A program made the position numbers and the translations under genes. The notes beneath the pieces were generated by a model. That model saw only the letters and a list, made by a program, of their open reading frames with translations. It was not told the origin of the DNA and did no database searches. 64,000 bases of DNA, from contig CADDYT010000010.1 in NCBI GenBank assembly GCA_902810755.1, positions 12,570 to 76,569 of the forward strand, in the 5' to 3' direction. Source of the DNA: Chloroflexota bacterium (lineage in GTDB: Bacteria; Chloroflexota; Ktedonobacteria; Ktedonobacterales; Ktedonobacteraceae). Numbering within the stretch: the stretch's first letter is position 1; each line of letters opens with the position of its first letter. Shown piece after piece: positions 1 through 64,000 of the stretch.

Positions 1-106
1 TCCTGTTCTGATCCTCGTCGGCAGCTCGCAGTGAAGGGCTGATGCCCTGGAAGCTCAGTTCTGGCCCCTGCTTTCCGGGCAGCGGGTTTTGCTGCTGATT
101 TGCCAT
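1..106 (-). CDS. 5' end of an unknown protein (partial)
   Basis: An ATG at 106 (minus strand) opens a frame that stays open to the window edge, giving 35 codons that begin MANQQQNPLPGKQG. A purine-rich AAGGTGG lies about 10 nt upstream and would serve as ribosome binding site. The peptide is rich in Gln and Pro and resembles the disordered start of a longer protein. It would be transcribed in the same direction as the LuxR-type gene ending at 223. The family is not recognised, and the gene is called only from start, binding site and open frame. Confidence 0.45.
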   Translation of the reverse strand, partial: MANQQQNPLPGKQGPELSFQGISPSLRAADEDQNR

Positions 107-222
107 GTTATCGTATCCACCTTCTAGTGCTAAAGCGAAAGTTCAACAAATACAGTATACAAGAGTTTGAAATCTTCATATACTGTAACTATTCTGGACA
201 CGAAAGAGGAAATGGAGTAGTT

Positions 223-3075
223 TCATGGCATGTTTTTGAGGTCCACAAGGCCATGTTCAAAGGCGAAGCGGGTGGCGGCGCTGCGTGAGGAGACGCCGAT
301 TTTAGCGTAGATGGAGCGCAGATGGGTATTGACGGTACGCGGGCTGAGGACCAGTTGCTCGGCGATGCGCGCGTCGGGCAGGCCCTGAGCGACGAGGTGC
401 AGCACATCGACTTCGCGGGCAGTCAATCCTGCCGGGTAGGCGGGTCGTTGCTTTACCGGAGCAGGTTCGTCTGGAGCGGGAACGGAGATGCGTGCCACCA
501 TGCTGAGGGCGAGTTTGAGCGTCATAGTGCGCCCGTAGGCCCAGCTTTCGTTGAAGGCGCGTTCGCCCAGCGTCTCGCGCAGCGTGGCTACCTCGTGTTC
601 ATGCCGGGCGAAAAAAGTAGGTGGCAGGGGAATCTGCATCCAGTCGCGCAGGCCCTCGACGGTGCCGAGGAATTGCGCGGCTCGTTCGGGCAGGCCGATC
701 TGGCGGCACAGCCAGGAGAACGTTTCGAGCGTGGAGAGCAGGCCCAGGCGATCTCCGACCTCTGAGGCAAGCTGCAAGCTCTGTTTGAGGAGGATGCATG
801 CCTGTGCCGTATCTTCGCGCGCGCGCGCGATGTCACCGAGGCCAAAGAGCGCGCCGGACATGCTCACGCGGTCGTTGATTTCGCGTGTGAGCGTCAGGCA
901 CTGCTCATAGTAGGCGGTGGCGGCCTCATAGTTGCCCTGATAGCGTTCCAGGTCGCCGAGGCCGAGCAGAAGTTGCGTGATGCCGGGCATATGGCCGATC
1001 TCGCGCACCAGCCGCAGGCTCTCTTTGAGCGAGCGTGCTGCCTGCCGCATATCGTTCTCGTAGATGGCGATCTGCCCCAGCCCGGTCAGCGCCACCGCCT
1101 GTATCTGCCGGTTGCCCAGCATAGCGGTCAGCGTCAGGCATTCCTCAAAGCGCGCCCGCGCGGCCTCGTAGTTGCCTTGCAGGCGCAGGATATCGCCGAT
1201 GCCGGTCAGGCAGATGCTCTGGCTCCAGCGGTCGCCGCTCTCCTGAAAGAGCGAGAGGGCGCGCGTATAGAGAAAATGGGCTGTTTTGAGCTTACCCTGC
1301 AAACGCATGATGTTGCCGAGATGCACCTGCACAGAAGCCTGCCCGTTCAGATCGCCCACCTCGCGCAGCAGCATCAGGCTGATATGGAAGCGCGTGCGGG
1401 CGCGGTCGAAATTGCACAGCCTGCTCTCAATCTGCCCGTGAATGCTGTGCAGCGTGCCTCTGGCCCAGCGATCATCCGATTCCTTAAGGATGACCGAGCC
1501 GGCTTCGGCGAAGCTGCGCGCCGCCTCGCTATTGCCCAGATAGAGTTCCAGCATGGCCAGCGCGCCACAGGCGAGGGCCTGCGTGCGCCGCGCGCCCACC
1601 TGTGCGGCCAGCCTGCGGCTCTCCTCGTGGCGCGCCCGTGCCAGCGCAAGATCGTTGCGCATGTGGGCCATGACGCCGGAGGCGTAGAGGACTCTGGCGC
1701 GTAAGGCCAGCAAGGGCGATGCCTCGCTGAGGGCCAGCACCTCTTCGAGCCAGTTGTGGCCCTCACTCAAGGAGCCGCGCACCTGCAAAAAGCCGCCCAG
1801 CGCGCTCGCCAGCCGCAGGGCCTGCTCAACCTCTTCGGCGGCGAGAACCCAACGCATGGCGGCCCGCAGATTGCCCGTCTCGCGATCCAGCCGGGCCAGA
1901 GCGGCTCGCTGGCCGCCGCCATACAGTTCAGGCTCAACCTCTTCGGCCAGCTGAAGATAGAACTGAGCGTGCCGCCGCTGCGCCTCCGCGCGCTCTCTGT
2001 GCTTTTCCAGGCTATCCAGCGCGTATTCGCGAATCGTTTCCAGCAACATGAAGCGCATCTCTCCCGGCGCTGCCTCCACCACGCGCACCAGACTTTTGTC
2101 GACCAGTGAGGTGAGCAATTCAAGCGTCCCGTCTTCGTCGACTCCATCTGCCGCGCCGATCGCAGCTGCCGCCTCCAGCGTCCAGTTGCCAACGAGGACG
2201 CCGAGCTGGCGGAAGAAACGCTGTTCGCTCTCAGAGAGTAGATCATAGCTCCAGTCGAGCGTCTTGCGCAGAGTTTGCTGGCGCGCAGGCAAATTGCGCG
2301 CCCCGCCGGTCAGAAAGCTCAGGCGGCTCTGCAAACGCGCCAGAATGGCCTGCGGCGTCAACAGCTTGATGCGTGCGGCAGCCAGTTCAATCGCCAGGGG
2401 CAGGCCGTCCAGTTGCACGCAAATTTCCGCCACCGCCCGCGCATTCTCCTCCGTCAGCGCGAAGGAGGGCTTGACCGCCTGCGCCCGCTCCACAAAAAGC
2501 GTCACAGCAGCCGAAGCTATGGAAGATAACGCATCTTTCCCCTGCGCAGCAAGGTCAGGTAATGGCAGGGGCAGCACCTCAAACTCGCGTTCTCCATAGA
2601 GGTGCAGCGCCTCGCGGCTGGTGGCGAGAACTTTCAGGTGTGGGGCCAGCGTGAGTAGATCGGCCAGTAGAGGGCCAGCCGCCAGCACATGCTCAAAGTT
2701 GTCCAGCAGCAGCAACAATGCTTTCTCGCGTACATACGCCCGCAGCATCTCCAGCAGCGACTGGTGCGCCACCTCCTCAATGCCCAGCGCCTGCGCAATC
2801 GCGGGCAGCACCAGTTCCGGCTCGCGCAGGGGCGCCAGCGAGACAAAGCAGGCGCCGTCCTGGAACTCAGCCGCCAGCGCGCGCGCAACTTCCAGCGCCA
2901 GTCGCGTCTTGCCCACGCCGCCCGGCCCTGTCAGCGTCAGCAGTCGCACATCCTCACGCCGCAGCAGAACTGCCAGCGCGGCGATTTCGTCTGCGCGGCC
3001 AATTGTCACGTTCATCTCTACAGGCAGCGTCCACGAAACAGTATGCACTTCTGAAGAGGGATGAGAAATGGTCAT
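223..3075 (-). CDS. LuxR-family regulator with NB-ARC-like ATPase and TPR array
   Basis: A 950-residue signal-transduction ATPase with a LuxR-type DNA-binding end. The P-loop TGPGGVGKT is near residues 49-57 and a Walker B-like LLLLDNFEHV near 121-130. A long middle part (about 430-830) is made of TPR-type helical pairs with repeated GxGxIxxxxGxYxxAxxxxE patterns. The last 65 residues form a LuxR HTH (LTAREVDVLHLVAQG, then PRTVNTHLRSIYAKIG). In this family the ATPase and TPR parts act as a nucleotide- and ligand-controlled switch over the C-terminal HTH. The inducer is unknown. An AAGGTAAG sequence precedes the ATG. The length is usual for the class and no key motif is missing. Confidence 0.92.
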   Translation of the reverse strand: MTISHPSSEVHTVSWTLPVEMNVTIGRADEIAALAVLLRREDVRLLTLTGPGGVGKTRLALEVARALAAEFQDGACFVSLAPLREPELVLPAIAQALGIEEVAHQSLLEMLRAYVREKALLLLLDNFEHVLAAGPLLADLLTLAPHLKVLATSREALHLYGEREFEVLPLPLPDLAAQGKDALSSIASAAVTLFVERAQAVKPSFALTEENARAVAEICVQLDGLPLAIELAAARIKLLTPQAILARLQSRLSFLTGGARNLPARQQTLRKTLDWSYDLLSESEQRFFRQLGVLVGNWTLEAAAAIGAADGVDEDGTLELLTSLVDKSLVRVVEAAPGEMRFMLLETIREYALDSLEKHRERAEAQRRHAQFYLQLAEEVEPELYGGGQRAALARLDRETGNLRAAMRWVLAAEEVEQALRLASALGGFLQVRGSLSEGHNWLEEVLALSEASPLLALRARVLYASGVMAHMRNDLALARARHEESRRLAAQVGARRTQALACGALAMLELYLGNSEAARSFAEAGSVILKESDDRWARGTLHSIHGQIESRLCNFDRARTRFHISLMLLREVGDLNGQASVQVHLGNIMRLQGKLKTAHFLYTRALSLFQESGDRWSQSICLTGIGDILRLQGNYEAARARFEECLTLTAMLGNRQIQAVALTGLGQIAIYENDMRQAARSLKESLRLVREIGHMPGITQLLLGLGDLERYQGNYEAATAYYEQCLTLTREINDRVSMSGALFGLGDIARAREDTAQACILLKQSLQLASEVGDRLGLLSTLETFSWLCRQIGLPERAAQFLGTVEGLRDWMQIPLPPTFFARHEHEVATLRETLGERAFNESWAYGRTMTLKLALSMVARISVPAPDEPAPVKQRPAYPAGLTAREVDVLHLVAQGLPDARIAEQLVLSPRTVNTHLRSIYAKIGVSSRSAATRFAFEHGLVDLKNMP

Positions 3076-3144
3076 CTTACCTTATCGCCTCTGCACCAGG
3101 ATAGCCGCAAGGGTCATCCCCATAAGCGTTCACTTCAGGCCGTC

Positions 3145-3220
3145 GCAGGCCAGCCGCCAGGGGTGGCCCCGGAGGCGTTCACTTCAGGCCGCCGCAGGCC
3201 ACCCCTGGCGGCTGGCCTGC
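3145..3220. repeat. GC-rich inverted repeat (family B)
   Basis: A perfect 24-bp inverted repeat, 3145-3168 against 3197-3220, containing GGCCAGCCGCCAGGGGTGGC. It is followed by a related copy near 3250. The same unit recurs several times at 20,700-21,050 and a diverged form sits at 27,811-27,900. It fills the gap between the LuxR-type gene and the XRE gene. It looks like a dispersed non-coding hairpin element; short Pro/Gly-rich frames across it are artefacts of the repeat. Confidence 0.8.
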
Positions 3221-3422
3221 CTGGCGCTCGCACGGGCTTAAGTTACCGCCTCTGGGGGTGGCCCTACTATATACGGTAGCCAGTCCTGCTGATTATGTAT
3301 CTCTACCGCTATCTTAGCAAAGATGAGAAAAAGGGCGCAAGCTTGAAGTCACGCTGCTCTCTTCGTGGCTTTCAGCGAGAACATCAAAGGGATCATCTCG
3401 CCGACCTGGTTGATAGATGGCT

Positions 3423-3629
3423 TTATTCATCCGGCACGTCTTCAATCAGTTCTGAAGATGGAACGCCCAACGCCTTTGCCAGCTTTTCCAGGGTCTTGAT
3501 GGATATTTCACGATAGGGATCACGCCAGATGCCCTGTATCGTTTTGTAGTTAATATCAGCGATGCGAGAAAGTCTGAGCCTGCTCACGCCTTTTGCCTCT
3601 GCTATTTCCTTCACCCGTAGTCGTATCAT
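3423..3629 (-). CDS. Small XRE/Cro-type DNA-binding protein
   Basis: A 68-residue stand-alone helix-turn-helix protein of the Cro/C1 (XRE) type. It has the family layout: MIRLRVKEIAEAKG, the recognition region LRLSRIADINYKTIQGIW, and the typical ending ISIKTLEKLAKALGVPSSEL. The start at 3629 is preferred over the ATG at 3635 because GGAGAGGA lies directly before the upstream ATG and would leave no spacing. It is divergent from the small gene at 3769, with 139 bp between them, so it may act on that shared region. The target is unknown. Confidence 0.85.
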   Translation of the reverse strand: MIRLRVKEIAEAKGVSRLRLSRIADINYKTIQGIWRDPYREISIKTLEKLAKALGVPSSELIEDVPDE

Positions 3630-3768
3630 CGCCATTCCTCTCCAAAAGTCCTGTTCCCATTGTAGCAGAAGGGTAGCATTGACAAAACTACGCTCGTGAT
3701 AATACTATCTTATATATCACCCTTATAATGGTACTGAGTGACAACAATGGAGAAAGGAAAGGGTCACG

Positions 3769-4002
3769 ATGAGCATGAGCGAGGTTGCCCGCATACGGGA
3801 ACGGATTGAACTGGAGTGTCAGGCGTTGGCGGACATGCAACTGTTTTCCGCCACTGCCTCCCATCGCAGTATCAGGCGTCGTTATGACAACCTGGATTGT
3901 CACCGCGAGCGGTTGAGTGCGCTGGTGGGAGAGCAAGAGGCGACAAAGATCGTGGTGGATATTTATAATGAGCAGGTAGAGAACAATGGCGCTGTCTCCT
4001 GA
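3769..4002 (+). CDS. Small hypothetical helical protein
   Basis: A 77-residue cytoplasmic protein with a run of charged helix (RIRERIELECQALADMQ) and a second helix ending in VGEQEATKIVVDIYNEQ. Small proteins of this pattern are, as I recall, common in Ktedonobacteria and have no assigned function. GGAGAAAGGAAAGGG lies just before the ATG. The upstream region holds TTGACA at 3679-3684 and an AT-rich stretch after it, a weak candidate promoter. It is read away from the XRE gene. Confidence 0.7.
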   Translation: MSMSEVARIRERIELECQALADMQLFSATASHRSIRRRYDNLDCHRERLSALVGEQEATKIVVDIYNEQVENNGAVS

Positions 4003-4092
4003 GAACTGCTCTTACCTCAGGCTGCGGCCCCTGTGCTAAAATAAAGCGACAGACTGGCGATGTTCCTGTTTTTAAGCGAGTAAGGGGTGTTT

Positions 4093-4935
4093 ATGAGCGG
4101 ACTGGTATTTGCCTGTATAGCTCCCCACGGAAGCCTCGCCGTTCCTCTGCTGGGGGAAAGGGGGATGGAAAAGGCTCAGGCGACACGCGCGGCTCTGGAG
4201 GAACTTGGGCGGCGCATGGCGGCTGCACAACCGGAGACGATCGTTGTAGTTACGCCTCACGGGCATAGAATAGATATGGCGTTTTCGCTGCTGAATAATA
4301 TGCGCGTGCAGGGGACGCTCGGCCCTGAAGAGGACGGCAATGGCAATAGTTTGACGCTTTCTTTTGCAGTGGACAGGCAGCTTAACGCAGCTATTATCGA
4401 GGAAGCTCAGAAGATGGATGTTCCGGTTAAGAACGTCTACTATGCTGTAGATGACGATCCAGCATTTTCCATGCCGCTGGACTGGGGCGCGACGGTGCCA
4501 CTTTACTTTATGGGCGCGATGTTCCGGCCAAAACCGCGAGCGGTGATCGCCTGTCCCGATAGAGGCAATATGGACTGGCAACTTTTCCCGAAATTTGGGA
4601 AAGCGATCCGGCTGGCGGCGGAGGCGACGGGAAGACGGGTGGGCTTGATTGCCAGCGCGGACATGGGACACGCGCACGATATTCACGGCCCCTATGGCTT
4701 CAATCCGGCTTCGGCTGAGTACGATGCCGCGAGCATCCAGGCCGTTCAGGATCAAGAGCCGGGACGTTTGTTGCAGTTTGACCTGGACTGGATGCAGCGC
4801 GCCGCCACCGATTCCTTTGGCCAGATACTCAATCTGGCGGGGGCGATAGAGGGAACGGATTTTCGCGGCGAACTGCTCTCCTACGAGGTGCCGACGTATT
4901 TTGGCATGATGTGCGTGGCGTATGAGAAGCCTTAA
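4093..4935 (+). CDS. Class III extradiol dioxygenase (LigB)-like protein
   Basis: A 280-residue protein of the LigB/extradiol ring-cleavage dioxygenase subunit B fold. The metal-site pattern is visible: FACIAPHGS near the N-terminus (first His), VVVTPHGHRID near residue 55, and a later GLIASADMGHAHD segment near 190 that fits the catalytic His/Asp region. Members use non-haem iron or another metal and include catechol dioxygenases and MEMO-like proteins. The substrate cannot be told. ATG 4093 is chosen over the GTG at 4087 because AAGGGG is 5-6 nt from it. Its 3' end overlaps the convergent deaminase remnant by four bases. Confidence 0.8.
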   Translation: MSGLVFACIAPHGSLAVPLLGERGMEKAQATRAALEELGRRMAAAQPETIVVVTPHGHRIDMAFSLLNNMRVQGTLGPEEDGNGNSLTLSFAVDRQLNAAIIEEAQKMDVPVKNVYYAVDDDPAFSMPLDWGATVPLYFMGAMFRPKPRAVIACPDRGNMDWQLFPKFGKAIRLAAEATGRRVGLIASADMGHAHDIHGPYGFNPASAEYDAASIQAVQDQEPGRLLQFDLDWMQRAATDSFGQILNLAGAIEGTDFRGELLSYEVPTYFGMMCVAYEKP

Positions 4936-5432
4936 CGCTCAAGCACCCGCTGTAGCTGGTTGCGGGCCAGTATCTTGCCGTTGCGAATGACATAATTCGG
5001 TGGAAGCTGGCGGCGCAGCACTTCACGGGGCGTGGAGGAGGTAAGGATGTTCAGGTCGGCTTTGCAGCCGGGGTCGAGGCCATAGGCGGGCAGGCGCAGG
5101 GCGCGGGCGGCGTTGTAGGTGACGAAATCGAAGGCGGCTGCAATCTCGCCGGACGCCGCCATGTGCGCGGTGTGGCAGATGTAGGAGACGACTTCTTGCT
5201 GGTCGTTGCGTCCGAAGGGATAGAACGGGTCGGCTACATCGTCCTGAGAGGAGAAGACGTTGACGCCGTGCTGCCAGAGCTGCTTGACGCGGGTAATGCC
5301 GCCCGCGTCTATCTCCTGTACTCCCTCTTCGGCAAGCTTCCCGGCGACAGCAGTAATGCGTTCACCAGTAATGCCAATATCCCAGGTTCCCGGTTGACCG
5401 CGCAGGCTTGCGTTGCGAATAATCAAGTCCAT
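4932..5432 (-). pseudogene. Cytosine deaminase-like amidohydrolase with internal deletion
   Basis: A 166-codon frame made of the first 45 or so residues of a CodA-like amidohydrolase (MDLIIRNASLRGQPG) joined directly to its last third (GITRVKQLWQHGVNV, then DDVADPFYP, then GCKADLNIL). In E. coli CodA about 250 residues lie between these parts, including the HxH metal ligands and the central catalytic His residues. Only the late metal-binding Asp (DDV) remains. The join is in frame, so the shortened frame is intact, but it cannot form the usual active site. It is most likely a pseudogene, less likely a reused fragment. Confidence 0.8.
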
Positions 5433-5669
5433 AAGCGTCTCCTCTCAGGAATGCTCAACAAAACTCATGGATATCATGATATTCGCTTTGCTACTTCATA
5501 TGCAAGCCATGAAAAACTGCGCTCTGGCATGTCATACTTTCGTTCCGGCTTTCGATGGGCCACCGCGTTGGCTGAACACTCAGTATGGCATCTCCGCTAC
5601 AAACTCATACAGCGATGAAAGTAAGCCTGTTACTCTCACCGCCGTATGGGTTAAATTGTTACTGCACAA

Positions 5670-6767
5670 TCAGCGCACTGCCGCGTCGGCCTGCTGGGCG
5701 AGCAGTTGCAGGGTGGCGAAGAACTCTTTGGACTGGCCGATGAAGAGGCCATCATCGGTCAGGGCTTTGACCGCGCCCATCGCCGCGCCTGCCGTGCTGG
5801 TGGGGCGGACGATGGAGACGGGCGGGAACTTGCGACTGAGGAAGATGGTCGGTTCGGGCATGATCAGGTTGGTCTGGAAGTCCTCGCCGCCAAAGGGTGG
5901 GCTGTTGAGGTCGGGGAAGACCAGTCCATTGGTGGGGTCGGTCAGGGCGGGCGCGTTGCCGGCCTTGTCGTGCCACGTCTGGAAGTGAGCCGTCTCGGTC
6001 GGGCCGATGCTGAGCAGGATGCGCAGCACCTCGACATTGCTGACGCGCTGGGCCAGCGAGGGATAGAGGCTGGTGCCGCCCTGCTCGATGAATGCGAAAT
6101 GGAAGCCCGCCGTGTTGGCGATGGCCTGGATATGTTTCTTCGGCGTCAGGTCGGCGTCGGAGCGAGGTATGGCCGGGAACTGCCCCTTACTCAAGCCGGG
6201 TACGGCCTGCGGGAAGGTGTCGCCGAAATCGGGATTCTTCGTGCGGCTGCGGTAGCGCGTCCACCAGCTGGTGTCTACCGTGAGCTGCATCAGGTTGGTG
6301 AGCCGCCCGATTTGCTGCGCGCCCGTCGCCTTGCTGCCCGGCAGGGTGCGAAACTTATCCAGATTGACGGGATCAACGCCTTTTGCCACCAGGTAGGCAT
6401 TGATGAAAGTGAAGTGGCTCATCTCATCTTCGGTATTGTCATGGATATATTGTGGCATATCCCCGTCCAGCACCTGAAGGGCCTTGATGTAGGCCGGGCT
6501 GCCACTGCCGCCGGGGACTTCGCTATCCTGGATGCCGCCCAGTTCGTTATATTGCTGCCACAGATCAGTCTCGATGATTTCGGCTGCCGCCAGGAAGCGC
6601 AGGATGGCCGCGTCTCCCTTTGTGAGGCCGCCGCTGTTGAACTCGGCAAAGGCCGGTAGCCCACCGGCTAGCAGTCCGGCGCCCACAGCGCCTGCTCCTG
6701 CTACTGCCAGCCCGCGCCGCAGGAATCGTCGGCGCCCGGTCGTGTCTCTCTGTACATGGTCAGTCAT
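5670..6767 (-). CDS. Tat-exported ferritin-like domain protein
   Basis: A 365-residue exported protein. The N-terminus has a twin-arginine signal (GRRRFLRRGLAVAGAG followed by a hydrophobic Ala/Gly-rich stretch). The mature part fits the ferritin-like family seen in desiccation-related proteins: an early helix with AEIIETDLWQQYNELG, then DNTEDEMSHFTFINAYL and a later GPTETAHFQTWHD, whose Glu and His residues suit a di-metal four-helix bundle. The role is probably oxidative or iron protection at the cell surface, inferred from the family. The ATG at 6767 is preferred over a GTG at 6788. The gene is monocistronic. Confidence 0.82.
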   Translation of the reverse strand: MTDHVQRDTTGRRRFLRRGLAVAGAGAVGAGLLAGGLPAFAEFNSGGLTKGDAAILRFLAAAEIIETDLWQQYNELGGIQDSEVPGGSGSPAYIKALQVLDGDMPQYIHDNTEDEMSHFTFINAYLVAKGVDPVNLDKFRTLPGSKATGAQQIGRLTNLMQLTVDTSWWTRYRSRTKNPDFGDTFPQAVPGLSKGQFPAIPRSDADLTPKKHIQAIANTAGFHFAFIEQGGTSLYPSLAQRVSNVEVLRILLSIGPTETAHFQTWHDKAGNAPALTDPTNGLVFPDLNSPPFGGEDFQTNLIMPEPTIFLSRKFPPVSIVRPTSTAGAAMGAVKALTDDGLFIGQSKEFFATLQLLAQQADAAVR

Positions 6768-6788
6768 AATGTAACCTGTTCTTTCCAC

Positions 6789-7283
6789 GCCTCAAGGGCG
6801 TTTTGCGCACAATCTTTGCTTGATCGTGGCCGGTTTCAGCCGGAGTATGCGGTTTCCGGGTCGCGTACCCCATGCACGATGGATAGACATAATCTGTGGA
6901 GCGCCCCATGTTCGTAGCATGCTGTTGATGAATACGGGGAGGAGTTACAGGAACATGAGCAGTAAATGACCGGTATGTGATCTTTTTTTCGGCAACTCGC
7001 TGCCTCATACTATTGAAAGGTAGTCCGGGGCCTGTCATGCTGAGGGCAGTGAAGCATCCGAGGCGGACTATGCCGCCCGGTTGGTCACCACAGATGCTTC
7101 GCTGCCCTCGGCATGACAGGCGCGAGACCGATTCTCATGGCATACTGTACACAACAAAGGAGAGCGCAAGCGAAAAATACGTAGTGCGAATACGTAGTTT
7201 TGCGAATAAAGTTCAGATAAAATATGGTACACTCTTTCATGGAAGAAGACCCACGAGATGCATGGCTTGTTAGCGGGAGGAAT
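6789..7283. other. Divergent intergenic region with a family A hairpin
   Basis: A 495-bp non-coding stretch between the ferritin-like gene and the gene at 7284. It contains a long imperfect inverted repeat, 7030-7058 against 7093-7121, whose arms read CCTGTCATGCTGAGGGCAGT and its complement. This belongs to dispersed family A (also at about 8607, 31,389 and 34,846). The arms are far from both starts. AT-rich DNA at 7190-7230 could hold the promoter for the plus-strand gene. No other gene is evident. Confidence 0.7.
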
Positions 7284-7545
7284 ATGATGAGTTCAGCTCC
7301 CCTGCCCGGATACGATATGTTCATACAGCCGATCGATGCAACGGCTGCCGTGACGCCGACTGCGCTGGCACGATATGGGCTAACCTGTATTGAGCGAGGA
7401 TTGTACGCCGAGGGTGCTGTTTTCTTCGCGCTGCTGAGCGAGCGGCTGGCCCCCGGTCAGGGACCATTTCTTGCTACGCTCGATGCGCTGCGCAGCGCCA
7501 TCGCGGGCTACCTGCACGCGCAAGACGCATTGCTGGAAGCGCCGT
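7284..7545 (+). pseudogene. N-terminal remnant of a helical-repeat protein
   Basis: ATG 7284 has a strong GGGAGG site five bases upstream and opens a coherent protein start: MMSSAPLPGYDMFIQP, then TALARYGLTCIERGLYAEGA, a TPR-like helix pair. After about 85 residues, near 7540, the reading frame enters the reverse complement of a DUF4255 gene and loses any protein-like character, though it stays open to 7811. I read this as the 5' part of a gene cut by a rearrangement. The original product is not recognised. Confidence 0.6.
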
Positions 7546-7974
7546 CACGCCCGCGTTGCTGCCGTTACCCGTGCCCGGTGAGGACAGTGTGGCGCGAATT
7601 GTCTCGCGCGACAGCAGCGGCGTTTCATAGAAAAACTGGATGGCGTAGCCAGGCAAAATCTCGGCCTGCAAATCGCGCTCGCCATAGGCCGTCAAAAGGT
7701 AGTGCAGGTCAAGCGCCAGGGGCAGGTTTTCCCGCCGCTCCCCCGCAGAGGAAAGCGTACTGCCATGCCGCCAGCCGGAGTTGGGAGTCAGGCGATAGAG
7801 GTAGAGATTGAGCTGGTTGCGCTCCTCTGTCCCGTCGGCAAGCGCGCGGTCGGGCGGCAGAGCGGAAACCGTCACATCGCCCATGCCGGTGAGGGTCGGC
7901 TGCTGAACCAGCACATTGCCCAGCAGGTGCTTCAGGACTGCCGTCACCGATGCGATTGCCAGCGCGCTGCTCAT
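7474..7974 (-). pseudogene. DUF4255 (Pvc16-like) protein, C-terminus lost
   Basis: From ATG 7974 (AAAGGAGAG upstream) the protein matches DUF4255, the Pvc16 N-terminal family of contractile injection systems: MSSALAIASVTAVLKHLLG, then NQLNLYLYRLTPNSGWRH, LALDLHYLLTAYGERDLQ and AIQFFYETPLLSRETIRA. About 145 residues are kept. After roughly 7545 the frame runs into the opposite strand of the gene starting at 7284, and the usual C-terminal segment is missing. The family links to sheath/tube particles, but no other particle gene is next to it. I infer a remnant of a lost injection-system locus. Confidence 0.75.
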
Positions 7975-8059
7975 GCTCTCTCCTTTATCTGCTGTCGTCA
8001 CTTCCGCCAGCCGCTCGCCGCCTTTTCCGGGCCTGGCGCGTCAATAATCTTTCAGCGCA

Positions 8060-8341
8060 TCACTTTATATCGGGCTGACCGGTTCCGGTTAGCAGGCAGA
8101 CGTCGATAAAAGCGCGCAGGCCGGAGCCGCTCTGGAGGTAGACTTCGCGTCCACTGCTGATATGGCGAATCAGGCAACGTTCTATCTGATCTGTCTCATC
8201 GACCGAGACGCGGATCAGGAAACTGGCAGCATCCAGCAACACCTCCTGGGCGGTGTCGGTGCGCACTACCTGCAGGTGTGTTGTTCCCGCCTGTCGGTCG
8301 CGCCAGCACTTCAGGACGATGGAAAACATATTTTTAGCCAT
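8060..8341 (-). CDS. Small hypothetical protein
   Basis: A 93-residue protein beginning MAKNMFSIVLKCWRDRQAG with alternating strand-like segments (THLQVVRTD, SFLIRVSVDE, ERCLIRHISSGREVYLQSG). It looks like a compact beta-rich domain. Similar small proteins occur, as far as I recall, in Ktedonobacteria, but no function is assigned. It is followed on the same strand, 85 bp downstream, by the DUF4255 remnant, so it may once have belonged to that locus. Coding is supported by composition and an intact frame. Confidence 0.65.
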   Translation of the reverse strand: MAKNMFSIVLKCWRDRQAGTTHLQVVRTDTAQEVLLDAASFLIRVSVDETDQIERCLIRHISSGREVYLQSGSGLRAFIDVCLLTGTGQPDIK

Positions 8342-8706
8342 TGTGCCTCTGTCAGAATAAAATGACGAAGCGGAAAAGCGCCTCGCCGAAGGCTGGCCGC
8401 GTTCCCTCTCGTTTCTCCACGTAGCTTCACTAACCGACCCGCACCTACCTCGTCTTGCTTGCCTGGAAGAAATGTAGTACGAACAGTTCTGTTTTTGTTC
8501 TGGCGAAGTTCTGGCAGAGTTCTATGTTTCTGTCGTTGAGAACCACAGGTTGAGGAGCCATGCGGCGCGGCAATGAGCTGTTAGCCCTGAGTGCAGCGAA
8601 GGGGAAGCATCCCCGGTAGCCAACCGGGCGAAATGGCTACCGGGGATGCTGAGCGCAGCGAAGCATGACACGTCGGGGCCACGTTTTTCCGGCATGCTGG
8701 CAGGGT
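8342..8706. repeat. Intergenic region with hairpin and family A half-units
   Basis: A 365-bp gap without a gene. It holds a perfect 16-bp stem, 8607-8622 against 8634-8649 (GCATCCCCGGTAGCCA and complement), flanked on both sides by GAGyGCAGCGAAG units of family A (8588-8604 and 8650-8670). The structure lies downstream of the PLD gene, so it may also end transcription. The rest shows nothing clear. Confidence 0.7.
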
Positions 8707-10023
8707 TTATAGCAAGACGCGCAGGGGAGAGAGGATGAATTCGCCCAGGCGGTTGTACCAGGGGCGGCGGTTCCACTCGTCAATTTTCAGTTCAAAAGCG
8801 TTTTGCGTGTCGCACTGGAAAAGTTCTTCCATCTGCCGCGCCAGATCGCGGTCGTAGACCTCGACATTGATTTCGTAGTTGCCGACGGAACTGAGGCGGT
8901 CGAGGTTGGCAGTGCCGACGGTTGACCACTGGCCGTCGATGGTGCAGGTTTTGGCGTGCAGCATGTTGCGGTAGCCCCAGATGCGGATGCCTGCCTTCAG
9001 GCATTCGGTGAAGTAGCCCCGCGTGAGCCAGTCCACCACGACGTGGTTGGAGATCCAGGGAACCAGTATTTGCACATCAACCCCGCGTTGAGCCGCTGCT
9101 TTGAGAGAGTCAAGCAGCGAGCGGTCGGGGACAAAGTAGGCGTTGGTCAGCCGGATTGTGTGTTCGGCGCGGTCAATCGCGTCGATGTACATGTCGCGGA
9201 TGGGGAAGGTGAGGCGCATGGCATTGGTGCCGCGCAGGTTGATGAGCGGGTCGAAGCGACGCGGGTAGTGGCGCGTGATGCGCCGACGCGCGGGCTGCTG
9301 CCGGTTCCAGAAATCGACGAAGGACTGGGCCAGATCGGCGACGGCAGGCCCTTCGATGCGCAAGTGGGTATCGCGCCAGGCTATGGCGTACAGGCTGCCG
9401 ATGTTAAAGCCGCCGATAAAGCCAATCTTGCCATCGACCACCAGCAGTTTGCGATGGTCCAGCGCGTAGCGTCGCAGGTCGAACAGTTGCCAGGGCCATT
9501 TAATGGGTTGATATTTCAATGCATGAACATTCGGCGGGAACTGCTTGAACGCTCGCGGCACGACGCCGTTGCCGAAGCTATCGAAGATGACATATACTTC
9601 TACGCCCTCGTTGGCCTTGCGCACCAGGTGTTCTTTGAAGCGTCGGCCAACAAGATCGTCTTTCCAGATATAGGTTTCCAGGTAAATGGTCTCCTGCGCC
9701 GCGTCAATTGCCGCAAGCATGGCGTTGTAGAGGTCGCGGCCATAATCATAGAGCTGCAAGCGGTTCTCGCCAACGTCGCTCAGGGCGTTTTCTCCGACGA
9801 CCACCGGGCCGAAGCGCGGGTGGGGAAAGCCGCCCTTTTGCTGCTGCCTGCGCAGGATCGAGACTGCCTGCAATGTCAGCACGACAACCGCCTGCAATGC
9901 CAGCGTAATCCCCGTCGCTTCCAGCAGCAGGCGTCGCAGGGAAACACGCGGCCTGCGCAGGTTCCGCAAAAATCGCAGCAAGTGCTTAATATTCTCCTGT
10001 ATTTGCTTCTGTCTCTCCACCAT
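8707..10023 (-). CDS. Phospholipase D-type cardiolipin synthase-like protein
   Basis: A 438-residue member of the PLD superfamily with two HxK motifs: LDHRKLLVVDGKIGFIGG near residue 190 and MLHAKTCTIDGQWSTVG near 356, each followed by the usual Gly/Ser/Asn (GGFNIG, GTANLD). A hydrophobic stretch near residues 30-55 (ITLALQAVVVLTLQAVS) anchors it in the membrane. The layout matches cardiolipin synthase of the ClsA/ClsB type, which joins two phosphatidylglycerols or a related pair. Both active-site halves look intact. The start at 10023 is the only good in-frame ATG before the anchor. Confidence 0.88.
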   Translation of the reverse strand: MVERQKQIQENIKHLLRFLRNLRRPRVSLRRLLLEATGITLALQAVVVLTLQAVSILRRQQQKGGFPHPRFGPVVVGENALSDVGENRLQLYDYGRDLYNAMLAAIDAAQETIYLETYIWKDDLVGRRFKEHLVRKANEGVEVYVIFDSFGNGVVPRAFKQFPPNVHALKYQPIKWPWQLFDLRRYALDHRKLLVVDGKIGFIGGFNIGSLYAIAWRDTHLRIEGPAVADLAQSFVDFWNRQQPARRRITRHYPRRFDPLINLRGTNAMRLTFPIRDMYIDAIDRAEHTIRLTNAYFVPDRSLLDSLKAAAQRGVDVQILVPWISNHVVVDWLTRGYFTECLKAGIRIWGYRNMLHAKTCTIDGQWSTVGTANLDRLSSVGNYEINVEVYDRDLARQMEELFQCDTQNAFELKIDEWNRRPWYNRLGEFILSPLRVLL

Positions 10024-10309
10024 TGTGTGACCACTACCCCCTGTTGCAGAGAAATTGCTTAATCATTGCGAGATATGACTGCCTCCATCTATACTGTTTT
10101 TACAAGAGAGCGCCATTGTCTGTAGAGCAGCCACGATTATCATATCATAGCGGCTATTGTCTGACCATATGTTCGCGGGCAGGGGGCAAAAAAACGTTTC
10201 CCGGTACACTATGCCCGCCCGGCCATTGTACCCGGAAATGTCTCGTGCTATACTCGTCTGGTCTCATCATCTATTCGTCTATATTCGAGATCAGACAGGA
10301 GGCGAGCGT

Positions 10310-11248
10310 ATGAGTTATCAACCGGCGGCGCCGGGTGACTGGGGCAGCATGGAGGAGAAAGCGGGCGTCACGATTGCGAAAGAGGAGTTGCTGACAGCCG
10401 ATGGTTGCCCGCATTTTTTGCGGAGCTGGCACACAGGCAGCGCCGATGCCCTGCTTATCATGCACGGGCTGGGTGGTCATAGCGGCTGGTATATCGATAT
10501 GGGTAATGCGTTGGCCGCGCAGGGGCTGAGCGTCTATGCGATGGATCATCGCGGCTTTGGCCGTTCGGGCGGCTTCCCCGGCCACATCGACGACTACCAG
10601 ACGTTTCTGGATGATATCCAGTTTGTGCTGGCCGAAATTCGCCGCCGTCACCCGCAGGGCAATATCTACCTGCTCGGCCACAGCATGGGCGGCCTCTTCG
10701 CAGCCCACTTCGCCGCCGCGCACGCAGATATGTTCAATGGGCTGATCCTGCTCAACCCCTGGATTGAGGATACGAGCAAGCTGCGCCTGTTCGACATCAT
10801 CGCCATTCTCCTCGGCGGCCTTTTCAAATCGAAACATTACTGGACGACCGGCAATACGGCCACTATGACCACCAATCCGCCGGCCTTGCAGATGCTGAAT
10901 GCCGACATCTACTGGCGCAAACAGGTGACCTCTTCTCTGCTCTTCCAGACGACGCGCATGCGCCTGGCTATGTCCTCGCTGGCGAAAGCCATTACGCTGC
11001 CTGTGCTGATCTTGCAGGCAGCGAACGATAAGGCTATCAAGATCGGGGCCAATCAGAAATTCTATGCGGCGCTGGCCAGCCCGGACAAGACCTGGAAAAG
11101 CTATCCCACCTACTGCCACGACAGCGAATTTGAGGCCGATCGCTCGCAGATGGATGCCGACATCCTGGCCTGGATACGCCAGCATTCCAGTTCCGCTGAA
11201 ACGGCGGCGCAGAAGGCAGCAGGGACAGAAAACGCGACGGAAATGTGA
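10310..11248 (+). CDS. Alpha/beta hydrolase, monoacylglycerol lipase-like
   Basis: A 312-residue serine hydrolase. HGLGGHSGWY starts the fold, the nucleophile is Ser125 in LLGHSMGGLFAAHFAA, the acid is in LILQAANDKAI and the base is His in the late PTYCHDSEFE segment. MDHRGFGRSGGFPGHIDDY is typical of the lysophospholipase/monoglyceride lipase group. The start at 10310 is fixed by AGGAGG seven bases upstream; a longer frame back to 10157 has no such site. It opens a run of plus-strand genes, though the next start is 107 bp away. Confidence 0.85.
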   Translation: MSYQPAAPGDWGSMEEKAGVTIAKEELLTADGCPHFLRSWHTGSADALLIMHGLGGHSGWYIDMGNALAAQGLSVYAMDHRGFGRSGGFPGHIDDYQTFLDDIQFVLAEIRRRHPQGNIYLLGHSMGGLFAAHFAAAHADMFNGLILLNPWIEDTSKLRLFDIIAILLGGLFKSKHYWTTGNTATMTTNPPALQMLNADIYWRKQVTSSLLFQTTRMRLAMSSLAKAITLPVLILQAANDKAIKIGANQKFYAALASPDKTWKSYPTYCHDSEFEADRSQMDADILAWIRQHSSSAETAAQKAAGTENATEM

Positions 11249-11354
11249 TCTGGTTCTCTTGCTATTCATCCCTGTCACTGTTATAGTTATCACGCGCCAG
11301 CAGAGTAGACAATGAATACCGAGAACGCACAAAACAGACGAGGAGGTTTGTATT

Positions 11355-11903
11355 ATGAGTTATGACCCGAATCAGCCCTATGGACAGCCGCCTTACGGGC
11401 AGCCGCAATATCCGCCTACACAGTATGCGGGGCCGGGTGGCTATGGGCCACCGCCCCAGCAGCCACAGAAGAAATCCCGGCGCTGGCTCTGGATCACCCT
11501 GGGCATCATCGGCGGCATTATTGTGTTGGGCTGCGTGGGCTGCGGCATTACCGCCGCTCTGGGTGTCGGTTTCTTTGCCAGACAGATTGGGCCGACAGTT
11601 GTGGCCGATGAATACTATACCGCTCTCAAAGATCAGGATTACGTGAAAGCTTACTCCTACTGGGATACCGGTAGCGTTACCTCTGTTCAGGGCCAGCAGG
11701 TGACGGAACAGACCTTTGCGGCCCTGGCGCAGGCTGTTGATACAACGAAAGGCTCTATCACCAGCTTCAGCGCAGTACCGGACTCGAACGACCCTTCCCT
11801 GGTGACGGTGACGGTGACACGTGGCAGTACGACTTATGATGTCCAGCTTCAATTCCAGCAGGTGAATGGAAACTGGAAGATTGTCAAAGCCACCGGAATA
11901 TGA
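11355..11903 (+). CDS. Membrane-anchored protein with Pro/Tyr-rich cytoplasmic tail
   Basis: A 182-residue protein. Residues 1-40 form a low-complexity Pro/Gln/Tyr/Gly stretch (repeated YGQPPYGQP-type units), then KKSRR and a single membrane segment (WLWITLGIIGGIIVLGCV). The outer domain, about 105 residues, has the DUF4878-like layout: ADEYYTALKDQDYVKAYSYW and an end with VQLQFQQVNGNWKIVKATG. This pattern is common in Gram-positive-type and Chloroflexota surface proteins. The role is unknown. GAGGAGG-type sequence precedes the ATG. Confidence 0.75.
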   Translation: MSYDPNQPYGQPPYGQPQYPPTQYAGPGGYGPPPQQPQKKSRRWLWITLGIIGGIIVLGCVGCGITAALGVGFFARQIGPTVVADEYYTALKDQDYVKAYSYWDTGSVTSVQGQQVTEQTFAALAQAVDTTKGSITSFSAVPDSNDPSLVTVTVTRGSTTYDVQLQFQQVNGNWKIVKATGI

Positions 11904-11913
11904 TCTGACAGAT

Positions 11914-12708
11914 ATGAACAGCACAAACGACGCGAAACGCGCCGATAGTTACGACGATTACGATGTGATCGCGCCATTTTATGATATAGAACACGCACAG
12001 TTCGACGAGGATCTGGATCTGTACCAGAACTACGCCGAATTGTGCGGACCCGGCAGCCCGCTGCTGGAGCTGGCCTGTGGCAGCGGTCGCCTGCTGGTGC
12101 CGCTTGCCGCAGAGGGCTATACGCTGGTCGGCGTGGACAGCTCAGCCGCGATGCTCGCGCTGGCGCGGCAGAACGCGCAGGCAGCGGGTGTGCAGATTAC
12201 GCTGGAGCAGCAGGATATGCGCTCGCTGCGCCTGCCGCAGAAATTCCATCTTGCCTTCTGCGCGCTTGGCTCGTTTGCCCACCTGACGACGCGCAAGGCG
12301 CAGCGAGAGGCGCTGGCTTCTGTGCGGGCGCACATGGCCCCGCGCGGCACCTTCATTCTGGATATCAGCAACGAGGACGCGCGCTATATGGAGCGGCTGA
12401 GCGGGCAAGTCCTGCATCAGGGGACGTGGAAGCGCGAGAATGGCTCCCTGCTCACCCACTTTGTCAGTCCCGCCTCCTCTACCGGTCGCCATCTGCTGGA
12501 ATTAACCCATTTCTACGATGAGCATCTCCAGGGCGGCCCGCTGCAGCGTACTATTGTTACAACCTATCTCTATCTTTTTGAACGCGGAGAAATGGAACTC
12601 TTGCTGGAAGGGGCAGGCTTTAGCGTGAAAGAGGTCTTCGGCGACTACAGTATGGGGCCGTTCACGCTGGAAAGCCCGCGCATGATCTTTATCGCCGAAG
12701 CCCGCTAA
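11914..12708 (+). CDS. Class I SAM-dependent methyltransferase
   Basis: A 264-residue Rossmann-fold methyltransferase. Motif I is LLELACGSGRLLVPLA, with the acidic end of strand 2 in TLVGVDSSAAMLALARQ and motif II-like LAFCALGSFAHL. The N-terminal YDDYDVIAPFYDIEHAQFDED resembles small-molecule methyltransferases. The substrate is unknown. ATG 11914 is favoured over 11866, which lies inside the upstream gene. It follows that gene by 10 bp, so the two are likely cotranscribed. Confidence 0.85.
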   Translation: MNSTNDAKRADSYDDYDVIAPFYDIEHAQFDEDLDLYQNYAELCGPGSPLLELACGSGRLLVPLAAEGYTLVGVDSSAAMLALARQNAQAAGVQITLEQQDMRSLRLPQKFHLAFCALGSFAHLTTRKAQREALASVRAHMAPRGTFILDISNEDARYMERLSGQVLHQGTWKRENGSLLTHFVSPASSTGRHLLELTHFYDEHLQGGPLQRTIVTTYLYLFERGEMELLLEGAGFSVKEVFGDYSMGPFTLESPRMIFIAEAR

Positions 12709-12747
12709 TGCCTTTGCAGATAAGAGCTAGAAACAGGACACGAAGTT

Positions 12748-13500
12748 ATGGCAAACATCCCGGTTACAGCTCTGCACGAGTGGAATCTGACCCCGGACGA
12801 GGCTAAAGCCCTGCAGCGCACGCTGGCGCAGCGTGTGGTGCGCGAAGATCGCGTGGGCAAAGTCGAGCGCGTGGCAGGCGTGGATATGGCAATCAACGAG
12901 GAGAACGGCATGGCCCGTGCGGCAGTGGTGTTGCTCTCCTTCCCCGACCTGGAATTGCTTGAGCAGCATATCTATGAGGAGCCGGTGCGCATGCCTTATA
13001 TCCCCGGCCTGCTCTCGTTCCGCGAAATTCCGGCTATCCTGGGCGCGTTCTCCCTGTTGAAAAAACGTCCCGACCTCGTGATGGTCGATGGGCAGGGCAT
13101 TGCGCACCCGCGCCGCCTGGGCATCGCTTCCCATCTTGGTCTCTGGCTGCAATTGCCCACCATCGGCTGCGCCAAATCGATTCTGCGCGGCACCTATGAT
13201 AGAGCGGCCCTCGGCGACCAGGTGGGCGACTGGGTGCCGCTGGTCGACAAAAGCCATCATAACGAGGTGCTGGGCGCGGCGCTGCGCACAAAAGCGCGCG
13301 TCAACCCGATGTTTATTTCTCTCGGCTATGGCATCACCCTGCAAACCAGCATCCATTACGTTCTGGCTTGCAGCCGGGGCTACCGCCTGCCCGAACCCAC
13401 ACGCCTGGCCGATAAACTCTCCAAAGACAACGCCTGGCGCGAACCCGAACCCGAACCCGAACCTGAATCAGAAGCAAAGCAGGAGTCATTGTGGGAATAA
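12748..13500 (+). CDS. nfi: Endonuclease V
   Basis: A 250-residue deoxyinosine-specific endonuclease. The catalytic set is visible: Asp46 in RVAGVDMA, Tyr84 and Glu93 in MPYIPGLLSFREIPA, and Asp114 in DLVMVDGQGIAHPRR. The next GIASHLGLWLQLPTIGCAKS is also family-typical. The enzyme nicks DNA near inosine to start repair. The last 20 residues form an acidic EP repeat encoded by a hexanucleotide run near 13,441-13,470, beyond the normal family end. It follows the methyltransferase by 39 bp and faces a terminator hairpin. Confidence 0.93.
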   Translation: MANIPVTALHEWNLTPDEAKALQRTLAQRVVREDRVGKVERVAGVDMAINEENGMARAAVVLLSFPDLELLEQHIYEEPVRMPYIPGLLSFREIPAILGAFSLLKKRPDLVMVDGQGIAHPRRLGIASHLGLWLQLPTIGCAKSILRGTYDRAALGDQVGDWVPLVDKSHHNEVLGAALRTKARVNPMFISLGYGITLQTSIHYVLACSRGYRLPEPTRLADKLSKDNAWREPEPEPEPESEAKQESLWE

Positions 13501-13548
13501 GCGTGGGATTGGCAAGCAGCAACATTGACAGGCCGGATCGGTAACGGG

Positions 13549-13582
13549 TCTCGTAGGCCCCGGTCAACCGGGGCTTATGAGA
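13549..13582. terminator. Bidirectional terminator hairpin
   Basis: A stem of about 15-16 pairs with a very small loop: TCTCGTAGGCCCCGGT against ACCGGGGCTTATGAGA. It sits exactly between the convergent endonuclease V and FAD-reductase genes and ends three bases from the latter's stop codon. There is no long T-run, so it may work with another factor. Confidence 0.7.
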
Positions 13583-13584
13583 GA

Positions 13585-14961
13585 TCAACCCGTCACTCGT
13601 TTCCACACCGCCTGTAAGGCCGAACTATAGAGACCGGGGTGTTTGCCGAGCAGGGCGCGCAGCAGGGAGAAGAAGTTGCTGTCCATACCGATGATGGGGA
13701 CTTCGAGCAGGGCGCGTTGCAGCATCTGGTGGCCGACAGGGGAGCGGAAGAGGCCGTAGAGGGCATCGACATCCGCATTGGAACCCATGCGATCCAGCGC
13801 CCGGCGCAGCCAGTCTTCGATTTTGAGGTAGTGGCCCAGCCGCCCGGCCTGCGTCAGGTTGCGCTGGTAGGCTTTGATGGCTCCGCGCTCGCCGTTCAGC
13901 ACTTCGGCGGCAACGGCATGAGCCGCCAGGCGCCCGCTGATCAGCGCGGGATAGATGCCGCCGCCGGTTGCTGCGCCGCACAGGCCAGCCGCGTCGCCGA
14001 GTAGCAGTGCGCGCCCCTGCGCATCATCGCGGTAGACCCGGCGCAACCGCCCGCCAACGGGAATCACGCCGCCCTTCTGCTGGATGATGCGCATGGCGCT
14101 CAGGTCGGCCATGTCCTGAAAAAGCGTTTGCGCCATGCGCAGCGACTTTGTAGGGTTGAAGGCGCGCGCATGCCCGGCCACGCCGAGGGCCGCGATCTCG
14201 TGGTGCGGGGCCAGCCAGACGCAGTAGCCCGGCGCAGCGTCGTGGTTCATGACGAGATAGAAGGTTGCTCTATCCAGCGCCACTCCTTCCACCAGCCATT
14301 CCGCACCGGCCAGGAAGCGCGTATTCTGTTCCAACCCCATGCTCTGTGCCACGCGCGAGCGCGCGCCATCGGCCCCGATCAAAAAGCGCGCCCGCACCGT
14401 CTCCTCTCGCGGCGTCCGCTGCTCTGGCTGCTTGCGCCGTTCTTGTGCGGCGCTCGTTTTCCCCCCATCCGTAGCCGCTTCACCGTCTCCGCCGCTGCTA
14501 CCGCTTCCCAGACGGATACGCATGGTGCCGTCACCTTCTGCCGCCGCGTCCAGGAACATCGTGCCGGGCAGCAGCGTGACGCCGCGCCTCTCGGCCACTT
14601 CCGCCATCCAGCGCAGCATGCCCGGCACATCGGCCATGTAAAAACGGTAGGCGCGGCTGCTGATTTCAAGCGGTGTTCCCGTAGGCGGCGAGATTACCAC
14701 CCGCCGTACCGCGTTCATCAAATACTCTGGCGGCACATCCAGAATATCCAGCACATCGCTGAACAGGACGCCTGTTGTGCGCACCACGCCGCCTATCACC
14801 GCGTCCCGTTCCACTATCAGCACGCGCATACCCAGCGCCGCCGCCACTCCCGCGAAGCTCAGCCCCGCGAAACTCGCCCCCACCACCAGCACATCATAGA
14901 TATCCTCTTTTCCGTGAGCAGAGACAGGTCCGTGTGTTGCGCCAGCTTCGGGTTCCGGCAT
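13585..14961 (-). CDS. Geranylgeranyl reductase-family FAD oxidoreductase
   Basis: A 458-residue flavoprotein. The FAD-binding start is VLVVGASFAGLSFAGVAAA, a variant Rossmann motif followed by VLIVERDAVIGG. FLIGADGARSRVAQSMG is the second family motif and LLGDAAGLCGAATGGGIYPA the third. These fit the geranylgeranyl reductase group, which reduces isoprenoid chains or related lipids. A low-complexity insert rich in Gly, Ser, Glu and Arg (around residues 170-205) interrupts the usual fold. The substrate is not clear from sequence alone. Confidence 0.82.
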   Translation of the reverse strand: MPEPEAGATHGPVSAHGKEDIYDVLVVGASFAGLSFAGVAAALGMRVLIVERDAVIGGVVRTTGVLFSDVLDILDVPPEYLMNAVRRVVISPPTGTPLEISSRAYRFYMADVPGMLRWMAEVAERRGVTLLPGTMFLDAAAEGDGTMRIRLGSGSSGGDGEAATDGGKTSAAQERRKQPEQRTPREETVRARFLIGADGARSRVAQSMGLEQNTRFLAGAEWLVEGVALDRATFYLVMNHDAAPGYCVWLAPHHEIAALGVAGHARAFNPTKSLRMAQTLFQDMADLSAMRIIQQKGGVIPVGGRLRRVYRDDAQGRALLLGDAAGLCGAATGGGIYPALISGRLAAHAVAAEVLNGERGAIKAYQRNLTQAGRLGHYLKIEDWLRRALDRMGSNADVDALYGLFRSPVGHQMLQRALLEVPIIGMDSNFFSLLRALLGKHPGLYSSALQAVWKRVTG

Positions 14962-15036
14962 AGTATTATCCTTTCGTCTGTATCGCTGAGAAGCGATGCG
15001 AACGTATCATAGCATTGAAGCGAGGCAGGACAGCTT

Positions 15037-15489
15037 TTACCTTTCCGGCGGCGGAGGTGGCAGCTTAACCTCCATCCCTCCCATGCCCAGCGTGTGCGTG
15101 ACTTCGCCTCCGTGATGCAGGTCATGCTCAAGGACATGCCAGATCACGAACGGGCGCGTAATCGGATATTTCGGCCCGATCCATGGTAGCACAATTTGCT
15201 CGGCCAGTTCCTCGTTTGTCCAGCGGGCAAGCGCATCCTCTATGAGCTTCCATGTTATCTCAAGCCCGGAAGCCAGTTCGGCTGCCGTGCGCGCCGACTG
15301 CACCTTCTCATCCCACTGCGTCAGCGGAGCAATCTCGTCACCGCCCTCATGCAGCGCCTGATGCAGCCAGAAGGTGCGACCGGCGATGACGTGAGCAAGA
15401 ATTTCGCCCACCGCGCGCAGGTTGGGCGCGACGCGAAGAGCAAGGGGCATTAAGCTAGCATATGAAGATTCAACTGCTTTGATTATCAC
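15037..15489 (-). CDS. DinB-family protein
   Basis: A 150-residue four-helix DinB/YfiT-like protein. The characteristic parts are AVGEILAHVIAGRTFWLHQ and the C-terminal FVIWHVLEHDLHHGGEV, which supply metal-binding His residues. Such proteins act as metal-dependent thiol S-transferases or are of unknown role. The N-terminus is about 20 residues shorter than usual and its first residues do not look typical, so the first helix may have been altered. The last residues are a poly-Pro tail. Confidence 0.8.
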   Translation of the reverse strand: MIIKAVESSYASLMPLALRVAPNLRAVGEILAHVIAGRTFWLHQALHEGGDEIAPLTQWDEKVQSARTAAELASGLEITWKLIEDALARWTNEELAEQIVLPWIGPKYPITRPFVIWHVLEHDLHHGGEVTHTLGMGGMEVKLPPPPPER

Positions 15490-15498
15490 AAACAGGTT

Positions 15499-15765
15499 TT
15501 AGCAGTACACATCTTTTCGCTCATCAATTGTTAAGAGAGTTATGGTCTGAGCGCGATCGTCGATAGTAGAGATGATCCGGTGATTGCCCACGCGCACACG
15601 GGACGTATCGGTATAGCCACGGCAACTTCTTGACTCCAAAGGGACGTGGATCTTCGCGTAGAGCCTCAATATGTTGGTCAACACGATTTGCTAGCTGCTG
15701 CGGCATCGCGTCGAGCTGTTTTTCCGCCTGCCTGGTTATAAGGCATGACGTAGCTCATCTACCAT
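15499..15765 (-). pseudogene. RelE/ParE-type toxin, frameshifted
   Basis: Translating across frames gives a RelE-like toxin: ITRQAEKQLDAMPQQLANR, EALREDPRPFGVKKL, then in another frame RVRVGNHRIISTIDDR and TLLTIDERKDVY. These are the standard family segments, but they lie in different frames, with a break near 15,590-15,620 and another near the start, where the well-placed AGGAGG/ATG at 15765 meets a stop after nine codons. No intact antitoxin gene is adjacent. The toxin is therefore predicted to be inactive. Confidence 0.78.
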
Positions 15766-15972
15766 AGATCATTCCTCCTGTCTCACCATATTTTCTTAGA
15801 AGTATATCACAGTGATGCCATTCTCAAATAAGCCAAAGGTACTAGCGGCCTCGGATTTTTGAGCAACAGGCGGGCGAAAATACACGGAAAATGCGCCGGG
15901 TTGCGTTCAGACAAATTGAGAACGAATCGGTTGTGTTTTCTGATTGTAAGCTGGCGAGAAAAGGTTGTTGCG

Positions 15973-18900
15973 ATGAAGTTTCGTAGTGTTTATCCGGTAG
16001 TGCTGGTTCCACTGTTGTGTGTGGTGCTGGTGGCGACGCTGCTGGTGGCGCATGCGCCGTTCCCCTTTACGCAGGCCGCGTCCGATTCCGGGCGCGTGAA
16101 GCTGCCGAGCGGGGTGGAGGGCTTTACGAAGAAGAGCAGGATGATTACGCGGGCGGCGGCTGACCAGCCGGTAGAGCTTTCCATCGGGCTGAGCCTGCGC
16201 AACCAGGCGGGGCTGGATGCCTTCCTGCAACAGGTCTCGACGCCGGGTTCACCGCTCTTCCACCACTATTTGAACCCGCAGACGTTCGCCGCGCTCTACG
16301 GGCCTTCCCCTGCTGAAGAGGCTGCTGTGAGCGGTTTCCTGCGGGCGCAGGGCTTCAAGATCACGCGCACCTATGCCAACCACCTGCTGATCGACGCGGT
16401 GGGGACGGTGGCGCAGGCGGAGCAGACCTTCCAGGTGCAGATCGATAACTATCAGGCGAGCAACGGGCGGCGGTTCTTTGCCAACGATACGGACCCTTCT
16501 GTGCCTGCAAGTATAGCCCCGTTCGTTGCCTCGGTCTCCGGGCTGGATAATGTGGTGCAATACGGGCGCGTGCCTACTACCCCCGGTTCGGCGGCTCTTA
16601 AGATGGGGGCGAATCAGGCGGGAATAGTCTGCCCGCAGCCGGGCGCGCCAACCGTGCCGACTTCGTACACGCCGCAGCAGATCGCCACTGCTTACAATTT
16701 TAACGCGCTCTACAATCAGGGCATTCTGGGCGAGGGGCAGACGGTTGGTCTTCTGGAACTGGATGGTTTCTCGCCCAACGATATCGCGACGTATAGCGCC
16801 TGCTTCGGGGGGAAATATACGAAGATTCAGACCGTTGCCATTGATGGTTTTAGCGGGACGCCGGGGCCGAACGCGGCTGAGGTCGAGCTGGATATGGAGA
16901 TGGTGCTGGGGCTGGCGCCCCGCCTGGCCTCGCTGCGCGTCTATGAGGCGGCCAACTCGCTCGCGGCCTACAACGATGCCTGGGCGCGTATTGTGGCCGA
17001 TGACGTGCCGGTAGTGAGTACGAGCTGGGTTTTCTGCGAAGAGGGGCCGGGCATGACGAGCGAGGTGAAGCAGGAGAGTGTCTTTTTCCAGGCGGCGGCT
17101 GCGCAGGGCCAGACCGTCCTCGCGGCCAGCGGCGATCTGGGCGCGAGCGGCTGCTACGACCCGCGCACGAAGACCAACACCTTTCCCGCCGTGGATGATC
17201 CAGCTTCGCAGCCCTACGTAACGGGCGTGGGCGGCACGACGTTGCGCATCAACGCCGACAATAGCTATCAATCGGAGCAGGTATGGAATGATCGTGCCAT
17301 CCAGAACGGGGCGAGCGGCGGCGGCCTGAGCCAGATATGGCACATGCCCTCGTGGCAGCAGGGGCCGGGCGTGGCAAATGCCTACACCACAGGTTTTCGC
17401 GAGGTGCCGGATGTCGCCGTCAATGCTGACCCGCAAACGGGCTATGACGTGTATTGCAGCGTGGGCAACTGCGCCTTCAACGGCGGCTGGATGGTGATGG
17501 GCGGCACCTCGGCAGCCGCGCCGGTCTGGGCAGCGATGGTGGCGCTGGCGAACGAGGCCGCCGTCAAGGGCAACAGCTTTATGCTGGGCTTCCTCAATCC
17601 AAGCCTGTATGATATCAACTATGGTGCGGCAGGCACATCCTATACCAGCGCGTTCCATGATGTGGTGCCGGTGGCGGGCGGCGTGAACAACAACGATTAT
17701 GTCGATAGCGGCAATACTTATCCCGCCGCCAGCATGTACGATCTGGCGACGGGCCTGGGTTCGTTCGATGCGTACAATCTGGCGCAGAATTTGATCACAC
17801 TGGGGAAATCGGCGGTCATCCAGACGACGCCGACCAGCACGACGTGGTACTTTGCCGAGGGGCGTGTGGGCGCGGATTTCGCGGAATACCTGACGCTGGA
17901 GAATCCGAATGTGCAGGATGCGCAGGTGCGCGTGCAGTATTTGCTGGAGGGCAGCAGCAGCGGCCCGGCCATCATGCATACCGTTCCGGCGCAGAGCCGC
18001 CTGACCGTTAGCGTCAACGGCGACCTGCACATTCCTTATACAGGCAAGGGGCAGTCGCTCTCGATGCTGGTCATCTCGACCAACGGCGTGGGCATTGTAG
18101 CCGAGCGGCCCATGTACTTCTCCTGGCACGGCATCAATAGCGGTACCGACGCTCTCGGCGCGACGAAGCCGGGGCAGGATTTCTACTTTGCCGACGTGGA
18201 GTCCGCGCGCAACTACACCAGCTATATCACCATCCTCAACCCGCCGGGCGGCCAGACGGCCAACGTGACGGTCTCGTACTACGCAAACGGGCGGCAGGCG
18301 GGAAGCTCGACCCTGGCTGTGCCATCCGGGCAGCGCGGCACCACAACGCCGCTGGCCCTGCACCTGACGGTCAACTGCGCGGTACATGTGCATTCCGATC
18401 AGCCGGTGGTGGTCGAGCGGCCCATGTACTTTAGCACCTCGCGCTCGAATATCAACGGCCCGGTGACGGGCGCGACCACGCTGGTGGGCGCGCAGGCTCC
18501 AGATACCGACTGGCTCTTTGCCGAGGGCTACACCGGCCCAAACTTCCACGAATACCTGGTGCTGGCAAACTTCAATTCGACGCCGACCACCGCGACGGTT
18601 AAGCTGGAATATAGCAACGGGAACGTCGATACCAGAGTGGTGCCTGTGCCGGCATTGTCGCAGTTCCTCTTCGATGTGAACATGGCTTCGACCATCTTCG
18701 GGCAGGGGACGCCAGAGGTCTCGGCTGAGGTGACGGCCAGCGCGCCCATCGTGGTGCAGCGACAGGAATATTTCCGCTTTAACGGCGCCAACACAGCAGG
18801 GGTGGCAACTCCGATTCCCGGCGGTACGGATGTGATGGGCCAGCCCGGCCCGGCAAAGACGACGTATAGCTTCGCCGAAGGCTACACGACCAACAGCTTC

Positions 18901-19197
18901 AATGAGTTCCTGACGTTGCAGAACCCCAACACGGCGAGCGAGCAGGTGGCGGTCACGCTTTACCTGGCGCATGGCATCACCACGCAAAAGATCGTGAACG
19001 TTGGCGCGCAGAGCCGCGTCACTGTTAGCATTAACAGCCTCGTCACGCCTGTTGCGCAGGGCAACGCCATCGCGGGCTACGAAGTCGCCATGTCCGTGCA
19101 GGCGCTGAGCGGCACCATCGTGGCCGAGCGTCCCATGTACTTCGATTACCACAATGTCTCTCCGGGCGGGACCGATGTGGTGGGTTTTACGGGGTAG
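15973..19197 (+). CDS. S53 sedolisin peptidase with four-fold C-terminal surface repeat
   Basis: A 1,074-residue secreted acid peptidase of the kumamolisin type. It has a signal segment (VVLVPLLCVVLVATLLVAH), an activation pro-domain (FAALYGPSPAEEAAVSGF), then the catalytic domain with Glu303 and Asp307 in EVELDMEMV, the oxyanion Asp in AASGDLGASG, and Ser513 in GGTSAAAP. From about residue 625 four tandem units of about 110-115 residues follow, each starting with an aromatic FAEG/FADV motif and ending in VxERPMYF (third unit: VVQRQEYF). The repeats are beta-rich and may bind surface or substrate. ATG 15973 is chosen because it directly precedes the signal peptide. Confidence 0.92.
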   Translation: MKFRSVYPVVLVPLLCVVLVATLLVAHAPFPFTQAASDSGRVKLPSGVEGFTKKSRMITRAAADQPVELSIGLSLRNQAGLDAFLQQVSTPGSPLFHHYLNPQTFAALYGPSPAEEAAVSGFLRAQGFKITRTYANHLLIDAVGTVAQAEQTFQVQIDNYQASNGRRFFANDTDPSVPASIAPFVASVSGLDNVVQYGRVPTTPGSAALKMGANQAGIVCPQPGAPTVPTSYTPQQIATAYNFNALYNQGILGEGQTVGLLELDGFSPNDIATYSACFGGKYTKIQTVAIDGFSGTPGPNAAEVELDMEMVLGLAPRLASLRVYEAANSLAAYNDAWARIVADDVPVVSTSWVFCEEGPGMTSEVKQESVFFQAAAAQGQTVLAASGDLGASGCYDPRTKTNTFPAVDDPASQPYVTGVGGTTLRINADNSYQSEQVWNDRAIQNGASGGGLSQIWHMPSWQQGPGVANAYTTGFREVPDVAVNADPQTGYDVYCSVGNCAFNGGWMVMGGTSAAAPVWAAMVALANEAAVKGNSFMLGFLNPSLYDINYGAAGTSYTSAFHDVVPVAGGVNNNDYVDSGNTYPAASMYDLATGLGSFDAYNLAQNLITLGKSAVIQTTPTSTTWYFAEGRVGADFAEYLTLENPNVQDAQVRVQYLLEGSSSGPAIMHTVPAQSRLTVSVNGDLHIPYTGKGQSLSMLVISTNGVGIVAERPMYFSWHGINSGTDALGATKPGQDFYFADVESARNYTSYITILNPPGGQTANVTVSYYANGRQAGSSTLAVPSGQRGTTTPLALHLTVNCAVHVHSDQPVVVERPMYFSTSRSNINGPVTGATTLVGAQAPDTDWLFAEGYTGPNFHEYLVLANFNSTPTTATVKLEYSNGNVDTRVVPVPALSQFLFDVNMASTIFGQGTPEVSAEVTASAPIVVQRQEYFRFNGANTAGVATPIPGGTDVMGQPGPAKTTYSFAEGYTTNSFNEFLTLQNPNTASEQVAVTLYLAHGITTQKIVNVGAQSRVTVSINSLVTPVAQGNAIAGYEVAMSVQALSGTIVAERPMYFDYHNVSPGGTDVVGFTG

Positions 19198-19414
19198 CAT
19201 CAACGGTGACAGGCAGGCAGACTCTGGCGAGGAATGAGCGAATGATCTGAGCCAGAGCGGCGGGCGAGTCGTAGTTGGTGGCGTGGATGCCGCCTTTGAT
19301 GACGGCAAGCTCGCCGCGTGGCAGCAGGGTGGCGGCTTCCTCGCACCATTTTTGTGGGGCGATGGTGTCGCGGGAGCCACACACAACGAGTACGGGTACC
19401 TGTATTGTTGGCAG
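19187..19414 (-). pseudogene. C-terminal fragment of an alpha/beta hydrolase
   Basis: Reading minus from about 19,414: VPVLVVCGSRDTIAPQKW (acid strand with catalytic Asp) then AVIKGGIHATNYDSP (catalytic His) and a final helix. This is the last 70 or so residues of an alpha/beta hydrolase. The nucleophile half is absent, and the space upstream is taken by the dehydrogenase gene that stops at 19427. It overlaps the end of the S53 gene by 11 bases. I read it as a decayed remnant. Confidence 0.7.
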
Positions 19415-19426
19415 CCGAGCGGTCTA

Positions 19427-20410
19427 TCATACGTAAGCTTCCCGCCGTATTCTTCCTCTCACCGGCTGGCCCGCGAGAAAATGGATGATGTTTTCGGCTG
19501 CCTGGCGCATAGCTGCGGGCATTGTGCCGGGAACTATGCCGGAATTGTGTGGGGAACCCAGCACATTGGGCAGGTCGAGGAAGGGATATTCCATGCGAAA
19601 ATGGCCGTGCATAAACGGCTCTGTCCACCAGGCATCGATGCCGACCAGAAAATCGGGGTGGCTCTTCGCGTGGTTATAGAGAGCTTCCTCGTCGATGATG
19701 GCGCCGCGTGCGACGTTGATGAGGATGGCATCGGGCTTCATCCATTCCAGTTGCTGCCTGCCGATCAGCCCTCTGGTCTCTTTTGTGAGCGGCAGCGAGA
19801 CTACCACCACGTCGCTGGCGCGCAGCACCTGCTCTAAGTCGCGCAGCGTGCCGATGAAGTCCACCGGCTCGGAAGTGACGCCGCTGGAATTGATGGCGTA
19901 GATATGCATATGGAAGGCGCGCATGAGGTGGGCGGTTGCCTGCCCGATGCCGCCGAAGCCAAGAATGCCAGCCGTCGCGCCATCGAGCAGGCGGTTGGGC
20001 GTAAACTGGTCAAATTCGCCGTGCTTCAGCTTCTCATTTTGCAGGCACAGCCGTTTCGCCAGCGCCAGCGTCATCGCCATCACATGTTCGGCCATCGGCA
20101 CGGCATACGCGCCGGGATTGCTGGCGATGACGGTCTGCGCGGGCAGCTCCGCGAACGGCATGTGATCGGCCCCGGCAGAGACGAGCTGGATAAGCCTGAC
20201 ATGCTGCAAGTAGGGGTATTCCTGCGGCGAAATTTCTCGCGGAAAGTTCCACGAAAGCAGGATATCGGCATGTTCCAGCGTCTCTTCGCGCTGCTCAGAC
20301 GGCAGTTCGGCGAGAAAAATGAGTCTGCCATCGTTGCCGAGCAGGCTTTGTAGCAAGGCTTTTATATCAGGGGGAGCCTGAAAGGTCACAACGATATCTG
20401 GTTTGGCCAT
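19427..20410 (-). CDS. D-2-hydroxyacid dehydrogenase
   Basis: A 327-residue NAD(P)-dependent dehydrogenase. The cofactor motif is GILGFGGIGQATAHLM. The catalytic Arg is in LINVARGAIIDEEAL, the Glu-region in GIDAWWTEPFMHGH, and the His in GSPHNSGIVPG. The order and length match the D-isomer 2-hydroxyacid dehydrogenase family, which reduces 2-oxo acids. The substrate is not evident; DAWWTEP is seen in family members near phosphoglycerate and glyoxylate enzymes. The gene is single, and followed by a hydrolase remnant on the same strand. Confidence 0.88.
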   Translation of the reverse strand: MAKPDIVVTFQAPPDIKALLQSLLGNDGRLIFLAELPSEQREETLEHADILLSWNFPREISPQEYPYLQHVRLIQLVSAGADHMPFAELPAQTVIASNPGAYAVPMAEHVMAMTLALAKRLCLQNEKLKHGEFDQFTPNRLLDGATAGILGFGGIGQATAHLMRAFHMHIYAINSSGVTSEPVDFIGTLRDLEQVLRASDVVVVSLPLTKETRGLIGRQQLEWMKPDAILINVARGAIIDEEALYNHAKSHPDFLVGIDAWWTEPFMHGHFRMEYPFLDLPNVLGSPHNSGIVPGTMPAAMRQAAENIIHFLAGQPVRGRIRREAYV

Positions 20411-20689
20411 CTGTATCTCCTTCTGTATATCGCTCTCCCGCCTGCATCACCACAAGGGCTTCTTTTGCCAGATCGATGTTTCCTGGCAAACTGGACGCAG
20501 TGCAGATCAACCCATCTCTCTACACCTACTATATCACGCAAGGCTGGCAACGTTTTCGCAATGGAAGCAAGAAAAAACCGGGTAATGGTATAAAATCTCT
20601 CTCCCATGCACTGCTTTCTCTGATTGGCCGTCCAGGTGGTGGTCAGGCATAGAAAATGTCCTCTGGCCTGCCGGATTCCTCTTATACGA

Positions 20690-21062
20690 CCCGGCACCGC
20701 AGGCCACCCCCATAGGCGTTCACTTAAGGCCGCCACAGGCCAGCCGCCAGGGGTGGCCCTCAGAAGCGTTCACTTAAGCCCGTGCGAGCGCGCCGCAGGC
20801 CAGCCGCCAGGGGTGGCCCTACTCTATACGGGCGGCTCGTGCCCCCTGGGGAGCCGTCGTCTAGAGACCGCCGCAGGCCAGCCGCCCGCCACAGGCCAGC
20901 CGCCAGGGGTGGCCCTACTCTATACGGGCGGCTCGTGCCCCCTGGGGAGCCGTCGTATATAGTAGGGCCACCCCTGGCGGCTGGCCTGCCTGGCGCTGGC
21001 ACGGGCTTAAGTGAACGCCTATGGGGGTGGCCCTTGCGGGTGGCCTGTGCCGGGGAGCCGGC
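20690..21062. repeat. Cluster of family B GC-rich repeats
   Basis: A dense cluster of the unit CCAGCCGCCAGGGGTGGCCC, with at least four direct copies (near 20,740, 20,800 and 20,890-20,910) and inverted copies near 20,970-21,030. Two almost identical 60-bp blocks (near 20,810 and 20,910) contain CTCTATACGGGCGGCTCG. It lies between the divergent dehydrogenase and the convergent phosphoesterase end. The frames here encode only Pro/Gly/Arg repeats and are not genes. Copies at 3145 and 27,811 belong to the same family. Confidence 0.85.
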
Positions 21063-21071
21063 ATACGGCAT

Positions 21072-21116
21072 GACGATGATTTCTCATAGCATGGCATGCT
21101 ATGAGAAATCATCGTC
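21072..21116. repeat. Perfect 22-bp palindrome with one-base loop
   Basis: Arms 21072-21093 and 21095-21116 are exact reverse complements (GACGATGATTTCTCATAGCA and onward) separated by a single G. A TGTCATGC half-unit of family A follows at 21,120. It sits 26 bp beyond the stop of the phosphoesterase gene, where it could end transcription, but it lacks a T-run. Such tight symmetry could extrude as a cruciform. Confidence 0.85.
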
Positions 21117-21141
21117 GACCTGTCATGCCCGAAGCTCTCTC

Positions 21142-22587
21142 CTATGGCGTTGAAGCCGGGCCGGGGGCGGGATGGAGTGGGAGTACGACCGGCGGGCGCG
21201 GTGACTGCGAGAAGTCGAAGTCGTTGAGCAGGTTGCCCAGGATGGGGACGTTCTCGCGCACGGTGGGGCGCGGGTCTGGACGGCCATCGGTCTTCGGGTC
21301 GAGGCGCTGGCCGTTCAGGAAGTCGTCTTCGATGAACTTCAGGTAGGCATCGAAGCTGAGCGTCTGGTGGTCGATGTAGCCCTTTCTGGCGTAGGGGCTG
21401 ATGACAAGTCCGGGAACGCGCAGGCCGTAGCCATTTTCATCCACCTGCGGCGGGACAACGTGGTCATAGAAGCCGCCCCAGTCGTCCCAGGCCAGGAAGA
21501 TGGCGCTGCTGCTCCAGTCCGGCCCCTGCATGACCGCGTTAATCAGGCTGGTGACATAGGCCTGGCCCACGCTGACAAGGGCGGGCGGATGCTCGCTGTC
21601 CCGTCCGTTGGGGACAATCCAGGAGACGGAGGGCAGAGTACCCTGTTTGGCCGCGTTCAAGAAGTTCTGCACGGGCTGGATATTGGCAAGCTGACCGTCC
21701 TGCCTGACATCGACGAAGCCGGGGAGTGGATTCCAGATGCCGGGTACGCTGGCCTTCTGCTTTGGCGGAGTGCAAACCATCTGGTCATCGGCGCAGTCCG
21801 GCTGCGTACCCTGATCCAGGTAGTAGTTCCAGCTCACATTGTGTTTGTACAGCAGGTAGGTGAGGTCGGTCCAGGCGTAAAGCGCGCCGCCCGGTTGCCC
21901 GGCTCTGGCAGCCTGCGCAGTCGTATATGGCCCCTTGATGTTGTTCTGGCAGCTATTCGGATCATCGCTGGCGCATTTCGCGGACCACGCCGAGACCATG
22001 TAGAGGTGGGCGGGCAGGCTCCAGGAGGCATCGGACTCAAACATGTGATCCTGCAGGACGAAATCCTGTGCGTAGGTCCAGTAGTTGGGGATTTCGCGCG
22101 CATCGTGATAGCCCATGACATCAACGCTCTTTGTATTAGTACAGATGGGGTTGGTGACATCCTTGCAGCTCTTACGCCCACGTTCTGCCTGGCCGATGAA
22201 GCCATCCATCTTCCCGTTGTCGATGTCGGCGGTGGCGTTGGCTTCCCCGTGCGGGCCGCCACCGTTGAGATTCTGCGGGTCGTGATAGGGTTTGACGCAT
22301 TGCTGTGTGGCCGGGTCGGGGACGCAGACGGTTGGCACGCCGTTCTGCATGGGAATGCCGTCGGCCCCCGGAAATGTCCCGAAGTAGCTGTCGAACGAGC
22401 GATTCTCCTGCATAATCACAATGATATGCTTGATTTTGTGGATATCGCCGTTATTCTGGCCGGGAGTTTGTGGGCCGTTGGCACAGGCCGCCAGCATCGT
22501 TGTGGCAAGGATGACAGAAAAGGCAATCGATGGTAGTTGCCTGAACTGCTCGAAACGTCTACACAGATGTGCATGAGGCTGCCTCAT
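21142..22587 (-). CDS. Phospholipase C/acid phosphatase-family lipoprotein
   Basis: A 481-residue phosphoesterase. The start of the mature domain, [20 protein letters not shown], is the signature of the bacterial phospholipase C/AcpA family. WAQDF-type and [19 protein letters not shown] segments follow, then [17 protein letters not shown] with metal-binding Asp residues. The N-terminus has a hydrophobic run ending in LAAC near residue 35, a lipobox, so it is probably a surface lipoprotein. It likely cleaves phospholipid or phosphomonoester head groups. Confidence 0.88.
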
Positions 22588-22748
22588 GGGTGTGTCTCTC
22601 CTCTGTATTTATGCTATGCTCTCTCGATCTGCGTGCATACATATGATATACGAGGAGTATACGCGCCTTTCCTCAAGAAGAATTCAAGGTTTGCTCAAAA
22701 TCGGGGCAAGATTTGCGGCAGAGTAAGCTTGAACAGGCGTATGTGCCA

Positions 22749-24374
22749 TCAACTCCACCCGATAGCATCGACATAGACCGGCGTGCTGACCGGGGTGGGC
22801 ATGGAGGTGCCGAACTGGATGCCGAGCTGGCGCGGAGGGCTGCTGGCGCCGGTGGGGATGGTAAAGGTCAGGCGTGTCCAGGTGCCGGGGGTAAGCGTGA
22901 TGTTGTTGCCGGTGAGCCAGTGGTAGCTGTTGTCCATGATGAAGAGTTTTGCTGTGAGGGTGACGGAATTGGCGGGCAGGTAGATGGAGGCGCTGAGCGT
23001 CTGCCCCGGCTGCGGGTAGGAGGAGAGTTGGGAGCCGCCGATGCTGATGTAGGGGTAGTCGTGGCTGCTGAGGTTGTTGAGCGTGACCTGCAAGGAGTGC
23101 TTGCCGTCCAGCGCGAGGCTGCTACTATTCTGAAGTTGCGCGATCTGCGAACCGTGAGCGTTCCACCCATCGGTGCCTCCGTCCTCAAAGGAGAAGGTGA
23201 GGTGAGTGGATGATGGAGGCGTGGAGGCTGGCGTTGCGGTCGCGCCAGGGGTGGGCTGGTCTGTGGGGATGACGGTGCCGGTCACGGGTGCGGGCTGGTG
23301 GCCCTGGACGATGATTTGCTCGTAGAGCGACTGGAAGGCGCTACCCTGCGGCGTGAGCGTGTTATTGCCGTCGATAAGGTTGATGGCGGTGTTGGTGCAG
23401 GCGTATTGCATGGAGGCGAAGACGCGGTTGGCCGCCAGCGTTTGCAGCGCCTTTTCCGTCCAGGCGGAGAGGAAGGCCGGGTTGTTGTTTTTGCCGTCGT
23501 TGGCAACGGCGTTGGGCGCGTAGTTCCATTCGGTAATCATGATGGGCAGGAGTTTGCCGATGGTCGCGACCATCGCGGCACGGGCGTCGCCGATGTGCTT
23601 TGTCCAGTTATCGATGTGGGCGAGGCAGGTGGCGTTGGGCCAGGAGTCGTCACAGGTGTACTCGTGCCAGCTTATCGCGTCGGGCTGCGGGCTGGCATTC
23701 TTTAAGAAGGTGACGAGGTAATTGTGGTTGTATTGAAAGTTGACGGGGCCGATAAACTGGCCGTGCAGGGCAATCTTTTTCAACTGCGGGATGACGGCGT
23801 TCCACGAGGTCACAAATTGATCGGCGCCCACGCCATGCAGGTCGGATTCGTTGTCGAATTCGTAGTAGACGACGCTGTGGCCGAAGATGGCGTTCATATT
23901 CTGCACGATCTGGATATCGGAGGCCAGCGTGTTCTGATCGTCCGGCCCGTGCAATACGATGAGCGGGGCCGCGCCCGTGCTTTTAATGAGTTGCGCGGCA
24001 CGCATCTCGACTGCGTTGGAGAGGCTGCTACGAAAAGGCATGCGAATGATGCCGGGATGGATGCGCTGGAGCAGGCTGAGCGTGGCCGTAGAATTGAGAA
24101 CCTGATCGTTGCTGTCGAAGAGGCTGAGATTGGTGCCAAAAAGCAGGGGAGAGACCGGGCCGCTCACCGTAATGGGTGTCCCATACGCCTGTGTCCCGGT
24201 TGTCGCGGTGGGAGACGTTTCTGACCGGTTGCCGCCGGAGGGATGCTGTAAGATAGTCCAGGTGCCAGCGCCAACGACAATGATGACCAGTAACAGACCG
24301 AACCATGTGAGCAAAATGGAGCGCGTCAAATGCTTGCTCGTCCCTTGCCCGCCTTTCCCCGCTTGCCGTGCCAT
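22749..24374 (-). CDS. Glycoside hydrolase-like membrane-anchored protein with C-terminal CBM-like domain
   Basis: A 541-residue protein. Residues 20-40 form one membrane anchor (LLTWFGLLLVIIVVGAG). The next 330 residues resemble a clan GH-A TIM barrel (GH39/GH79-like): VVYYEFDNESDLH near 177 supplies an Asn-Glu acid/base pair and IMITEWNYAPNA near 280 a nucleophile Glu. A Pro/Thr/Ala linker leads to a beta-sandwich domain (LTFSFEDGGTDGWN, LTPGTWTRLTFTIP) like a carbohydrate-binding module. The substrate is unknown. The gene stands alone on the minus strand. Confidence 0.72.
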   Translation of the reverse strand: MARQAGKGGQGTSKHLTRSILLTWFGLLLVIIVVGAGTWTILQHPSGGNRSETSPTATTGTQAYGTPITVSGPVSPLLFGTNLSLFDSNDQVLNSTATLSLLQRIHPGIIRMPFRSSLSNAVEMRAAQLIKSTGAAPLIVLHGPDDQNTLASDIQIVQNMNAIFGHSVVYYEFDNESDLHGVGADQFVTSWNAVIPQLKKIALHGQFIGPVNFQYNHNYLVTFLKNASPQPDAISWHEYTCDDSWPNATCLAHIDNWTKHIGDARAAMVATIGKLLPIMITEWNYAPNAVANDGKNNNPAFLSAWTEKALQTLAANRVFASMQYACTNTAINLIDGNNTLTPQGSAFQSLYEQIIVQGHQPAPVTGTVIPTDQPTPGATATPASTPPSSTHLTFSFEDGGTDGWNAHGSQIAQLQNSSSLALDGKHSLQVTLNNLSSHDYPYISIGGSQLSSYPQPGQTLSASIYLPANSVTLTAKLFIMDNSYHWLTGNNITLTPGTWTRLTFTIPTGASSPPRQLGIQFGTSMPTPVSTPVYVDAIGWS

Positions 24375-24776
24375 ATCTCAACGAACTCCTTCCTATGTAT
24401 CTATAACTGCCTCTGTATAATACAGAACGATCAATGTTGGGCAGTCATGCTATTGAAAACAAACGCGCGCGGATATGTCATGCTGCAAGATAATAGCACG
24501 TACTCTATAGATCGGCCTGGTTTCGGATCGGAAGATGGTACCTTTGCGCTATGATGTGGTGAAGGCGCCTGCTTTCAGAGCAAGTCATGAGGGTTTCTTG
24601 AGTTTTTCTTGAACTCTCTCTGCTAGAATAGAGGCAAGGGAACACCAAACCTTGCGAATACCTCATGGGGAGGTGTGCAGAGACATACAGGGTCGCAAGG
24701 GTTCCCGGTTTTCTGGATGGGCCGACAGTTGACGGCAGTGCGAGCGCGAGGAGAGAGAGCGCGGAGGCAATGCGTT
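24375..24776. other. Intergenic region upstream of DUF1800 gene
   Basis: A 402-bp stretch between divergent genes. A longer frame runs back to 24675 but has no ribosome binding site and no protein-like features. AT-rich DNA near 24,595-24,640 may hold the promoter for the DUF1800 gene. No repeat unit or RNA gene is evident. Confidence 0.5.
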
Positions 24777-26507
24777 ATGAATGTGAATAATCAAGATGAT
24801 GATCTCTATAATCAACCGACGGAGCCGAGGCGGAAACTGGATGTGACGGGGCGACCTGTTGGCGCGAGCGAAATGGGGAATAGCGGAGGCATGAGGGCAG
24901 CGTCTGTGGCTGCGAGGCCGGGGCCGACGCCACTGGCGGCGCCGACGGGACCGGTGAGCGGACAGGTGATTCCGCCAACGCCCTATCCGCAGCAGGGCCG
25001 GAAACAGGCCGGGCGGCCAGTATCGCGGCGCAAGCTGCTGGGTGCGGCGTTGCTGGGAATGGCCGGACTGGGGGCCGTTGGTGTCGCGGGCGGAGTCGCG
25101 CTGAACCTGGCGGAGAACGGCGGAGTCGCGAGCCTGTTCCATACAGCGGCCAGCAACGCGCAGACGGGACACCTGCTGCGGCGAGCCGGGTTTGGCGCGA
25201 GTCCTGCCGAGATGCAGATGTATAAGAGTCTGGGTTTTGAGGGGGCCGTTGATCGCTTGCTCAATTACCAGCAGGTTTCGGATGATGCGCTGGAGAGTCG
25301 GCTGAAGGCGCTCAATCTGAATTTGAACAGACCGACCGACCAGCAACGCTGGTGGCTGTTGCGTATGGCGTGGACGCAGCGCCCGCTGCTGGAGAAGATG
25401 ACGCTGTTCTGGCATGGTGTACTGACGAGCAGTTTTCGCAAGGTGGGCGGCAAAAACTTTTTCATGCGCATGATTAATCAGAACCAGTTTCTGCGCGCGC
25501 ACGCCTTTGATACCTTTGATAACATCCTGCTCGGCATTACCGCCGACCCCGCCATGCTCTTTTACCTTGACCTGACCAAAAGCCGGAAGAATCACCCGAA
25601 TGAGAACTATGCGCGTGAGTTGATGGAATTGTTCACGCTCGGACTGGGACACTATACGCAGCAGGACGTGTCGGAAGGTGCGGCGGCCCTGACCGGCTGG
25701 CATGTCGATGGGCTGACTTCGCGCTATATCCCTGCCGACCATAATAATCTTGTCAAGCATTACCTGGGGCAGACAGGCAATTTCGATTATAGAGACGTGG
25801 TGCGCATTCTGACAAACCATCCGGCCACACCCTGGTTTCTCTCGCGTAAGCTGTTCACCTTCTTCGTCTATGAGAATCCGAGTACCGACGATTTGAAGCC
25901 GCTGGTGGATAGTTATGTGGAGAGCGGCCACAATATGGGCGCGGTCATGCGCACGTTGCTGCTCTCGCCGCAGTTTTCGTCGCCGAAGGCGTACCGGGCG
26001 CGTATCAAATCGCCGACAGAGTTTGTGGTGGGGGCGTATCGCGCGCTGGAATTGCAGGGCAGCGGGCTGGCTTTGCCGACGATGACGACGCTGATGGGCC
26101 AGGCATTGTTTGACCCGCCCAACGTGGCCGGCTGGCCGGGCGATAAGGTGAGCGCGCTCTGGCTCAATAGCGGCACCTGGATGACGCGCCTGAACTATAT
26201 CGATCTCCTGCTGGTGCGCAGTGGCGCTATCGGGAAAGAGCAGGCGCAGCCGCTCGACCTGCAATCGGTGGTGAACGCGAATCACATTGATTCGCCGGAG
26301 AAATTTGTAGATTATTACGCCTCGTTCCTGCTGGATGGCACGCTGGATAGCGACCGGCGCTCGCTGCTGGTGGACTACTTCAGCACACCGGATGTGAGCC
26401 GGGGCGGGGGGCAGGTCACGCTGACCAGCGGCAAGAGCTACCCGCTCAACCGCGTGCGTGGCACCCTGTACCTGATGATGGCCTCGCCGGAGTACCAGTT
26501 GAATTAG
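24777..26507 (+). CDS. DUF1800 family Tat-exported protein
   Basis: A 576-residue protein. A hydrophilic N-terminal tail of about 80 residues precedes a twin-arginine-like signal (SRRKLLGAALLGMAG). The DUF1800 core is clear: HLLRRAGFGASPAEMQMY, MTLFWHGVLTSSFRKV, NENYARELMELFTLG and AALTGWHVDGL. DUF1800 proteins are exported, function unknown, and nearly always sit beside DUF1501 proteins, as here with a 19-bp gap. The start is fixed by GGAGG nine bases before ATG 24777. Confidence 0.9.
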   Translation: MNVNNQDDDLYNQPTEPRRKLDVTGRPVGASEMGNSGGMRAASVAARPGPTPLAAPTGPVSGQVIPPTPYPQQGRKQAGRPVSRRKLLGAALLGMAGLGAVGVAGGVALNLAENGGVASLFHTAASNAQTGHLLRRAGFGASPAEMQMYKSLGFEGAVDRLLNYQQVSDDALESRLKALNLNLNRPTDQQRWWLLRMAWTQRPLLEKMTLFWHGVLTSSFRKVGGKNFFMRMINQNQFLRAHAFDTFDNILLGITADPAMLFYLDLTKSRKNHPNENYARELMELFTLGLGHYTQQDVSEGAAALTGWHVDGLTSRYIPADHNNLVKHYLGQTGNFDYRDVVRILTNHPATPWFLSRKLFTFFVYENPSTDDLKPLVDSYVESGHNMGAVMRTLLLSPQFSSPKAYRARIKSPTEFVVGAYRALELQGSGLALPTMTTLMGQALFDPPNVAGWPGDKVSALWLNSGTWMTRLNYIDLLLVRSGAIGKEQAQPLDLQSVVNANHIDSPEKFVDYYASFLLDGTLDSDRRSLLVDYFSTPDVSRGGGQVTLTSGKSYPLNRVRGTLYLMMASPEYQLN

Positions 26508-26526
26508 TCCGAAAGGGAAAGAGAAG

Positions 26527-27789
26527 ATGAGACTTTCACGCAGAGCGTTGATCAAAGATGGTTTGCTGGTGGTGTCGGCAGGCATGGTGATGCCGACCAT
26601 TTTCAGTCGCGGGGTGGCTTCGGCGCGGGCCATGTCGCAGGAAGGCTCGCGTTTCGCACAGGCGGCGAGCGAGCGCACGCTAATCGTTGTGCAGATGGCG
26701 GGCGGCAACGACGGCTTGAACACGGTCATTCCCTTTACCGACCCGCTCTACCACCAGATGCGTCCCACGCTGGCGATCCCCGACACGCAGGTGCTGATGC
26801 TGGATACGCGGCTGGGCCTGCACCCGAACCTGAAGGCGTTGCAGCCGCTATGGGAGCAGGGACACCTGGCGATTGTCGAGGGCGTGGGCTATCCCAACCA
26901 GAGCCTGTCGCACTTTCAGGCGATGGATATCTGGCAGACGCTTGATCTGAGCGGCAACGGCACTGAGGGCTGGCTGGGCAAGCTGGTCTCCGGCTGGGTG
27001 GATCAGGATGGTCACCCGTTCAAGGCGCTGGACGTGGGCGTGCAGACCGCGCAGGCCCTGCAATCGATCAGCACGCCCGTGCCGACGGTTGCCAGCGTGA
27101 ATTCATATCGCGTCTATCCCGATCCTACCGACAGGGATGCGAGCAACGCGCGCATGCAGGCGCTGATGAAGCTCTATAGCTCATATCCGAAGACCTCACC
27201 CTATGCCGCGCTGCTGGACACGACGGCCCTCAACGCGCAGGATGGTTCGTCCCAGTTGTTGCAGGCAGACGCGACCTACAAGCCTGCCGTGACCTATCCA
27301 GCGGGAGCGTTTGCCGAGGGGCTGAAAATCCTGGCGGAGGCGATTGTGCAGGGGCTGGGCCTGCGCGTGGGCTACGTGACGCTCGGCGGCTTCGACACGC
27401 ATGCCAACCAGCAGGCGACGCATGCCGCGCTGATGCAAACGCTGGCCGAGGGCCTCTCCGCCTTCTACACCGATCTGGACGCGCATGGCAAGGCCGATAA
27501 CGTGGTGGTCATGACGTGGTCGGAGTTCGGACGGCGCGTGGAAGAGAACGGCAGTCTGGGAACCGATCACGGGACAGCCGCGCCCATGTTCGTGCTGGGC
27601 AAGCCGATCAATAAAGGCATTTACGGCGAGCCGCCGAGCCTGAGCAATCTGGATAGCAATGGCAACCTGAAATACACCGTCGATTTCCGCTCGGTCTACG
27701 CCACCGTGCTGGATCGCTGGCTTGGCGCCTCCTCCAAAGACGTGCTGGGCGGCTCCTACGGCTCGCAGAACTTCTTGCCGCAGCCGTAA
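26527..27789 (+). CDS. DUF1501 family Tat-exported protein
   Basis: A 420-residue partner of the DUF1800 protein. It opens with a Tat signal (LSRRALIKDGLLVVSAG). The DUF1501 core follows: LIVVQMAGGNDGLNTVIPF, VVMTWSEFGRRVEENGS and GTDHGTAAPMFVLG, where the Asp, His and Ser residues recall the alkaline-phosphatase-like fold. The pair is thought to form a surface complex; the reaction is not known. GAAAGAGAAG lies ahead of the ATG. The 19-bp spacing to the upstream gene indicates one operon. Confidence 0.9.
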   Translation: MRLSRRALIKDGLLVVSAGMVMPTIFSRGVASARAMSQEGSRFAQAASERTLIVVQMAGGNDGLNTVIPFTDPLYHQMRPTLAIPDTQVLMLDTRLGLHPNLKALQPLWEQGHLAIVEGVGYPNQSLSHFQAMDIWQTLDLSGNGTEGWLGKLVSGWVDQDGHPFKALDVGVQTAQALQSISTPVPTVASVNSYRVYPDPTDRDASNARMQALMKLYSSYPKTSPYAALLDTTALNAQDGSSQLLQADATYKPAVTYPAGAFAEGLKILAEAIVQGLGLRVGYVTLGGFDTHANQQATHAALMQTLAEGLSAFYTDLDAHGKADNVVVMTWSEFGRRVEENGSLGTDHGTAAPMFVLGKPINKGIYGEPPSLSNLDSNGNLKYTVDFRSVYATVLDRWLGASSKDVLGGSYGSQNFLPQP

Positions 27790-27810
27790 CCAGAAAAGAC
27801 TACCCGCCCC

Positions 27811-27900
27811 AGGCCACCCGCAAGGGATGGCCCTGCTATACTACGGTCATCGGTGAACGAAAGTGACGTGTATAGTGGGGTCGCCCTCTGCGGGTGGCCT
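27811..27900. repeat. Diverged family B inverted repeat
   Basis: Arms 27811-27840 and 27871-27900 start with AGGCCACCCGCA and end with its complement, with a mismatched centre. It follows the DUF1501 stop codon by 21 bp and may terminate the operon. It is a diverged member of the GC-rich family at 3145 and 20,700. Confidence 0.7.
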
Positions 27901-28086
27901 GTGTGCTGTTTACAACCACTCCGTTCTTTTCTGCATCCTGAAAGCCTTTATAGCCGTGATAAATTCAGAGGGAAGGTACAGGTTTTCCCGGTGGTGGCAG
28001 GGATATTTTCCCGGTTGAAAAAGGCCGGGAAGGAGGGATTTCGAGAACATACTCGCAGGTATATGCTGAGGATATAGAAAGAGAAA

Positions 28087-29193
28087 ATGATTACGAGTGA
28101 ACTAAAGATTCTTCTTATTGATAATAGCCCGGAAGATCGCGAGCTTTTGCGGCGCCAGCTCATGCAAGACTCTGAATACTCCTATCATTTTTTTGAGGAG
28201 GAGACAGGCAGACGAGGACTGGAGATGTGTGAAGTTATCCATCCCGATTGTATCTTGCTGGATTACGGGTTGCCGGATATCAATGGGCTGCAGTTTCTGG
28301 CCGAACTGCTAGATGGGGCGCACACGATGCCTTTTCCGGTCGTTATGCTGACCAGGGGAGATGAGGCTGTGGCGATGCAGGCTATGAAGAGGGGAGCGCA
28401 GGATTACCTGGTCAAAGGGAAAATGACGCCGGAAAGCCTGCACCGTGCGGTTCACAACGCCATCGAGCGGGTGGATATGTTGCGCACGATGGATGAGCAG
28501 CAGCGCGACCTGGAGAAAAAGAATCAGGAATTGCAGGCGTTTGCCTACGCGCTGGCGCATGACCTGCGGGCGCCGTTGCGCGCCATCAGGGGGTTCGGTC
28601 AAATTCTTGCCGAGGGACAAATGGAGAGGCTGGATGAAGAAGGGCAACACTGTGTGCAGAACATCCTGAAGGCAAGTATACAGATGGATCACCTGATCGA
28701 TGATCTACTCAGCTATACGAAGATTGAACATCGGGCCGTGCGCCACGAGCAGATCGCGCTGGATGTGCTGGTGATGCAGATTGTCAGGAGTTTGCTGGCG
28801 CGGCTGAGTGATAGGGAGGTGGAGGTAACGGTGCCGGGGAACCTGCCGGTGATCAACGGCGATCCGACGCTTATCAGCCAGATTTTCATCAATTTGATTG
28901 ATAACGCGCTGACGTATCGGCGTCCCGACGTGAAGCTGGAGGTGGCGATAAGCTGCGAGATTGAGCCAGGGGCGTATGTTATTCGCGTCAGGGATAATGG
29001 TATTGGTATCGCACCAAGACACTATGAGCAGATTTTTAACATCTTTCAGCGCCTTCATGGGGAAGAAACGTATCCAGGTACAGGCATCGGGCTGGCGATT
29101 GTGAAGAAATCGGCGGAATTGATGGATGGGGAGGTCTGGGTGGAATCTGTGGAAGGTGAAGGCAGCACGTTTTGCGTGCGCATTCCACAGTGA
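28087..29193 (+). CDS. Response regulator-histidine kinase hybrid
   Basis: A 368-residue two-component protein with an N-terminal receiver domain (ILLIDNSPEDRELL; phospho-acceptor Asp near 59 in CILLDYGLPD; Lys in GAQDYLVKG) and a C-terminal kinase. The phospho-His is near 158 in ALAHDLRAPLRAIRGFG. The N box is FINLIDNALTYRRPD, G1 is VRDNGIGIAP and G2 is GTGIGLAIV. All key residues are kept. The layout resembles phytochrome- or phage-associated response kinases that lack a sensor. The next hybrid kinase begins 83 bp downstream, so the two probably form one relay. Confidence 0.92.
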   Translation: MITSELKILLIDNSPEDRELLRRQLMQDSEYSYHFFEEETGRRGLEMCEVIHPDCILLDYGLPDINGLQFLAELLDGAHTMPFPVVMLTRGDEAVAMQAMKRGAQDYLVKGKMTPESLHRAVHNAIERVDMLRTMDEQQRDLEKKNQELQAFAYALAHDLRAPLRAIRGFGQILAEGQMERLDEEGQHCVQNILKASIQMDHLIDDLLSYTKIEHRAVRHEQIALDVLVMQIVRSLLARLSDREVEVTVPGNLPVINGDPTLISQIFINLIDNALTYRRPDVKLEVAISCEIEPGAYVIRVRDNGIGIAPRHYEQIFNIFQRLHGEETYPGTGIGLAIVKKSAELMDGEVWVESVEGEGSTFCVRIPQ

Positions 29194-29275
29194 GCCGGGT
29201 GGCAAGCGATATTGGATGAGGGAGTGTGGGGATGCCTCAGGTGTCTCTGCATAAGATGAAATCTGGAGCAAGACA

Positions 29276-31234
29276 GTGAAATTTCTGATTATTGATGATA
29301 ATGCTGCTGATAGAGAATTGATGGTCCGGCGGCTGCACAGGGAGTTTCCTGACTCTCAATTTGTGACGGTTGGCCACCAGCAGGCCCTGGACGATGCTAT
29401 CGCGCAGGGAGATTTTCAGATTGTCCTGACCGACTATCAATTGCACTGGTCAGATGGTCTGACTATTCTCGCGCTCATCAAAGAGAAGTTTCCTGATGTA
29501 CCCGTACTTATGGTTACGGGTACGGGTAGCGAAGAGGTGGCTGTAGAGGGTCTGCGCTCCGGTCTGAGCAATTATATTCTCAAGAAGCACATGGATCAGT
29601 TGCCTTTCGCCGTGCGGGAAAGCCTGGAGAATGCGCGCCTGCGCAGGCAATATGACACGGCTATCGAGCAATTGCGGGCTTCCGAGGAACGCTACCGCGA
29701 GCTGTTCGAGCAGGGCCTGACCGCCGTCTTCGTGCTGTCGCCGGGTGGGCATCTGCTGACCTGCAATCCTGCCTTCGCCCGTATTTTCGGCTTCGAGAAT
29801 GTGCAAGAGGCGCTACAGGCGGATATACGCTCGCTGTATCCCGATGAGCGGGTTTACGCGGCCTTTCTTGCTCGCTTGCAGCAGCAGCGACGGCTGGAAA
29901 ATGATGAGATGAAGATGTGTCGCCGCAGCGGAGAGCCGGTGTATGTCATCGCCAACGCCGTCGGGAGCTTTGACGAGGATGGCCGCTTGCTGGAGGTAAA
30001 GGGCTATCTTTTCGACAACACGGAGCGCAAACGGCTGGAGGAGCAGATAGTGCAGGCACAGAAGATGGAGAGCGTGGGCCAGTTGGTCAGCGGCATCGCC
30101 CATGATTTCAATAATATGCTGGGCGGTATCCTGGGTCACAGCGAACGCTGCCTCGCCAGAGTGACGGAGACGCACCCGCTTTACGAGGGGCTGTACCATA
30201 TCCGCGAAATCGCCCAGCGAGCGGCGCGGGTGACGCGACAACTGCTGGCATTCTCGCGCCGCCAGGTGCTTGAGCAGCGTGATCTGGATGTCAACGTGGT
30301 TATCGCCGATATGCTGAACTTCATCGATAAGATATTGAAGGATCAGATTGAGATTCTCTTTATTCCCGGACCGGGATTGCATGCGGTGCGCGCGGATGCC
30401 ACGCAGATCGAGCAGGCATTGCTCAACCTCTGTATCAATGCTCGTGATGCTATGCCAGAAGGGGGCAAACTGACCATTCGGACGTGCAATGTCCGCGTCG
30501 ATGAGATGTTTTGTCGCAAACACCGGCAGGCGCAGCCGGGAGAGTATGTTTTGCTCTCGGTGGAGGATACCGGTCTGGGCATGGATGACGATGTTCTCCT
30601 GCACATCTTCGAGCCGTTCTTCACGACGAAGGAGTTTGGCAAGGGAACCGGTCTGGGGCTGGCGATGGTGCATGGCATTGTCGGGCAGCATAACGGCTTC
30701 ATCGATGTGAGAAGCAAGATGGGTGAAGGTACGACCTTCGATATCTACCTGCCCTCACAGGGCTATGCAATCGCGAAGCAGGATGGTTATGGCACGAGCT
30801 TGAATACAGAACGTGCTATGCAGGCGGTATTGCCCGTATCCGCGCCCGCGAAGCAACAAAATGGACATCGCCCTGTAACCATTCTGGTGGTGGAAGATGA
30901 TCCCGACCTGCGCTATCTCATGGAAGAGGTGCTGAGGGACGATGGCTATAGCGTTGTGAGCGCGGGTGATGGCGAGGAGGGTTTACTGTTGTTCCAGCAA
31001 AACGCCTCTTTCATTGCTCTGGTGGTGGCCGATGTGGTGACGCCAAAGATGAAGGGGAAGGAATTGCACGAACACGTCAGGAAAATCAGCCCGCTCACCC
31101 GCTTCCTCTTTGTCAGCGGCTATGAGGCGAGCCAGTTGAGCCGCAACTTTGTGCTGGAAAGCGGCATCAACTTTCTCCAGAAGCCTTTTGATCTCGACGA
31201 ACTGGTGGCAAAAGTTCGCGAAGTGCTGGGGTGA
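29276..31234 (+). CDS. REC-PAS-histidine kinase-REC hybrid protein
   Basis: A 652-residue hybrid. Domain order: receiver ([14 protein letters not shown], Asp near 52 in [11 protein letters not shown]), PAS (about 135-255, [17 protein letters not shown]), HisKA with His near 275 in [19 protein letters not shown], HATPase ([23 protein letters not shown]), and a second receiver ([14 protein letters not shown], Asp near 586 in [12 protein letters not shown]). It starts with GTG directly before the first receiver strand. The PAS domain is the only likely sensor of the pair, probably cytoplasmic because no membrane segment is seen. Confidence 0.92.
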
Positions 31235-31388
31235 ACAAACCCCGATCTTTTGCTATAATACTCCTGAGCAACTACAGCGCGGTTCATCATAGAGCGAGCT
31301 GGCGAGGGCCGGGGCGAGCCTGGTGGTCGCCTTGCAGCTCAATCCTTACCAACATCGCTTTAGAAAGTTCAGGATAGGTTATCGTGGG

Positions 31389-31479
31389 CATGTCATTCTG
31401 AGCGGAGCGAAGAATCTCAGGTGGGCCAGGACGACCGGTGGGTGGCGAGAGATTCTGAGCGGAGCAAAGAATGACATGT
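31389..31479. repeat. Family A inverted repeat close to a start codon
   Basis: Arms 31389-31418 and 31448-31479 share CATGTCATTCTGAGCGGAGC and its counterpart, with a variant ATTCTGAGCGGAGC core instead of ATGCTGAGCGCAGC. Its right end lies about 20 bp before ATG 31500 and touches the GAGGGG that would be the ribosome binding site, so a folded transcript could limit translation of that gene. Confidence 0.75.
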
Positions 31480-31499
31480 GAGGGGACGTTTTCAATATC

Positions 31500-32030
31500 A
31501 TGCAAATAGAGATCAGAAAGTGGTTGAAATCGCCGCGCGTGCGCACGGGTCTGGGCGTTGCCATCATCGCTGTGCTGGTGGTGTGTACCTTCCTCTTCGC
31601 GCCGAAGGAGGAGGACCCCAACGTCGGGCTGGTTAATGACCCGACTACGCCAACTGTTGGCATTACCAATCTGCTGGCAACGCTGACGGTCAATCGTGGC
31701 GTGCAGGTGCAGGGAGTGAAGATGACGGTGACGCGGGTGCAGGAGGCGACAGCATTTTCCGATGACCGCAAGCGCGGCGGCAGCTATATCGTGCGCGTCT
31801 CCATGCAGACGGTCAATACCGGGCAGAATACCGTCGGAATTCGTTATGATAGCATCGCTCGCCTGCTGTTGCCGGATGGCGAGGTGGTTGTGCCGAAGCT
31901 GGTGAACCTTTCGCCCGCCGCGCTGCCGCAGGTGCAGCAGGATGGTTATATCGATTTTGCCCTGTCGAATCAGGTTGATCTTTCATCGCTTCGCCTGCGC
32001 CTGGGCAACGAGACGATTGCCTTTGGCTGA
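31500..32030 (+). CDS. Membrane-anchored DUF4352-like protein
   Basis: A 176-residue protein with a short basic start, one membrane segment (TGLGVAIIAVLVVCTFLFA) and an outer beta-sandwich domain (VQVQGVKMTVTRVQEA, GGSYIVRVSMQTVNTGQN, IDFALSNQVDLSSLRLRL) of the DUF4352/telokin-like type found on many surface proteins. The role is unknown. It is separated from the kinase pair by 265 bp that include a family A hairpin. Confidence 0.65.
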   Translation: MQIEIRKWLKSPRVRTGLGVAIIAVLVVCTFLFAPKEEDPNVGLVNDPTTPTVGITNLLATLTVNRGVQVQGVKMTVTRVQEATAFSDDRKRGGSYIVRVSMQTVNTGQNTVGIRYDSIARLLLPDGEVVVPKLVNLSPAALPQVQQDGYIDFALSNQVDLSSLRLRLGNETIAFG

Positions 32031-32035
32031 TGCGC

Positions 32036-32593
32036 TCAATCCTCTTCGCGTTCCGGCACGCCGACCTGTTCGATGCGGTGCTGCACATCGGCCATTGCCT
32101 GCCGCCAGGGTGTACTGGCGGGCTGCTCTGCCGCTTGCTGCGCCTGCACCAGGTCTTCAAGCGCGAGGTAATATTCGACCAGCACGCGCTCGCCGCTGGT
32201 GTGCGTCACGCATTCTTCCAGCAGGGTTTGAGCCTCTTCGTAGGCACTGCGTCTCTGCTGCGCGGTTAGCATGGCCTGCCGGGCGCGTTGCAGTTGCTCT
32301 TCCTGTTCCTTCTCTCTACGCCTGCGCGATATGAACCGCTGTCCATGCGATTCGTTGAGGGCAGGCGCGGCGAGAGTCTCTTGCAGAGCCAGCGCGGCCT
32401 CACCTTCTTCAATAATCGTCTCCTGGCGGCGGCGTTCGAGCCATGCGCGCACGGCATGCAGTCTGACAAGGATGCTCGCGCTTTCCGGCAGGCGCAGTTG
32501 CTCGTCCGCCAGCAGTTCATCGCTACCCGCTTGCTCAACTTCCCCCGCTTCCCACTCGTTTTTCTCTGTGTTAAACCATTCGTCGTTCTGCAT
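32036..32593 (-). CDS. Hypothetical coiled-coil protein
   Basis: A 185-residue, highly charged helical protein. A long stretch (about residues 85-165) is a probable coiled coil: SRRRREKEQEEQLQRARQAM then AQQRRSAYEEAQTLLEE. No membrane segment, signal or known motif is visible. It is convergent with the DUF4352-like gene, five bases apart. The frame is intact and composition is coding-like. Function is not recognised. Confidence 0.6.
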   Translation of the reverse strand: MQNDEWFNTEKNEWEAGEVEQAGSDELLADEQLRLPESASILVRLHAVRAWLERRRQETIIEEGEAALALQETLAAPALNESHGQRFISRRRREKEQEEQLQRARQAMLTAQQRRSAYEEAQTLLEECVTHTSGERVLVEYYLALEDLVQAQQAAEQPASTPWRQAMADVQHRIEQVGVPEREED

Positions 32594-32619
32594 AAGATTG
32601 TGTATCCTTCAGACAAAGC

Positions 32620-32655
32620 AATAGAGGCGGCGCGAATGCTCGCGCCACCTCTATT
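32620..32655 (-). terminator. Terminator hairpin downstream of mctP
   Basis: Arms AATAGAGG(T/C)GGCGCG and complement (32620-32634, 32641-32655) form a strong stem, 42 bp past the mctP stop on the minus strand. The RNA then reads GCTTTGTCT, a weak T-rich tail. It fits a terminator for the transporter operon. Confidence 0.65.
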
Positions 32656-32696
32656 GTATCATGCCCTGTCCGTAGTGAACGGACGCGGAACGGAGA

Positions 32697-34283
32697 TTAG
32701 CCCAGGGCTTCTTTCAGGCTCTCTTCCGGCAGGGTCGGAGCCTCTTCTACGTCGTAATCTTCCGTTCTGGTCTTATCCTGGCCGCTGCGCAGGCCGATGG
32801 CGTTGAAGATGGGCGTCAGGATGATCGCCAGGATGAGGTTCAGAATGATCATCGAGAAGGCGATGTACATGCCGGGGAAGCTGAAGCCGCCGATGGAGAT
32901 GACATAGACCGATTTCAGCCCGGCCAGGTAGAAGAAGATGGTACCGAGTACCTCGGAGACCGCCCAGCCGATGAGCAAGGCCCAGCGGTTGAACCAGTTG
33001 GTGTACAGGCCCAGGAAGACCGCCGGCAGGGTCTGGAGAATCCAGATGCCGCCGAGCAACTGGAAGTTAATCACCTGCGCCGTTGGAATGTAGACGATGA
33101 AGAGGACGGCGCCAAACTTCAGGACGAGCGAGGCCCACTTGGCAACCTCAGACTCCGCCCGATCTGAAGCGTTGGGGCTGATGTACTCTTTGAAGATGTT
33201 GCGTGTGAACAGGTTCGCGGCGGCAATCGACATCACGGAGGCGGGAACCAGCGCGCCAATCGAGATGGCGGCGAAGGCGAAGCCCGCGAACCAGGCCGGG
33301 AACTGCTGGAGGATGAGCGCAGGGACGGCTCCGTTGGCGCCGAAGGCGGCCAGCGGCTTCACTTTCGCGGCAATAGCCATGTAGCCGGTCAGAGCCAGCA
33401 GAGCGAGCATGAGTGAATAGATAGGCAGCAGCGCGGTGTTGCGCTTGACCACGTTCTTGCTATTGCTGCTCAGCACGCTGGTCAGCGAGTGCGGATAGAG
33501 GAACAGCGCGAGCGCAGAGCCGAGGGCCAGCGTGACATACGGCCAGACCTGTTTGGAGGTCAGGAATTCGGTGAATGTGGGTGTGCTGAGCTGCTTGGCG
33601 TGAGCGGCAGCAAAAATCGGCCCAAAACCGCCCAGATTGGATGGTATGACGACGAGGATAACGATCAGCGTGATGAAGATCATGATGTCCTTCACCATCG
33701 CGATCATGGCGGGGGCGCGCAGGCCGCTGGTGTAGGTGTAGGCCGCCAGGATCAGGAAGGCGATCAGCAGCGGCAGGTCGAGCTTGAAGCCGCCGAGTGA
33801 CAATGAGAGCGGAATGCCCAGCGCGGCCAGCGAGACCTGAATACCGAACATTTGCAAGGCGATATAGGGCAGCGTGGCGGCGATGCCGGTGACGGCCATT
33901 GCCAGGGCCAGCGTCTTGCTGCCGAAGCGGTCCTTCACGAAGTCGGAAGCGGTCACGTAGCCGTTGCGCTTACAGACGGACCAGAAGCGGGGCATGAGGA
34001 CGTAGATGATGGGATAGACCAGGATAGTGTAGGGGACCGCGAACCAGCCGTTGAGAACGCCCAGCCCGAACATGGCGGCGGGAACGGCAATAAAGGTGTA
34101 TGCGGTATACAGGTCACCGCCGAGCAGGAACCAGGTGACGAGCGTGCCGAAACGCCGCCCGGCCAGACCCCATTCGCTGATGAGGGCGAGATTACCGCGC
34201 CGCCAGCGCGCCGCGACAAAGCCCAGCACTGTGACGAGCAGGAAGAAAATGATGAAGACGGTAAATGCGACGCCATTAAACAT
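32697..34283 (-). CDS. mctP: MctP-type monocarboxylate:solute symporter
   Basis: A 528-residue sodium:solute symporter (SSS family) with about 13 hydrophobic segments. Family-typical parts are ISEWGLAGRRFGTLVTWF near the start, followed by LLGGDLYTAYTFIAVPAA, and the later FAAISIGALVPASVMSIAA. MctP transporters take up monocarboxylates such as lactate, pyruvate or acetate. The identification is supported by the DUF3311 gene directly upstream on the same strand (97 bp), the usual partner. The C-terminal tail is short and acidic. Confidence 0.85.
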   Translation of the reverse strand: MFNGVAFTVFIIFFLLVTVLGFVAARWRRGNLALISEWGLAGRRFGTLVTWFLLGGDLYTAYTFIAVPAAMFGLGVLNGWFAVPYTILVYPIIYVLMPRFWSVCKRNGYVTASDFVKDRFGSKTLALAMAVTGIAATLPYIALQMFGIQVSLAALGIPLSLSLGGFKLDLPLLIAFLILAAYTYTSGLRAPAMIAMVKDIMIFITLIVILVVIPSNLGGFGPIFAAAHAKQLSTPTFTEFLTSKQVWPYVTLALGSALALFLYPHSLTSVLSSNSKNVVKRNTALLPIYSLMLALLALTGYMAIAAKVKPLAAFGANGAVPALILQQFPAWFAGFAFAAISIGALVPASVMSIAAANLFTRNIFKEYISPNASDRAESEVAKWASLVLKFGAVLFIVYIPTAQVINFQLLGGIWILQTLPAVFLGLYTNWFNRWALLIGWAVSEVLGTIFFYLAGLKSVYVISIGGFSFPGMYIAFSMIILNLILAIILTPIFNAIGLRSGQDKTRTEDYDVEEAPTLPEESLKEALG

Positions 34284-34380
34284 GAATTCTTCTCCCTCGT
34301 AACATCAACTGAAGAGACCGACATGCATCATGCATGCCATACAACAGAATGGACCGTTGCATGTCCTGACCGGTTTCAGA

Positions 34381-34587
34381 CTAAGCTCCCAGGAAATAGA
34401 TCGTAGCCGTCAGAATGGCGGTGAGGATAATCCAGAGCAGCGAATACCAGTACAGGAAGGGTATGCCGATGAATGTCGGATCGGCATGGTTGTAGAACGG
34501 TGTGTACAACATGGCGATAAAGGGAATGATGAGAAGGATGAGAAGCCACCGTCGACCGCTTCTCCGGGGTTGGGATGCCATAGACAT
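34381..34587 (-). CDS. DUF3311 small membrane protein
   Basis: A 68-residue protein with two membrane segments (WLLILLIIPFIAMLYTPF and YWYSLLWIILTAILTATIYF). The NxxDPTFIGIPFLYWY part between them is the DUF3311 signature. It is cotranscribed with the MctP symporter and is presumed to be its small accessory subunit. GGAG-type sequence (AAAGGAGT) precedes the ATG. Confidence 0.85.
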   Translation of the reverse strand: MSMASQPRRSGRRWLLILLIIPFIAMLYTPFYNHADPTFIGIPFLYWYSLLWIILTAILTATIYFLGA

Positions 34588-35098
34588 TACTCCTTTCGCC
34601 TGTCCCCTGCCTGTGGGAACAGTTGCTATGAAATGATGACAGGCACGAAAAGAACTGTGACTGGCTGCCGCTTATACTGTACGCTATCTTCAACCATGAT
34701 GTCAATGCTTGAGACAGGAGCTTTTTGCAGGATAAACGGCCTATTCTCATACTACCAGCAAGGTGTAAACATCCTGTAAACGAACGTGTGAGATTTGTAA
34801 ACGAAAGCATAAACATTTTCTCCTTTCCATAAACATGATCGCGTACCATGTCATGCTGAGCGGGAGCGAAGCATCTAATCTTGCCACACGGACCATGTCA
34901 TGCTGAGCGCAGCGAAGCATCTCTGCCTGCCAGGCGAACGGTCTGGCTCCCCAGAGATGCTTCGCTGCGCTCAGCATGACATGTCGACGATGCTTTTTTA
35001 TGGCATGACATGCCTCGTGCCGATTGAGGGGGTCTGTTAACGAGTCTCTTTCGTTTCGTCTAATCAGGTAGTGGTAGTAGTGGAGGAAGGGAGAGAGC
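34588..35098. repeat. Divergent intergenic region with family A repeats
   Basis: A 511-bp region. Three copies of CATGTCATGCTGAGCGCAGC lie at about 34,850-34,875, 34,896-34,923 and, inverted, 34,956-34,983; the last two form a long perfect hairpin arm pair. This is the clearest family A locus. The remaining AT-rich DNA at 34,700-34,800 may carry the promoter of the transporter operon. No gene is evident. Confidence 0.8.
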
Positions 35099-36070
35099 AT
35101 GAGCGAGTCTTTAGCGGGTTCGCGCATTCTTGATGGGCGGTATGTGCTGCTGCGTTTGCTCTACAGGCGTTCGCGCGTGAATCTCTATCTGGGGTGGCGA
35201 TTGCCGCGAGAGGGCGGAAACCGGCAGAGCGGGCTGGTGGCTGTGCGCGAACTGGTGCTGGATGGGCTGCCTGCGGGGGCGCACGCGCGGGTGGAGCAGG
35301 CGGCATGGGAGGAGTTTCTTTCGCCGGGCGTGGTCAGCGCGCTGCGCCTGCCCGCAGCCGGGGCCACCGAACGCCTGTGGACAGGGGCAGAACAGGGGCG
35401 GCACTATCTGGTGATGCGCCTGTTTGAGGGTCAGGCAGCAGGCTCCTTTGTTATGCCGCTTGCCGACCTGCTGCAACAACCTCGCTGGCCGCGCTGGCTG
35501 GACACGCAGGTTGCCGTTGCCTGGACAATTCAGCTTGCTCGCGTCATTGCTCGCCTGCACCGCCAGGGAACGATGCTGGCTGATCTTGACCCCTTAACGA
35601 TCATCATAGATGCAAGCGACAGGACAATGCGGGCGACATGGTCTCCCCTGTTGCTCGCCTGCTGGCCACCTTCCCCGTGTTTCTGGGCCGAACGCGAGTG
35701 TGTGCAGGTATACTTTCCGCTACGTTTCCGGCGAGAGAGCGCCTTTGCTGCACCTGAGTTGCTAAGCAGGCTCTATGATGAGCGTGCCGATGTCTACGCG
35801 CTCGGCGCCATCCTCTACCTGCTGCTGACCGGACACGCGCCGGTCTCGGCCTCGCGGCGCCTGCTCTATGCGCGCAGGCGTAGCGTCGGGCTGGAGCTGG
35901 TCTCGCCGCGCTTTTTTTGTCCCGCGCTTCCTCCTGCATTAGAGGAAATCGTTTTGCGCGCCCTTGCCCTGGAGCCGCGCGAACGCTATCCCTCGGTTTT
36001 TGCGCTGGCCGAGGCACTGGAAGCGGTAGAGAAAGACCTTGACAGCCCGCTTGCTAGATTGTATACTTAG
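35099..36070 (+). CDS. Protein kinase-like protein, probable pseudokinase
   Basis: A 323-residue protein with the overall eukaryotic-type Ser/Thr kinase fold. The C-lobe is clear: APELLSRLYDERADVYALGAILYLLLTG and an end like ALALEPRERYPSVFALAEAL. Catalytic parts have decayed: the VAIK lysine position reads VAVR, the HRDxKPxN loop reads LADLDPLT (Asp kept, His, Lys and Asn lost), and no DFG triplet is seen. It has no membrane segment. It is probably a signalling scaffold or regulator. It lies upstream of the split portal gene. Confidence 0.78.
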   Translation: MSESLAGSRILDGRYVLLRLLYRRSRVNLYLGWRLPREGGNRQSGLVAVRELVLDGLPAGAHARVEQAAWEEFLSPGVVSALRLPAAGATERLWTGAEQGRHYLVMRLFEGQAAGSFVMPLADLLQQPRWPRWLDTQVAVAWTIQLARVIARLHRQGTMLADLDPLTIIIDASDRTMRATWSPLLLACWPPSPCFWAERECVQVYFPLRFRRESAFAAPELLSRLYDERADVYALGAILYLLLTGHAPVSASRRLLYARRRSVGLELVSPRFFCPALPPALEEIVLRALALEPRERYPSVFALAEALEAVEKDLDSPLARLYT

Positions 36071-36100
36071 AGCAAGCTACCGGTAATACGATAGCTTGCT
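36071..36100 (+). terminator. Hairpin after the kinase-like gene
   Basis: AGCAAGCTA at 36071-36079 pairs with TAGCTTGCT at 36092-36100, immediately after the stop codon, followed by TCTCTG. The T-tail is weak. Confidence 0.5.
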
Positions 36101-36170
36101 TCTCTGACTGTCCCGCTGAATGTGTACCGCTCGAACCTTCCTCGTCTGGTTGATACAGGAGTTGCAAACT

Positions 36171-36743
36171 ATGCCCTTTCCGTTTGTCGCGTTTTTACGC
36201 CGATTTTTTCCCGAACCCTCACTTTCGTCTTCTGCCCCGTCTGGACGCATTCAGGAGCAGATTAATCCAACAGCCATTGCCTCTTCTCCCACGCAAGAGG
36301 ACTGGTACTGGGGAAGATTGGCAACTGGAGGAGAGGAAGACTATTACTGGCGTAGGATCAGCGATAACTGGTACATCAAAGATGTAATTCCATCAACTTA
36401 TCTGGAGTTACATAACACCTGCTATGAGGCGTATAACGCGAATCCGCTGGCGTTTGCCATTATTGAGATTACGACGAGCTTTGTGATGGGGAAGGGGGTG
36501 ACGGTGGCGGCGACGGAGCCGGAGGTGCAGCGCGTGCTGATGGATTTCTGGCATGATCCCGATAATCATATGGAGACGCGGGTGTATGCGTTGTGTACGG
36601 AGTTGTCGCTGTATGGCGAGCAGTTTATCCGTTTCTTCGTCAATCGCTTCGATGGGCGCGTGAAGATCCGGCAGATTGACCCGTCGTTGATCGACCAGAT
36701 TGAGACCGATCCCGATGATGTCGGGTCTTCGGTCGCCACATAG
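36171..36743 (+). pseudogene. Phage-type portal protein, N-terminal part (split gene)
   Basis: The first 183 codons of a portal protein: an acidic start, then NTCYEAYNANPLAFAIIEITT, TELSLYGEQFIRFFVNRFDG and RQIDPSLIDQIETDPDD. These are common portal segments. At the core GAT at 36717-36719 the native sequence ends and the inserted element begins; eight foreign codons follow to the stop at 36741. The other part of the gene starts at 50710. Portal proteins form the DNA-entry ring of tailed phage heads. In the integrated state the gene is interrupted, and precise excision would restore it. Confidence 0.85.
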
Positions 36744-38301
36744 TTGCAATCAGCGTGCCAGGTGCCTCTTCATATTCCCTAAAGCCCTCGATAAAGCGCA
36801 GCAAGGGTAAAAAGACAGGCCGAGGAGTAATGGCTGCAATCTGTTGTGCCTCCAGATCATAGGAGATACCATTCGGTTCAAGGAGATGAATCACCATCTC
36901 ACGCTGCTCATCAACGGTAGCAACACTCCATAGTGCCACTATTGTCGGAAGCTGCTCACCAGCCGCCAAGACTTCCTCTATCTTTACTCCACCTACCACT
37001 GGTGATTCTAAACTACGCAGCGCCAGTTCTACCGCAGCCATCTCGCTCTCGAACTCTCTATCATCGATATAACCTTCCCTATGTTGCTTGAGAATGCGAC
37101 TGCGTTTTAACGTAAGACGTTCTTTCTCCCGTTGGACAGATTCTGCATCGAAGCCTGCCTGACTGGCAGATTCCATGATTTTCTGCCGTACCATGTCACG
37201 CCATGAAGGAGGTAGCTGAAGCCCTTGTAATAACTCTCCAAACTGTTGTGTTACCCGCTCTTTTCTCACGTGAAGAGAACCGCCTGTAGGGCAATCTAAA
37301 CGACGAGCTTTTGCCATGTCCTTGTAGTATGAGTACTTTCCACCGCCATAACCCTTACAAGGCAGGTTTGTACCGCAGTAGGCGCATTCGAGATAGCCGG
37401 AGAAAGCATACACATGGGCCTTTGCAGCACGATGAGGTGCATTATAGTTTACTTTTGCACCAAGACGTATCCGTTGCCACTCTTCATAAGTGAAAGCCGC
37501 TATATGTTGCCCCCTGTGTCGCTGACCGCGATACACAACCGTTCCTCTGTCATCATCAGGAGCGTAAGCAGCATAGAATACGTTGCCAGTAATCGCATTG
37601 ATAGTAGGAGCGGTAAAAGGTCGCTCACCAAATCGTTTGCTACTGATACGGTATCCGGCTGCATTCACAGCATCAGCTATCTGGTCAGCACTCATCCCCT
37701 TCATGCGTAGCTCACCGATCATTCGCAAACCGGGAAAAGTGTCAGGATTAGGCTCTGGAGGTGTCCTCTTTCCTGTATGGCGATATCCGAAAGGAATATC
37801 GCCATTGAATAACCCTTGAGCAGCACGTTCACCTTTGCCCTTACTAACATGCTTCGCGAGCATATCAGAAAAATAGGCCGCAAATGCTGCCAGGATAGTG
37901 AGTTGCAGTTTTCCCTCTGGGGAGGAGTAATCAATGTGTTCGGAGAGAGAAACAAATGCTGTGCGATGCTCAGCCAGAATACGAAAGCTTTGCAGGGTTA
38001 CCATAACATTACGAGACCAGCGATCTAAGGTATGCACTATCACCACCTGAACACGACCAGTCTCAATATCCTTAAGAAGTTGCCGAAATCCAGGACGTTT
38101 AGCAATCTGCTCACTTCGAGCACTGCGCTCGTCATCTTCATAGAACACCGGAGCAGGCAGCCCACGGCGCATACACTCTTCAGTGATAGCTCTCTTCTGA
38201 GCGTCGATGCTGAAGTTATCCGCCTGCATACGGCTGGAACGACGGACATAGCCAGCTACAACCACCGACGAAGGTTCAGAACGATCACGCCGCAGGTTCA
38301 T
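36640..38301 (-). CDS. Large serine recombinase (integrase) with att site in its own 3' end
   Basis: A 553-residue large serine recombinase. The catalytic Ser22 is in AGYVRRSSRMQ, with LDRWSRN and the recombinase domain (GIPFGYR-like DIPFGYRHTGK), a zinc ribbon (LECAYCGTNLPC with later Cys) and a coiled-coil region (REKERLTLKRSRILKQH). The start at 38301 has GAGGTGG just upstream and overlaps the previous gene by 17 bases. The frame runs out of the element through attL: the last 25 codons are the complement of portal sequence. In the circular form the same frame would continue at 50707 into the helix-turn-helix array, giving about 793 residues. Confidence 0.93.
   Translation of the reverse strand: MNLRRDRSEPSSVVVAGYVRRSSRMQADNFSIDAQKRAITEECMRRGLPAPVFYEDDERSARSEQIAKRPGFRQLLKDIETGRVQVVIVHTLDRWSRNVMVTLQSFRILAEHRTAFVSLSEHIDYSSPEGKLQLTILAAFAAYFSDMLAKHVSKGKGERAAQGLFNGDIPFGYRHTGKRTPPEPNPDTFPGLRMIGELRMKGMSADQIADAVNAAGYRISSKRFGERPFTAPTINAITGNVFYAAYAPDDDRGTVVYRGQRHRGQHIAAFTYEEWQRIRLGAKVNYNAPHRAAKAHVYAFSGYLECAYCGTNLPCKGYGGGKYSYYKDMAKARRLDCPTGGSLHVRKERVTQQFGELLQGLQLPPSWRDMVRQKIMESASQAGFDAESVQREKERLTLKRSRILKQHREGYIDDREFESEMAAVELALRSLESPVVGGVKIEEVLAAGEQLPTIVALWSVATVDEQREMVIHLLEPNGISYDLEAQQIAAITPRPVFLPLLRFIEGFREYEEAPGTLIATMWRPKTRHHRDRSQSGRSTTGQSAGSSRAHRSD
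36717..36748. other. attL of the element
   Basis: Core GATGTCG (36717-36723), then TCGGTCGC at 36729-36736, five bases, and AGTTGCA at 36742-36748. The same TCGGTCGC-N5-AGTyGCA pattern lies in inverted orientation at the right end (50677-50696). In the circle both arms would be 11 bases from a central GA dinucleotide, the expected form of a serine integrase attP. The site lies within both the portal gene (plus) and the recombinase gene (minus). Confidence 0.8.
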
Positions 38302-38467
38302 ACGCCACCTCATTCTCTTGAGCGACTGATGTTAACGGTAAAGAGAGCAAAGCCAGAATACGAGCATCTTGCTCAGCAACAGCCCGCTTCAAAATGCGAG
38401 CCAGCAACGCGCAGAACGCCACCACATCGGACGAAAGTGCTTCCACTTTCTCAGTTTCGTTTGCCAT
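38285..38467 (-). CDS. Small hypothetical protein upstream of the recombinase
   Basis: A 60-residue helical protein (MANETEKVEALSSDVVAF, ILKRAVAEQDARILALL). GGGGAGA precedes the ATG at good distance. Its stop overlaps the recombinase start by 17 bases, so the two genes are translated from one message and may be coupled. A role as a recombinase helper, such as a directionality factor, is possible from position alone. The family is not recognised. Confidence 0.6.
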   Translation of the reverse strand: MANETEKVEALSSDVVAFCALLARILKRAVAEQDARILALLSLPLTSVAQENEVAYEPAA

Positions 38468-38606
38468 ATGTCTCCCCTATTCTAGCATATCTACAGGCAA
38501 ATTGGTACATCTGACCTAGACGATGCACTCCATTGAACAGCAAACAAAAAAAGCCAGAAGCAAAAGCTACTGACTATCACGGAAGAGCTTTATTTGTCTG
38601 TTTGAT

Positions 38607-39200
38607 TCAATACCCAGGCCGAAAAGCACGCGCCACGTGTTGCCAGCAGATCACCTCAAAGGTATTAGCAAGGAGACCAGAAACCAGCATCGCAAAGGGC
38701 GAACTACGCTGAAACCGGGCAGAAGGTATATCCATCCACATCTCAAACATTTCCCTCATCCAGTCCTTGAGCAGATCAGCGCAAGCGTACACGCTCGGCG
38801 ATAGGTGCAGCAGCACAGAAAACTGCTGTTGCCACTCTGGATAACTCACGATGCTCTGGTAGAGAGTGAGCGTAAAAAGATTGTCGGTGGTCATCGTTTC
38901 CCCAACCAGCAACCGTACCAGCACATCCCAATCGACAGAGGCCAGGGCCGAGCCGACCAGATCGGAAGCCAGCAAGCGCATCGCATCATCCTGTGACCAG
39001 TCACGGCCAGCATAGCCCGTTAACCAGTTTTCCAGCGCCATCTTCACCCACATCTGCACGCGCCAACCCGCCGCTCCATCGTTAGCGGCATCGGCCACCA
39101 AGCCCGTGATCTCGTGCATCAACGCCTGCTCATTGCTCAGGTGCAGATGCACGAGCCAGGTAAACTTATTTTCCCAACCGTTATATGCGTTCAGTCGCAA
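38607..39200 (-). CDS. DUF7249-like hypothetical protein
   Basis: About 197 residues. The N-terminal LNAYNGWENKFTWLVHLHL matches a short motif (NGWxNxETWxVxLWL) widespread in phage and plasmid proteins of unknown role. The remainder is helical with many Trp (VQMWVKMALENWLTGYAGRDW). I place the start at the TTG 39200, which follows AAGGGGGTG; a GTG at 39224 overlapping the Rep stop is the alternative. It sits between the Rep gene and the small gene before the recombinase. Confidence 0.65.
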   Translation of the reverse strand: MRLNAYNGWENKFTWLVHLHLSNEQALMHEITGLVADAANDGAAGWRVQMWVKMALENWLTGYAGRDWSQDDAMRLLASDLVGSALASVDWDVLVRLLVGETMTTDNLFTLTLYQSIVSYPEWQQQFSVLLHLSPSVYACADLLKDWMREMFEMWMDIPSARFQRSSPFAMLVSGLLANTFEVICWQHVARAFRPGY

Positions 39201-39211
39201 GCAACACCCCC

Positions 39212-40342
39212 TTAACCGGCCCACCGACGTTCGCCACGTTGATAGGCCCAGATGCTAATCACACGTCCTGACATCTGTCGTTGCCCTTCACGAAGATCAA
39301 TCAATGCCTCTAACAGCGCCTTGCGCCGCCGCCGCTTATACTCTTTGATGTCCTGGGTGAACTCTTCCCGCTCTACCAGCGTCCACGACGACCGCCTTAC
39401 CAGTTGTCTTTGTCCCTCTTCTGGCCTGTCAGCCGCCTCTTGCCCACTTTCGCCAGAACCAACCACAGCAGGAACACTTTCTGTTTGCGCCCCCTCTGAC
39501 ACAGCCTGACCATCGGCCTGTTCCATCACGTTCTGTTCCAGTTCAGAGAACAGACGCGCCCGCAGCGTCGTCACCGATTCGGGGAAAAAATGCCGGGAAT
39601 AGCGAATGCGCCGCGCTTTGCTGACCAGTTCCGCCGTGTAGGTTTGCCGTTCCTCAACCACATGCCCTTCGTTATCGACAGTGATACCGACTCGTTCCCG
39701 CTTCTCAGTGCGAACGCCCTTTTCGCTTCTGGTCAGGCTTTTGGTGAGGTACTTAGTCACATAACCGATCACCTGCGGCTTGCGAATACCCTCCACATCA
39801 ACGATATAAGCAACGCCATGGCGCGCCGAGCGCCAGCCTTCTTTGAGGATGTCGTGAGGAATATAGGTTGCACCTTTGACCAGCAGATGCCAGTGAAAGC
39901 CGTTCTCTTCAAAGTCGCTATGCCGTTCCAGTACCGCGAAGTATTCCACCGGATACGCCTCACGCGCCCCCACATGATGCGGCCCACGACCTTTTGAGCC
40001 ACGGCGTAGGTATTGCAGGAACGTCGTGAGAGCGCGAGCCGCTTCCTCTACTGTATGACCCGCTTTCGTCAGCGTGATGAACAGGGTCGGTTCAGCAGCC
40101 TTGACCAGTTGCCGCCACTGATCCACTTTGCGCGGCCCACAGTAGAGACAATCCCACCGATTGCAACGAGCGCGAACGATCTCACCTGTTTCCTGATCGA
40201 TGAAGACATGACGCAGCGCCCAGGGGTCGGGACAGAACAGCAGGCTATCAACCCCATGCTTCTCTGCCATATCCGCCTGTTTCTCTAGTGAGAACACCTG
40301 CCAGGAGTGCCGCTCCACCTTCAAAGTCCCTGCATGTTCCAT
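39212..40342 (-). CDS. HUH-type replication initiator (Rep)
   Basis: A 376-residue rolling-circle-type replication protein. A zinc-binding-like cluster CNRWDCLYCGPRK is near residue 80. The metal-binding HUH motif is ENGFHWHLLVKG, and the likely nicking Tyr lies in QVIGYVTKYLTKSL. ERHSDF and LFITLTKAGH are also typical of plasmid Reps. The protein would nick the element's origin and prime replication from the 3' end. The start at 40342 follows AGAGAGGTG; a longer frame to 40411 has no such site. The candidate origin lies upstream at 40,777. Confidence 0.82.
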   Translation of the reverse strand: MEHAGTLKVERHSWQVFSLEKQADMAEKHGVDSLLFCPDPWALRHVFIDQETGEIVRARCNRWDCLYCGPRKVDQWRQLVKAAEPTLFITLTKAGHTVEEAARALTTFLQYLRRGSKGRGPHHVGAREAYPVEYFAVLERHSDFEENGFHWHLLVKGATYIPHDILKEGWRSARHGVAYIVDVEGIRKPQVIGYVTKYLTKSLTRSEKGVRTEKRERVGITVDNEGHVVEERQTYTAELVSKARRIRYSRHFFPESVTTLRARLFSELEQNVMEQADGQAVSEGAQTESVPAVVGSGESGQEAADRPEEGQRQLVRRSSWTLVEREEFTQDIKEYKRRRRKALLEALIDLREGQRQMSGRVISIWAYQRGERRWAG

Positions 40343-40370
40343 TGGCACACCTCTCTGAGTCCTTAGCCAC

Positions 40371-40694
40371 CTACTTCCAGACACACTCCACACATTCAAT
40401 TGCATCAGCAACCCCGAAAAGCCTTTTGACCTCTTCCCTCATCGGCCAAGCATGGTCAGGACAGCAAGCCCGACCACAGATATGACAAACCAGCAGCCCT
40501 TCATCACGCTCACAGTAGCAGCAACGCTCAGGAACCATTTCTCTGCATGACCGTTGATAGCAGTCCTCACAGAGCCGTGTCCCTGTCAGAGTAAACAGCC
40601 ATTCCGCTCTGCCATGACAGCACAAACTGTCACAGTCCACACCAGCAGCGTTCTCATATGGCGCGAACCACGCCGACCAGTCCGAGTTTGCCAT
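40371..40694 (-). CDS. Small Cys-rich zinc-finger protein
   Basis: About 107 residues with many Cys pairs: LCCHGRAEW, LCEDCYQRSC, RCCYCERDEG, VCHICGRACC and IECVECVW. The pattern suggests two or three zinc-binding modules in a row. AAGGAGGTG lies eight bases before the ATG at 40694. It is placed directly before Rep on the same strand, so it may help in replication control or bind DNA. The exact family is not recognised. Confidence 0.7.
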   Translation of the reverse strand: MANSDWSAWFAPYENAAGVDCDSLCCHGRAEWLFTLTGTRLCEDCYQRSCREMVPERCCYCERDEGLLVCHICGRACCPDHAWPMREEVKRLFGVADAIECVECVWK

Positions 40695-40776
40695 CGGCAT
40701 CACCTCCTTGTGCCAATTCAAAGTCGGCTACATGGTACTTGTGTGACTTACGCTTATAAGGGTCAAGGGAAAGGCC

Positions 40777-40834
40777 CGGCGGTTTGTACGTCGTCCGGCG
40801 GGGCCCCTCCCCCACCGGCGCGTACAAACCGCCG
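40777..40834. other. Candidate replication origin hairpin
   Basis: A perfect 14-bp inverted repeat, CGGCGGTTTGTACG (40777-40790) and its complement (40821-40834), with a GC-rich 30-nt loop that contains GGGGCCCC and two CCGG boxes. It lies in the only sizeable non-coding gap of the minus-strand operon, 83 bp before the zinc-finger/Rep pair. This is the position expected for a double-strand origin nicked by the Rep protein. No nick site can be assigned. Confidence 0.5.
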
Positions 40835-41015
40835 CCGCCGAGACGACAAGGGGCCAGCCAGCGCGCGAGCGGCACAGAAAAGAGCAACAGGACAGACAAC
40901 CGCGAGAGAAAAACCGAGAGATGGGGGTGGGCAGGGGTAGGTGAAGCAAGCAGCAGCCCCGGAACTGGTCACTGGTACGCCCCACCCCCACAGGGAACGT
41001 GAGCAGCCGGGAAGG

Positions 41016-41972
41016 CTACCAGTTGCCGCGCAGGACACGTTGCCACATCTCTTGCGCCGAGCAGCCGTGAGAGAGGCAGAGAAAGTCAAACAGGTTGCCC
41101 GCACGGCCCCAGGTGTAGCAGTACCAGTGCGGGTCCGCGCCGCCGAAGACCTGGAAGCTGGGGCGCACATCACCGCGATAGTGATGCTCTTTGAAGGGGC
41201 AGCGACCGACGCCGCGCCGATCTAGCGAGACATAGCGCCCGATCACCTCAAAGATGTCTTGCGACTGGCACCATTGCCGTATCGTCAGGTCATACTCAGG
41301 TGTTCGACTCGCCCCGCAAATGGGCAGAATCCACCCCTCATTTTGAGGTGCTTGCGCTAATGGCAAGCTATCAACCGGCACCGTCACCCGCTCGACATGG
41401 GCCGTCGCCCACAGACAGCAATCGGCGACCGTTTCCCCCACCGGCGCCAGTTCGCCCACCTCATTGCATGTCAAGAAGGGATACCAGCCGCCGCTTTTGC
41501 GATGCACGCCCAATGGCAAGCGCACCAGCGCCCCCACGCCATCACTGGCAAGCCCATCTTGCTTCGGGTACAACTCGACACCGTAGGCTTGCGCATAGGG
41601 CAGCAGCCAGGCGCGCACCTGCGAGGCAGGCGTTGGCTCTCGCAGGTGCAGCCATAAGTGACCGCCGCGCCGACTGGCTTCTAACAGCGTTGGCATGCCC
41701 TGCTCTCGCAGGAGCGCGGCCAGCGAGAGCAGAACATCCAGCCCGTTGTCACTATCGGCATCGAAGACCGCGAAGGCGCAGGTGCTGTGCCGGTCAAGCA
41801 GATAGCTACCGAGGGTGTAACGCCCCATCAAATGCGCGGTGAGGCGTTCCAGGGTAAGTGGCCCTCTGGCATGGCGGTAGGAACCATCGGCCTGCTGGAC
41901 GGCGTAGGTGTCCCAACAGTGGATGAACAGCGAGGCGTAGACTTGCACGATCTCGCTGGTGATCCCGTACAT
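41016..41972 (-). CDS. AEP-type primase with CHC2-like zinc finger
   Basis: A 318-residue primase. The N-terminal part fits the archaeo-eukaryotic primase fold of the TOTE type: CAFAVFDADSDNGLD (metal-binding Asp pair), LLEASRRGGHLWLHL and GVELYPKQDGL. The C-terminal part is like the DnaG-type CHC2 finger: RCPFKEHHYRGDVRPSFQVF and HWYCYTWGRAGNLFDFL, although one Cys of the usual set is replaced by Trp. It would make primers for the element's replication. It starts two bases after the Topo VI-A-like stop codon, so the genes are likely coupled. Confidence 0.82.
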   Translation of the reverse strand: MYGITSEIVQVYASLFIHCWDTYAVQQADGSYRHARGPLTLERLTAHLMGRYTLGSYLLDRHSTCAFAVFDADSDNGLDVLLSLAALLREQGMPTLLEASRRGGHLWLHLREPTPASQVRAWLLPYAQAYGVELYPKQDGLASDGVGALVRLPLGVHRKSGGWYPFLTCNEVGELAPVGETVADCCLWATAHVERVTVPVDSLPLAQAPQNEGWILPICGASRTPEYDLTIRQWCQSQDIFEVIGRYVSLDRRGVGRCPFKEHHYRGDVRPSFQVFGGADPHWYCYTWGRAGNLFDFLCLSHGCSAQEMWQRVLRGNW

Positions 41973-41974
41973 GC

Positions 41975-43306
41975 CTACGAGACTTCCTGTTCATAGCCTG
42001 AGAGCAGCGGCTTGCCCTGGAACTGCTTGTAGGCAGCAAGCTGTTCGAGGTAGTCGCGCTCGGAGTTGTAGAGACCCTCGCCCACCTCGTTGCCCCAGGC
42101 TGCCTGTGGCAGAGGATAGTAGGCCAGATCAGGAGCCGAGAGGGCCAGTTCCTGACCAATGGCTTGCCATACGGCTTGCACGCGCTGGCTGTAGCCCTGC
42201 ACCCGCCCCTCGAACTCTTGTCGCAGGGTCTCATGTTCGGCTTGCAGGGCTTGCAGATCGTCGGCATAGCGGCCAACCACCTGTTGCCAGGTCAGATTCA
42301 GGTCCTGCTCTAACGTCGCTCGTACCTGCTGCGTGCGCTCTTCCAACGTGGTGTCAAAGTAGCACTCGATGTAGTGACTCAGCACGCTTTGCAGTTCGCC
42401 GGGGTAGAGCGCCTCAAGGGCGTCAAGCTCGACGGCCCCTTCGCCGTAGCGATCTTCAAAGCCTTGCCGCCGCCGCTCGGTCTCTTTGATCGGAGTGCGG
42501 GGCAGACCGTAGTGACGCACCTGCTCGAGGGTGAGAACGACCGGGAAGACGCGCACATCGACGGAGAGGCCCAGGGTACGCACAAAGTATTCGATTTTGC
42601 GCGAGACGGCCACCGGCATCGATTGCCCGGCAGGGTCGAAATCGGAGACGTAGAAGATGCGCGCCGGTTTCCTGGCTTGCTGTAAGCGGAAGGCTAAGGC
42701 CAGCGTGGCCGTGATCGACAGTTCGCCCAGGCCCGTTTGCAGGTTGGCCCCGTAGTGCTGGCAGAGGGGAGCCAGCACATCATTCATGGTCGATTTCTCA
42801 CACCAGATTTCCAGGTGATAGCCCTGTTGCGGTTTATAGCCACTGATCCGGTAGGAGGGCAGCGTTGGAAAGTCGGGAAAGCTCAGATCAGACTGCCACA
42901 GATTGCGACTGACGGAGACTTCCGGTTCGTAGACGCTGCTCGTGGCAAAGACCACCGGGTCGGGGTTGCGCCGGTCATCAAAGGCCGCCGGGTCGACCAG
43001 CCGCAGGTAGCGCGCCGCTTTGGAGGCCAGGTTGAGGATGTTCCAGCACTCTTCCGTATTCTCATACGGCTTGCCATTGGGCAAGGCGATGGGAGGGCGC
43101 TGGCTGATAATCTGGTAATGGACGCGGCGGATATGCACGTGGCCGCTATAGCCGAAGGCGTGCCACAACTGCGCGAACCATTCGGCCAGCGCCCAATCCG
43201 AAGGCGTGCCGGTATAAAACGGGTCATTTTGCGGAGCCAGGGCGATCAGGTCAGTGACGCGCTGCCCACTGGCTTTTGCCATCTGTTTAATCTGTTCATA
43301 ATCCAT
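41975..43306 (-). CDS. Spo11/Topo VI subunit A-like protein
   Basis: A 443-residue protein. The N-terminal winged-helix part has HIRRVHYQIISQ, matching the place of the catalytic Tyr in Spo11/Topo VI-A. The TOPRIM part has the acidic sets YHLEIWCEKST and IFYVSDFDPAGQSM. A long helical tail follows (about 310-400). In Topo VI the A subunit cuts DNA and needs a GHKL ATPase B subunit; no such gene is in the element. It may act alone as a nuclease, or with a host partner. GAGGTGA precedes the ATG. Confidence 0.8.
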   Translation of the reverse strand: MDYEQIKQMAKASGQRVTDLIALAPQNDPFYTGTPSDWALAEWFAQLWHAFGYSGHVHIRRVHYQIISQRPPIALPNGKPYENTEECWNILNLASKAARYLRLVDPAAFDDRRNPDPVVFATSSVYEPEVSVSRNLWQSDLSFPDFPTLPSYRISGYKPQQGYHLEIWCEKSTMNDVLAPLCQHYGANLQTGLGELSITATLALAFRLQQARKPARIFYVSDFDPAGQSMPVAVSRKIEYFVRTLGLSVDVRVFPVVLTLEQVRHYGLPRTPIKETERRRQGFEDRYGEGAVELDALEALYPGELQSVLSHYIECYFDTTLEERTQQVRATLEQDLNLTWQQVVGRYADDLQALQAEHETLRQEFEGRVQGYSQRVQAVWQAIGQELALSAPDLAYYPLPQAAWGNEVGEGLYNSERDYLEQLAAYKQFQGKPLLSGYEQEVS

Positions 43307-43390
43307 GCCTGTTCACCTCATGCAGACAAAGAGAGCCTGCCTTGCCCCCAGACAAGACAGGCCCGAGCAACGAAGAAACCACCTCACTGG

Positions 43391-43516
43391 CTAGTGCGGG
43401 TGACGCTGGAAGTGTCGCCATTGATGCCGGTTGGCAAACTGGACGCTTTGCCCACTGGCGAGTGCCTGGCGAATGGCCTCCGCCTCGGCTTTGCGCAAGC
43501 GCCGCCCGGCAGGCAC
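43391..43516 (-). CDS. Small basic protein (41 residues)
   Basis: A GTG at 43516 overlaps the stop of the upstream membrane-protein gene by one base (TAGTG), a coupling pattern. It encodes a basic helix followed by a second segment: RRLRKAEAEAIRQALASG and SVQFANRHQWRHFQRHP. The product looks like a small nucleic-acid-binding protein. The call rests on coupling and composition, so it is tentative. Confidence 0.5.
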   Translation of the reverse strand: MPAGRRLRKAEAEAIRQALASGQSVQFANRHQWRHFQRHPH

Positions 43517-44244
43517 TACGAGGAGCGCCCCTGCACCGGAGCGAAAGGGACTGCCACCCCTGCTTTATTCGTCGTCCCCATTGCTGCCGGAGCCGGAGTC
43601 TGTGCTTGATAGCCTTGCGGATAGCTTGCCAATGGAGGAGGAGCACTCACCGGAGCCGCGCCAGCCGTGGGCATGGTATTCCACTTGGGTTGCCCTTTAC
43701 CCGCAGCAGGCCCGGAGAACAAGGGACTGGCAGGAACGCCCGGCGGGGAAGCCGGACGAGGAGCGAAACCCGCACCGTGTTTGGAACGTTCCAAATCCAT
43801 ATCGACGACGGCCAGCAGCACCGAGACCAGCGGGATAATCGCCAGCACCACATAGGTCAGGCCGGTCAACACCGTGCGCTGGACGAGCGGAACAGCAGAG
43901 AGCCAGGTCGCATGCTGGATGACCGCCGCCGCCAGGGCATAGTTACAGAAGACCTCGACCAGTTCGACCACCAGGCAAATGGGAGCATAGGCCCAGATGC
44001 GTTCTTTGTTCATCAGCCGCAACGCCAGGCCGCGACTGACGAAGTAGCCCAGCACGCCGAAGCCAATAGCGATCATCCAGGTGATGGCCGACTGCAGGTA
44101 GTCTACCCCATCCAGAGGGGCGAAGAACCAGCGAATGGCATGAGCCGAGGCCAGCGAGAAGCCCAGAGAGACCACGCGCAGCACCAGGTGTTCAAAGCGG
44201 CGCACCCACACCTGCTGACCGCTCAACCCGCCAAACAGTTGCAT
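43516..44244 (-). CDS. Four-helix membrane protein with Pro-rich tail
   Basis: A 242-residue protein with about four membrane segments in residues 20-150 (VVSLGFSLASAHAIRW, AITWMIAIGFGVLGYFV, YALAAAVIQHATWLS, VLTGLTYVVLAIIPLVSVLL) and a long Pro/Ala/Gly-rich cytoplasmic tail. AAGGGGGTG precedes the ATG. No transport or enzyme motif is visible. Membrane proteins of this form occur on plasmids and integrative elements, where they may act in exclusion or membrane attachment. Function unknown. Confidence 0.65.
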   Translation of the reverse strand: MQLFGGLSGQQVWVRRFEHLVLRVVSLGFSLASAHAIRWFFAPLDGVDYLQSAITWMIAIGFGVLGYFVSRGLALRLMNKERIWAYAPICLVVELVEVFCNYALAAAVIQHATWLSAVPLVQRTVLTGLTYVVLAIIPLVSVLLAVVDMDLERSKHGAGFAPRPASPPGVPASPLFSGPAAGKGQPKWNTMPTAGAAPVSAPPPLASYPQGYQAQTPAPAAMGTTNKAGVAVPFAPVQGRSS

Positions 44245-44261
44245 GCATCACCCCCTTGCGA

Positions 44262-44612
44262 TTACGCCGCCGCCGCGACGGCAGCCAACTGGCAGACCAG
44301 GGTCAGGAAGGAGCCTTTGCCCTTGATCCGGCGCACCTGAAGGGCGATGTGCGTCATCTTGGGCGGCAATTCGGCCTGCAATTGCTGCGCCACCTGCGCC
44401 AGCACGTCGGCAGGCTGGCCCTGTTTCTTGAGGTCGCGCAGCTGATCGAGGGAAGGAATGCCCTCACTGAGCTGGCACTCGTACTTTTCGTCGGTCTCGC
44501 TATCCAGCACCGTCAATCGCACCGAGTAGCCCGGTTTGGGCTGGCCGGTCATCTGGTCATAAAAGGTGCTTTCCACCACCTGACTGTTCAAGACCAATCC
44601 TTGCAGTAACAT
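44262..44612 (-). CDS. Hypothetical protein, possibly OB-fold single-strand binding
   Basis: A 116-residue protein. The first half is strand-rich with an OB-like run (LLQGLVLNSQVVESTFYD, GYSVRLTVLDSETDEKYEC) and the second is helical, ending with IALQVRRIKGKGSFLTLVC. Its place among replication genes makes an ssDNA-binding role possible, but no family is recognised. AAAGGGATG lies before the ATG at 44612. It runs 17 bp ahead of the membrane-protein gene. Confidence 0.55.
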   Translation of the reverse strand: MLLQGLVLNSQVVESTFYDQMTGQPKPGYSVRLTVLDSETDEKYECQLSEGIPSLDQLRDLKKQGQPADVLAQVAQQLQAELPPKMTHIALQVRRIKGKGSFLTLVCQLAAVAAAA

Positions 44613-44696
44613 CGTTTCATCCCTTTCTTGCTTGTGCTTGTACACACACGTTGACAACAATGCATCAAAAAGAGGCCCATCAGAACACGCAGATCG

Positions 44697-45197
44697 CTAG
44701 TCGTCTTCCTCTTCCAGACAGGAGCCATCCAACCAGTAGGGCGTAAAAGTCTGCGACGTGGTGGGAATGCCGTAAGGACGAGTCGGAGCAAGAGCCTCGG
44801 CCTCACAGGGCCTGACATCCTCACGGCCCCCGTAAATGAAGTCGTGACGCACCCCTGAGGCCCGTTGAAAGCCCGCTGCGCGCACAAAGGCCAGATCAGC
44901 ACTCACCAACCCTGGACGCCGACGACCGCACGTTAACACCTCATCCGGCCTCATCTGCAACGCCGCCTGTACGTAGGAGCGAAACAGACGGCGTTGCTCG
45001 GTCGCTGGAAGCGGTTGGCCGCGCGTATTGCGAAAGTCTTGCGGGGTCAGGTATTGCACATCTAACGGGTGCAATAGCGGCAGCCCTTGCCGCGCCCGCC
45101 AGCGCGCACTGAAAGCCGCCCAGCTGGCAAGACCGGCCAGACGCTGGTGCGCAAATTCGGCATTGTAACGTCGGAAATTGCAGTGACTCGGATTCAT
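44697..45197 (-). CDS. Hypothetical protein of the element
   Basis: A 166-residue, Arg- and Ala-rich protein (MNPSHCNFRRYNAEFAH, RRLFRSYVQAALQMRPDE, FDFIYGGRED-like centre) with an acidic end. Its ATG overlaps the stop of the previous gene by four bases (ATGA), which supports translation in the operon. No known motif is visible. Confidence 0.6.
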   Translation of the reverse strand: MNPSHCNFRRYNAEFAHQRLAGLASWAAFSARWRARQGLPLLHPLDVQYLTPQDFRNTRGQPLPATEQRRLFRSYVQAALQMRPDEVLTCGRRRPGLVSADLAFVRAAGFQRASGVRHDFIYGGREDVRPCEAEALAPTRPYGIPTTSQTFTPYWLDGSCLEEEDD

Positions 45198-45418
45198 GGC
45201 CGCAGCACCTCAGCCACTTCCAGGGGATGGGCCAGAGCATCGCTGGCGATCCAGTGCAAGTCCTGCACCAGTTCGGCCAGTTGTGCATCACCCACGATGC
45301 AGGCCGCTTCATAGAGCGGAACCGTCAACGCCACCACCTGTGACCACTCCCCTGCCTCAAGAGCTACATTGATGGTGTCAATCAACCCATCCAGGTCAAC
45401 ATGCGTTGGTGAAGACAT
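45194..45418 (-). CDS. Small helical protein of the element
   Basis: A 74-residue acidic, helical protein (MSSPTHVDLDGLIDTINVAL, LTVPLYEAACIVGDAQLAEL). GAGGGGAAG lies before ATG 45418. It overlaps both neighbours, by 23 bases upstream and 4 downstream, within the compact minus-strand operon. Function is not recognised. Confidence 0.6.
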   Translation of the reverse strand: MSSPTHVDLDGLIDTINVALEAGEWSQVVALTVPLYEAACIVGDAQLAELVQDLHWIASDALAHPLEVAEVLRP

Positions 45419-45638
45419 CAGCAGCTTCCCCTCTCTCAGCGCAGTCATTCCCCGGCTGCATAAGCCCCCTGGCCTCTTCACAGAGCAGGGAGGGCAGCTC
45501 AGACGGAGCCGAGGCAACACAGTGCCGACAGACGCCGATATAACCACAGCCACAGAGGCAAACGAAGTAGCCAGCCCCCACACGTTCAATGCAATGCCGT
45601 GTGTAGGCCAGCCGCAGACGCAGTTCCGCAGAAAGCAT
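45396..45638 (-). CDS. Small Cys-rich protein
   Basis: An 80-residue protein with a Cys cluster (YFVCLCGCGYIGVCRHCV) that could bind zinc, followed by an acidic tail. AGAAAGGGAACACC precedes the ATG. The gene overlaps the next by 23 bases. It is the second small Cys-rich protein of the element after the one at 40371. The role is unknown. Confidence 0.6.
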   Translation of the reverse strand: MLSAELRLRLAYTRHCIERVGAGYFVCLCGCGYIGVCRHCVASAPSELPSLLCEEARGLMQPGNDCAERGEAADVFTNAC

Positions 45639-45706
45639 GGTGTTCCCTTTCTCTCTCAGCGAAAGCCGAGGCCATCGACCATCAGGAGCCAGACACGGGA
45701 AACGGG

Positions 45707-46186
45707 CTACGCGGTCTCATCAGGCGGACGCGAGTCATCAAAGACCAGCCCCCACTCCTGACAGAGCCGCGCCACCTGTTTGCGAACGTCCTGAGCCTGC
45801 CGCAAGAGCCGTTGCTGCTGTTGTTGGGCATGAGCGTAGAGCGGCTGATAGAGGGCCGCTTTCTCCGTCAGGCCGAACTCGCGCAGCCAGGAGATGCTGT
45901 GTTGCCAGTGCCAGCACGCCTGATTGATCGCCCGTTGCATGCTCTCAAACCACGCGACGGCGGCAGCGGTCAGTTCTTCGACACCCGAACACAGCGACCA
46001 TAGCCCTTGCTGATAGCTGTAGCGCCACTCCTGTTCCTGGCAGACGGCTTCAATGGCATGGGTAACGGCATACAGTTCCGCTTTCACCGTTGCCTGTGCG
46101 ACAAAGGCCAGCCAGGGGGCAAGCACCTCCTGAAACGAAGGTTGCGCTTGCTCAAAAGGCATGGCCCCATCAATGGTTTGGACCAT
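45707..46186 (-). CDS. Hypothetical helical protein of the element
   Basis: A 159-residue protein, nearly all helix, rich in Gln and Trp (LWSLCSGVEELTAAAVAWFE, HAQQQQQRLLRQAQDVRKQV). A coiled coil near the C-terminus is likely. GAAGGGGGAAAG lies before the ATG. No membrane segment or motif is seen. Confidence 0.6.
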   Translation of the reverse strand: MVQTIDGAMPFEQAQPSFQEVLAPWLAFVAQATVKAELYAVTHAIEAVCQEQEWRYSYQQGLWSLCSGVEELTAAAVAWFESMQRAINQACWHWQHSISWLREFGLTEKAALYQPLYAHAQQQQQRLLRQAQDVRKQVARLCQEWGLVFDDSRPPDETA

Positions 46187-46198
46187 CTTTCCCCCTTC

Positions 46199-46306
46199 TT
46201 AAAACCCATGCTGCAAGGTGTTCAGGGCCGTCGGGCCGAGGACAACCAGCCAGGTCACGAACATCACCGCCGCAATCAGCAGCCAGATCACCGTTTTCTT
46301 GCCCAT
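46199..46306 (-). CDS. Single-span membrane micro-protein
   Basis: A 35-residue protein: MGKKTVIWLLIAAVMFVTWL begins it and one membrane helix fills it. AAAGGAG lies eight bases before the ATG at 46306. It is 12 bp ahead of the next gene of the operon. Its size is below most gene-calling limits, so the call depends on the good binding site and membrane helix. Confidence 0.55.
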   Translation of the reverse strand: MGKKTVIWLLIAAVMFVTWLVVLGPTALNTLQHGF

Positions 46307-46408
46307 ATCGCACTCCTTTCGCACGTATGGCTTGCCAATAAAAAAGGACACCCAACACGTGAGTATCCCAACCAGCAACACTTGAACAAACTACGAGGTC
46401 GCGTCACG

Positions 46409-46555
46409 CTAATGCGGCATGCTTATCAGGTACAGGAAGCCGATCAGACAGGCCAGACCGATGAGCCAGCCCAGACAGCACAGTTTCCCACGCAGACGAA
46501 AGAGCAGCAGGAACACAACCAGGGCAACCATAAACAATACCGGAGCAAACCTCAT
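46409..46555 (-). CDS. Two-span membrane micro-protein
   Basis: A 48-residue hydrophobic protein: MRFAPVLFMVALVVFLLLFR, then GKLCCLGWLIGLACLIGFLY. AAAAGGAG lies seven bases before ATG 46555. Together with the 35-residue protein just downstream it forms a pair of membrane micro-proteins in the same operon. Function unknown. Confidence 0.55.
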   Translation of the reverse strand: MRFAPVLFMVALVVFLLLFRLRGKLCCLGWLIGLACLIGFLYLISMPH

Positions 46556-46589
46556 CTCATTACTCCTTTTCTCTAAGCTGCCTCATGGC

Positions 46590-46723
46590 TAGCTAACGCG
46601 ATGTGCAACTTTTTTTCGGCGCGCTTGAAAAGTGAACCTGAAAGTAACCGAAGAAGTCATGCAAGAAAGCTAATTGGCTTCGCAAGCGTCGACGCAAAAG
46701 AAAGTTGCACATCGCGTTAGCTA
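46590..46723. repeat. 23-bp perfect inverted repeat in the operon
   Basis: TAGCTAACGCGATGTGCAAC and three further bases at 46590-46612 are exactly complementary to 46701-46723. The 88-base loop has no gene. It lies between the stop of the gene at 46724 and the start at 46555. It could be a replication or transfer site, or a control hairpin in the mRNA. Confidence 0.8.
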
Positions 46724-46870
46724 TCAGACAACTTGGTATATCTCGAAACGCTGGCATTCGGTGCGCATCAAGGCACGAGCCAGTTTCGTCGGTCGATTTT
46801 TGCGCACGACCTCAACGGTTTCGCAAACACCATTGAGCAGGTAGTACACAATCTGCCAGGTATGTAGCAT
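46724..46870 (-). CDS. Small hypothetical protein
   Basis: A 48-residue protein (MLHTWQIVYYLLNGVCETVE, then KNRPTKLARALMRTECQRFE). GAGGGGGTGATGAG lies before the ATG. Another frame in the same place (to 46768) is less protein-like, so this one is preferred. It is downstream of the sigma factor and upstream of the inverted repeat. Confidence 0.5.
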   Translation of the reverse strand: MLHTWQIVYYLLNGVCETVEVVRKNRPTKLARALMRTECQRFEIYQVV

Positions 46871-46949
46871 CTCATCACCCCCTCAAACGTGGCAGAAAAA
46901 AAGGATACTCGTTTGAGTATCCCAACGTTGCAGCATGAAAGAGCCAGAC

Positions 46950-47777
46950 TCAACTCGCTTGAAGCAAGACACGACGCAAGCGGGTGCGAGCGCGGCGATC
47001 AAGCTCCTGAACTCTGTTCAGTCCCATGCCGAGCAAACGCGCTGTCTCTTGCTGTGTGTATGCCCGACCATCGCCAAAGCCGTAGCGCGTCAGAATCACA
47101 GTACGTTCACGCTCGGTTAAGCATTCCAGCATCTCTTCCAGCGTCGACAGGTCATCATCTACAGTGGTAGCAGTATCTTCAATGGCCTCCGCGAGCGTCA
47201 TACCCTCATCGTCATCAATGGGAGTATCCAGGCTCATCACCTGCTGTTGCTCTTGCAACACCAGCAATTCCAACACGTTGCCCTCAGTCGTTCCCATCTC
47301 AGCCGCCGTTTCACAGATCGTCGGTTCGCGACCGAGCAAACTATACAACGCATCATTGACAGCTTTCATTTGCTTGAGAGCGCGAGCCTTATGCCAGGGC
47401 AGCCTGATTGTACCTTCATAGCGCCAGCGGGCAGTCAGCATGGAAATGCGTATCCACGCGAAGGCAAAGGTACCGAACGAAGTCTCTTCCCTGCGTCCAT
47501 CGTACTTTGCCAGTGCCTGAAGGAGTGCGACATTGCCCTCTTGCACGAGGTCGAGAAGCTCCAACGTCTTACAATTTCGCACAAATCGTTTTGCCAGAGC
47601 GAGGACAAGCGGTTGATAGCCAGCGACCAGGCGATCACGGGCTTGCTGGCTATCAATTCCCTGTTCCATGCAGAGAAATAGCTGTGTTTCCTCTTCACCT
47701 GTCAACTGTGGCGTCCGCCGTACCTCGCTCATGAACTGCTCGAAAGCTCCCAACGGGACATCCTGCATCTGTTCCAT
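46950..47777 (-). CDS. Sigma-70 family RNA polymerase sigma factor
   Basis: A 275-residue primary-like sigma factor that lacks region 1.1. Region 1.2 to 2 includes LTGEEETQLFLCMEQG, LELLDLVQEGNVALLQAL and FAFAWIRISML; region 3 is GREPTICETAAEMGTTEG; region 4 is LTERERTVILTRYGFGDGRA followed by the HTH TQQETARLLGMGLNRVQEL. It resembles sigma factors of the SigA/RpoD line. It heads the long minus-strand operon of the element and could drive its own genes. Its promoter lies in the 214-bp divergent gap. Confidence 0.88.
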   Translation of the reverse strand: MEQMQDVPLGAFEQFMSEVRRTPQLTGEEETQLFLCMEQGIDSQQARDRLVAGYQPLVLALAKRFVRNCKTLELLDLVQEGNVALLQALAKYDGRREETSFGTFAFAWIRISMLTARWRYEGTIRLPWHKARALKQMKAVNDALYSLLGREPTICETAAEMGTTEGNVLELLVLQEQQQVMSLDTPIDDDEGMTLAEAIEDTATTVDDDLSTLEEMLECLTERERTVILTRYGFGDGRAYTQQETARLLGMGLNRVQELDRRARTRLRRVLLQAS

Positions 47778-47991
47778 AAATCCATCTCCCTTTGTTCACC
47801 TGAACGCTTCAGCTTCCTCAGACATTGCCACCACAAAACAGCACTCTATTGGCTCCTGATGTGCTATAATGTCTCGGCGATCTACTTTAATTATTGTTCA
47901 GAAAGATGGGAATAACTGAGACACAACGGGACAAAATGGGACAAACCGTTAGCGGCAAACAGGGCCACTTGCAACAAAATGGGAAAGACGC
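47778..47991. promoter_or_regulatory. Divergent control region with GGGACAAA repeats
   Basis: Between the sigma factor and the XRE-Nudix-like gene. Two direct GGGACAAA copies at 47928-47935 and 47938-47945 are exactly 10 bp apart, one helical turn, with a looser AATGGGAAAG at about 47,978. A TGTGCTATAATG stretch at about 47,860 contains a -10-like TATAAT. The spacing on one face suggests an operator, most simply for the XRE protein next to it. Confidence 0.6.
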
Positions 47992-49593
47992 ATGAGAGAT
48001 TTTGGCATCTTCCTCTCTAACTTACGGAGCAGCGCCGGACTCTCTTTAGAAGAGCTATCCAGGCTGGTTGACAGCAGTAAGAGCGCGCTTTCACGACTGG
48101 AAAACAACGAAGTACCGCAGCCCTTCAAAGGATCTGTACGCAAGTTGATTATTGCCCTGGCAGAGATTCTCTGTACATCGAAGGCGGAAACGAAGCACTA
48201 CCTTGAATTAGCAGGCATGAACCAGGCACTTCTGACAGAGACCGAGAAAATCCAACTCGGCTTTACCCCGGCCATTCCCGCCAGTTCGGCTGAAGAAGTC
48301 ATCACACTTGAACGGCTAGAGAGCATCTATACCCAGTTGCTTCAGCAATTAGAAGCGCGGGAAACGGCATTAGGTATCAGCAACTCACCGCCGAACTTGA
48401 AACTGAAGATTCAGGAATACGCCAATCTACTTCAGGAAATCCAGAAAAGACTTGACAAGATTTACAACAGGCAGGTAACATCAGAACTTGACGAAGCCCC
48501 AGAGGTACAAATCTACCATGCAGAGGCGTTAGAAGGGAAAATTGTCGTGGGATATCAATATGGTGAAAATCTGAATAAGGTGCTGAGTAGCTACAATCTC
48601 TACTCACTCGCATCACCGAATGCACGCTGGTTAATGCAGCTTGCCGACGTAGAACGTTTCGCCGTTGACGATTGCATCATTCTCACCAACAGTCATGATT
48701 TTGAGGGATGGGATCGTCACGAAATCAAGACGACCATTCTCAGCACATCATTACCCGTTCCAGAAGACCTGGAAAAGCTCAGACTGGAAAAACTTCCAGG
48801 CATTGAGAAGGATTACTTCAACTCGTCCCACTACCGACTCTCATCCTATACGCCATCCTTCAGCGATCTTGACCGCCTGGAAGTCGTGTTAGCCCCTTTA
48901 AGCTTTCACGACTACTACAGCCTGATACCCTACCTTGATGAGCCATTATTGACGACGATAGACGGTACAAAAATCTCCATTCGCCAGAAATACGGCAACA
49001 CTGCGCTCACCTATAGCTCAACAGATCGTGGAACATCCCTCATCCCGGCACCGATCAGCATTCAATGCATCGTTGTGACCAGAGACAACCAGATTTTACT
49101 CATGCGCCGATCTTCATCCGTTGCTTTCTACCCCAATCACTGGTCAGCATCCTTTGAGGAAACGATGAACGCGCCCGGTACCGACCGCAAAGGCAATCCT
49201 TCACGTTCGGCTGATTCCGACTTCTTTGCTGGAGCCATCCGGGGCTTAGATGAAGAGTTTGCCCTTTCTCCTGATGCAGTTGAGAGCATCAAAGTGCTAT
49301 CCCTCAACATCGAATACCTTACCCTGTCGGTTGATGTCATCACAGCCATCAAACTCAATCTGGATGCTGAAGAGATCAGGCAAAGCTGGCTCCTGAAAGC
49401 CTGGGATAGAGACGAAGCCTCAAAATTCGGCCTCTTATCTACCGACCTGAACGCCGTCGTAAACAAGCTCTTCAGCAGAACGCTCTGGCACCCAACCGCC
49501 AGAATGCGCCTCATCCAGTTCCTTTTCCACACTTACGGCGTTGATGAAGTTGCAAAAGAGATCAAAGCGAAGAAAGATACTTTGCAAGTCTGA
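47992..49593 (+). CDS. XRE regulator fused to a Nudix-like domain
   Basis: A 533-residue protein. Residues 5-60 are an XRE HTH (LSNLRSSAGLSLEELSRLVD, KSALSRLENNEV). A helical part (about 100-165) follows, then a mixed region. The last third (about 350-480) is Nudix-like: ISIQCIVVTRDNQILLMRRS, SASFEETMNAPG and GAIRGLDEEFALS, where the Nudix box keeps its Glu pair but lacks the first Glu of REUxEE. It may sense a nucleotide and then release DNA. It is the only sizeable plus-strand gene of the element and is divergent from the operon, a typical repressor position. Confidence 0.72.
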   Translation: MRDFGIFLSNLRSSAGLSLEELSRLVDSSKSALSRLENNEVPQPFKGSVRKLIIALAEILCTSKAETKHYLELAGMNQALLTETEKIQLGFTPAIPASSAEEVITLERLESIYTQLLQQLEARETALGISNSPPNLKLKIQEYANLLQEIQKRLDKIYNRQVTSELDEAPEVQIYHAEALEGKIVVGYQYGENLNKVLSSYNLYSLASPNARWLMQLADVERFAVDDCIILTNSHDFEGWDRHEIKTTILSTSLPVPEDLEKLRLEKLPGIEKDYFNSSHYRLSSYTPSFSDLDRLEVVLAPLSFHDYYSLIPYLDEPLLTTIDGTKISIRQKYGNTALTYSSTDRGTSLIPAPISIQCIVVTRDNQILLMRRSSSVAFYPNHWSASFEETMNAPGTDRKGNPSRSADSDFFAGAIRGLDEEFALSPDAVESIKVLSLNIEYLTLSVDVITAIKLNLDAEEIRQSWLLKAWDRDEASKFGLLSTDLNAVVNKLFSRTLWHPTARMRLIQFLFHTYGVDEVAKEIKAKKDTLQV

Positions 49594-49601
49594 ACAAAAT
49601 A

Positions 49602-49814
49602 ATGTCGAAAATCGTAGCAGTCATTCTAAGCACGCTTGGTGTCATCACCATTGTATCGGCGATTATCTGGTTTGTCTTCTACCTGAAAGGGAAGCAGTTC
49701 GCCTTACGAGATCGCCTCCAAAAAGCCGACGCTATTGTCGTCCTGGCCGGCACTCGTGGCAACATCCAGTACCTTGACGGCAAAATCTGTACTGCCCCCC
49801 TTAGGTTGGAATAA
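49602..49814 (+). pseudogene. Truncated YdcF/DUF218-like membrane protein
   Basis: The first 60 or so residues match a YdcF-family start: one membrane helix (VILSTLGVITIVSAIIWFVF), then LQKADAIVVLAGTRGNIQYL. The normal DUF218 domain, over 120 residues more, is absent. The frame changes character after DGKICTA near 49,795 next to a run of C residues and ends at 49814. It follows the XRE-Nudix gene by eight bases. It appears cut by a deletion. Confidence 0.6.
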
Positions 49815-49909
49815 GAAGATGTTATTGGAACAGGTGTTTTCTCTCATTATACCACAATCGATCATCGAAAGTGGGCATGAACCGATCCTGTGGGGGCACT
49901 ACAAACACT

Positions 49910-50706
49910 TTACTTTTCATCTTCGTTCTGTTTATAAGCCAGATACACTACTCTCCTGACGGTTGCCTGTGAAACATGATAGCTCTTGGCAATTTCGAGG
50001 AAAGTTTCACCTTGTTTCCTCCGCTGTAAAATCACAGACCACTCAGAAGGAGGTAGCTTCATATGAAGGTGAGGAAAACGTTCTGGAGCCTGTAGAGTCC
50101 TTCTAGCCTCTTTTTCCAGACGCCGCACTGATGTCTCTGAAACGCCATAATCTTTCGCGATTTGGTTGAATGTATCGCCCCGGTCGATTCGTTTCAAGAT
50201 AACAGACCACTCAGAGGGAGGGATATTACACCTGTAGCGAGGGGGACGTTCAGAAGCGTTGAATACCTTCCTCGCAGCTTTCTCTACTCGCTGAACAGCT
50301 TTCCTTGATACTGCATACTCCCTTGCAATCTGGCTAAGCGATTCCCCCTGGTCGATGCGTTGCAGTATCGCAGGCCACTCAGAAGGAGGTATCTTCCACT
50401 GGGAATGCTGGCGTCGGTCAGGAACGCCCAGGGCCTGGCGAGCGGCTTTTTCCGCGTTTCTGATGGTCGTATAGCTGACTCCGTATGCCTTTGCCACCTC
50501 TCGCAGTGGTTCCCCCTGGTCAATGCGCTCTAAGAGAGCGGGCCACACCGAGGGGGGGACTTTCCAGCGGGGATTAATCGGCCCTGGAAGGTTTTGGGGC
50601 GGAAAGACGCGCTGGAACTTCTCAGGCGGAGTAAAGGGAATGTCTTCGCCATCGGGGAACAGCTTTTCAGGTGGAATGCGACTTATGCGCGACCGATGGT
50701 TCGACA
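49910..50706 (-). CDS. Four-fold helix-turn-helix array; proposed 3' part of the recombinase gene
   Basis: Reading minus from the right element end, the frame is open for 265 codons to the stop at 49910. A Pro-rich lead (RIPPEKLFPDGEDIPFTPPE) is followed by four tandem units of about 56 residues, each with PPSxWxxxLxRxxxGxxxxxIAxxYxVSxxxVRR-type HTH pattern. There is no good start codon before the GTG at 50548, which lies inside the first unit. The frame matches the recombinase frame across the att core (codon 36718-36720 joins codon 50705-50707). I infer that in the circular form it is the C-terminal DNA-binding extension of the recombinase. In the integrated state it may be silent. Confidence 0.75.
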
Positions 50707-50713
50707 GATATCG
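50677..50713. other. attR of the element
   Basis: TGCGACT (50677-50683), five bases, GCGACCGA (50689-50696), then 10 bases and the core GATATCG (50707-50713). The arms are the reverse complement of those in attL with one mismatch. To the right, portal coding sequence resumes in frame (I-E-T-P-L-R). Confidence 0.8.
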
Positions 50714-51630
50714 AGACGCCGCTGCGTTTCCACCGTCGTCCGATCGGGCCGAGCGCGACGCTGCCGGGCAGCCCTCCGCTCATCTCGCGCACGGATGAGC
50801 AGCACCCGGATGGCGAGTGGTTCAAGGCCGGTGAGGAGGTGGTGCAGTTCACCATCAACAAGGTGAGCAATGCCAAACGCGGCAAGAGCGATCTGGCGAC
50901 ACTGCTGCCCTGGCTGCGCCGCTACAAAGACTGGCTGACGGACCGCGTGCGCATCAACAAGTACAAGGGCGCGTTTCTGTGGGATGTCGTGCTGACGGGC
51001 GCGGACAGGAAGGCGGTCGAACGCAAGCGCATGGAGTATTCGTACCCGCCGGAGCCGGGCAGCGTCATCATTCACAACGAGGCGGAGCAGTGGTCGGCGA
51101 TCAAGCCGGAGATCAATGCCAGCGAGGCGGCGGAGGATGGCAGGGCCATAAAATTAATGGTGGCAGTGGGCGCGCAGCTGCCCGAACACTTTCTTTCAGA
51201 TGGCGATAACAGCAATCTGGCGACGGCGAAGGAGATGGGGTTGCCAACATTCCTGAAATTCCAGCGCCGCCAGTACGTCATGCGGGCCATGTTGCGCGCC
51301 ATCCTGGATCGCGTGCTGCTCGAAGCGCGCAGGGCCGGGCGGCTGCGCGACGATATCGATACGCATTACGACATTCTCTTCCCTGAAATCGACGTGGCCG
51401 ACCACCAGACGCTGGCCAGCGCCACACAGATGCTCGTCTCCGCGCTCATCGCCGCCAAAGGGCAGGGCTGGGTGAGCGATGAGACGGCCATGCGCCTGAT
51501 CTTCCAGTTTGCCGGAGAGGAACTCGATATCCACGAGGAACAGGCGCGCATTGGAAAGGAGCCTTCAGTATGTCCATCACCGTCAACCCCCGGTCCACAG
51601 CCGCCAGAGGAGCAGGCTCCGCGTCGCTGA
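50710..51630 (+). pseudogene. Phage-type portal protein, C-terminal part (split gene)
   Basis: Codons from 50710 continue the portal protein: ETPLRFHRRPIG, FKAGEEVVQFTINKVSNAKR, LLPWLRRYKDWLTDRVRINK and the late GLPTFLKFQRRQYVMRAMLR. Joined after codon 183 of the N-terminal part, it gives a protein of about 489 residues, normal for portals. The tail is Pro/Gln-rich. No start codon with a binding site is present at this end, so this part is not expected to be translated while the element is integrated. Confidence 0.85.
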
Positions 51631-51815
51631 TGTACGCGCCGCCGCCCTCGACGCTGGTGGCCTCGCCCTACACTACCTCGCTTTTCGCCCCCGCCGCGCA
51701 GGCGCGCCATCAGGGGCATACAAAGGCGCGCAGCCACGTCGCCCATCCACATATTCCCCATTTCTCTCACCACCGTGCGCAGTTGCCGCCCGGCGTCGAA
51801 GAGCAACCATTCTAG
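51570..51815 (+). CDS. Small phage-cluster protein
   Basis: An 81-residue protein rich in Pro, Ala and His (LMYAPPPSTLVASPYTTSLF). AAAGGAGCC lies nine bases before the ATG and the gene overlaps the end of the portal gene by 61 bases, which fits a phage-like operon. The family is not recognised. Confidence 0.6.
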   Translation: MSITVNPRSTAARGAGSASLMYAPPPSTLVASPYTTSLFAPAAQARHQGHTKARSHVAHPHIPHFSHHRAQLPPGVEEQPF

Positions 51816-51842
51816 CCCTGTATCCTGGAAAAGGAGGTACTT

Positions 51843-52226
51843 ATGCCGCTTGATGCGCGCAAAGAGCAGCATATGCTGCAAGTTATCCCACGCACCTTTG
51901 CCGGGCGGCAGCGCACGGTGGTGATCGTCTACCTGGCGGGCGGCAGCTATAGCTACAGCGCGGTGCAGGTCATTATGCGCCCGGAGCAGATCATTGACCC
52001 GCAAATTTACGACGCCAGCGGCATGGCCCCGCTGCACAATGCCGATATGCTGATGATCGCCCCGCTCGACACGAACTTTACCGGCGCGGTCTACGTTGCC
52101 GATACCACGACGGCGACGGCGGCAGCGGTTGCCAGCGCGCCCAAATATGAAATCATCGAGGTGCTGCCCGTTGGCATGGTAGTTGGCGGCACGCACCTGC
52201 GCGTCTTGCTGCGCCGCATGCGGTAA
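51843..52226 (+). CDS. Phage-cluster hypothetical protein
   Basis: A 127-residue beta-rich protein: QRTVVIVYLAGGSYSYSAVQ, then LMIAPLDTNFTGAVYVADTT and an end with VVGGTHLRVLLRRM. AAAAGGAGG lies before the ATG. Its place after a portal gene suggests a head-tail or structural component, which is inference from position. It is 27 bp behind the previous gene. Confidence 0.65.
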   Translation: MPLDARKEQHMLQVIPRTFAGRQRTVVIVYLAGGSYSYSAVQVIMRPEQIIDPQIYDASGMAPLHNADMLMIAPLDTNFTGAVYVADTTTATAAAVASAPKYEIIEVLPVGMVVGGTHLRVLLRRMR

Positions 52227-52257
52227 ACGCTGTTTTTCATATTGAAAGGAACATGCT

Positions 52258-52533
52258 ATGCCAAAAAATCCCTTACACGAACAGGAATGCCAGCAGGATG
52301 CGCTGGAGCGGCTCAATAACTGGCTGAACGTCCTGGAAGGCCGTATCTGCGTCCTGCTGGAAGCGAACGACCTGGCGGCGATGAAGCCATCTGAACGCGA
52401 ACAGGCGGCCAACCGCCACCTCGCGCTATTATTGCGTCTCCTGCAACTGCGCCAGCGATGCGCGCAGGCCGCCCCCTCCCCAGGCGAGCAGGCGCTGCTG
52501 GAAGCCCTTTTTGGCGGCATAGACGAGGAGTAG
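52258..52533 (+). CDS. Small helical phage-cluster protein
   Basis: A 91-residue charged helical protein (ECQQDALERLNNWLNVLEGR, LLRLLQLRQRCAQAA). AAAGGAA lies before the ATG. It is the last gene of the short cluster that starts with the portal gene, and is followed by a strong hairpin. Function unknown. Confidence 0.6.
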   Translation: MPKNPLHEQECQQDALERLNNWLNVLEGRICVLLEANDLAAMKPSEREQAANRHLALLLRLLQLRQRCAQAAPSPGEQALLEALFGGIDEE

Positions 52534-52540
52534 TGGGGAG

Positions 52541-52710
52541 AGCAGATTTTCTACCCGGAAGCGGCACAAACTCTACTTTGTAGCGATAGAGTTTGTGCCG
52601 CTTCCGGGTAGAAAATCTGCTGTTTTCCGGTAGAAAATGTACCGCTTCCCGGTAAAATCGCCTCTGCTTTCTGGTAGAAATTGTACTGTTTTTCAGCAGA
52701 AAAAATACCG
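52541..52710. repeat. 35-bp perfect inverted repeat plus five 22-nt tandem repeats
   Basis: Arms 52541-52575 and 52587-52621 are exactly complementary (AGCAGATTTTCTACCCGGAA and onward), with an 11-base loop. From 52601 the sequence continues as five 22-nt units (52601, 52623, 52645, 52667, 52689), consensus near CTTyCCGGTAGAAAaTgtaCyG. The first unit forms part of the right arm. It lies between the portal cluster and the RHS gene. It may terminate the cluster, and the array could bind a protein. Confidence 0.85.
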
Positions 52711-52879
52711 CTACAGGGCATGACAAACTGATGGGGTCTGGATATGCTTGAAGTAGTGAAATGCTGTAGTGCTTGCCTGTAGTGCTATCACTGCTTTAAG
52801 CGCCGTATTTCGTGCCAGCTACGCTTTTGCTTCTCGTATTTGTAGACACTGTCTGTGTCCCTGCGGAAGGAGCAGAACT

Positions 52880-55800
52880 ATGTCTCGTGATCACCTCTTG
52901 CCTGCTTTGCTGCGTAAGCGAGCGCGCTCTACCTCCCCTTCTTTCGTCCAGCGTGTCTTTCTCTTTGGCGTCTTACTGTTCCTGCTTCTTTCGCAACTGT
53001 TGGGAAACGGGGTCTTTGCATCTTCTCCTGTCTTTGCTGCCAGCAAGCCGCAAGCTATTCCCGCGCATATGACTTTTCAGCAATTTCTCAATGAAATGAA
53101 ACAGGACCAGCAGAAACGCCCTGCTTTTGCCGGGCCGCGTACCCCTGCAAATCCATACACGAAATACGAGCATTTCGCCGATTACAGTAAACTGCCGCCT
53201 GGCGCCGAACCTCCCGCCATGCAACCAATCCGTGCCACGCTGACCAGTGCCTTTCTGGCAGGGGGAGCCGGGACGCAGCCGCTCGATCTGATGGGCAGTG
53301 ATCATCGGCTGGAAGTGCAGGTTGCCCCGGGCAGTTTTGATCTCTCTCATGCCAGCGTCTCCACGTCTGGCGGAAACACTTCCCGGACAAAGCCGTCTGC
53401 AACACCCACCCCTGCAGCAACCTTGACGGTGACGCCAACCCCTTCAACCACACCAACCACGTCACCGACCCCAACTTCCACACCTCGCAAAGGTCGTGCG
53501 ACTGCAACACCGCAGACCACACCCGCTCCAACAGTGATACCTACAGCGACCACAACGCCAACGCCCTCGTCGTCTACACTGAGCGAACCGCTGACGTTGG
53601 TACTTACGCAGCGACATGGTCATTTTGCCGGGGAGATGAACCAGCTGGGCAGCTACCAGATTCAGATTCTTGATGCCAACGGTCAGCAGGTTACCGGCAT
53701 TGTCTTTCGCCAGCCGCTCACCTTCATCTATCACTATCAGAACTGGGAAATGACAGCCCTTGACCTCGACCCCGGCAAGCTCTTCTTTACCTGGTATGAC
53801 CCCACTGAGAGCGGACCGCACCCGAAGCTTCCGCTCTCCGATTTCATTTTACCCATGCACAATGACCCGAAGGCGCACACCCTGACAGTACAGAGCGCCA
53901 TCATGGGAACGGGCATTTTCACCTCAGGCATCGGCGACCCACAGAATCAGAGTCCCTCGACACCGCAAGTCGCCTCGGTGCAGGGCAATTCCGGCCAGTT
54001 ATCGTATGCGCTGCCCATTCAGGTCGCCCCAGGCGTGGATGGATTTGACCCACAACTCCAGCTCGCGTATTCCAGTGAAGCGACGAATGAGCAGCATAGT
54101 TATACCTCGCCAGCCGGAGCGATGGGCGAAGGCTGGTCGCTCTCGCTGGGATCTATCTCGGCTGTTCCCTATCCCTCAAGCAGCGCCGCCGGAGCCAACA
54201 CCTGGTACTTCCTCAGCGGCGTCGATGGCATCAGTGACCGCCTGGTGCGGGATACGACCATTACCAGTGGCACCTTCTACGATACCGAACATATCTCTCA
54301 CTTCCGCATCCAGCAGATTCAAAAAAATAGCGAGCCCTGCTTCGCCGTCTGGGATACGTCGGGAACCTACTATGAGTTCGGCTGCACACCCGATTCCCTG
54401 CAATATCGCCGCGATAGTAATGGCCTGCATCTGTATGAATTTGATCTCAACGAGATTATCGCGCCCAATGATGGCAATAGCAGTAACCTCAAAATCATCC
54501 TGGTGCATTATTTCCAGGACTGTGGCTCCTCCACCGGAAGCTGTCCCAGCGCGGCCAATAGTAGCGGGTCGATGACCATTCGGGACGCGGGCATTGAGCA
54601 GATTCAGTACGGCACTGGTTCTCCTGGCACCATCAATCAGATCGACGGCACGGTAGATTTCCACTATCTGGCCCAGTATGTTGGCTCTACCCCTGCACAG
54701 TGGGCGGCTACCTATGCCAGTCAAAATTATCAGTGTAATGGTACTCCTCCCATCACTGTCTCTCCCCTGATGCGCTGCGACGACCCACAGAATTACAGCG
54801 GGGGAGCGAACGCGCCCAGCGTGATGAGTACATTGACGCTGGATAAAGTCACCAGCTACGTGGGTCCTGACGGCACAGGCGGCTACCCGGCTTACGAGTA
54901 TGACTTCAGCTATACCGACACGCCTTTCACCTCGTATAACCCGACCAACGGCAATACCTGCGCTGATCCAACCACCAATCCGCCGGTGGATGAATACTGT
55001 GCCGGGGAGCATCTACTCAACCAGGTCACGCCCAAAGTCTACAAAGATGGTACTGCCAACGCGCTCAAACCCGTCCTGTTCCACTACTACAGTTTTATCA
55101 ACACCTATTCCGATCGCAGCGATCCCTTGCCCGGTGGTTTGCCCTATATCGTCAGCATCCAACGTTCCTTCCTGGACTACTACTTCGATACCGAACGAGG
55201 AACAGGGGCGCATATCTACTACAACCGGGCCTACAACAATACACATGGCACTCCCTATGATAAGTCCACCGGAGATAATCGCTACGACCCCTTCTACTGC
55301 CCTGACCATGCTGGTAACAGCGATCCCAGTTTAGATTGCAACACTCAAAATAGTGTTTTCAACTATCCAGATGACCATGCCTGGACGGTGCAGGCCGTCA
55401 CGCAAATTACCTCGCTCAACGCCGATAGCAGCGGCCTGAATGCGGCCACCACTACCTATTCGTACTTACTGGCAACGACAGGAGTCAAGACGGGTTCGAC
55501 CTGCCCGGCAGATAGCCAGCAAGACACCAACTGTGTCGGCGATAACTGGCTTCCCATCGATACAGGCAACAATAACCAGGATGCCGACTGGCAGGATTTC
55601 TACCATGGGGAGTTTCGCGGCTTCAACTATGTCTCTATCATCAGTCCTTCTAATGACCTGACCGTCGATCAATATTACAGCACTGAGGGCTGGCATACGC
55701 CGGAAGGGGATGCCGCCAATTACAACTCCGGGGCCATGTACCAGGAAGATGTCTACCAGGGTCCCAGTGCGACCTCAAGCGCGTTGCTGGAAGAGACGAA

Positions 55801-58800
55801 AACCGTCTACCCCGGCTTTACCGATAATAACTCCTGCTACGGCAAGCTCGACCTGACCTATGTTCCCTGCCAGGCCAGCCCAGAGTCGATCACCACGACC
55901 ATCTATGATAATACTGGCAGCGGCAATGGCAATGCTCCCTGGGTCAAGACCGCCTATACCTACGACGATTATGCTCCCACGCCGGTTGGCAATGGGATCG
56001 GCGCTGGCTATGGCAACATCCTGACGGAGACCATCAGCAGCGCCAACGCCTCAACCGTCACGAAACAGTATACGTATGCGATCACCGATAGCGGCTACAA
56101 CGCGACGGGGTGGATTTTCTATGATGTGAACAAGATAGCGCACAGCGAGATCGATGATTCATCGGGCCACAAATGGAAGTGCGAATCCATTACATATGAT
56201 GAAGGTGCGCCAACAGGGACGCCCACACCGGCGGCGGGCTGGCCCACCACGGTCAATACCTACACCAGCGCCAGTTGCACGCCAAACAGCTTTGGCACGC
56301 CCCTGACCACCAGCTACACTGGCTACGATGCGTATGGCAACACTGTCGCAACCGTCGATCCGGTGGCAGTTGCCAATAGTGCGTTTTATGGTAATACCGG
56401 TATCAGTGGCAAAAATGGCTGCACGCTCTCCAGCGCGCCTGCCATTATGAGTCCCGGCTGGGGAAAAACCAGCTACACTACCTGTACCGCCTACGACTCG
56501 ACCTACAACGCCCTTCCGATCAGCTTTACCAACGCCTTCGGGCAGAAAAGTACCGTGCAATACGACCCTCAACAGGGGAATCTGCCGACGGCGTCAACCG
56601 ATGTCAACGGGCAAACGACTACGACGACCTACAGCTACGATGGCAGCGGCAACAGCACGGCACAGATCAGCGAACCTGGCGAGGTCAACCCACCAAACGG
56701 ACCCGGGTATACCACGCAGTCGAGTACAAAATCAACCTGCCAATCAACTATCCCTTCGGGTACCATCACTCCCTGCTATGAAGTTGATACCAGTAGCTCG
56801 CTCTATCCCAACGCTGTCACCGAAACGTTCTATGATGGCGATGGCCGAAAGGTCGAGACACGCACGCCGGGGCCGGACAGTGGCTATGATACCATTCAAT
56901 TTACTTCTTACGATGACCAGAACAACAGCACGTTTGAGAGCGTGCCTTTCGAGGTGACAAGCGGTTCGGGCTGGGTTGATCCCAATGGGGCAAAAGACAA
57001 GAATGGCAATACCCCGGCAGGGACCGTCACCTTTAGCGATGCCATGGGGCGAACGATTGCCACGCAAGACCCCATCTTTGGCTCGCCCGGCATCAACGGT
57101 ATCTCCTGCCCTTCCCTTCAGCAGGATGACCCTTCGCTGTCAAGCTACAACTCCACCGACTGCATTGTCTACCAGCTCGATGGCGTTAGTGGCTTCGGTG
57201 GCGACAATAATACCTACACCACCACCAAAAGTATTGATCCCAACAACCACGTCACCGAAATGTTTATCGACGCGCTGGGCAATACGCGCTACGTGCGCTA
57301 CGACAGCGGCGTCAACAGTGGCACCCTCACGCCCAACGAACTCAAAAGCGTCTCCTACAACGTTCTCAATGAACCGATCTCGATTACTGTCACCGATCAG
57401 AGTCCGCAAAGTGGGCCAAGCCTCACCAGCGTGACCACGACGATGCAATATGATGATCTGGGGCGGCTGACGCAGCTCAGCGATCCAGATCGAGGCAGCC
57501 ATACCTACTCCTACGATGCCGATGGACATGTCCTCACCGATACTTCCGGCACGCGTACCATTGGCTATAACTATGATCTGTTGGAGCGCGTCGGCTGCGT
57601 GCAGATCGGCAGCGTCACCAGCGACGCCGATGGCAGTTGTAGCACCAGCAAGCCGCTGGTGCAGAATACCTATGATACCACACTGCTTGGCACGCAGGGC
57701 AGCACAGATTTTCCTGTCGGGCGCTTAACGAAGAGCGTTGCCACAACCTACTATCCCGAAGGCGGCTCCCTCAACACCACCGAGAAAACGCAATATGACC
57801 AGCGCGGACGTGTTGTGACGGCACAAGAGAAGTTTAGTCTGCCCAATGCCTGGAATGTCACCGCCGCTCTGCCAACGTATCAGGCCAGCTTCTCCTACAA
57901 CGATGCTAACCAGCTGACCACTACCGCGACCAGCACCATTGTCGGCACCCAGTCCACCCCCGGCTACACCTTTACCGAGGTCTATGACAGCACGCTAGGC
58001 ATCCTCACCGGACTCAGCAATAACGGAACGGGTGTCGCCAACCTGGCAACCTTGAACTACAACGTCAACGACCTGCTTGGCAAGATCTATTACCAGACCA
58101 GTACCGGCAGCAACCTGGCCTACGAGCAATTTCACTATGATGGTGATTTGCGCCCAACTGAAGAGACGGCGACCTGGCAGGGCGGCAGCGGTCAGAGCGG
58201 GCAGGTCTTCGACGAGAGCCGCAGCTACGACCCCGCCAGCAACATCACCGCAGAGACGACAACCATTGAGAAAACCGGCGGCCAGACCGGCTCGAATACC
58301 GAGACGCAAAATTTCTGTTACGATGAACAGGACAGACTCACCTGGGCGAGCAATACGGCCACACCCCCTGCTCCCGGTAACGGCACCTGTGGTAGTCTCA
58401 CCCCGGCAAACGGCTTCAGCGGCGCCAGCTATACCGACAGCTTCACTTACACCCACCTGGGCCAACTCTGGAGCGGCCCCGTCAACGGCACGGGCGGCAG
58501 CTTGCAGTACCTCTACTGCAATAGCAACGCTCCTCATCAATTGCAGGGCATCTATCCCACCACCGCGACCTGCTCCAATCCCGGCACGGCCAGTTACGCT
58601 GTCCAGTACGATAGCTGGGGCAATGTCACGCAGCGCACCTACAACGGCCAGACGGCGACCCTGTCCTATGACAAGCTCGATCAGATGGTCGAATGGCAGG
58701 TGCCGAACACGAACCAGGCCTGGTATGCCTACGACGCCAGTGGCAACCGCAGCATCCAGCGCAGCACCGTTGGCAGCACCACCAGCATGACTGTCTATGC

Positions 58801-60064
58801 CTTCGGCCTGGAAGAATACCACTACGACGGCAGCGGCAACCTGCAAAGCAGCACGCACTACTACAGTCTGGCGGGCCATCTCATCGGCGAACTGACAGGC
58901 AGCGGCACGCCGACTACCTCCTTCTTCATGACAGATGCCCTCGGCAGCATCCTGGCCACCTTCAGCAACACGGCAAGCAGCGCCGCCATGCTCGGCAACC
59001 AGCTCTACGGCCCCTACGGCAATCAACTCTACCAGTCCGGCAGCATGAACACCAACAAGGGCTACACCGGCCAGTACAACGACCCCGTCAGCGGCCTGGA
59101 TTATTACAAATCCAGGTACTACGACCCGGTAGCTGGAGTCTTTCTCTCGACAGACTTAACACAGAACAACGAAGAGGGAATGGACCCCTACAGCTATGTA
59201 GGCGGCAATCCTGAGACCGATAACGACCCGACAGGACAGGCGTTCGTTCCGCCCGGCGGTGGTGGTGTTGGTGGAGATGGCGGTAGCTCGCCAAATAACA
59301 CTCCTCCAGGCGGCGCTACACCCAGTAATTCCCCGAGTTGCGCCTGGTACGATCTGGGTTGCAACGCTCAAAACGCCTGGGATCGTATTACACAATTCGC
59401 TCAACACGTTACCCAGGTTGTTCGTCAGGATATAACCCATCCAACACAAATGCAAATACCTCAGGAAGTAGAGAAAGTCGTTGTGCGAGCAATCATCGGA
59501 CTCGTCGCGAAAGTTATTGCCATTGTGGTAGCTGCTGCCGCCTTCGCCCTTCTGATATATGCTGCCGTCACACACTTTTTTGGCGGTTCAAAGAGTGGTG
59601 GCTGGAATGACAGTCAGCAACGCCAGATCGCATATAGGCTCGCACAACAGGTGCAGCAAAAAAGGGGAAGTGACACTAGACGCGCTCCTTATGCTCAGGG
59701 CTGTATTGGAATTGGAAGTAATCCCTGTACGGAAGATTCACAAATTGTTCCCGGATTTGGGCGAAACAATAATCTTTTCCATGCTGAAAGGCAAATTTAT
59801 AGTTGGGCAATGAACTTAATTAAGACAAAATATCAAAATGTTGCACCGGGAACAACTATAAACATAATGATCTATGTGCAAGAGATACCATGCACGAAGT
59901 TTTGCCAGAAAGATATACCGATCTGGGCGCGGGAACTTCAAGCTGCAGCGCCTCCAGGTGTAAAGGTTAATTTGTATGTCTGGTATCAACCCAGCTTTGA
60001 TGTAGATAATCCTCTGGCGAATCCTATCACATCCCCTAGAGATATCGCACGGTACTACCCATAA
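52880..60064 (+). CDS. Secreted RHS-repeat protein with C-terminal deaminase-type toxin
   Basis: A 2,394-residue protein. It has a signal/anchor near 20-50 (VFLFGVLLFLLLSQLLG), a Thr/Pro linker near 170-235, an SpvB-like domain (QLSYALPIQVAPGVDGFDPQ) near 365-435, a long YD/RHS repeat body and the RHS core end YYKSRYYDPVAGVFLSTD near 2,070. A new C-terminus follows: a Gly/Pro linker, a hydrophobic segment near 2,205-2,235 and a last domain with HAE (2301-2303) and PCTKFC (2337-2342), the HxE and PCx3C zinc signature of nucleic-acid deaminases. The base composition shifts to lower GC in this tip. The start at 52880 follows GGAAGGAG. Confidence 0.9.
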   Translation: MSRDHLLPALLRKRARSTSPSFVQRVFLFGVLLFLLLSQLLGNGVFASSPVFAASKPQAIPAHMTFQQFLNEMKQDQQKRPAFAGPRTPANPYTKYEHFADYSKLPPGAEPPAMQPIRATLTSAFLAGGAGTQPLDLMGSDHRLEVQVAPGSFDLSHASVSTSGGNTSRTKPSATPTPAATLTVTPTPSTTPTTSPTPTSTPRKGRATATPQTTPAPTVIPTATTTPTPSSSTLSEPLTLVLTQRHGHFAGEMNQLGSYQIQILDANGQQVTGIVFRQPLTFIYHYQNWEMTALDLDPGKLFFTWYDPTESGPHPKLPLSDFILPMHNDPKAHTLTVQSAIMGTGIFTSGIGDPQNQSPSTPQVASVQGNSGQLSYALPIQVAPGVDGFDPQLQLAYSSEATNEQHSYTSPAGAMGEGWSLSLGSISAVPYPSSSAAGANTWYFLSGVDGISDRLVRDTTITSGTFYDTEHISHFRIQQIQKNSEPCFAVWDTSGTYYEFGCTPDSLQYRRDSNGLHLYEFDLNEIIAPNDGNSSNLKIILVHYFQDCGSSTGSCPSAANSSGSMTIRDAGIEQIQYGTGSPGTINQIDGTVDFHYLAQYVGSTPAQWAATYASQNYQCNGTPPITVSPLMRCDDPQNYSGGANAPSVMSTLTLDKVTSYVGPDGTGGYPAYEYDFSYTDTPFTSYNPTNGNTCADPTTNPPVDEYCAGEHLLNQVTPKVYKDGTANALKPVLFHYYSFINTYSDRSDPLPGGLPYIVSIQRSFLDYYFDTERGTGAHIYYNRAYNNTHGTPYDKSTGDNRYDPFYCPDHAGNSDPSLDCNTQNSVFNYPDDHAWTVQAVTQITSLNADSSGLNAATTTYSYLLATTGVKTGSTCPADSQQDTNCVGDNWLPIDTGNNNQDADWQDFYHGEFRGFNYVSIISPSNDLTVDQYYSTEGWHTPEGDAANYNSGAMYQEDVYQGPSATSSALLEETKTVYPGFTDNNSCYGKLDLTYVPCQASPESITTTIYDNTGSGNGNAPWVKTAYTYDDYAPTPVGNGIGAGYGNILTETISSANASTVTKQYTYAITDSGYNATGWIFYDVNKIAHSEIDDSSGHKWKCESITYDEGAPTGTPTPAAGWPTTVNTYTSASCTPNSFGTPLTTSYTGYDAYGNTVATVDPVAVANSAFYGNTGISGKNGCTLSSAPAIMSPGWGKTSYTTCTAYDSTYNALPISFTNAFGQKSTVQYDPQQGNLPTASTDVNGQTTTTTYSYDGSGNSTAQISEPGEVNPPNGPGYTTQSSTKSTCQSTIPSGTITPCYEVDTSSSLYPNAVTETFYDGDGRKVETRTPGPDSGYDTIQFTSYDDQNNSTFESVPFEVTSGSGWVDPNGAKDKNGNTPAGTVTFSDAMGRTIATQDPIFGSPGINGISCPSLQQDDPSLSSYNSTDCIVYQLDGVSGFGGDNNTYTTTKSIDPNNHVTEMFIDALGNTRYVRYDSGVNSGTLTPNELKSVSYNVLNEPISITVTDQSPQSGPSLTSVTTTMQYDDLGRLTQLSDPDRGSHTYSYDADGHVLTDTSGTRTIGYNYDLLERVGCVQIGSVTSDADGSCSTSKPLVQNTYDTTLLGTQGSTDFPVGRLTKSVATTYYPEGGSLNTTEKTQYDQRGRVVTAQEKFSLPNAWNVTAALPTYQASFSYNDANQLTTTATSTIVGTQSTPGYTFTEVYDSTLGILTGLSNNGTGVANLATLNYNVNDLLGKIYYQTSTGSNLAYEQFHYDGDLRPTEETATWQGGSGQSGQVFDESRSYDPASNITAETTTIEKTGGQTGSNTETQNFCYDEQDRLTWASNTATPPAPGNGTCGSLTPANGFSGASYTDSFTYTHLGQLWSGPVNGTGGSLQYLYCNSNAPHQLQGIYPTTATCSNPGTASYAVQYDSWGNVTQRTYNGQTATLSYDKLDQMVEWQVPNTNQAWYAYDASGNRSIQRSTVGSTTSMTVYAFGLEEYHYDGSGNLQSSTHYYSLAGHLIGELTGSGTPTTSFFMTDALGSILATFSNTASSAAMLGNQLYGPYGNQLYQSGSMNTNKGYTGQYNDPVSGLDYYKSRYYDPVAGVFLSTDLTQNNEEGMDPYSYVGGNPETDNDPTGQAFVPPGGGGVGGDGGSSPNNTPPGGATPSNSPSCAWYDLGCNAQNAWDRITQFAQHVTQVVRQDITHPTQMQIPQEVEKVVVRAIIGLVAKVIAIVVAAAAFALLIYAAVTHFFGGSKSGGWNDSQQRQIAYRLAQQVQQKRGSDTRRAPYAQGCIGIGSNPCTEDSQIVPGFGRNNNLFHAERQIYSWAMNLIKTKYQNVAPGTTINIMIYVQEIPCTKFCQKDIPIWARELQAAAPPGVKVNLYVWYQPSFDVDNPLANPITSPRDIARYYP

Positions 60065-60205
60065 GAGTTGAGGACTGGAAACAAGTAGGAAGTAGCATAA
60101 AAATGGTAAAATGGTCGAGGGCAACACATCCGAGCCTAAGCGAGGTCTTAAGACTTGGAGATATTTGTAGCTACAGTAAATTGTTTCCCTGATGGAGGAG
60201 CCAGA

Positions 60206-61072
60206 GTGGAAGCACAAGATCATTCATGGCCTGAATACATATATCAGGCTTTGGGAGAAATTTACTACGGCGGTGGCTATGACCATCGACATGCCGAAAG
60301 GTTCGCCAGGCGTTGTGGAGGAGTGGATATAGAGACACTTGAGCGTGTCCTTAGAGAGAGAGCAGGCGAAGACAAAATCATTGCCATTTACGCGTTGGGC
60401 TATGCTCACGCTCCCCATGCGCAACAACTGCTTGCCCCTCTGCTTCAAAGCCCTATCTCCTTAGAGCGCGAAGCTAGCGCCATCGCTCTAGGGAGGTTGA
60501 AAGATGAGAGGGCATTACCAATATTGTACTCGCTTTTACAGGCACCGTTTCCTGATCCAGATGCAGCAATGGACGATGATTTTCTTTCAATGATTAGTGC
60601 CAGGATGACAATTGCGACCATGCTGGGAGATTGGGGAAAACTCTCCTCAACCTCCGTTTTACGTTTGGCATTGAAAGCTATCTGGCAGTGGGAGCAGCAA
60701 CGTGTCGCTAATCCTCTCATTCATGATGAATTGATAGTCTCTCCCTGGCAAGCCTACCAGCACGAACTGGCCTATGCTTTAGGACAACTGGGGGTCTATG
60801 GCGCTTTGACAGATATTGCTTTCTCGGATTCACGTCGGCGCATTTTGATGATCTACATAGCTTTAGGCCATCTGGGCGAGAAAGGTGATATCTTTACCAA
60901 AATGACGCTTGACAAAACATTACAGGGAGAAGTTGCCAAAGCTCTGGAACGCTTATTTGGCTTATCAGAGGCTGAACAACAGGTCTGTCTGAAATATTTT
61001 GGGAACGATTATTTTTATGAAGGGGCGCTGGATAGGCATCCATCTCCTCCCGATCAGATGGAGGAAGAGTAA
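60206..61072 (+). CDS. HEAT-like protein, candidate immunity protein
   Basis: A 288-residue helical-repeat protein: LERVLRERAGEDKIIAIYAL, LEREASAIALGRLKDERALP and FSDSRRRILMIYIALGHLG. The pattern is HEAT-like. The GTG at 60206 is chosen because GGAGGA precedes it and because the paralogue at 62608 starts the same way. It lies 141 bp after the RHS toxin end, the normal immunity-gene position, in lower-GC DNA. A role in neutralising the RHS tip is inferred from place alone; no known immunity family is recognised. Confidence 0.65.
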   Translation: MEAQDHSWPEYIYQALGEIYYGGGYDHRHAERFARRCGGVDIETLERVLRERAGEDKIIAIYALGYAHAPHAQQLLAPLLQSPISLEREASAIALGRLKDERALPILYSLLQAPFPDPDAAMDDDFLSMISARMTIATMLGDWGKLSSTSVLRLALKAIWQWEQQRVANPLIHDELIVSPWQAYQHELAYALGQLGVYGALTDIAFSDSRRRILMIYIALGHLGEKGDIFTKMTLDKTLQGEVAKALERLFGLSEAEQQVCLKYFGNDYFYEGALDRHPSPPDQMEEE

Positions 61073-61126
61073 CAGCTGCCCGCCTTTGATCGATCGTTCA
61101 CCTTTGCAGAGAGAAATGCCTTGCTT

Positions 61127-62527
61127 ATGCACATTCGAAGATTATGTCAGCTTCCTATGACAAAGGAAAGATGGGAATTTGAAAGCACCTGGGCATTGAG
61201 ACAAGATGACGGTCTCCTTGCGTTAGCATGGATAGAGGAGCAACCAATCATTGCACTTCTCTGCCTGGATGTGGAGACTGGTAAAATAGTTTCTCAAGAG
61301 AAGTATCGATGTAAGTGTGCGCCAGGGGGCTTATGGGTGACGGCAGGGCAACAAAGAGAAATCTGGCTCCTGGCTTGGGTTGGAATCGAGGGCGATGTAA
61401 TGGGTGGAATTGATCAGATGTGGTTTTTGCCTGCGCGGATGAATCTGTCCTCAAGGATAGTGGTTGTCGATCAAGCAGCAGATAGCATGAGCAGTGCGTG
61501 CATGGCATTGCTCGCCGATCAGAGCAGAGGGGGCTATAACCTACTCTATTTTAAGCCGAGCTTGGATGATATTGAGCCAGCCACTATCAAACTGGCAGAG
61601 ATAGCAGTGCAGGCAGAGGGCATGCATGTGACGACTCAAGAGATCGAATGGGCAGTGAAAGCCTCTGCTTATCGCGAAGAGGATTGTTGGTATCTCATCT
61701 TATTTGATGTGCAATGGGAAAAGGCGGGACAGGCCGCAAAGACGGCAGAGGAATTCAAAGATGCTGAACCGCTCTGGCGTTTCTTTGTTGTTGGCGGAAA
61801 AGCGCCGCTGACAAAGGGAGTATGGAAGCATCGTTTGAATATGGGAGTCTTCGCCCCCTCAGACCCCTATTGGGACTTCAGACGCGATGTCAGTGCTGGG
61901 GCTACCACGATTGCCGGGCCACGCTGGTCACAGGAGCAGAAACGAACTCTAGTCGTGGGAGCAGCGATCTTTAAGAATATCTGGAAGCTTCTTTCCGATA
62001 GCAGAAAAGAGGTGCCAGATGCAGCCATCCTGGTTTGCTTGAGTGAAGATGGAGACGTGGTGGCCCAATGTCAGGATCTGGTGGGCGAGCGGTTGAGCCT
62101 GGGCCGATGCGGGGAAACGATCATAGGAATTGATCGTCTTGAGCAACACTGGCGACGCTGGAAGTGGAACCCACTGAAGGAAGCTCAACATCTGGAAGAG
62201 CCAGAATGGCTGAGTGATGGGGTGCGCTATGCCTACGTTGTCTCAAGTCAGCAGACACAGGGACAGTCAGGAGAGCAAGAGTTTTGTTGGATTATAGAGG
62301 AGTATGCGGACAGACTAGTGGTTACAAGATATACTGGCAGTACACTCTCAGAAAGAGGAGAGGTGATGACTGTGACCGGTCTTCATCTTCTCCATCAAAA
62401 TGAAAAATACCTGTATCCCTACTCATGGGACTGGCCCCTAACCCCAGAGATTATCCCTTACAAAAGTGCGCTGACGTTTCTGGCAGCCGATGAGAACGAT
62501 CAACTGGTTCTCTATCAGATCAGGTGA
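61127..62527 (+). CDS. Hypothetical protein between HEAT-like genes
   Basis: A 466-residue soluble protein with many short strands and Trp residues (LLALAWIEEQPIIALLCLDV, REIWLLAWVGIEGDVMGG, SWDWPLTPEIIPYKSALTFL), suggesting a beta-propeller-like fold. No signal or membrane segment is seen. It lies within the RHS-associated low-GC block. ATG 61127 is chosen over the TTG at 61121. Function is not recognised; it may be part of the toxin-immunity block. Confidence 0.55.
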   Translation: MHIRRLCQLPMTKERWEFESTWALRQDDGLLALAWIEEQPIIALLCLDVETGKIVSQEKYRCKCAPGGLWVTAGQQREIWLLAWVGIEGDVMGGIDQMWFLPARMNLSSRIVVVDQAADSMSSACMALLADQSRGGYNLLYFKPSLDDIEPATIKLAEIAVQAEGMHVTTQEIEWAVKASAYREEDCWYLILFDVQWEKAGQAAKTAEEFKDAEPLWRFFVVGGKAPLTKGVWKHRLNMGVFAPSDPYWDFRRDVSAGATTIAGPRWSQEQKRTLVVGAAIFKNIWKLLSDSRKEVPDAAILVCLSEDGDVVAQCQDLVGERLSLGRCGETIIGIDRLEQHWRRWKWNPLKEAQHLEEPEWLSDGVRYAYVVSSQQTQGQSGEQEFCWIIEEYADRLVVTRYTGSTLSERGEVMTVTGLHLLHQNEKYLYPYSWDWPLTPEIIPYKSALTFLAADENDQLVLYQIR

Positions 62528-62607
62528 TAGAGGTATCATCCATAAATCTTCTGTGGTATCATCAGATATACGCCTGTGCTAAATCAATGGTCTGAGGAGA
62601 GAATCGA

Positions 62608-63306
62608 GTGGAAACAGCAGATCAGAAATTGCCCGACTATGTGTATCGCGCCTTCGGGTTAGTCCATTACGGAGGGGGATTTCAGCCAGCGATAGAGAGC
62701 TTTGCACATCGCTGGGGCGGACTTGACGTCAGCGCCTTCGAACGGGCATTTAGGGAAGGAGCAGGAAACGAGAAAATCATCGCTATTTTTGCCCTTGGTT
62801 CTCTCAAGCCACCGGGCGTGCAAGAAATGCTCGTTCCTTTGCTGCAAAGTGCGGTACGCCTGGAACGGTGGGCCAGCGCCATTGCGTTAGGATGGTTGCA
62901 CGATGAGCGGGCTTTACCCGTGCTGCATACCATTTTGCAGTACGAAGCCCTGCTTCCGGTCATGGAACCACTCACCGATGAAAGCATGTGTTATCTCAGC
63001 TATCGCGAGAGTATTGTCTCTCTGCTGGCGAATTGGGGCAACCTGTCTTCTATTCCCATTTTACATGCTGCTCTCAAGGCCGCCTGGGGCTGGGAACTGC
63101 AACTGTTGGCTAACCCGCCCTCTTATGCGGAATTCAATTTGGTCCCGTTCTGGCAAACCTATCAATACACCTTGGCCTATGCTTTAGGGCAACTCGGGGT
63201 CTTTGGCGCTTTGACAGACATTTCCTTCTCGGATTCACGTCGCCGCATTTTGATGATCTACATAGCTCTCGGCTATCTCCGGCCAGAGCGGCTCCGGTGG
63301 CAGTGA
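62608..63306 (+). pseudogene. Truncated paralogue of the HEAT-like gene
   Basis: A GTG-started frame of 232 codons similar throughout to the protein at 60206 (ALGQLGVFGALTDISFSDSR against ALGQLGVYGALTDIAFSDSR). It stops matching at IALGYL (63277), where the longer paralogue goes on for about 75 more residues. The last nine codons come from RHS sequence in another frame. It is most likely a displaced immunity gene whose 3' end was lost. Confidence 0.75.
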
Positions 63307-64000
63307 GACGCAGAACTTCTGTTACGACGAACTCAACCGGCTGACCTGGGCCAGTAACAGCAGCGCCACCCCGGCGGCAGGCAGCGGCACCTGTGGCAGC
63401 GTGACCTTGCAAGGCACGCTGGGCGGCAGCTACACGAACACTTTCAAATACACCAACCTGGGCCAGATCTGGAAAGGCACGCTCAACGGCAGCGGCACCT
63501 ACCAGTATCTCTACTGCAACAACAACACCCACCAGCTCACTGCCGTGACTACCACCACGCCCCCAAGCTGTAGCAATCAGGGCAGTCCCGCTTACACGGC
63601 CAGCTACGATAGCTGGGGCAATGTCACCAGTCGCACCTACAACGGCGTCACCAGCACTCTCTCCTATGACGGGCAGGATCACCTGGTGCGCTGGAATGGC
63701 TCCAGTAACCAGGAAGAATGGTACTGGTATGACGCCACAGGCAACCGCGTCATGACCCGCTCCACCACAGATGGCACCAACATGACCCTGACCGTCTATG
63801 CCTTTGGTCTGGAAGAACACCAGTACACCTACTCCGGCAGCGGCAGCGCCACCAACACCGCCAACACCTCCTACTACACCCTCAGTGGCCGCTTACTGGG
63901 TGTCCTCAGCGGCCTGAGCAGCCAGAGTACCGGCTTTCTGCTCACCGACCTGCTCGGCAGCGTCGTCACCAGCTTCAGCACCACCGCAGGCAGCGCCGCC
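63278..64000 (+). pseudogene. Orphan RHS core fragment (runs off the window)
   Basis: From 63278 an uninterrupted RHS frame runs to the window edge with no start codon: QNFCYDELNRLTWASN, YDSWGNVTSRTYNGVTS and VYAFGLEEHQYTYSG. It is clearly related to the RHS body near 58,200-59,000 (QNFCYDEQDRLTWASN, YDSWGNVTQRTYNGQTA). It is joined directly to the HEAT-like remnant. This is the usual trace of RHS tip exchange, in which older tips are kept downstream as silent cassettes; its own toxin should lie just beyond position 64,000. Confidence 0.85.

What the first reader, a model, noticed from the sequence alone, without database searches (positions are those of the whole stretch)
36640..50710. Attachment site lies inside the recombinase gene: integration would swap the integrase C-terminus
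The minus-strand serine recombinase frame crosses the left att core, and its last 25 codons are antisense portal sequence. At the other end a four-HTH frame, with no good start codon, opens exactly at the right att core. With the core aligned (36717 = 50707, 13,990 bp) both frames are in the same phase. In the circle, codons CGA-CAT (36723-36718) continue to CTG-TCG-AAC (50707-50699) with no stop to 49910. The excised form would encode about 793 residues with four extra DNA-binding modules; the integrated form about 553 without them. This would be a built-in switch of recombinase activity or direction. A known parallel is phages whose attP lies in the repressor gene; I know of no described case with an HTH array on the integrase itself.
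Basis: partly seen in the sequence, partly recalled or inferred. Interest (0 to 1): 0.95.

Follow-up and report, generated by a model that had tools for sequence, protein, structure and literature searches.

The report
Recombinase that swaps its own tail
A 14-kilobase mobile element in a bacterium that is likely one of the Ktedonobacteria has its attachment site inside its own recombinase gene, so that inserting into the chromosome would replace four DNA-binding modules at the end of the enzyme with a short stretch of host sequence, a predicted built-in switch.

Summary
A 13,990-bp element splits a phage-type portal gene. Its large serine recombinase (LSR) runs across the left junction; a four-HTH frame without an upstream start codon opens at the right junction, in the same phase. 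The joined frame has 797 codons; the other two phases stop within 12. The joined element halves give an attP whose arms match at 14/18 positions (0 of 300,000 random pairs), against 4 for attL and 9 for attR.

The design is shared. Relatives integrated in tRNA-Asp end in antisense tRNA, while 11 of 126 database LSRs are uninterrupted and end in an HTH tail. Two pairs have bodies 97-98% identical but different tails. A second right end carries the four-HTH frame in the same phase. Tails show purifying selection.

Against: no uninterrupted four-HTH (~790-residue) relative was found, no circle reads could be sought, and 30 of 126 LSRs stop before the core. What the tail does is untested; I infer that it serves integration. 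Closest known case: phage Mx8/Mx9 integrase, where integration alters the C-terminus. My paper searches listed no serine-recombinase example.

The parts
36718..38313 (-). Large serine recombinase body (532 codons), shared by the integrated and the predicted excised form
   Evidence: PF00239 E 1e-29; PF07508 20.4 bits, just under its 21.1 cut-off; catalytic-domain and full-length LSR chains match the family profile
36640..36717 (-). Host-encoded end of the integrated form: 25 residues plus stop, antisense portal
   Evidence: tail matches antisense of intact portals at the same place, best E 0.004
36699..36736 (.). attL: host half 36699-36716, crossover GA 36717-36718, element half 36719-36736
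   Evidence: empty sites in relatives; arm matches 4/18
50689..50726 (.). attR: element half 50689-50706, crossover GA 50707-50708, host half 50709-50726
   Evidence: arm matches 9/18; attP rebuilt from the two element halves 14/18
49910..50707 (-). Detached tail frame, 265 codons with four HTH units (about residues 48-94, 104-149, 161-205, 217-262, placed by eye); no start before codon 54
   Evidence: (Sigma70_r4 3.3e-28, HTH_7 3.2e-19 among 36 HTH families)
36120..36716 (+). Left part of the split portal gene
   Evidence: phrog_10963 E 3.7e-11, profile 47-178
50707..51630 (+). Right part of the split portal gene
   Evidence: phrog_10963 E 4.4e-26, profile 228-443
39212..40411 (-). Rep-like protein of the element
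   Evidence: PF23343 REP_ORF2-G2P E 4.8e-10
41016..41972 (-). Primase-like protein
   Evidence: PF22548 E 3.5e-20, PF01807 E 5.7e-08; phrog_5362 E 1.5e-19
41975..43306 (-). Topoisomerase-like protein
   Evidence: phrog_6247 E 6.2e-25
46950..47777 (-). Sigma-70-family factor
   Evidence: PF04542, PF04539, PF04545
47992..49593 (+). HTH regulator, 533 aa
   Evidence: PF13560 E 4e-08

Best explanation
This is a 13,990-bp integrated element whose serine-recombinase gene spans its own attachment site, so that excision would fuse the recombinase to four helix-turn-helix modules and integration would exchange them for 25 host-encoded residues. Shown from sequence: the crossover point, the common phase, the missing start codon of the detached tail in this window, and the same body-tail junction in relatives. 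Inferred: the long enzyme is made only while the element is a circle (or in tandem copies), and its HTH array helps it hold attP or other element DNA for integration. Once inserted, the gene yields only the tail-less enzyme, which has a complete recombinase body but would no longer favour that reaction, so the inserted state is likely locked until another factor drives excision. In the modelled one-HTH relative the attachment site falls at the start of a low-confidence, probably flexible linker between body and HTH, so both forms would fold.
For: Phase and lengths; crossover from empty sites and attP arms. Uninterrupted body + HTH proteins (11 of 126; L001 with 639 aa). Bodies nearly identical with different tails: L001 vs P0013 98.3% over 544, P0035 vs P0030 97.2% over 538, P0124 vs P0025 94.9% over 447. 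tRNA-Asp overlapping the LSR 3' end in 6 of 10 loci. T. aurantia: both ends of a 29.6-kb element, tail in frame, rebuilt attP 17/22 (random 5 of 300,000) against 11/22 for either end. P0131: second portal right end with a four-HTH frame in the same phase. Tails: dN/dS 0.15-0.39 in 24 of 30 usable pairs. Model of L001: linker 538-584 mostly of low confidence, HTH helices 594-638.
Against: No direct evidence of a circle. No uninterrupted four-HTH portal-clade protein seen (120 of 278 hits listed). 30 of 126 LSRs stop before the core and 24 have other tails, so a tail is not needed in every clade. The 7 uninterrupted genomic junctions match at only 6-8 of 18 arm positions. 9 of 17 detached frames have some in-frame start upstream. 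6 of 30 dN/dS pairs are 0.75-0.83. No call tests what the tail binds or does.
Confidence: 0.62

Rival explanations
1. The architecture is real but functionally neutral: attP merely overlaps the 3' part of the gene, and the enzyme works the same with or without the HTH tail.
For: 30 of 126 LSRs end before the core and 24 have other tails. The body alone spans the known integrase fold.
Against: Tails are conserved as protein (dN/dS 0.15-0.39 in 24 of 30 pairs), and the HTH tail is found with two targets, tRNA-Asp and portal.
Confidence: 0.22
2. The tail acts in excision or in regulation, for example as a built-in directionality or repressor module that the free circle needs to stay free, or that binds its own promoter.
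For: HTH arrays suit regulation. An unrelated LSR at a split portal carries a C-terminal HTH_17 with weak matches to directionality-factor families.
Against: A module made only in the circle comes too late to cause excision. The tail does not match excisionase families at the head of its Pfam and NCBIfam lists (best 25 of 36 and of 29 shown).
Confidence: 0.1
3. The detached tail is a separate DNA-binding protein in the integrated state, and the fusion is secondary.
For: Gene callers place ORFs there (P0130, P0131). 9 of 17 detached frames have an in-frame start upstream.
Against: The window has none until codon 54, inside the first HTH, and elsewhere the starts lie at varying distances. Natural fusions join exactly at the core.
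Confidence: 0.04
4. Chance or artefact: two unrelated frames that happen to be in phase, or a misassembly.
For: A shared phase alone has a chance of one in three.
Against: Homologous natural fusions, independent contigs with the same ends, an attP match that 0 of 300,000 random pairs reach.
Confidence: 0.02

Closest known systems
Myxococcus phages Mx8 and Mx9, integrase gene (int/intP)
   Same: attP lies within the integrase gene; integration creates a recombinant gene with a new 3' end, reported not to inactivate the enzyme but to modify its specificity and read as a molecular switch (review PMC6070905, passages)
   Different: By recall a tyrosine recombinase (the Islander passage, also lists Mx8 under its tyrosine-only use of 'integrase'); here a large serine recombinase that loses a whole HTH array. 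Original papers not held
SSV-type integrases that extend across attP
   Same: attP inside the integrase gene (mentioned in PMC4383910, passage)
   Different: By recall SSV integration splits a tyrosine integrase into inactive parts; here the recombinase body stays whole
SP-beta integrase and other large serine integrases (phiC31, Bxb1, TP901-1)
   Same: Same enzyme family by sequence and fold
   Different: By recall their attP lies beside the gene, not within it, and they have no exchangeable HTH tail; 9dxd is a laboratory-type fusion with a directionality factor as named in its chain title
Helper-embedded PICI satellites
   Same: Small element with a primase inserted in a phage late gene; excision restores the gene (PMC10111431, abstract and passages)
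   Different: The word 'serine' has 0 occurrences in that text; no AlpA among the element ORFs scanned here; the portal here is a gene found across the class and its flanks in the window show no recognisable prophage in the ORFs listed

Membership tests
Large serine recombinase / serine integrase | Resolvase-type N-terminal catalytic domain | tested here: met
   PF00239 103.9 bits, E 1e-29
Large serine recombinase / serine integrase | Recombinase domain PF07508 | tested here: inconclusive
   20.4 bits against a cut-off of 21.1 in the window; precomputed PF07508 in most listed relatives
Large serine recombinase / serine integrase | Long C-terminal part as in known LSRs | tested here: met
   Family profile positions 13-503 of 536 match chain 9dxh, E 4e-16; model of L001 aligns to phiC31, Bxb1 and SP-beta chains up to residue 505-514, with large rmsd over the whole length, 19-22 A
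Large serine recombinase / serine integrase | Recombination between attP and attB without host factors | not testable with these tools
   Needs an assay
Mx8-type integrase (attP in int, C-terminus swap) | attP inside the integrase reading frame | tested here: met
Mx8-type integrase (attP in int, C-terminus swap) | Both forms active, with altered specificity | not testable with these tools
   Needs an assay
Mx8-type integrase (attP in int, C-terminus swap) | Same enzyme family as Mx8 Int (tyrosine recombinase, by recall) | tested here: not met
   The enzyme is a serine recombinase
SSV-type integrase split by integration | Integration breaks the catalytic part | tested here: not met
   532-codon body with the catalytic domain left intact
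Helper-embedded PICI | Insertion in a phage late gene | tested here: met
   Portal family in both halves
Helper-embedded PICI | PICI integrase clade and AlpA | tested here: not met
   Serine recombinase; no AlpA among the element ORFs scanned, which are not all ORFs

The most novel reading that the evidence does not exclude
A family of serine integrases in Ktedonobacteria carries a one-step, reversible protein switch: each integration detaches a DNA-binding module from the enzyme and each excision restores it, so that the recombinase 'knows' from its own sequence whether the element is free or inserted. The switch has been kept while the elements changed target (tRNA-Asp, portal gene) and while the module differs from one HTH to four.
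Probability: 0.5. Interest if true: 0.88.

Novelty: new variant of a known kind. Interest (0 to 1): 0.75.

Why it matters
How serine integrases are kept one-way is a central question, and fusions of integrase with its directionality factor are used to steer them (PMC5737554, seen only as title and start of abstract in a search listing). A natural family in which integration itself removes or restores a DNA-binding module would give matched pairs of enzyme forms and att sites to test directionality control, and perhaps self-limiting integration tools. The tRNA-Asp target is unusual too: the Islander paper of 2014 says that only tyrosine integrases were known to target tRNA genes (PMC4383910, passage); I did not establish whether later work changed that.

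Tried and rejected
Rejected: a chance open frame (homologous natural fusions and a common core); an assembly artefact (same architecture in isolate genomes and other contigs); a host HTH gene with its own start. Another short shared string near the core (CATCGG, seen by eye) was dropped, because the empty portal site and the inverted repeat both put the crossover at GA.

Led nowhere: no relatives among viral contigs; the portal finds two weak matches among phage records; the att site of the Ktedonobacter SOSP1-85 recombinase that stops before the core was not found; an unrelated LSR at the split portal of T. carboxidivorans crosses its core by a few codons, but its attR side gives 38 codons and no HTH array; the fold comparison does not test the tail (its rows span model residues 16-507); PDB sequence matches of the tail are weak and generic, best E 0.0068 to RpoH. 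The window's own genome is not held, so circles could not be sought. A distant LSR in L018 has an uninterrupted open frame of 762 codons with an HTH array of about three units; its att sites were not sought.

Paper searches for a serine integrase with attP in its own gene: (open-licence PubMed Central only; listings read, not every paper).
Full report
What is there. The window's own recombinase is listed in the protein database on a contig of 76,569 bp; no whole genome is held. Its relatives with named records are Ktedonobacteria, and the split gene has close relatives across that class, so the host is likely one of them. Between 36717 and 50707 lies an element of 13,990 bp with a recombinase, Rep-, primase-, topoisomerase- and sigma-factor-like genes and an HTH regulator. 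It splits a gene whose two parts match one portal family at consecutive profile positions, phrog_10963 47-178 and 228-443.

The crossover. Intact portal genes of relatives read, for example, IETDPEDIETPLRFHRR or IETDPDDIEKPLRFHRR without a gap (12 loci printed of 20), so the insertion point is fixed on both sides. The two ends share GA at 36717-36718 and 50707-50708. Together the two element halves give an attP whose 18-bp arms match as an inverted repeat at 14 positions; attL has 4, attR 9, attB 3, and 0 of 300,000 random arm pairs from the window reach 14.

The frame. On the minus strand the recombinase runs through attL into antisense portal, 25 more residues and a stop. Read across the element junction it continues for 265 codons, 797 in all; the other phases stop after 7 and 12. 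The tail frame at attR has no start codon before codon 54. The joined portal frame is open for 506 codons.

Relatives in the protein database. I classed 126 LSR proteins: the 120 listed of 278 hits (one of them the window's own) and 6 new ones. By pattern: 11 uninterrupted HTH tails; 4 attP-side tails without the HTH motif; 34 ending in the string DSNPRS(S/P)A or a close variant; 8 others with RDRQT; 8 of the window's WRP clade; 5 ending RNRRG(I/M); 30 ending before the core; 24 other; 2 truncated. Of the 11, P0121 is cut within its HTH, P0124-P0129 lack part of the N-terminus, and P0116 has a different core. Bodies nearly identical in sequence occur with different tails: L001 and P0013 98.3% over 544 residues, P0035 and P0030 97.2% over 538, P0124 and P0025 94.9% over 447. 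The string DSNPRS(S/P)A is antisense tRNA-Asp where DNA is at hand: in 6 of 10 genome loci (L002, L004-L007, L010) the LSR 3' end overlaps an intact tRNA-Asp gene on the other strand; L005 and L006 are near-identical in two species.

Paired ends in an isolate. In Thermogemmatispora aurantia the tRNA-Asp attL (contig position about 565,906) and an in-frame HTH tail at about 595,491 share GCGGAACCGACGGG; the rebuilt attP has 17 of 22 arm matches (5 of 300,000 random pairs), each single end 11 and attB 8. A tail profile finds 41 places in 11 of 47 genomes of the class. I examined 30 of the 41: 25 carry the core; in 7 an LSR body precedes the tail; in 16 distinct places none is detected (L070 and L078 are one place; the core found in L089 is not at its tail). 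Six of the 7 body-tail junctions have open frames of only 152-218 codons; I infer decayed junctions of tandem copies. The 7 match at only 6-8 of 18 arm positions, which does not support the palindrome there.

The portal clade. Tails of P0007, P0018 and P0028 match antisense of intact portals at the window's position, best E 2e-4, 0.03 and 0.009; P0032 (0.2) and P0005 (0.8) are no better than stray matches elsewhere; P0006 and P0062 have no match to an intact portal at the site. P0131 is a second right end: 57% identical over 99% of the four-HTH frame, preceded by residues ASQY, which I read by hand as antisense of portal DIEK, in the same phase. So the four-HTH design is not unique to this contig. 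No uninterrupted portal-clade protein was among the hits listed.

Selection and structure. Of 120 pairs among 16 distinct tail sequences, 30 had usable dS: 24 have dN/dS 0.15-0.39, and 6, all between L065/L066 and L070/L071/L077, 0.75-0.83 (pairs are not independent). At 8 of 17 detached tails, the window included, there is no in-frame start upstream; at 9 there is, at varying distance. In the AlphaFold model of natural L001 (mean pLDDT 67, pTM 0.38) the core codes for residues 535-538, residues 538-584 are mostly under pLDDT 60, and 594-638 form three helices at pLDDT 74-87. Known integrases align up to about residue 505-514, so the body before the core looks complete.

Mechanism. Shown: attachment site in the gene, common phase, tail detached at the right end, conserved tail. 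Inferred: the long enzyme is made from the circle and the HTH array serves integration; the short enzyme is the resident form. The neutral rival stays open because many relatives have no HTH tail.

Known parallels. A review says that in Mx8 attP lies within the integrase gene, that integration gives a new 3' end and modifies specificity, and that Mx9 follows a similar principle (PMC6070905, passages). The Islander paper notes that Mx8 and SSV integrases extend across attP, and that only tyrosine integrases were known to target tRNA genes (PMC4383910, passages). A large LSR survey has 0 occurrences of 'tRNA' in its main text (PMC10083194, passages). Four searches listed no serine integrase with attP in its own gene; most subscription papers are not held.

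Noticed in passing
window 36120-36716 and 50707-51630; L041-L060, L091: The portal gene has matches in 25 of 47 Ktedonobacteria genomes. In L091 it lies beside a capsid/protease gene (phrog_4523, PF25209) and a connector-like gene: possibly a domesticated or gene-transfer-agent-like cluster.
   Followed up: partly
L059/L094/L095 (G004), G005, G006, G031, G037: In five of the genomes the portal matches come in two complementary pieces, in G004 about 42 kb apart at a different site from the window's, with an unrelated LSR at the junction: a recurrent insertion target.
   Followed up: partly
L094:3335-5368 (-): A 678-aa LSR with a C-terminal HTH_17 domain and weak matches to excisionase/directionality-factor families: perhaps a natural integrase-RDF fusion.
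   Followed up: no
G005:C10 2388628-2657000 (K. racemifer): Ten tail matches on one strand within about 200 kb, upstream of an LSR at a tRNA-Asp: it looks like a long tandem array of decayed elements.
   Followed up: partly
L018 (K. sp. SOSP1-85): A distant LSR whose uninterrupted 762-codon open frame ends in about three HTH units.
   Followed up: no
window 46590-46616 / 46697-46723: A 27-nt inverted repeat, 96% complementary, 80 nt apart, inside the element; possibly an origin or a regulatory site.
   Followed up: no
window 52769-60064 (+): A 2,431-aa ORF with YD/RHS-type repeats by eye, downstream of the portal; not searched.
   Followed up: no
L002, L004-L007, L010: Large serine recombinases inserted in tRNA-Asp genes that remain intact, a target class that a 2014 paper reserves for tyrosine integrases.
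   Followed up: partly
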